Below, in pieces: positions 1 through 20,807 of a DNA stretch of 20,807 nt. Origin of the DNA: Myxococcales bacterium (GTDB taxonomy: Bacteria; Myxococcota; Polyangia; Fen-1088); assembly GCA_003159055.1 (NCBI GenBank), contig PMLH01000617.1:1-20807 (forward strand), given 5' to 3'. Position numbers and translations under genes: made by a program. Within the stretch, counting starts at the first letter, position 1. Every line of letters starts with the position of its first letter. The notes beneath the pieces were generated by a model. It worked only from the letters and a program-made list of their open reading frames with translations, was not told the origin of the DNA and did not search any database.

Positions 1-24
1 ACCGATGAACCAAGGAGACACTCT

Positions 25-1044
25 ATGAACCGAACGCCCTTGCTGGTATTGCTCACGCTTGCCGAAGGATTCCACGCCGGCTGCGGCGACGATGCGACAT
101 CTTTGGTCGACGCTTCTCATGGCACCTCCCAAGATGCGAGCCCGGCCATCGATTCCCAACCTACCCGCGCATTGGATTCCGCCGCCTCGATTGACGCGCA
201 AATCGTAGGCGGGCTCGACTCGGGCGGCGTTGTAGGGCTCCCAGCGACACCAGCCAACCTGAGCGTCGCTCCGGGGAATGCTCCCGGCACGGCAATAGTG
301 AGCTTCCTAGCGCCCGCCCTGGATGCGGGATTCGCCAACCTCACTTTCACCGTGAATGCCAATCCTGGCGCAATCACGGCAACCGGAACAGCTCCACCGA
401 TTACCGTTACCGGCCTCCTGCCGCAGACCGCCTACACCTTCAGCGTCATCACAAGTGACGGCGTGGCCAGCTCTGCGCCTGCCACCACGGGGCTGCTCGG
501 CTTTTACGATGTGGTCGAAACCTTCCGCGAGCCGATGACCCAGCCCAACGATACGGTCTTCACCGGATCGTTCACCTTCGATCTCACGACTGAAGGTGTG
601 TCGAACCTGGCCGGCTCGCTCACCGAATCCATGACCAAGGTGAACGGCGTCTACGGCGGCCCCATGACGACGGTTTCGCTCGCCAATCAACTGTCGTCGG
701 TACCGGTGGCGCTGGACGGTGCGAATGGGCTCTTGGTGACGACGTTTGCCCTGACCACGACCGACACGTTCACGGGCGGAGGGTTCGCTCCGGGAGGGAC
801 GGAGTATTACGGCGTGTTGAAAGGGATCCAAAGCAATCACAACGCTTACGCGATGATCTTCGTGAATGCGACCGACCCGACAGCCCCGGCAACGCAAGCC
901 CAGATCGATAAGCTGGCCTACGCGGACTGCACTGCGGGCGGAATGATGATGAAGTCGTGCATGACTGGAACTTCGGTGAACGGGTATGGTGCCGACGGGA
1001 CCATGGGTGGTTATCCCCTGTCGCAAGTCATCACCAGACGATAG
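25..1044 (+). CDS. Putative lipoprotein with fibronectin type III domain, function unknown
   Basis: A 339-residue exported protein. The start at 25 has a good ribosome binding site (AAGGAG at 12-17). The first 20 residues form a hydrophobic signal ending in HAGC, an imperfect lipobox (His rather than Leu at -3), so lipidation of Cys20 is possible but not certain. Residues 21-70 are an Asp/Ser/Ala-rich linker, as is common in myxobacterial surface lipoproteins. Residues 73-156 have the pattern of an FN3 domain (PATPANLSV, then YTFSVITSDG). The C-terminal 180 residues match no domain I can name. They end in a Cys/Met cluster: Cys302, Met307-309, Cys312, Met313. The TonB-dependent receptor downstream in the same direction suggests a role in binding or delivering its substrate. 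That is inference. Confidence 0.75.
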   Translation: MNRTPLLVLLTLAEGFHAGCGDDATSLVDASHGTSQDASPAIDSQPTRALDSAASIDAQIVGGLDSGGVVGLPATPANLSVAPGNAPGTAIVSFLAPALDAGFANLTFTVNANPGAITATGTAPPITVTGLLPQTAYTFSVITSDGVASSAPATTGLLGFYDVVETFREPMTQPNDTVFTGSFTFDLTTEGVSNLAGSLTESMTKVNGVYGGPMTTVSLANQLSSVPVALDGANGLLVTTFALTTTDTFTGGGFAPGGTEYYGVLKGIQSNHNAYAMIFVNATDPTAPATQAQIDKLAYADCTAGGMMMKSCMTGTSVNGYGADGTMGGYPLSQVITRR

Positions 1045-1125
1045 CGGTACCAAGCGGACATGCTCGCCCAGCGACAGAAGCATCTCCAGGGTTTCGACGA
1101 AATCTCTTTGGCGCCATAGACGCCG

Positions 1126-3333
1126 ATGAAATCATGGGTGTTGACTGCCTCGGTGATCGCCTTCGCGTCGGGCGACGTCCTGGGCGCCGACATCGTCAAT
1201 CTCGCCCCGATCGTCGTGACCGCTCCGGCGGAAAAGACCGACACAACCGATGCATCACTCGGCGCCGCAATTATCACGCGGGAGGACCTGGTGCCACAGG
1301 AAGGCGCCACGACCGACCCCGGACAACTCCTCCTCACGGTTCCAGGGGTCAATCTCTACGGGGCGGGAGGCATCTCGAGCCTACCCACGGTCCATGGCCT
1401 CGCGGACGATAGGCTTCGAATTCAGGGGGACGGGGCGGACCTGTTTCCCGCGTGCCCAAATCATTTGTACGCGGCTCTGTCGTTCGTGTCTCCATCGAGA
1501 GTCTAGAGCGCCAGGGTGTTTGCCGGCGTCTCACCGGTGAGCGTTGGCGGAGACAGCATCGGTGGCACAATCCAGGTCAACTTGGTGCCGCCGGAATTCA
1601 CCACGCCCGAGCGGAAATATGTCGCGCACGCTGAGGCGGGCTCCTTCTATCGAACCAATGGCGATGCCTACGGGTACGACGTATCGGCGAATGCCGCCTC
1701 ACGCTGGCTCAGCCTGTCCTACGCCGAGTCGAGCTCGCGATCCGACAACTACCTGGCTGGAGGAGACTTCAAACCGGTATCGGCGGGCCGGGAAGGTGGC
1801 CGCTTGATTGCCGGTAACGAAGTTGGATCGAGCGCCTACCGCGGCGCCACCAATCGAGCGTTGAGTCTGGCCTTGCATCGGGATGCCCACCTGGTTCAGC
1901 TCGACGTGAGCCGCCAGACCATCGACTTCGAGGGATTTCCGAACCAGCGCATGGATATGACCGCGAACGACAATTGGATCGCCAGCGTTCGCTACACGGG
2001 ACAGTTCGGCTGGGGTGATCTGGTCGCCCGATTGAGCTATCAGGACACGAAGCACAAGATGGACATGTGGCCCGACCGATACTTCTACGGCACGGGCATG
2101 CCCATGGACACCAAGGCCAAGGACAGACTCGCCGGAATCCAGGGAAACATCTTTCTGTCAGAGGCGAGTCTTCTGCGGACCGGTGTCGAGTATCAGTACC
2201 ACACGCTCTACGATTGGTGGCCTCCGGTGAGCGGAGTGATGGGCCCCTTTGCCTTCTGGAATGTCGACTACGGTCGGCGGCGCAAGCTCGATGTGTTCGC
2301 GGAATGGGAAGGGCACGTGCGAGACGCCATGGTCGCCCAGGCAGGATTGCGCGGCGACATGATCGGGACCGACGCCGCGGACGTGCAGGGATACGACAAC
2401 GGGCTCGCAGGTGCATGGGGAAACGACGCCGCTGCCTTCAACGCCACAGATCGCGCCCGCGACGACTACAACTGGGACGCGACTGGATTACTCGACTACT
2501 CGCCTGGCTCGCGGCAGTCCTACCAGGCTGGCTACGCGCGAAAGTCCCATTCGCCGAACCTGTACCAGCGCTACCCGTGGAGCACCAACGCCATGGCTGC
2601 CCTGATGAACAACTTCGTGGGCGACGGCAATGGCTACGTGGGCAACGTGAGCCTCAAGCCGGAGATTGCAAACACCGTCAGCATCACGGGCAACTGGCAC
2701 GACTCCGCCAACGAGAGATGGAATCTCAAGGTGACGGGCTACTACACCTACGTCCAGGACTACATTGATGCCCGGCGCTGCGACTTCGGCCAGTGCAGCG
2801 CCGCCAACGCCACGACGAGAGCGGGATTCGTGCTGCTTCAATATGTGAATCAGTCCGCTCAGCTCTACGGCGGAGACTTGTCAGGGCATCTCGTGTTCTT
2901 CAAGGGAAAGCACAACAGCAGTCTCGAAGCAGACGGCACGCTCGCCTACGTCCGAGGGAAGAATCTGACCACAGGTGACAACCTCTACAACATCATGCCG
3001 ATGAATGGCCGACTCGTGGCCAGCTATCACCTCGGAGTGTGGTCGGTATCGCCCGAGCTCCTCGCCGTTGGAGGAAAAGATCAGGTCTCGCACGTGCGAA
3101 ATGAGATTGAGACGGAAGCCTATTGGCTGTTCAACCTGCGCAGCTCGCTCGCCTGGAAATACGTTCGCGTCGACCTCGCCATCGAGAACATCGTCAACCG
3201 CCTGTACGCGAACCCACTCGGAGGGGCCTACTTGGGACAGGGCTCGTCGATGACGACAAACGGGATCCCCTGGGGCGTGGTGGTTCCGGGACGCGGGAGG
3301 TCGTTCAACCTCGCCCTGAGACTCTCATACTAG
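1126..3333 (+). pseudogene. TonB-dependent receptor interrupted by an in-frame TAG codon
   Basis: Outer-membrane beta-barrel for TonB-driven uptake. The first segment (1126-1503) has a signal peptide (residues 1-20), a TonB-box-like IVVTAP and the plug domain (PGVNLYGAGG...DRLRIQGDGAD). A TAG at 1504-1506 stops it after PSRV. The same frame continues past the stop without a shift (SARVFAGVSPVSVGG from 1507) into the rest of the plug and the full barrel, ending in an aromatic residue (Tyr) at 3333. Without the stop it would be about 735 residues, normal for the family. The plug motif ACPNHL (from residue 109) and the PVSVGGDSIGGTI stretch resemble the OprC/NosA copper-receptor branch; that substrate call is tentative. 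A GTG at 1516 could restart translation, but the product would lack a signal peptide. It may be a point-mutation pseudogene, a sequencing error or a readthrough case. Confidence 0.85.
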
Positions 3334-3383
3334 GTGGCGCGGGCATGGAGAATGCAGGGAGGACAGTTTGCTCGGGTTGAGAC

Positions 3384-4127
3384 ATGCGCACCGCCCTCGC
3401 GATATCGCTCGTCGCTCACGCCTTCTGCGCGATGGGTATGTCCCGACTCGGTGGTGTGGGCTCTGCGCAAGCGCACACGATGGTCGAGGCCGTGTCGGTC
3501 GAGTTGGTCGAACAGTTCCCGGACAGCCTGCTTCCCCCAACAGCAGTCTCCGACGCAGATCCCGCGTCACCAGCCGGACCGTCGAGCCGCCGCTCCTCTC
3601 ACCACCCCAGCTCGGCCAGCAGACCGGCACGCGCGCACCGGCCCGTTCCGTCGGAGGCAACCCGACCGCCGGACCAGGACGCCGCTTCGCAAGAAGGTGC
3701 GCATGCCGAAGTCGCCAATCCAACACAGACGTCCGCGGCCGACGAGCCCACGGTCACCCCACCAGGACGGGACCTTCCTGCGACACCGTCGGGAATCGAG
3801 GGGCCGCACGCCGCTGGACCTGTTCGTGCGACTGTTTCCCAGACACGGCAACCGGGAAAGGTCCCGCATTGGGAACGAATCAGCCAGGCGGTCCAGCAAC
3901 ACGTCGTCTATCCCGCACTCGCGCGCCGTCGCGGCTTGTGCGGACGGGCCACCGTAACCTTTCTGGTGAATCCTGAAGGCATGGTCGACCAACTACGCAT
4001 CGTCGAGAGCTCCGGGCACGCCCTGCTCGACACGGCCGCCCTGGAGGCGGTGTCGCGTGCGGTTCCGCTGCCACCTTCTGCAGAGCCAGCACGGATCGTC
4101 ATCCCGATTGTTTTCGCTTTGCAGTGA
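3384..4127 (+). CDS. tonB: TonB family energy-transducing protein
   Basis: A 247-residue periplasm-spanning protein that would couple the inner-membrane proton gradient to the outer-membrane receptor. Residues 4-20 (ALAISLVAHAFCAMGM) form the single N-terminal membrane anchor. Residues 48-160 are a Pro/Ser/Ala-rich extended linker. Residues 165-247 form the TonB C-terminal domain, with the typical VVYPALARRRGLCGRATVTF and LVNPEGMVDQLRIVESSGH patterns. It begins 50 bp after the receptor's stop codon on the same strand, so it is probably the dedicated TonB of that receptor. No ExbB/ExbD genes are present here. The start has only a weak purine-rich region upstream, but no alternative start keeps the membrane anchor. 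Confidence 0.85.
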   Translation: MRTALAISLVAHAFCAMGMSRLGGVGSAQAHTMVEAVSVELVEQFPDSLLPPTAVSDADPASPAGPSSRRSSHHPSSASRPARAHRPVPSEATRPPDQDAASQEGAHAEVANPTQTSAADEPTVTPPGRDLPATPSGIEGPHAAGPVRATVSQTRQPGKVPHWERISQAVQQHVVYPALARRRGLCGRATVTFLVNPEGMVDQLRIVESSGHALLDTAALEAVSRAVPLPPSAEPARIVIPIVFALQ

Positions 4128-4203
4128 CAGGACCTTCAAGTCGAAGAGCGAGGTTCGCGGTGCTGAATGTGGGATCCGACATGGCGAACTCGGTGCGCGG
4201 CCC

Positions 4204-4599
4204 CTACTCGAACTTCGCAGGCCGTCGCGCCACGACGTCGATCTCCACCGACGCGCCCAGTGGCAGCTCGGCGACGGCAACCGTGGTGCGAGCTGGATAG
4301 GGCGCATTGAAGCGGGTCTGGTACACGGCGTTCATGCCGGCAAAGTCGCGCATGGTCGTGAGGTAAACCGTGCACTTGACCACGCTGTCGGTGGTCAACC
4401 CGGCGTCGTGCAAAACGGCCACCAGATTGTCGAACACGCGTTGAGTTTGCGCGCCGATCTCTCCGCCCACCAATTCCCGCGTCGCTGAATCGATGGGTGT
4501 TTGCCCTGACAGGTAAAGGACATCGCCGGCCCAGGTTGCGTGCGAATAGGGCCCGATGGCGCGAGGGGCGCTTCTACTGTCGACGGTTTCGCGAGACAT
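4204..4599 (-). CDS. ridA: RidA family reactive intermediate/imine deaminase
   Basis: A 131-residue RidA (YjgF/YER057c/UK114) protein. The family hydrolyses reactive enamines/imines such as 2-aminoacrylate released by PLP enzymes, in the cytosol. Visible signatures are APRAIGPYSHA at the N-terminus, LYLSGQTPID, and PARTTVAVAELPLGASVEID, which carries the substrate-binding Arg104 and the conserved Glu119. The length is standard. Two in-frame ATGs lie 6 bp apart (4605 and 4599). The AAGGAG at 4609-4614 is 3 nt from the first and 9 nt from the second, so 4599 is preferred. The open frame extends further upstream but has no family similarity there. The nearby cystathionine-type enzyme and cysteine desulfurase are the kind of PLP enzymes whose by-products RidA clears. 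Confidence 0.93.
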   Translation of the reverse strand: MSRETVDSRSAPRAIGPYSHATWAGDVLYLSGQTPIDSATRELVGGEIGAQTQRVFDNLVAVLHDAGLTTDSVVKCTVYLTTMRDFAGMNAVYQTRFNAPYPARTTVAVAELPLGASVEIDVVARRPAKFE

Positions 4600-4608
4600 G
4601 TTCATGCT

Positions 4609-4614
4609 CTCCTT
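4609..4614 (-). promoter_or_regulatory. Ribosome binding site that decides the ridA start
   Basis: On the minus strand this reads AAGGAG. It is 9 nt from the ATG at 4599 and only 3 nt from the ATG at 4605, so it favours the shorter protein beginning MSRETV. Confidence 0.7.
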
Positions 4615-4657
4615 GTGTGTGGGAGGGAGAAGGTTGAAGGAGCCGGAATTGATGCTT

Positions 4658-5116
4658 TCAAGCCAGATAGTAGGCTGCAGCGGTGGTCTGTTCTTGCGCT
4701 CGATCGTTGCAGTGGACGCAGCGGTTGTCTTCGCCAAGAACGCGGTAAGCGGTACGGACGGCTTGCAGCGTGGCCGAATCAATGTCGTCCCTCTCGACGA
4801 AAAGGCGGTCGGCGGCGAGAGCGCCGGACGCCTCCAGACGCTTGAGCGGCCGTTCCATGTCGCCCCGTACGCCCGCGAGGAAGATATCGAGGCCCTTCTC
4901 TTTGGCGTCACTGAGGAAGTGCTCGAGCTTCTCCAGGCAGACGGCGTCCGGATTACGCAGACGCTTTACCCTCAGCACCACATGGCGGATCGACTGCTGC
5001 CGAGCGCGTTCGACCACGCGCTGCAGGCTTTGAGCCCACCTTGCGTAGGCAACCAGCGCCGAATCTCGGTCGAGCAGAGTTCGGTCCAGATCGAAAAGGA
5101 CAGCCGCGACAGTCAC
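4658..5116 (-). pseudogene. Chimeric remnant: HAD phosphatase N-terminus joined to SulP-transporter STAS C-terminus
   Basis: From a GTG at 5116 the frame gives 152 residues. Residues 3-28 (TVAAVLFDLDRTLLDRDS...) are the start of a HAD-family hydrolase with its DxDxT nucleophile motif. About 10 residues later the sequence turns into the second half of a STAS domain like those at the C-terminus of SulP sulfate/anion transporters (HVVLRVKRLRNPDAV...FLAGVRGDMERPLKR, then a terminal CxxC near AYRVLGEDN and an AAAYYLA end). The rest of the HAD fold, the transporter membrane part and the first STAS strands are missing. It looks like two gene pieces fused by deletion. The open frame extends upstream to 5413 but that part matches nothing. 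It lies 58 bp upstream of ridA on the same strand. A small functional fusion protein is possible but less likely. Confidence 0.55.
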
Positions 5117-5360
5117 GTCAATTGAAAAGCTTGAGATTCCAGCTTTCAATAGCACGGTCTGCCGGCAGAGCAACCGGTCAGCGGCACATTCGGTTGCGAA
5201 TGTTGCTAGCTGTGCAGGAGTGCTGCTGTGGCAGCAGCTCGGAACATTCCCCGTTGGCATATCGGTTGCTGTGGGGGGCGGCCGCCGACAATGTGCGGAC
5301 GCCGTCGCAGGATAGGCGTGGTCGACACCATAAGCTGATGTATACGACTTCGTCTGGTCC

Positions 5361-6323
5361 ATGAAGATGCGACGATTCATTGCGAACCTTCTGTTGGCGA
5401 CAATGCCGCTCACCAGCGGCGGCTGTCATTGCGAGCAGCGAAGTGGGCAGTCGTTCAAGGCGAACGCCCAGAACGCCGCTCGCGACTCGGGATCGCAGAC
5501 GAGGCCTCACGCGTCGTTTCCGCCTTGGACGAACTCGCTGGGGATGCGGTTTCTTCCGGTCGAGGGAACGGAGGTCCTGTTTGCCGTATGGGATACGCGC
5601 GTGCAGGACTACGCCGCATTCGTGAAGGCTACCGGCCGCAAGCCGAGCCCTGGAATGTGGTCCTTGCGCAACCAACGTTATGGCCAGCACGGCGACACCT
5701 GGGACAATCCCGGATTCGTGCAAGGGCCTACGCACCCGGTCTGCGGCGTCAACTGGAATGATACTCAGGCCTTCTGTTCTTGGCTCACTGAAAAGGAGCA
5801 CGCAGAAGGGATCATCGAGGCCCATCAGAGCTATCGCCTGCCCACCGACTGGGAATGGAGTACGGCGGCGGGCCTGGCCGACCCACCCGCGGGCAGGCCC
5901 AGAGACAAGGATGAAAAGCCGATCAATGCGTATGGGTGGGGAGCAACCTGGCCACCTCCGAGCACGGCCGGAAACTACGCCGGCACCGACACCACCGATG
6001 CCGACTGGCCTCGAAATTGGAAAGTCATCGAGAATCGCCGGGATGAATTCGCCCGAACGTCTCCGGTCGGAAGTTTTCCGCCCAACAAATCTGGGCTCTA
6101 CGACATGGGCGGCAACGTCTGGCAGTGGTGCCAGGATGACTATGACGACATCCGCGGAACCAAGCCCCTTCGCGGCGGTTCCTGGGCCGACGTCGTCCCT
6201 CGATTCTTGTCGCTCAGCTTTCGGCTGGATTTTGCGCCCGAGGACCGTTTCGACTACGCGACCGGATTTCGTGTCGTGTTGACCGGCAAGAGGGCTCCAG
6301 CCAGCCGTCCACCGCATCCCTAG
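5361..6323 (+). CDS. FGE-sulfatase-fold (SUMF1-like) lipoprotein, non-FGE type
   Basis: A 320-residue protein with a charged-hydrophobic N-terminus (MKMRRFIANLLLATMPLTSGG) before Cys22, a plausible though not canonical lipobox. Residues 57-310 carry the formylglycine-generating-enzyme fold: MRFLPVEG near the start, VCGVNWNDTQAFCSWLTEKE, YRLPTDWEWSTAA, GLYDMGGNVWQWCQDDY, LRGGSW and FRLDFAPED...GFRVV. True FGEs have two catalytic cysteines in the stretch after GGS. Here that stretch (GGSWADVVPRFLSLSFRLDF) has none, so sulfatase activation is not expected. Related FGE-like proteins act as oxygenase-like or structural modules. It is divergent from the HAD/STAS remnant and convergent with the PLP enzyme gene (23 bp apart). 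Starts at 5361 and 5367 are both possible; neither has a clear ribosome binding site. Confidence 0.85.
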   Translation: MKMRRFIANLLLATMPLTSGGCHCEQRSGQSFKANAQNAARDSGSQTRPHASFPPWTNSLGMRFLPVEGTEVLFAVWDTRVQDYAAFVKATGRKPSPGMWSLRNQRYGQHGDTWDNPGFVQGPTHPVCGVNWNDTQAFCSWLTEKEHAEGIIEAHQSYRLPTDWEWSTAAGLADPPAGRPRDKDEKPINAYGWGATWPPPSTAGNYAGTDTTDADWPRNWKVIENRRDEFARTSPVGSFPPNKSGLYDMGGNVWQWCQDDYDDIRGTKPLRGGSWADVVPRFLSLSFRLDFAPEDRFDYATGFRVVLTGKRAPASRPPHP

Positions 6324-6346
6324 CGTTCCGCCTGGTCTGCGGCTTG

Positions 6347-7525
6347 CTACAAGCGGCTTGCTGCCGTAAGCGCACGGGCCACGTCGGCGACTAGGTCATC
6401 GGAGCTCTCGATCCCGGTGGATACTCGCACGTTGGATCCCGTGATCCCCGCAGCGCGACGAGCTTCTGGCGTCATGGACGCGTGGCTCATGGTCTCAGGG
6501 TGTTCGACGAGCGATTCGACACCACCCAACGATTCTGCGAATGCGAAGATCTCCAGCTCCTGAATGAAACGGAAAGCAGCTTCCTTTCCGCCTCGAATGT
6601 CGAAGGAGAGCATTCCGCCAAATCCCGTCATCTGACGCTTGGCAAGCTTGAACTGGGGGTGCGTGGGAAGCCCGGGATAGTAAACGCGTTCGACGGCCTT
6701 GTGGCTGGCCAAAAATTCCGCAAGGACGCGGGCGTTGCGCTCGTGGGCGGCCATGCGCACGGGCAGCGTGCGAATGCCGCGCATCACCAGCCAGCAGTCG
6801 AAGGGCGACGAGCATGTTCCGAGGGCGTTGACCAAGGCGGCCACTGCGGTGGCGTGCTCCTGGGTCTTCGATATGATCGCTCCGCCTACCATGTCGCTGT
6901 GGCCGTTGAGGTACTTGGTGGTCGAGTGGACCACGATGTCAGCACCGAGAGCCAAGGGCTTCTGGAAGATTGGCGACATGAAGGTGTTGTCTACAATGGT
7001 GAGCTGTCCGCGGCTCCGAGCGATGTCGCAAATGGCTTCGATGTCGACCAGATTCAGCAAAGGATTGCTCGGAGTCTCGATCCAGATTGCGCGAGTACTT
7101 GGTCGAATCGCCGCTTCGACGCTGCGCGGATCCGACATGTCGACGAAGGAAAACTCCAGCCCGCGGCTGGTCAGGATCGATGAGAAGAGACGGTAGGAGC
7201 CACCGTAGATATCGTGACCAGCGATGATGTGGCTGCCCGAAGGAAAGAGCGCCATGACCGTAGTCTCCGCCGCCATGCCGGTGGCCGTCGCTGACGCACC
7301 CGAGCCCCCCTCCAGGGCGGCCAGGCACTCCTCGAGCGCCGACCGAGTCGGGTTTGCGGTTCGGCTGTAGTCGAAGCCTTTGGTCTGCCCCGGGGCATCG
7401 AAGGCGAAGGTGGAGGTGGCGTAGATGGGGACTGCTACGGCGTTGAAGGTGCTGTCCTTGCGGGTTCCCGTCTGAACGCAGATCGTCTCGGTGTGGTAGT
7501 CGCGGGCATGCGTGGGGTTCTTCAT
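6347..7525 (-). CDS. Cystathionine gamma-synthase/gamma-lyase family PLP enzyme
   Basis: A 392-residue member of the Cys/Met metabolism PLP enzyme family, which moves sulfur between cysteine and homocysteine skeletons (gamma-synthase, gamma-lyase or O-acylhomoserine sulfhydrylase). Visible are the YSR triad start (Tyr53-Arg55), DIYGGSYR with the stacking Tyr107, IWIETPSNP, the PLP lysine Lys204 in HSTTKYLNGHSD, and SLGGVESLVEHP near the C-terminus. Length is normal. The ATG at 7525 gives the usual N-terminus; the longer open frame to 7804 has no similarity. A gamma-lyase would release cysteine and feed the desulfurase locus downstream on the map, but sequence alone does not separate synthase from lyase. 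A palindrome at 7574-7585 lies just upstream. Confidence 0.9.
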   Translation of the reverse strand: MKNPTHARDYHTETICVQTGTRKDSTFNAVAVPIYATSTFAFDAPGQTKGFDYSRTANPTRSALEECLAALEGGSGASATATGMAAETTVMALFPSGSHIIAGHDIYGGSYRLFSSILTSRGLEFSFVDMSDPRSVEAAIRPSTRAIWIETPSNPLLNLVDIEAICDIARSRGQLTIVDNTFMSPIFQKPLALGADIVVHSTTKYLNGHSDMVGGAIISKTQEHATAVAALVNALGTCSSPFDCWLVMRGIRTLPVRMAAHERNARVLAEFLASHKAVERVYYPGLPTHPQFKLAKRQMTGFGGMLSFDIRGGKEAAFRFIQELEIFAFAESLGGVESLVEHPETMSHASMTPEARRAAGITGSNVRVSTGIESSDDLVADVARALTAASRL

Positions 7526-7573
7526 CGTCACCGATTCCAAACACGGAGCCACGTTGTTGGGAACGCATAGAGT

Positions 7574-7585
7574 GGACGCGTGTCC
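7574..7585 (-). promoter_or_regulatory. Palindromic operator candidate upstream of the cystathionine-type enzyme
   Basis: The minus strand reads GGACACGCGTCC, flanked by T and A so that the arms extend to 7573-7586. Four bases downstream is a -10-like TATGCG (7569-7564), giving a predicted leader of roughly 30 nt to the ATG at 7525. It shares the GAC(N4)GTC core with the AGAC(N4)GTCT sites before three other genes here, but its outer base differs and the core alone is not rare. It is the weakest member of the set. Confidence 0.35.
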
Positions 7586-7625
7586 AGTAAAGTGACGACG
7601 ACGGAGGACCGCAGAGGCAGCCACA

Positions 7626-7643
7626 CTGCTGCGAGGGCAGCAG
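7626..7643. repeat. Perfect hairpin, 7-bp stem and 4-nt loop
   Basis: CTGCTGC-GAGG-GCAGCAG on the plus strand. It is about 100 bp upstream of the cystathionine-type gene start. No T-tract follows on either strand, so it is not a typical intrinsic terminator. Confidence 0.4.
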
Positions 7644-7897
7644 GGATGTTGGAGATTTGGTGCCGGAAAGACATTCCGACAAGGAATCTCTAGGTTTTCC
7701 AGGCTTTCCCCCTGGCATCGAGGTTGCAGTCGCTGGTCATCGTGGTTCGCCCACCGGCAATTCTGACTCGGCAAATCGCATTCTCCTTTCTCGTTCAGAA
7801 CCAAGTGCCGTAATCAACACACACAACCAATTGGTTGGGCAGGTGGGCGAACCGATTTTTCGAGAGAGCACGCTTTGTGGAAGGTGCGGTGAGGGGT

Positions 7898-7952
7898 GGT
7901 CGGTGCGCGTGCCGGAGCGGGACGTCCGGGAGGCGGGGTGCGCGCACCGACC
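7898..7952. repeat. Long inverted repeat downstream of the radical SAM gene
   Basis: Arms GGTCGGTGCGCG (7898-7909) and CGCGCACCGACC (7941-7952) are perfect 12-bp complements around a 31-nt GC-rich loop. It lies 43 bp after the stop codon of the minus-strand radical SAM gene. It could act as a 3'-end stabiliser or a terminator, but there is no U-run after it. Confidence 0.5.
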
Positions 7953-7994
7953 CGGGAGGGTAGTGCCAAATTGAAGAAGCAATGAAAGTCGCCG

Positions 7995-8978
7995 TCAAGG
8001 GATCCGCACGATCAATCGACGAGATGGACTGTCGGATAGCGGACCGTCGCCGACCACGCGGGCAAGCTGGCCCTCGGCGAGCAACTGATTGACGTGTTTT
8101 GCAACCAGCCCTTCGTGACAGCCCAGCAGGAAGGCGAGGGTGGTGGTGTCGAAAGCGCGATCCGCGAGGCGGGTCAGGATGGCTTCGCGCAGATATTCGT
8201 CGTCGATGCGACGGACCTCACCCGGCTGCCGCCTGGCTACTTCGAAGACCGTGAGAGGAAGAAGTTGCTCGTGGATGCGAGCCAGCAACTCGTCCGATGC
8301 CTGCTTCACCCACGGCAGGACTCCGGGCCGATCGAGGCGGTTGAGCTGGACGGCGTCCGGTCCGATACGCAGCGCAGCCTCACGGAGCGCGGCGATCTCG
8401 TGCTCGGAGTCATTAACCCCCGGGACGACGAAGACCTCCAGCACGAATGTGCCGGAGTACTGTCTCCGCAGCGCCACCAGGCCGTCGATGACCTCGTTCA
8501 CGTGGATGCTCGGCTCGGGCCGGTTGATGGTCCAAAACGACTCGGACGTGGCCCCGTCGAGCGAGGGAACCAAGAGATCTGCATCGCGGACTGCGCTTCG
8601 GATCTCGGGGCGACGAAAGAGCGTTCCATTGCTCAGCACCGCGACTTTGTAGTCGTGGTAGTGGCGCTTGATGTGCGCGATGATATCGCCTAGGCGCGCG
8701 TGCAGTGTGGGCTCGCCCGAGCCGGCGAATGTTACGAAATCGAGGAACGGCTGCCGACCAAGGTAGTCGTCGAGCTCCGCGACTACGTCGCCTGTAGGCA
8801 CGAAGATGTCGGTCGTCGCGGTCAGGTCGGTCGTGGCGCCACACTCGCAGTAGATGCAGTCGAGCGAGCAGGTCTTGTACGGCAAAAGGTCCACCCCCAG
8901 CGAGCGGCCAAGCCTGCGGGAAAACACGGGACCAAAGAGGTATTTGTAGCCAAGCGCGCTGGCAGGCTTGTCTGTCAT
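7995..8978 (-). CDS. Radical SAM protein (COG0731-like) with C-terminal extension
   Basis: A 327-residue cytosolic radical SAM enzyme of unknown substrate. The [4Fe-4S] motif CSLDCIYC gives Cys37, Cys41 and Cys44 in the classic CxxxCxxC spacing. It is followed by the glycine-rich TFAGSGEPTLH and the VLSNGTL strand that help bind S-adenosylmethionine. The opening GYKYLFGPVFSRRLGRSLGVD is characteristic of the small radical SAM group related to wyosine-type enzymes. The last 70 residues (from about 255) look like a small winged-helix domain (FDTTTLAFLLGCHEGLVAKHVNQLLAEG). It starts 9 bp after the sigma-54 activator gene on the same strand, so the two very likely share a transcript. Confidence 0.9.
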   Translation of the reverse strand: MTDKPASALGYKYLFGPVFSRRLGRSLGVDLLPYKTCSLDCIYCECGATTDLTATTDIFVPTGDVVAELDDYLGRQPFLDFVTFAGSGEPTLHARLGDIIAHIKRHYHDYKVAVLSNGTLFRRPEIRSAVRDADLLVPSLDGATSESFWTINRPEPSIHVNEVIDGLVALRRQYSGTFVLEVFVVPGVNDSEHEIAALREAALRIGPDAVQLNRLDRPGVLPWVKQASDELLARIHEQLLPLTVFEVARRQPGEVRRIDDEYLREAILTRLADRAFDTTTLAFLLGCHEGLVAKHVNQLLAEGQLARVVGDGPLSDSPSRRLIVRIP

Positions 8979-8987
8979 CGCGACGGT

Positions 8988-10085
8988 CTACCCGGCACTG
9001 GTTGAAGCATCGTGCGACGAGGTTACACCGGGCTTCTTGTTTCTACGTCCGGCGATGAGCCCGGAGATGGCGAGACGCGCGCGGAGCACGTTGCGGCTGA
9101 TACCGAGGAGGTTGGCCGTCTGCACCTGGTTCTGGTGGCAGAAGTGATAGGCTTGCGTTACCACGGCCGATACGATCTTCTCGTACAGCTCCGGGCCTCC
9201 CTGCTCGAAAAGGGGCGTAAGCGCGCGTTCGAACGACGCAAGGTTCGGCGTCGGATTCGACGCGGCCTCGGCAGAAACGCTGGCCCGGTTGGTCTGCAAG
9301 GAAAGGTCGCCGGCATCGATGAGACCATCTCGGCTGGTCAGCACCGCACGGTGAAGCACGTTTTCGAGCTCCCGAACGTTGCCCGGCCAGCTATGGTCGA
9401 GAAGCTTCTGGATGGCCTCGTCGCTGAGGGTGGGGTCGTCGACGCCACACCGTTGGCCGTGGACGCGCAGGAAATGCTCGGTCAGGGGAAGGATGTCCCC
9501 GGGCCGCTCGCGCAGCGGCGGCACGCTGAGCGAGGCGACGTTCAGTCGGAAGAACAAGTCCTCTCGGAAACGTCCCGCGCGTACCGCCGCCCCCAGGTCC
9601 ACGTTGGTGGCAGCGACCAACCGGACATCGATTGGGATCGCCGTGCGCGAACCCAGTCGCACGACCTCCCGTTCCTGAAGCACGCGCAATAGCTTCACCT
9701 GCAGAGGCAGCGACAAGTCGCCGATCTCGTCGAGAAACAGGGTGCCTCCCTGCGCCGCCTCGAACCATCCGCTCTTGGAGGACACCGCCCCGGTGAAGGC
9801 GCCGCGCTCGTACCCGAACAGCTCCGCGTCGACAAGGTTTTCCGAAAATGCGCCGCAGTTGACCGCGACAAACGGCCTAGTCGCCCTTCGGCTCAGCTCA
9901 TGGACATAGCGCGAGACAATCTCCTTGCCGGTTCCCGTCTCGCCGATGACCAGTACGGTTGCTTCGCTCGGGGAGATCTGACGAATTTGGCGTAGCAGCT
10001 CACGCGAACACGGATCTTCGAACACCAATGTCCTGGCACGCACCGTGAGGGAATGGGGTCGAAAATTCGGGGCTGTGATGACCAT
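8988..10085 (-). CDS. Sigma-54-dependent activator without an N-terminal sensor domain
   Basis: A 365-residue bacterial enhancer-binding protein that would remodel sigma-54 RNA polymerase. Only about 25 residues precede the AAA+ domain, so the usual receiver, GAF or PAS sensor is absent. Visible: Walker A GETGTGKE (48-55), the sigma-54-contacting GAFTGA (95-100), Walker [11 protein letters not shown] (114-123), RLVAATN, and [19 protein letters not shown] Fis-type helix-turn-helix lies at about 305-345 ([19 protein letters not shown]). Such proteins are often controlled by a partner or by their own level. The start has no Shine-Dalgarno. A palindrome and -10-like TATAGC (10098-10103) lie so close that the transcript would be nearly leaderless. 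I found no sigma-54 promoter in the gaps I checked, so its target is unknown. Confidence 0.92.
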
Positions 10086-10097
10086 TGCAAGGAGTGT

Positions 10098-10117
10098 GCT
10101 ATAGAAGACATATGTCT
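10098..10117 (-). promoter_or_regulatory. Palindromic operator plus -10-like element before the sigma-54 activator gene
   Basis: AGACATATGTCT at 10106-10117 is a perfect 12-bp palindrome, preceded on the minus strand by CT. Two bases downstream is TATAGC (10103-10098). The same layout, palindrome then 2 nt then TATAG, appears before the cysM-like gene. No -35 element is evident. Confidence 0.55.
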
Positions 10118-10164
10118 AGCATAGTGGATTGTGTTCGGCAATCGGAAAACCGGACAACCCATGG

Positions 10165-11139
10165 CTAGATGCTCCAGTCGAAGCCAGTTTCCTGCTTGAA
10201 CTCGGTCGGCGGCTGATTCTTGTACTGCAGCTCGGGATTCTTGACCGTGACCCGGGTGCGCGGCGGCACCGACTGCGTGACGAACACGTTGCTGGCGATG
10301 ACCACACTTTTGCCGATCACCGTTTCGCCACCCAGGATGGACGCACCCGAATAGACTGTGACCTCGTCCTCGAGGGTGGGGTGGCGCTTGATACCGCGCA
10401 GACTCTGGCCGCCGCGGAGCGAAAGCGCACCCAGGGTCACGCCCTGGTAGATCTTCACGCGCTTGCCAATCTGAGTGGTTTCGCCAATGACCACGCCGGT
10501 TCCGTGATCGATGAAGAAGTACTCGTCGATGGTGGCTCCGGGATGGATGTCTACTCCGGTCACGCTGTGGGCGTATTCGCTCATCATGCGAGGGATCAGC
10601 GGAACGCCGCGCAGGTGCAGCTCGTGCGCAAGGCGGTACACCGTGACCGCGAAAAATCCTGGGTACGAGAAGATAATCTCGTCGGTGTCGGCCGCCGCCG
10701 GATCGCCATCGAAAGTCGCTTGGACGTCGGTGGCCAAGACGGCACGCAGCCGCGGGATGGTGCCGAGAAACTGGTGCACCACCTCGCGTGCGCGGGCGAC
10801 GACGTCGGTGTGGGTGCTGCCGCCGCGTCGGGCCGTGTGCCGAAGCGCACCCTCGATTTGCTCGGACAGCAGATTTCGGATCTCCACCAGCAGATCGCCG
10901 ACATGATACTGGATGGCCTCGCTGGCGAGGTTCTGACGCCCGAAATAGCCAGGAAACAGCAGTTCGCGCAACAACGTGATGACCTCAATGATGGCGTTGC
11001 GGCTGGCGAGCTTGCCCGCATCGATGTGCCTCGTGATGGGCTGGCTCCGGTAGCTCTCGGTGATGTTCTGCACGAGCTCCGCCAAATCGCTGCTGGCGGT
11101 CTGGCTATCTGGGGACGGAACGACGTCTTCGTTACTCAT
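10165..11139 (-). CDS. cysE: Serine O-acetyltransferase (CysE/EpsC type)
   Basis: A 324-residue enzyme making O-acetylserine from serine and acetyl-CoA, the acceptor for sulfide in cysteine synthesis. Residues 1-190 are the helical N-terminal region. From about 192 the left-handed hexapeptide repeats begin (VTGVDIHPGATI, GVVIGETTQIG). The catalytic pair appears as Asp211-His212 in FFIDHGTG, and the second histidine as His253 in IKRHPTLEDEV. The start ATG at 11139 overlaps the desulfurase stop as ATGA (11136-11139), which fixes it. The frame stays open far upstream inside the desulfurase gene, but that part is not this protein. Acetyltransferase genes of this long type are regular companions of family 2A encapsulin and desulfurase genes. 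It is the last gene of the run. Confidence 0.93.
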   Translation of the reverse strand: MSNEDVVPSPDSQTASSDLAELVQNITESYRSQPITRHIDAGKLASRNAIIEVITLLRELLFPGYFGRQNLASEAIQYHVGDLLVEIRNLLSEQIEGALRHTARRGGSTHTDVVARAREVVHQFLGTIPRLRAVLATDVQATFDGDPAAADTDEIIFSYPGFFAVTVYRLAHELHLRGVPLIPRMMSEYAHSVTGVDIHPGATIDEYFFIDHGTGVVIGETTQIGKRVKIYQGVTLGALSLRGGQSLRGIKRHPTLEDEVTVYSGASILGGETVIGKSVVIASNVFVTQSVPPRTRVTVKNPELQYKNQPPTEFKQETGFDWSI

Positions 11140-12662
11140 ACAAGACCTCCGCCCGACCCGCTTTGCAAGCGGCGGACCGCCGCCACCAAGTGGTCGATTT
11201 CTTCGTGGGTGTTGTACAGGGCCAGTGACGGACGGACGGTAGTCTCCAGGCCATAGCGTCGCAGCGCCGGCTGCGCACAGTGGTGCCCGGAGCGAACGGC
11301 GATGCCTTCGCGATCGAGCGCCGCGCCCACGTCTTCCGAGCGGAAGCCGTCGAGCACGAACGACAGCACGCCGGCCTTCTCCCGGGCCGTGCCGATGAGG
11401 CGCAGTCCCGGGATCTTCGCAAGCTCCCCCATGCCGTGTTCCAGCAGCTCGGTCTCGTGCCGCGTGATGTTCTCGATGCCGACCTTCTGCACGTAGTCGA
11501 TGGCCGCACCCAGGCCCACCGCATCCGCGATGTTTCCAGTGCCGGCCTCGAAGCGCGCAGGGGCTGCGTGGTAGACCGTCCGCTCGAAGGTGACGTCGGC
11601 GATCATGTTGCCGCCGCCTTGCCACGGCAGCGTCGTGTTCAGCACGTCGCTCTTGCCGAACAGCGCCCCGATTCCGGTCGGCCCGAAGACCTTGTGACCG
11701 GAAAAGACGTAGAAGTCGGCATTCAGCGCCTGTACGTCGACGCGCAGGTGAGGAACCGCCTGCGCCCCGTCGACCAGAACGCGTGCGCCGTGGCGGTGGG
11801 CCGCCGCGACCATTTCCTGCACCGGCGTGATGGTGCCGAGCGCGTTCGACACCTGGGTGAGCGCCACGATGCGCGTCCGCGGGCCAAGCAGCCGCTCGTA
11901 TTCCTCGGGAATGATCTGCCCACGGTCGTCGATGGGCGCTACCCGAAGCACCGCACCCTTCTCGGCGGCGAGTTGCTGCCACGGCACGATGTTGGAGTGG
12001 TGCTCGAGCCAGGTGACCACGATCTCGTCGCCCGCGCGAACGTTCTGCCCGCCCCACGCCTTGGCCACCAGGTTGATGCCCTCGGTGGCCCCGCGCACGA
12101 ACACGATCTCGTTCGCCGACGGTGCGTTCAGGAACCGGCGCACTTTCTCGCGAGCCGCCTCGTACGCGTCTGTCGAGCGGGCCGCAAGGACGTGGGCCGC
12201 GCGATGGATGTTCGAGTTCTCGTGCTCGTAGAAGTACTTCAGACGGTCGATGACTGCCTGAGGTTTCTGCGTGGTCGCCGCGTTGTCGAGCCACACCAGG
12301 GGCTTGCCGTGGGCTTGCTCCTGCAGGATGGGGAAGTCCCGACGGATGGACGTCACGTCGAACTGCCCTGCCCCCGGCGCAACCTGGGGAACCAGCTCGG
12401 GATAGATCAGATAGACCGAGGACGCCGACGCTGGCGCCGATGGAAGTGACGGCTGCGTGGCTGGGGCAACCGTCGGCGCGGCATACGCCGATGCCGGGTA
12501 GCTCGGCGCGGGCGGCACCGGCGAGGGAATCGTCGGCACCGCCAACGTCAGCGGGGCGCTGGCCGCCGCGAACAGCTCATTGGCCAGCCGGGCAATCAGC
12601 CCTTCGTCGACGGGAGCGGCCACCCCGGGACCGCTCACCGAGATCTCGTCAAAGTTGTTCAT
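11136..12662 (-). CDS. Encapsulin-associated cysteine desulfurase (SufS-like) with cargo N-terminus
   Basis: A 508-residue PLP enzyme that takes sulfur from cysteine as a persulfide, leaving alanine. The SufS/CsdA-like core spans about 100-505: YLDNAATT-type LVWLDNAATTQ, ATEGINLV, the PLP lysine Lys324 in SGHKVFGPTG, and the persulfide cysteine Cys462 in RSGHHCAQP. Residues 1-100 are not found in ordinary SufS. They hold a likely amphipathic helix (GLIARLANELFAAA, 21-34), a Pro/Ala/Ser-rich disordered stretch (35-82) and a short hydrophobic motif (VYLIYPELVPQV, 83-94). In characterised family 2A systems such an extension directs the enzyme into the shell. The start overlaps the encapsulin stop as ATGA (12659-12662) and the end overlaps the acetyltransferase start, so shell, cargo and acetyltransferase are probably translated together. 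Confidence 0.95.
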   Translation of the reverse strand: MNNFDEISVSGPGVAAPVDEGLIARLANELFAAASAPLTLAVPTIPSPVPPAPSYPASAYAAPTVAPATQPSLPSAPASASSVYLIYPELVPQVAPGAGQFDVTSIRRDFPILQEQAHGKPLVWLDNAATTQKPQAVIDRLKYFYEHENSNIHRAAHVLAARSTDAYEAAREKVRRFLNAPSANEIVFVRGATEGINLVAKAWGGQNVRAGDEIVVTWLEHHSNIVPWQQLAAEKGAVLRVAPIDDRGQIIPEEYERLLGPRTRIVALTQVSNALGTITPVQEMVAAAHRHGARVLVDGAQAVPHLRVDVQALNADFYVFSGHKVFGPTGIGALFGKSDVLNTTLPWQGGGNMIADVTFERTVYHAAPARFEAGTGNIADAVGLGAAIDYVQKVGIENITRHETELLEHGMGELAKIPGLRLIGTAREKAGVLSFVLDGFRSEDVGAALDREGIAVRSGHHCAQPALRRYGLETTVRPSLALYNTHEEIDHLVAAVRRLQSGSGGGLV

Positions 12663-13600
12663 CGCGCACGTATGTATTCGTGGTAGGTGTCGACGTCGAC
12701 GTTTTCGAGAGAAGCGATGGCGTCCTCGGTCAGCACGGCCGCCGAGCAGTAGAGCGACACGAGGTACGACGCGATCGCGGTGCGGTCGATGCCCATGAAG
12801 CGCACCGACAGACCTGGCCCCTGCTCACCCTGCAATCCAGGCTGGAACAGACCGACCACGCCTTGCTTGGCTTCGCCGGTGCGAAGCAGAAGGATGCTGG
12901 TCTTCTGCGCGCCCGCCTTGCCCGCCAGTGGAATCTTGTCCGACGGAATGAGGGGGACGCCACGCCAAGTGATAAACGGGTTGCCGAACAAGGTGACGGT
13001 GGCCGGCGGAACCCCGCGCAGCGTCGCCTCGCGGCCGAAAGCCGCGATGGCGCGCGGGTGCGCGAGGAAGAAGCCCGGCTCTTTCCAGACCCTGGAGATC
13101 AGCTCGTCGAGGTCGTCCGGCGTCGGTGGCCCCGAGCGCGTGGGCAGTCGCTGCGAGGCATCGACATTCTTGAGCAGGCCGTAGTCGGCGTTGTTGAGCA
13201 GCTCGAACTCCTGGCGCTCCTTCAGCGCCTCGATGGTGAGGCGGAGCTGTTCCTTGAGCTGGTCGTGCGGGCTGTTGTAGAGGTCTGTGATTCGCGTGTG
13301 AACCCCGAGCACGGTCTTGATGGAGCTCAGGTTGTACTCGCGCGGCTTCTCGACGTAATCCACGAAGGTCGACGGGAGATCCTGCTCCGTCTTCTGACCA
13401 CAGACCGCAACCTCGGCGATGTCGCCGGGCTTGGCGCGGTTTACGCGGTAAACGCCGGCCTCGACCGGAATCCACGACAGAAGCCTCGGCAACCAACGGG
13501 GCGTGATGACGCTGGTCTGGACAGCGGTCTTGGTCGTGTTTGCAAGCTGGCGAGCAGCAACGTCGCCGAGCACTTTGCGTCCTTGGGTCTCTTCGGTCAT
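12659..13600 (-). CDS. Family 2A encapsulin shell protein (SrpI-like)
   Basis: A 313-residue HK97-fold protein that self-assembles into a protein nanocompartment. Recognised from its overall family 2A sequence: N-terminal LGDVAARQLANTTKT, RWLPRLLSWIPVEAGVYRVN, EYNLSSIKTVLGVHTRITDLYN, NADYGLLK, VTLFGNPFITWRGVPLIPSDK and the late GLSVRFMGIDRTAIASYLVSLYCS. There is no cyclic-nucleotide-binding insert, which separates it from family 2B. Length is typical. Published work on this family shows a cysteine desulfurase as cargo and sulfur accumulation inside the shell. GGAGAAG (13610-13604) gives a good ribosome binding site before the ATG at 13600. A 93-bp gap separates it from the upstream fusion gene, so a separate promoter is possible; only a half-site like AGACAC was seen there. 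Confidence 0.95.
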   Translation of the reverse strand: MTEETQGRKVLGDVAARQLANTTKTAVQTSVITPRWLPRLLSWIPVEAGVYRVNRAKPGDIAEVAVCGQKTEQDLPSTFVDYVEKPREYNLSSIKTVLGVHTRITDLYNSPHDQLKEQLRLTIEALKERQEFELLNNADYGLLKNVDASQRLPTRSGPPTPDDLDELISRVWKEPGFFLAHPRAIAAFGREATLRGVPPATVTLFGNPFITWRGVPLIPSDKIPLAGKAGAQKTSILLLRTGEAKQGVVGLFQPGLQGEQGPGLSVRFMGIDRTAIASYLVSLYCSAAVLTEDAIASLENVDVDTYHEYIRAR

Positions 13601-13603
13601 GGT

Positions 13604-13610
13604 CTTCTCC
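13604..13610 (-). promoter_or_regulatory. Encapsulin ribosome binding site
   Basis: GGAGAAG on the minus strand, with GGAG 6 nt from the ATG. It is stronger than the sites of its operon neighbours, consistent with the need for many shell copies. Confidence 0.6.
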
Positions 13611-13693
13611 GTGGCGGTTGAGGGGATGCGGGGCGGATGATGCAGTGTCTGGGATGTGCGCCAAAGCTAGGCTAGGCGCGGCGGCAAAGCCGG

Positions 13694-15127
13694 TCAGTAT
13701 CGGGGAAGGGAGTTGTCGACCCTCTCGGCCCAAGCGTGGACACCACCTGCGAGAATCTGCAGGCGATCGAAACCGGCCTGCCTGAGCTGGCGGTATGCCT
13801 GGACGCTGCGAGTGCCGTGGTGGCACGACAACGTGTAAGTCCGGGACGAGTCGAGCTCGTGGATGCGGGCGGGAATTTCGCTCAGTGGAAAGGCCACGGC
13901 ACCAGGAATCTGCACGATCGCTTGCTCGTGCGACTCACGCACATCCAGAAGATTGAAGTGCTCGCCTGCCTTTCGGCGCCGGTCGAGCTCCTCGACGGAA
14001 AGCGCGGGGATACCGGAGGCGTCGACATCGGCCTCTTCGCCGCGGATCCCGCAGAAGGCCTCGTAGTCGATGGGCGCGGTGATGGTCGGGCTGGACCCGC
14101 AGACCGCACAGTTGGGCTCCTTGCGGACAGTCAGCTGCCGGAATTCGAACCCCAATGCGTCGAACATCACAAGTCGTCCAATCAACGGATCACCGATGCC
14201 GAGGATCAGCTTCAGTACTTCCAGTGCCTGGAGGGTGCCGACGATGCCGGGCAGAACCCCGAGTACCCCGCCCTCCGCGCACGAGGGAACCAGGCCGGGC
14301 GGCGGCGGCTCTGGGAACAAGCAGCGGTAGCAGGGACCGCGCTGGGCGTCGAAGACTGCCACCTGTCCGTCGAAGCGAAAGATGCTGGCGTAGACGTTCG
14401 GCTTGCCGGTCAGCACGCACGCGTCGTTGACCAGGTAGCGGGTGGGAAAGTTGTCGGTCCCGTCGGCGATAATGTCGTACTGACTGAAGAGGTCAAGCAC
14501 GTTCCAACTGGACAGGTGGGTCGAGTGGGCAACGATTTCGATGTCGGGATTGAGCTGGCGCAAACGATCTTTGGCCGCATCCAGCTTGGGCCGACCGACA
14601 TCCGACGTCGAGTAGAGAATCTGTCTCTGGATGTTGGTGAGATCCACCACATCGAAGTCGACGATGCCAAGGGTGCCCACGCCGGCAGCGGCCAGATACA
14701 GCGACAGGGGCGAACCGAGACCGCCCGCGCCGATGCAGAGCACGCGTGCCTTCTTGAGCTTCTTCTGCCCTTCCAGCGTCACCTCCGGCATGATGAGGTG
14801 GCGGCTGTAGCGTAGGATTTCGTCGCGGGACAGCTTGGGCTCGGGCGCGCCGCCAGCGATGGCAGGTACCAGGGTCAGGACGTCGCCGTCTCGAACCGGC
14901 ACAGGCTGGCCCGAAGCGCCGAGGTTGCGAACATTCTGATCGCCCAGAAAGACATTCACGTAGCTGCGAACGCGACCGTTGTCATCGAACAGTTGTCGCC
15001 TGAGGTCCGGGCTCTTGTCAGCCAACGCCGACAGTGCGCCTTCGACGGTGTCTGCGGTGACCTCGACGCCCTTCGCGCCGCCGACGTATCTGCGGAGCGG
15101 GGTTGGAATGAGAATGGATACGGACAT
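13694..15127 (-). CDS. Sulfur carrier (ThiS/MoaD/CysO)-E1 adenylyltransferase-rhodanese fusion
   Basis: A 477-residue three-domain protein for sulfur activation. Residues 1-93 are a ubiquitin-like sulfur carrier ending in LVPAIAGG, the diglycine that is adenylated and thiocarboxylated when free; here it runs on into APEP. Residues 98-345 are a MoeB/ThiF/MoeZ-type E1 domain: RYSRHLIMPEV, nucleotide loop GAGGLG (133-138), DFDVVDLTNIQRQ, DGTDNFPTR, CYRCLFPEPPPP...PSC (Cys283) and zinc pairs Cys266/Cys269 and Cys340/Cys343. Residues 375-477 are a rhodanese domain with active-site Cys435 in CHHGTRS. The start at 15127 shares one base with the JAMM gene's stop (TGATG). The frame upstream of 15127 is not part of the protein. 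Separate CysO and MoeZ proteins supply sulfur for cysteine in actinobacteria; here both are in one chain. Confidence 0.94.
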   Translation of the reverse strand: MSVSILIPTPLRRYVGGAKGVEVTADTVEGALSALADKSPDLRRQLFDDNGRVRSYVNVFLGDQNVRNLGASGQPVPVRDGDVLTLVPAIAGGAPEPKLSRDEILRYSRHLIMPEVTLEGQKKLKKARVLCIGAGGLGSPLSLYLAAAGVGTLGIVDFDVVDLTNIQRQILYSTSDVGRPKLDAAKDRLRQLNPDIEIVAHSTHLSSWNVLDLFSQYDIIADGTDNFPTRYLVNDACVLTGKPNVYASIFRFDGQVAVFDAQRGPCYRCLFPEPPPPGLVPSCAEGGVLGVLPGIVGTLQALEVLKLILGIGDPLIGRLVMFDALGFEFRQLTVRKEPNCAVCGSSPTITAPIDYEAFCGIRGEEADVDASGIPALSVEELDRRRKAGEHFNLLDVRESHEQAIVQIPGAVAFPLSEIPARIHELDSSRTYTLSCHHGTRSVQAYRQLRQAGFDRLQILAGGVHAWAERVDNSLPRY

Positions 15128-15597
15128 CAACGAACCTCCGATGGGGATGGGGACGGAATGGAAATCCTTTCGATGGCAATGGACCGGAATGCTCCTCCGT
15201 CGTGTTCGAGCGCGAAGGCATTCAGGTCGGCCGATTTGCCTTGGGCCACGGCGCAGATCGCATACAGGTAGCCGACCCACGCGTGAACGCGGTCGTATTC
15301 AGATGGCCTTGCCGGGTGATCAGGATGGCTGTGGAAGTAGCCGATCACGTCCTGATTGTGCCGGCGAGCTTCCTTTTCAGCGGCCATTTGAAATTCTGGC
15401 GGAATCAGATAGCGCCTGCGCTGGTCGTCTCCGTGCTGATTGGGCGCGGAACGAATAGCGAGCACCGTCCACGCTTCACTGTCGCCGTCGCCGTTTCCGA
15501 AAATCGCGCCACACGCTTCGAGTGGATACGCGCGTTCGCACTGCAGGCGAATCTCGGCCTCCACGTTGGCGGGCAGACGAAGCGATGCAGCGCTCAT
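15127..15597 (-). CDS. JAMM/MPN+ (M67) metallopeptidase, QbsD/Mec+-like
   Basis: A 156-residue zinc peptidase. The JAMM signature is complete: Glu27 (LEACG), then His89 and His91, Ser99 and Asp102 in FHSHPDHPARPSEYD, matching HxH(x7)SxxD. Bacterial members next to sulfur-carrier genes trim residues after the carrier's diglycine, or release cysteine from a carrier-cysteine adduct. The start overlaps the cysM-like stop as ATGA (15594-15597) and the end overlaps the carrier-fusion start (TGATG). This tight packing argues that it processes the carrier domain of the next gene's product, whose GG is followed by Ala-Pro-Glu-Pro. The open frame upstream of 15597 is a shadow of the cysM-like gene. Confidence 0.92.
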   Translation of the reverse strand: MSAASLRLPANVEAEIRLQCERAYPLEACGAIFGNGDGDSEAWTVLAIRSAPNQHGDDQRRRYLIPPEFQMAAEKEARRHNQDVIGYFHSHPDHPARPSEYDRVHAWVGYLYAICAVAQGKSADLNAFALEHDGGAFRSIAIERISIPSPSPSEVR

Positions 15598-16646
15598 GAT
15601 GCTTGCTCCACCCACTGCGGATCGCCTAGGGACTTCATCACATTGTCCGGCAGGATGGCAACCACGACACCCGAGGTAAGCTCGCGCGCCACCTTCAAAG
15701 CCGCGGCAACCGCTGCGCCACCGCTGGTTCCGGCAGGCAATCCCTCTTCCCGCGCCAGTCGACGTGCCATTTGCTGTGCCTCCTCGGTGGAGACCTCCAC
15801 CTGTCGGTCGACAAGGGATGGATCGAAGATGGGCGGCACGTCGCTGGTGGCGTAGTGCTTGGTCCCCTCGATGCCGTGGTAGGCGGCATCGGGCTGGACC
15901 GCGATGCGCTGGATGGCGGGGTTTAGCTCGGTGAACCTTCGACTGTTGCCTGTGAAGGTGCCGCTGGTTCCCATGCAGGCCACGAAATGCGTGATCCGGC
16001 CTGCGGTCTGCCGCCAAATCTCAAGCGCGGTACCGTGATAGTGGGCCTGCCAGTTCATGGGATTGCTGTATTGATCGAGATAGACGTAGTCGTCGGGATG
16101 CTCGGCCACCATCTTCTTGGCGGTCGCTCGCGCGCCATCATCACCTTCCAGCGGATCGGTCAAAATCAGGCTGGCGCCCAGTAGGCGAAGCAATCGCTGT
16201 CGGGCCATGGTGGCATTGGCGGGCATGCACAGGGTGACGCGATGCCCCCGGCTGGCGCCGAGCTGGGCCAGCGCGATGCCGGTGTTGCCGCTGGTGGAAT
16301 CGAGCAACCCGCGCTTGCCGTCGAGAAGTCCACGTCGCTCGGCATCGCGAATCATCCAGAAGGCGGGGCGATCCTTCACCGACCCGGCCGGATTCAGCCA
16401 CTCGCACTTTCCGTAGATGGCGGCCGGCGTGATGTCTACCGGGATTCTCTGTAGGCGAACCAGCGGCGTGTTGCCCACTGTGACGCTCGCACTGCTTGTC
16501 TCAGTGCCTTCGCTTACCGACGTATCAACAGCCGCGTGTGCAGTCATTTCCTCAACCCGCGCTTTCTGCGCGCCCATGCGTTTGGGCATGAGCACCAGGG
16601 AGGCGCTCTTAGCCCGGCTCGCTGCCGTTACCAGGCCGATGATCAT
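15594..16646 (-). CDS. PLP-dependent cysteine synthase, CysM-like
   Basis: A fold-type II PLP enzyme (350 residues from the first ATG) that joins an activated serine with a sulfur donor. Visible: GNTPLVRL, the PLP lysine Lys91 in NPAGSVKDRPA, the [15 protein letters not shown] loop, MGTSGTFTGN phosphate clamp, and PAGTSGGAAVAA. The motif YHGIEGTKHY and its place beside JAMM and carrier genes suggest a CysM-type enzyme able to use carrier thiocarboxylate. The arginine that gives M. tuberculosis CysM its O-phosphoserine preference (EPRYG context) is not evident at the matching place, so the donor is unresolved. Starts at 16646 or 16547 are both plausible (GGGTAAG and GAGG upstream respectively). 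The stop overlaps the JAMM start. Its own palindrome-promoter lies upstream, behind the cysK terminator. Confidence 0.88.
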   Translation of the reverse strand: MIIGLVTAASRAKSASLVLMPKRMGAQKARVEEMTAHAAVDTSVSEGTETSSASVTVGNTPLVRLQRIPVDITPAAIYGKCEWLNPAGSVKDRPAFWMIRDAERRGLLDGKRGLLDSTSGNTGIALAQLGASRGHRVTLCMPANATMARQRLLRLLGASLILTDPLEGDDGARATAKKMVAEHPDDYVYLDQYSNPMNWQAHYHGTALEIWRQTAGRITHFVACMGTSGTFTGNSRRFTELNPAIQRIAVQPDAAYHGIEGTKHYATSDVPPIFDPSLVDRQVEVSTEEAQQMARRLAREEGLPAGTSGGAAVAAALKVARELTSGVVVAILPDNVMKSLGDPQWVEQAS

Positions 16647-16674
16647 TTCTTACCCGGCTGGCCCGGCTCTGTCA

Positions 16675-16694
16675 ACTATAAAAGACACGTGTCT
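16675..16694 (-). promoter_or_regulatory. Palindromic operator plus -10-like element before the cysM-like gene
   Basis: AGACACGTGTCT at 16683-16694 is a perfect palindrome preceded by CT on the minus strand. Two bases later comes TATAGT (16680-16675), a 5/6 match to the -10 consensus. It would give a leader of about 20 nt to the ATG at 16646. An alternative TTGACA (16675-16670) with a poor TAAGAA -10 exists and would favour the later start at 16547. Confidence 0.55.
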
Positions 16695-16719
16695 AGGCAT
16701 CGGAACGCGCTGTGTGGCC

Positions 16720-16752
16720 GAAAAGAAAGAGGGCATCGTCTGGAGCCCTCTT
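16720..16752 (-). terminator. Intrinsic terminator after cysK
   Basis: On the minus strand, an 8-bp perfect stem AAGAGGGC/GCCCTCTT (16752-16745 with 16734-16727) with a 10-nt loop is followed by TCTTTT (16726-16721). It lies 35 bp after the cysK stop. It uncouples cysK from the cysM-JAMM-carrier genes, which begin with their own promoter immediately downstream. Confidence 0.8.
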
Positions 16753-16787
16753 CGAGCAATTGGGCCAAGGAATGACTAAAATGACTA

Positions 16788-17774
16788 CTAAATGGTATCG
16801 CCGGCCTTGGCTTCGGCCACGCCAGCGAGCGTCCCTTCGAACAGCGGTCCGCTGAGGTAGCGCTCGCCCGAGTCGGGCAGGATGACGACGATGGTCTTGC
16901 CCGAGAACTCGGGCAGGGCTGCCAAGCGGGCCGCCACCAGAGCCGCAGCACCGCCGCTCACGCCGGAGAGAATGCCTTCCTCGGAGGCAAGCCGTCGCGC
17001 GAAAGCGATGGCGTCCGCGGAGTTGACCTTCTCGACCCGGTCGACGACAGACACGTCGAGAGTTTTCGGCACAAAGCCCGCGCCGATGCCCTGAATCTTG
17101 TGTGGTCCCGGCTTGATTTCCTGCTTGGCCAAGAACTGTGTGATGACCGGGCTCTCTTCCGGCTCGACCGCCACGCTGACGATGGCCTTGCCCTTCGTCT
17201 TCTTGATGAAGCGGGAAACGCCGGTGATGGTTCCACCCGTGCCGACGCCGGATACCAGTACGTCGATCCTTCCGTCGGTGTCTTCCCAAATCTCGGGTCC
17301 GGTGGTCTCTTCGTGGATGGCCGGATTGGCCGGGTTCTCGAACTGCTGGGGCAGGAAGTACTTGGCGGGATTGGAGTCGCGAATCTCAACCGCCTTCTTG
17401 ATCGCGCCGTTCATACCCTTGGGGCCTTCGGTGAGGACGATGGTGGCCCCGAAAGCCTTCAAGACCTTGCGTCGCTCGACGCTCATGGTCTCGGGCATCA
17501 CGAGGGTGATCTTATAGCCGCGCGAGGCGGCGACAAACGCGAGGGCGATACCGGTATTGCCCGAGGTCGGTTCGACGATTTCCACGCCGGGCTTCAGGAG
17601 CCCCTTCTTTTCGGCGTCCCAAATCAATGCGGCGCCGAGGCGGCATTTGACGGAATACGCCGGATTGCGTCCTTCAATCTTGGCGAAGACCTTGGCACCC
17701 TTGGGAACCACTCGGTTGAGTTGGATGAGCGGCGTGTGCCCGATGGAGAGCGTATTGTCCTTGAACGTGGCCAT
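16788..17774 (-). CDS. cysK: Cysteine synthase A (O-acetylserine sulfhydrylase)
   Basis: A 328-residue fold-type II PLP enzyme that makes cysteine from O-acetylserine and sulfide. Visible: [12 protein letters not shown], the PLP lysine Lys43 in [31 protein letters not shown], the [21 protein letters not shown] stretch typical of Cys[12 protein letters not shown] clamp, and [17 protein letters not shown]. The start at 17774 has AAAGGA 6-7 nt upstream. It is followed by a strong terminator, so it is probably transcribed alone or with the XRE-cupin gene 93 bp upstream. With the acetyltransferase of the same locus it forms the standard OAS route, and the two proteins could form the known cysteine synthase complex. 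Confidence 0.95.
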
Positions 17775-17867
17775 GGAATGTCCTTTCGTAGAGTCGCTTT
17801 GATGTCCCGTTTAGCAGACATCCGCGGTGAATGCTAGACAATTCGTCGTGGCGACGATGCGGCGGCA

Positions 17868-18521
17868 CTAGCGTGTGTATATGATGACGTCGTGGCAACG
17901 CATCTCGGATGTGCCGCTGTTCTCGTAGCTGTGAGGCTGATCGGCGGTGAAGGAGATGGCATCGCCAGCGGCAAGATCGTGCGACTCTTCCCCGATACGC
18001 ATACGAAGCTGCCCGTTGAGCACGACCACGAGCTCTCGCGTGCCCGTGGCGTGTGGATCCGAGACGTGTTGGCCGTGCGAGGACAGTCGCAACTCGTATG
18101 CCTCGGTCCAGGGCGAAGCACCGGCAGGCGTCAACGGCCGACTTTCCATCCGACCGTTGGAGGAGCGCAGGATTTGGGCCTCGTGTCGGCGCAGGACTGT
18201 CGCGTTTTGCGAACTGACGCCGATCAGCTCGGCAAAGTGGACCCCGAGGCCGACGGCTATCTTCCACAGGACACCCAGTGAGGGATTGGTGCGTTGGGTT
18301 TCGATTTGGGAGAGCGCGGCACGGCTTACGCCGGAGGCGACCGCCAGCTGGTCCAGCGACAGTCCACGAGCTTTACGCATCTCTCGGAGATTGGCTGCTA
18401 CGCGCTTGGCCATCTCGGCGGCCCCCAGGTCGTCCCCGGGTGGCAAGGGGGCGGCTCTCAAGGCGGATGATGCGGAGCGGGAACTAGCGTGGCGGGAAGC
18501 TGAGAGCTGTTTGTTGGCCAT
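17868..18521 (-). CDS. XRE-cupin transcriptional regulator (SutR-like architecture)
   Basis: A 217-residue regulator. Residues 1-36 are a variable tail. Residues 42-98 are an XRE helix-turn-helix (ANLREMRKARGLSLDQLA, then SGVSRAALSQIETQRTNPS). Residues 143-205 are a cupin_2 barrel (ELRLSSHGQHVSDPHATGTRELVVVLNGQ...GDAISFTADQPHSYEN), which in this family binds a small effector or metal. The same architecture occurs in E. coli SutR, a regulator of sulfur-use genes. It heads the sulfur locus on the same strand as cysK. The ATG at 18521 is preferred over a TTG at 18578. A TAGAC(N4)GTCT palindrome lies 167 bp upstream of the ATG, next to a -10-like TAGAAT, so it may regulate itself. Confidence 0.9.
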   Translation of the reverse strand: MANKQLSASRHASSRSASSALRAAPLPPGDDLGAAEMAKRVAANLREMRKARGLSLDQLAVASGVSRAALSQIETQRTNPSLGVLWKIAVGLGVHFAELIGVSSQNATVLRRHEAQILRSSNGRMESRPLTPAGASPWTEAYELRLSSHGQHVSDPHATGTRELVVVLNGQLRMRIGEESHDLAAGDAISFTADQPHSYENSGTSEMRCHDVIIYTR

Positions 18522-18674
18522 GGCGGTAGGGTAACAGCGTTTGTTCTGGAGGGCGCGGTCCAGCCTAGTGGCGCACAAGGTTGTAAGCGCGCCCGGTAAT
18601 CTCGTGGATGCCGACGACTGAACAGCGGAACTGAACTCCAGTGTGATCGGCGATGGTCCTGGCTGTCAATACAA

Positions 18675-18699
18675 ATTCTAGTCAAAGAGACATACGTCT
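18675..18699 (-). promoter_or_regulatory. Palindromic operator and promoter candidate of the XRE-cupin gene
   Basis: The minus strand reads AGACGTATGTCT (18699-18688), again preceded by CT. After 7 nt comes TAGAAT (18680-18675), a 5/6 match to the -10 consensus. The arms match the sites before the cysM-like and sigma-54 activator genes; only the central four bases differ. Confidence 0.5.
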
Positions 18700-18714
18700 A
18701 GTCGTCGGGCTTGA

Positions 18715-18978
18715 CCGCGGCGTTTTCGCGCGGTTGGAGCGCAGGAGAAGGCGGCCTCCCAAGCCACCAAGGTTCCATCCAACGCAGCATCCCTCGACTT
18801 CGGCGTGCGGGATGAGGCCGCACGCCAACCGACTGACGCCTTCTACAAACGGTGGTGGTTCTGGACCGCCATCGGTGCCGTCGCCGCAGGCACCGCGACA
18901 GTGGCGATCATCATGGCTGAGCGCGATCCCACGAAGGTTCCGAGGACGACACTCGGATCGCAGGGGGCCTTGCCATGA
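18715..18978 (+). pseudogene. 3' remnant of a PEGA/TPR-type protein with a C-terminal membrane segment
   Basis: The frame is open from a stop at 18712-18714 to TGA at 18976-18978, with no plausible start codon near its head. The 87 residues end in FYKRWWFWTAIGAVAAG followed by a hydrophobic run and DPTKVPRTTLGSQ. This tail is typical of myxobacterial PEGA- or TPR-domain membrane proteins, whose last helix and short tail look alike. The body of the gene is missing. The stop overlaps the next ATG as ATGA (18975-18978), an arrangement that fits an old two-gene operon with a lipoprotein gene. Confidence 0.6.
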
Positions 18979-19448
18979 AGGCACGCTTCCCACTTGCCCT
19001 CGGCCTCCTTGCCAGTTTTTCCGCATGCAAGGACGCTGATTCCGTAGTCTTGGTGAACGTCTCTATCAACCCAGACGCGTCGCCCGTCTATTCGCTTCGC
19101 GTGGCAATGTCCACGGCACGGGCCCACGACACCAAGATTGTCTCCACCGAGGACCAGCATCTCTTCCCGGATCCTCGTCGTGGCGTGCTCTCGAACAAGG
19201 TTCTGAATCGCTGGTATCGCGACCTCGCCGACCAAGCTGGCGTCCGCCGCATCACCAGCCACGGCGCCCGCCACACCGCCGGCAGCAGCTATGCCGTCAT
19301 GGGCGCTGGTCAGAAGGTCATCGGTGCGTTGCTCGGGCACAGCGATAGCGCATCTACCGAGCGGTACACCCACATCGCCCCGAGCGCGACGACGGCGATG
19401 GTCGAGGCCCGATGGCTGCGGTTGGGTGGCGGGGAGGGTGGAGTGTAG
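18975..19448 (+). pseudogene. Chimera: lipoprotein start fused to the 3' end of a tyrosine recombinase
   Basis: 157 codons in one frame but made of two unrelated parts. Residues 1-55 begin with a signal and lipobox-like ASFSAC (Cys18) followed by VNVSINPDASPVYSLRVAMS, a style common in myxobacterial lipoproteins. From about residue 57 the sequence is the catalytic end of a phage-type integrase: HGARHTAGSSY (His96, Arg99), ALLGHSD (His122) and the nucleophile Tyr131 in TERYTHI. The first catalytic arginine and the core- and arm-binding domains are absent, so it cannot recombine DNA. The join looks like a deletion or insertion scar left by a lost mobile element. Confidence 0.7.
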
Positions 19449-20138
19449 TCTGGGTCACTTGTACGCGGTTTCAAAAGGCGTAGTCTTGAGGAGCAACCGA
19501 GCGCACCGGGGCGGCCACTAGGTTGGCGATCTGCATTTCCGTCGTCATGCCAGTGAGGTGTCCGATTACAGGAATTGAATCCAGGTGGCCATTCCCGTTC
19601 CCGACACGACGGCTCGGCTGTAAGGGGGAGTTCTGCTTCCTTGCGGTTCTTCTTTGGGGCTGCTCAAATCCGATTGGCGGAACGCGTAGTTTCGACGCAT
19701 CGAACTTGGTTCCCAACATGTGCCCGTCGACGATGCCCGGAACTGGCACACGCTGTGTCTCTCTGAGGGTGGACGTTGGCTATCGAATGTTGGTCTTGGT
19801 GGGACAGTGGCCACAAGACCGCCACGGTCCATCCTCGTCACCGTTGGCGGCAAGGCCAAGGTCGCGAGGTAGGGGCCTGTTGGCCGCGCGGCTGGCGACG
19901 GCTGCCGTGCTTGCGAAAACACGCCAACGCACCAAGCACTATCGACTGAAGAGCCGCGCTGACGAGTAGGGCATGACTGCGGAAAAGACCAGAGACCTTG
20001 GTCTTGCTGGAGAGTCGATGACGGCTGATCGTCACCCTGTTCCAAGAGAAGGCGTGGAAGACTTCCACTTCGATAGTGCCGCGGACCTCCTCTCCACGAT
20101 AGCTGTCGATGTCGCCAGCCATGGTATCGTTGCTAGGC
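19449..20138. other. About 690 bp without a recognisable gene
   Basis: Short overlapping open frames occur on both strands, but none shows a domain, a credible ribosome binding site or a family pattern. A 15-bp palindrome (GTGGAAG-A-CTTCCAC) lies at 20054-20068. Following an integrase remnant, this is probably decayed mobile-element or accessory DNA. I see no insertion-sequence ends or tRNA. Confidence 0.5.
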
Positions 20139-20807
20139 ATGCGCTGCTGGGCATTTGATTGGCCAGGCCTTCAGTACGAGCCGCCGGAGAGGCCTGGCGG
20201 ACGACCGCCACCTCTACCAGACCGAGCGCTGTGGGAACCTGGCCGTCGATGGGTTTTTGACGACCCTGCTGGTAGTGGCTCAGTGTGGGTGCTCGCCGCT
20301 GTCCAGATGGACACCGATCCGATTCAGCTTCTTGAGGTGAACCCCGGCCAGCCACCTGACGAGACAACTGTCCTCTCCGCGATCGAGCGGCGGTGGAAGG
20401 GGGCCGTTGTCGCTAAGGCTCGGACACCAGGCGAGAGGCACCCTCGCATTTGGCGTGGTGACTATAGCGAACCAGGACAAGACGAGAGGGAACGCTTTTC
20501 GGGGGCGGTTACGTCAGCAAACGTGTTGCTTGATCGGTTTCGTCATGTGCTACGGACAATCGAGCCAGACCAAGCAAATCGCCAAGCATTTGGACACGAG
20601 ATCCGACAACTCCTAATTCTTGCATGCACCGACGTCGAGAGTGCCTGGAAAACGATCCTCGTAGAAAATGGGTACTCTGAAGCCAAGAACGATCGATACT
20701 CCACCAACGACTACTGCAAGCTCCGCGACGTTTTGAAGCTGGAGGCGTGGGAGGTCCAACTCACCATGTTTCGCCGCTATGGCGCCATCGCTCCTTTTCG
20801 CGGATGG
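20139..20807 (+). CDS. Unknown protein, 3' end beyond the window
   Basis: Open from a TAG at 20100 to the window edge, at least 223 residues from the ATG at 20139; ATGs at 20109 and 20121 are also in frame, and none has a clear ribosome binding site. The N-terminal 35 residues are Pro/Arg-rich. The later part looks like a real folded protein: a likely helical stretch (SANVLLDRFRHVLRTIEP, then EIRQLLILACTDVESAWKTI), followed by STNDYCKLRDVLKLEAWEVQ and YGAIAPFRGW. I recall uncharacterised bacterial proteins with this LILACTxVE...NDYxKL...PFxxW pattern, but no function is known to me. The DNA from about 20560 on is more AT-rich than the sulfur locus, which fits accessory DNA. Confidence 0.6.
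   Translation, partial: MRCWAFDWPGLQYEPPERPGGRPPPLPDRALWEPGRRWVFDDPAGSGSVWVLAAVQMDTDPIQLLEVNPGQPPDETTVLSAIERRWKGAVVAKARTPGERHPRIWRGDYSEPGQDERERFSGAVTSANVLLDRFRHVLRTIEPDQANRQAFGHEIRQLLILACTDVESAWKTILVENGYSEAKNDRYSTNDYCKLRDVLKLEAWEVQLTMFRRYGAIAPFRGW

Follow-up and report, generated by a model that had tools for sequence, protein, structure and literature searches.

Family 2A encapsulins of the SrpI type are encoded in operons with a cargo cysteine desulfurase (PMC8049743, PMC8346489), and serine O-acetyltransferase (SAT) and rhodanese genes are described as the most enriched accessory genes of these operons (PMC8346489). A second kind of sulfur operon, row 4c of Iyer 2006, brings together a ThiS/MoaD carrier, an E1-rhodanese, a JAB protease, and a cysteine synthase, and the survey that described it already suggested that the JAB protein could free a fused carrier (PMC1779556). 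Mycobacteria have the CysO/CysM/Mec+/MoeZR pathway (PMC3227635). In addition, a Deinococcus JAMM protease cleaves a MoaD-MoaE fusion (PMC8832034), and MoaX is cut behind its GG (PMC4326299).

Here we describe a locus on a contig of a Myxococcales bacterium (PMLH01000617.1; the whole stretch analyzed, 20,807 nucleotides, is called the window) that carries both kinds of gene set. Each half is already known alone; what is new is a recurrent combined locus of JAMM, carrier, E1-rhodanese, shell, and desulfurase genes. To our knowledge, the route by which sulfur leaves family 2A shells is an open question.

Gene content of the locus and comparison with known systems

Eight genes occupy the minus strand from 10165, the stop of the SAT-like gene, to 18521, the ATG start of the XRE-cupin gene. 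Their features are as follows.

17868..18521, minus strand: XRE-cupin regulator, 217 aa (HTH_3 59.5 bits, Cupin_2 46.6 bits)
16788..17774, minus strand: CysK-type O-acetylserine sulfhydrylase, 328 aa (TIGR01139 448.4 bits, cut-off 350.95)
15594..16589, minus strand: CysM-type PLP enzyme, start possibly at 16646 or 16547 (TIGR01138 340.4 bits, under the equivalog cut-off of 394.2)
15127..15597, minus strand: JAMM/Prok-JAB metalloprotease, 156 aa (PF14464 81.7 bits, cut-off 25; HSHP...PSEYD motif read from the sequence)
13694..15127, minus strand: carrier-E1-rhodanese fusion, 477 aa, ATG at 15127 (ThiS, ThiF, and Rhodanese in a single open reading frame)
14849..15127, minus strand: carrier domain, fusion residues 1-93, with an internal GG (92-93) as the predicted JAMM cleavage point (aligned to 3dwg_C)
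14093..14836, minus strand: E1 (ThiF/MoeB-like) domain, fusion residues ~98-345 (PF00899 280.7 bits)
13697..14017, minus strand: rhodanese domain, fusion residues ~371-477, CHHGTRS loop (PF00581 51.4 bits)
12659..13600, minus strand: family 2A encapsulin shell, 313 aa (NF041162 498.9 bits, cut-off 380; 8t6r_A, E 2.6e-137)
11136..12662, minus strand: SufS-like cysteine desulfurase, predicted cargo, 508 aa (NF041166 835.3 bits, cut-off 800)
12567..12599, minus strand: cargo-like motif at desulfurase residues 22-32, LIARLANELFA (similar to the LA..(.)[FY]F motif; inexact match)
10165..11139, minus strand: SAT-like protein, 324 aa, last residue Ile (TIGR01172 160.8 bits, cut-off 210.65; EpsC 148.0 bits; both under cut-off)

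The gene set and the four overlapping junctions on one strand had been read by a first-pass annotation of the sequence, and both hold: the coordinates are exact to the base, and the Pfam and NCBIfam matches agree. The overlaps lie between the CysM-type and JAMM genes (4 bp), the JAMM and fusion genes (1 bp), the shell and desulfurase genes (4 bp), and the desulfurase and SAT genes (4 bp), while 93 bp separate the fusion gene from the shell gene. Promoter and terminator scans of the locus gave results at chance level and therefore support neither one transcript nor two for the fusion and shell halves. The long plus-strand open reading frames opposite the locus (10129-11256, 11280-12449, 12440-13621, and 13736-14815) have no Pfam match, and an Rfam search gave no match at gathering score.

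The locus resembles the SrpI-type operons in its shell and cargo desulfurase, both over their NCBIfam cut-offs, and in the presence of SAT and rhodanese; unlike the operons as described in those surveys, it has its rhodanese within a carrier-E1 fusion and carries JAMM, CysM-type, and CysK genes in addition (PMC8049743, PMC8346489). Carrier, E1-rhodanese, JAB, and cysteine synthase are all present, so that the four functions of the row 4c operons are found together here, as they are there; the account of that row names neither an encapsulin nor a cargo desulfurase, and the survey's main text has 0 occurrences of "cysteine desulfurase" (PMC1779556). With the mycobacterial pathway, as far as its report describes it, the locus shares the carrier type, the E1-rhodanese, a CysM-type enzyme, and a JAMM protein; it differs in that carrier and E1-rhodanese form a single protein and in that thiocarboxylate use by the CysM-type enzyme is predicted (PMC3227635). 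The cut predicted here, behind the last Gly of a carrier that is part of a linear fusion, is like the Deinococcus case, where the fusion partner is MoaE rather than the carrier's own E1 (PMC8832034).

The shell and its predicted cargo

Several features place the shell in family 2A. Its best match is the 2A model NF041162; the 2B model is also exceeded (443.2 versus a cut-off of 400), at a lower score than that of 2A, and the sole Pfam match is SrpI-like, with no cNMP-binding domain. A phage capsid was considered and rejected given the 2A score and the metabolic genes around the shell. The first-pass annotation had also proposed a desulfurase with a cargo-like N terminus. The NF041166 match covers model positions 221-623, the catalytic part and not the N-terminal one, and ~95 residues lie ahead of the matched part as an N-terminal extension. 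The N terminus is plausible as a cargo signal, although the resemblance is inexact. At encapsulin loci, 48 of the 91 distinct desulfurase extensions contain a cargo-like motif, where shuffles lead one to expect 0.8, by a pattern composed after some of the counted sequences had been read; the LIARLANELF near residue 22 in the window has LF for FF and falls outside the 48. By sequence, then, this is a family 2A shell with a neighboring SufS-like desulfurase that bears an N-terminal extension, and assembly, cargo loading, and sulfur storage are predicted.

The carrier branch

Residues 1-93 of the fusion align to residues 1-93 of 3dwg_C (E 7.7e-12), the best PDB chain among the matches listed, which we take to be CysO. 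This alignment, together with the CysM-type gene directly upstream of the JAMM gene, supports the earlier reading of the carrier branch as CysO-like. As the carrier GG is internal to the fusion, a terminal GG would exist only after cleavage; in favor of such cleavage, the predicted structure has low confidence around the junction (pLDDT < 50 at residues 89-99). The remainder of the fusion has the domains of a MoeZR-like E1 with a C-terminal rhodanese (residues 94-477 score 481.6 bits with the MoeZ model, under the cut-off of 647), and the rhodanese C435 is invariant across 40 aligned rows. The JAMM protein, whose nearest solved chain is 2kcq_A, has a Prok-JAB match and a JAMM motif and may be Mec+-like. 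For the CysM-type enzyme, the nearest solved chain is 2jc3_A and the best solved relatives are O-acetylserine enzymes; it also aligns with 3dki_A, listed as Cysteine synthase B / O-phosphoserine sulfhydrylase (E 2.2e-47), and a choice between O-acetylserine and O-phosphoserine is not readable from these alignments.

Of the 27 free carriers with a JAMM gene nearby, 26 have residues behind the GG, versus 1 of 7 without one (Fisher p 3.5e-5, an overstatement given that relatedness leaves only 2 independent pairs). Left out before this count were L081 and L197-L200 (3.9-kb copies of L026, L202, L203, L204, and L206); L082 is a copy of the fused L189. Counting against the link are the fused carriers L031 and L036, which have no JAMM gene nearby, and L024, which has one and no tail. 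This concentration of tails near JAMM genes suggests that JAMM likely trims the residues behind the carrier GG, the fusion being the extreme case.

Recurrence of the combined locus

Co-occurrence beyond this genome, whose absence the first-pass annotation had named among its refuting conditions, is found in several groups. In one family (Oxalobacter included), 3 of 67 encapsulin loci have the five-gene set within 7 kb of the shell. Campylobacteria have it at 5 of 6 loci, Acidobacteriota at 1 of 10, plasmids at 1 of 4 (an Aliarcobacter plasmid; the four are those examined of 32 matching records), and a class sample at 0 of 6. Among Campylobacteria genomes, all 5 with an encapsulin have Prok-JAB, versus 33 of 293 others. 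Of the 10 other full loci, 8 keep the order CysM-JAMM-carrier-E1/rhodanese-shell-desulfurase (L026, L155, L156, L123, L202, L204, L206, and L226); the other two contigs, L189 and L203, start at or just ahead of the JAMM gene, so the missing CysM-type gene is uninformative there. Gaps are mostly short. Counting against the pairing, 28 of 29 JAMM-carrier-E1 loci, among 80 loci kept, have no shell in the DNA examined, 9 of the 29 having < 3 kb beyond E1. A Chloroflexi sample gave a shell in 0 of 201 genomes, with the control genomes likewise giving no match, and no relatives were found in the viral contigs searched. None of the papers searched has "encapsulin" together with "ThiF" or "thiocarboxylate".

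Among the window's own relatives, many fusions apparently share contigs with related shells: 18 of the best 81 fusions, all full-length, match the longest-contig size of one of the best 120 encapsulins, equal contig size alone being evidence of a shared contig and not proof. A shifted control gave a mean of 0.44 and a maximum of 3, and the next 39 hits of the fusion search (P0082-P0120; 38 of them shorter proteins, the other the full-length fusion P0086) gave 0. Each search was taken to its best 120, which may make the 18 of 81 too low.

Trees point, though not firmly, to separate gains of the pairing. A single clade of shells was disfavored by the AU test with L223 included (p 0.0049) and less so without it (p 0.0602); for the E1-rhodanese, p was 0.0192, and 0.0912 after omission of L034, L038, L001, L002, L021, and L050. 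The rows behind p 0.0192 were picked after the first tree had been seen, and 10 of the 18 contig-linked fusions are among them. In the shell trees, ten shells whose context is unknown were hand-picked from the encapsulin match list; the first shell tree, for which a crude filter at 95% identity left 51 of 90 shells, contained L205, a partial second copy whose shell gene has an internal stop and which was omitted from later trees.

A proposed sulfur route and its alternatives

We consider it somewhat probable that this is one sulfur locus joining two known machines, a store and an ATP-dependent thiocarboxylate route to cysteine. With the chemistry borrowed from known families, the desulfurase would be packed in the 2A shell via its N-terminal extension and take sulfur from cysteine, and the shell would keep it as sulfane sulfur. 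For retrieval, JAMM would cut the carrier off the fusion after Gly93, a step for which the Deinococcus MoaD-MoaE and MoaX cases are precedents (PMC8832034, PMC4326299). The E1 domain would then adenylate Gly93, and the rhodanese (Cys435), loaded from the shell-fed sulfane-sulfur pool, would convert the adenylated carrier to a thiocarboxylate. The CysM-type enzyme would use this to make carrier-bound cysteine, from which JAMM would hydrolyze free cysteine; SAT would give O-acetylserine to CysK and perhaps also to CysM. Two points are our inference: that the fusion draws on shell sulfur, and that sulfur moves from store to cysteine. The first-pass annotation had proposed a closed sulfur-storage cycle with reuse for cysteine or delivery to cofactors; that interpretation is partly supported, and the closed cycle itself would be one possible form of it. 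A broader version is tentative and, in our judgment, probably too strong: that in several lineages a ubiquitin-like machine is dedicated to unloading 2A encapsulins. Carrier polyproteins or pro-carriers, activated by JAMM, would convert the stored sulfane sulfur to cysteine via thiocarboxylate, the pairing having been gained independently at least twice.

The carrier branch might instead pass desulfurase sulfur to cofactors or tRNA (molybdopterin, thiolation), with the shell as a filter that admits only the fusion as acceptor. We regard this as unlikely, if only a little more so than the broad version above. Mycobacterial MoeZR is reported to serve both Moco and cysteine synthesis (PMC3227635), and a shell-specific rhodanese acceptor was proposed in the Nat Commun survey (PMC8346489). 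L001, a Chloroflexi MAG locus whose fusion is close to that of the window in the tree, has its fusion beside JAMM and MoeA genes, and no encapsulin was found in the MAG, in line with a role in cofactor supply. In the window, a radical SAM gene (7995-8978) weakly matches MoaA (29.3 bits, cut-off 284.05). However, the window and the eight ordered loci all have a CysM-type gene ahead of the JAMM gene, and no MoaE family match is listed among the window open reading frames scanned.

That the halves are two neighboring sulfur operons, sharing regulation or simply clustered with no direct hand-over of sulfur, seems to us less probable again. Each module also exists alone, and the 93-bp gap falls between the modules; the gene order, constant across several groups, and the gaps, most of them short, argue otherwise, as do the trees insofar as they suggest separate gains. 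Very improbable is ubiquitin-like tagging, in which the carrier would be attached to proteins (the shell or desulfurase, for example) and taken off by JAMM: the best NCBIfam match of the JAMM protein is a haloarchaeal desampylase (72.2 bits, below the cut-off of 130), but the CysM-type partner and a fused rhodanese with an intact Cys loop speak against tagging, and no E2-type family is among the Pfam matches of the window open reading frames scanned.

Under the store-to-cysteine reading, a ubiquitin-like activation system would be tied to a protein organelle, and the recurrence of similar clusters in distant bacterial groups suggests how stored sulfur may be retrieved. The locus supplies candidate proteins and a predicted site of cleavage, behind Gly93, and several groups offer compact loci as models. 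In 52 of the 67 loci of the family sample, a rhodanese without E1 lies upstream of the shell on the same strand; the combined loci have the E1-rhodanese upstream.

The composite locus and its recurrence

All eight genes that the first-pass annotation had placed on one strand lie on the minus strand at 10165-18521, with its ends correct and family models backing each: an XRE-cupin regulator, CysK, a CysM-type enzyme, a JAMM protease, a carrier-E1-rhodanese fusion, a family 2A encapsulin shell, its cargo cysteine desulfurase and a serine acetyltransferase-like protein (SAT). In family-model scores, the CysM-type enzyme and SAT missed equivalog cut-offs. Its four overlapping junctions were likewise recovered (4 bp each at CysM/JAMM, shell/desulfurase and desulfurase/SAT, and 1 bp at JAMM/fusion). 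The fusion domains and downstream genes are as follows.

Fusion (477 residues), 1-93: carrier, ending GG
Fusion, ~98-345: E1
Fusion, ~371-477: rhodanese
6347-10085, minus strand, downstream of the locus: sigma-54 activator, radical SAM protein and cystathionine-gamma-synthase-like Cys/Met PLP enzyme

Cys/Met PLP genes also lie close to two of the compared loci, L001 and L155. Upstream of the window locus, on the opposite strand, a short ORF (18975-19448, plus) matches positions 90-169 of the phage integrase profile (PF00589), the C-terminal portion of the domain. Within 1126-4127 on the plus strand, one ORF (1126-1506) encodes a TonB-dependent receptor plug domain and another (3384-4127) a TonB C-terminal domain.

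Recurrence was assessed in genome samples centered on G001 (with an Oxalobacter locus), G007 (Campylobacteraceae), G002 (Chloroflexi) and G006 (Acidobacteria). Shells occurred in 7/369 genomes of the class of G001, 68/245 of its family, 5/298 of the class of G007 and 10/247 of the phylum of G006, and in none of 201 genomes from the phylum of G002. JAMM, carrier, E1, rhodanese and desulfurase all lay within 7 kb of the shell at 3/67 family-sample loci (a count that leaves out G576, a marginal match, from the 68 genomes), five of six Campylobacteria loci (five genomes), 1/10 Acidobacteriota loci, one of four plasmid loci (from 32 matching records) and none of six further loci in the G001 class sample. 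The co-occurrence beyond this genome that the first-pass annotation proposed checking was found in four samples: family, Campylobacteria, Acidobacteriota and plasmid. Among the Campylobacteria genomes, 38/298 encode Prok-JAB, comprising 5/5 with a shell versus 33/293 without (raw counts, kinship ignored).

Eight of ten full loci share the order CysM, JAMM, carrier, E1-rhodanese, shell, desulfurase, and SAT follows 3' of the desulfurase in six of these (L026, L123, L155, L156, L202 and L226); at L189 and L203 the contig starts at or just ahead of JAMM. SAT was also present at 61/67 family-sample loci. A C-terminal Ile on SAT of this kind binds CysK; the SAT proteins of the window, L123, L202 and L226 have it, and those of L026 and L155 end in another residue. 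The Aliarcobacter cibarius plasmid (L123) holds the full set plus CysK, interrupted by insertion elements, which at 3511-7647 separate JAMM from carrier and split E1 from rhodanese. Genome G628 (L201/L205) has a second shell copy with an internal TGA, adjoining an E1-rhodanese gene.

We conclude that the locus is a real, recurrent composite of two halves already known, whose union is new within the literature searched. That search, covering papers outside subscription, returned none pairing "encapsulin" with "ThiF" or "thiocarboxylate." "Encapsulin" and "cysteine synthase" co-occur in two 2021 papers (PMC8049743 and PMC8346489); ThiF was absent from the main text of both and JAMM from that of PMC8346489.

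Proposed storage and retrieval halves

Family 2A shells are reported to store sulfur. The window shell passed the 2A model (498.9 bits; cut-off, 380), with 8t6r_A and SrpI (6x8m_A) as its best solved relatives. The desulfurase passed the cargo model (835.3; cut-off, 800) through its catalytic part. Its cargo-like N-terminus, as first described, held up in part: the extension contains LIARLANELF, resembling a LA..(.)[FY]F motif, but narrowly misses the pattern with LF instead of FF. That pattern, composed after some extensions had been inspected, occurs in 48/91 distinct desulfurase extensions at encapsulin loci (0.8 expected from shuffles), commonly as LPD....L.RLA.EFF. Sulfur storage by shells of this type is described in PMC12407261; for the window shell it is predicted.

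On the retrieval side, the best chain for the carrier domain among the matches listed was 3dwg_C, spanning 1-93 and named 9.5 kDa culture filtrate antigen, which we take to be CysO. An alignment of 40 fusions shows no variation at A91, G92 or rhodanese C435 and almost none at G93. The AlphaFold model (mean pLDDT, 79.4; pTM, 0.57) falls below 50 at residues 89-99, which would fit, as weak evidence, a flexible, cuttable carrier/E1 junction. The JAMM protein carries an HSHP...PSEYD motif.

Free carriers suggest why a JAMM protease would be needed. After dropping five short second copies of counted loci from 39 free carriers with GG, 34 remained; 27 of them lie no more than 6 kb from a JAMM gene in the sequence examined, and 26 of these extend 1 to 25 residues past GG, as does one (L012) of the seven without JAMM, an association that kinship reduces to two independent pairs. 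All nine free carriers near both shell and JAMM are tailed (L026, L123, L155, L156, L202, L203, L204, L206 and L226); in L189 and the window the carrier is fused. Because residues follow GG, a protease would be required to expose the C-terminal glycine, and the carrier-E1-rhodanese fusion is an extreme form of the tailed carrier. Exceptions are L024, with JAMM but no tail, and L031 and L036, fused carriers with no JAMM nearby. QbsD/QbsE and HcyD/HcyS are precedents. MoaX is cut after Gly82 by a protease without assigned identity (PMC4326299), Deinococcus JAMM acts on MoaD-MoaE (PMC8832034), and Iyer et al. suggested that a JAB protease could release a fused carrier (PMC1779556).

The weakest step of the proposed mechanism is the hand-over, in which sulfur would pass from shell to rhodanese. 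It is favored by the position of E1-rhodanese upstream of the shell, like the rhodanese at most family-sample loci (within 7 kb and without E1 in 53/67, 52 of them upstream on the shell strand). Against it counts L001, near the window fusion in the tree, where JAMM and fusion precede a MoeA gene (147.3 bits to Pfam MoeA_N) and a search of the MAG found no shell.

Relationships among loci

The closest relative of the window fusion shares 96% identity; near relatives with names include those of a Polyangia bacterium (89%) and a Deltaproteobacteria bacterium (77%), and fusions in two Chloroflexi-labeled MAGs share 74% and 78% (best segment). From these relatives the host may, very tentatively, be myxobacterium-like. 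Eighteen full-length fusions among the 81 best have a longest contig equal in size to that of one of the 120 best shells, or 18/48 among fusions on contigs of at least 5.5 kb. Control sizes shifted by 1-60 gave a mean of 0.44 and a maximum of 3 matches, and none of the next 39 fusion-search matches equaled a shell's contig in size. Since matching contigs are as small as 5.8 and 7.1 kb, fusion and shell genes would be close there.

In the shell tree, the window, the 18 matched shells and three of unassigned context form one clade (100/100), and eight shells from Oxalobacter-type, Campylobacteria and L226 loci form a separate clade (100/99). The pairing may have arisen twice: AU tests against one clade gave p values of 0.0049 with L223 and 0.0602 without it for shells, and of 0.0192 before and 0.0912 after omitting six rows (L034, L038, L001, L002, L021 and L050) for E1-rhodanese. 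L223, from the Acidobacteriota sample, has CysM-type, JAMM, shell and desulfurase genes, with no carrier or E1 nearby.

JAMM-carrier-E1 modules are common without a shell in the examined sequence. JAMM, carrier and E1 occur together at 29 of 80 loci retained from 388 (nine with less than 3 kb of sequence beyond E1); of these 29, 15 also have a CysM-type gene and one (L026) a shell. Eight loci from SAR324 or similarly titled proteobacterial MAGs (L010, L024, L027, L028, L030, L032, L048 and L078) bring a Cys/Met PLP enzyme together with carrier, E1-rhodanese and JAMM, with no shell in the sequence examined. These SAR324-type loci may represent a thiocarboxylate route to homocysteine.
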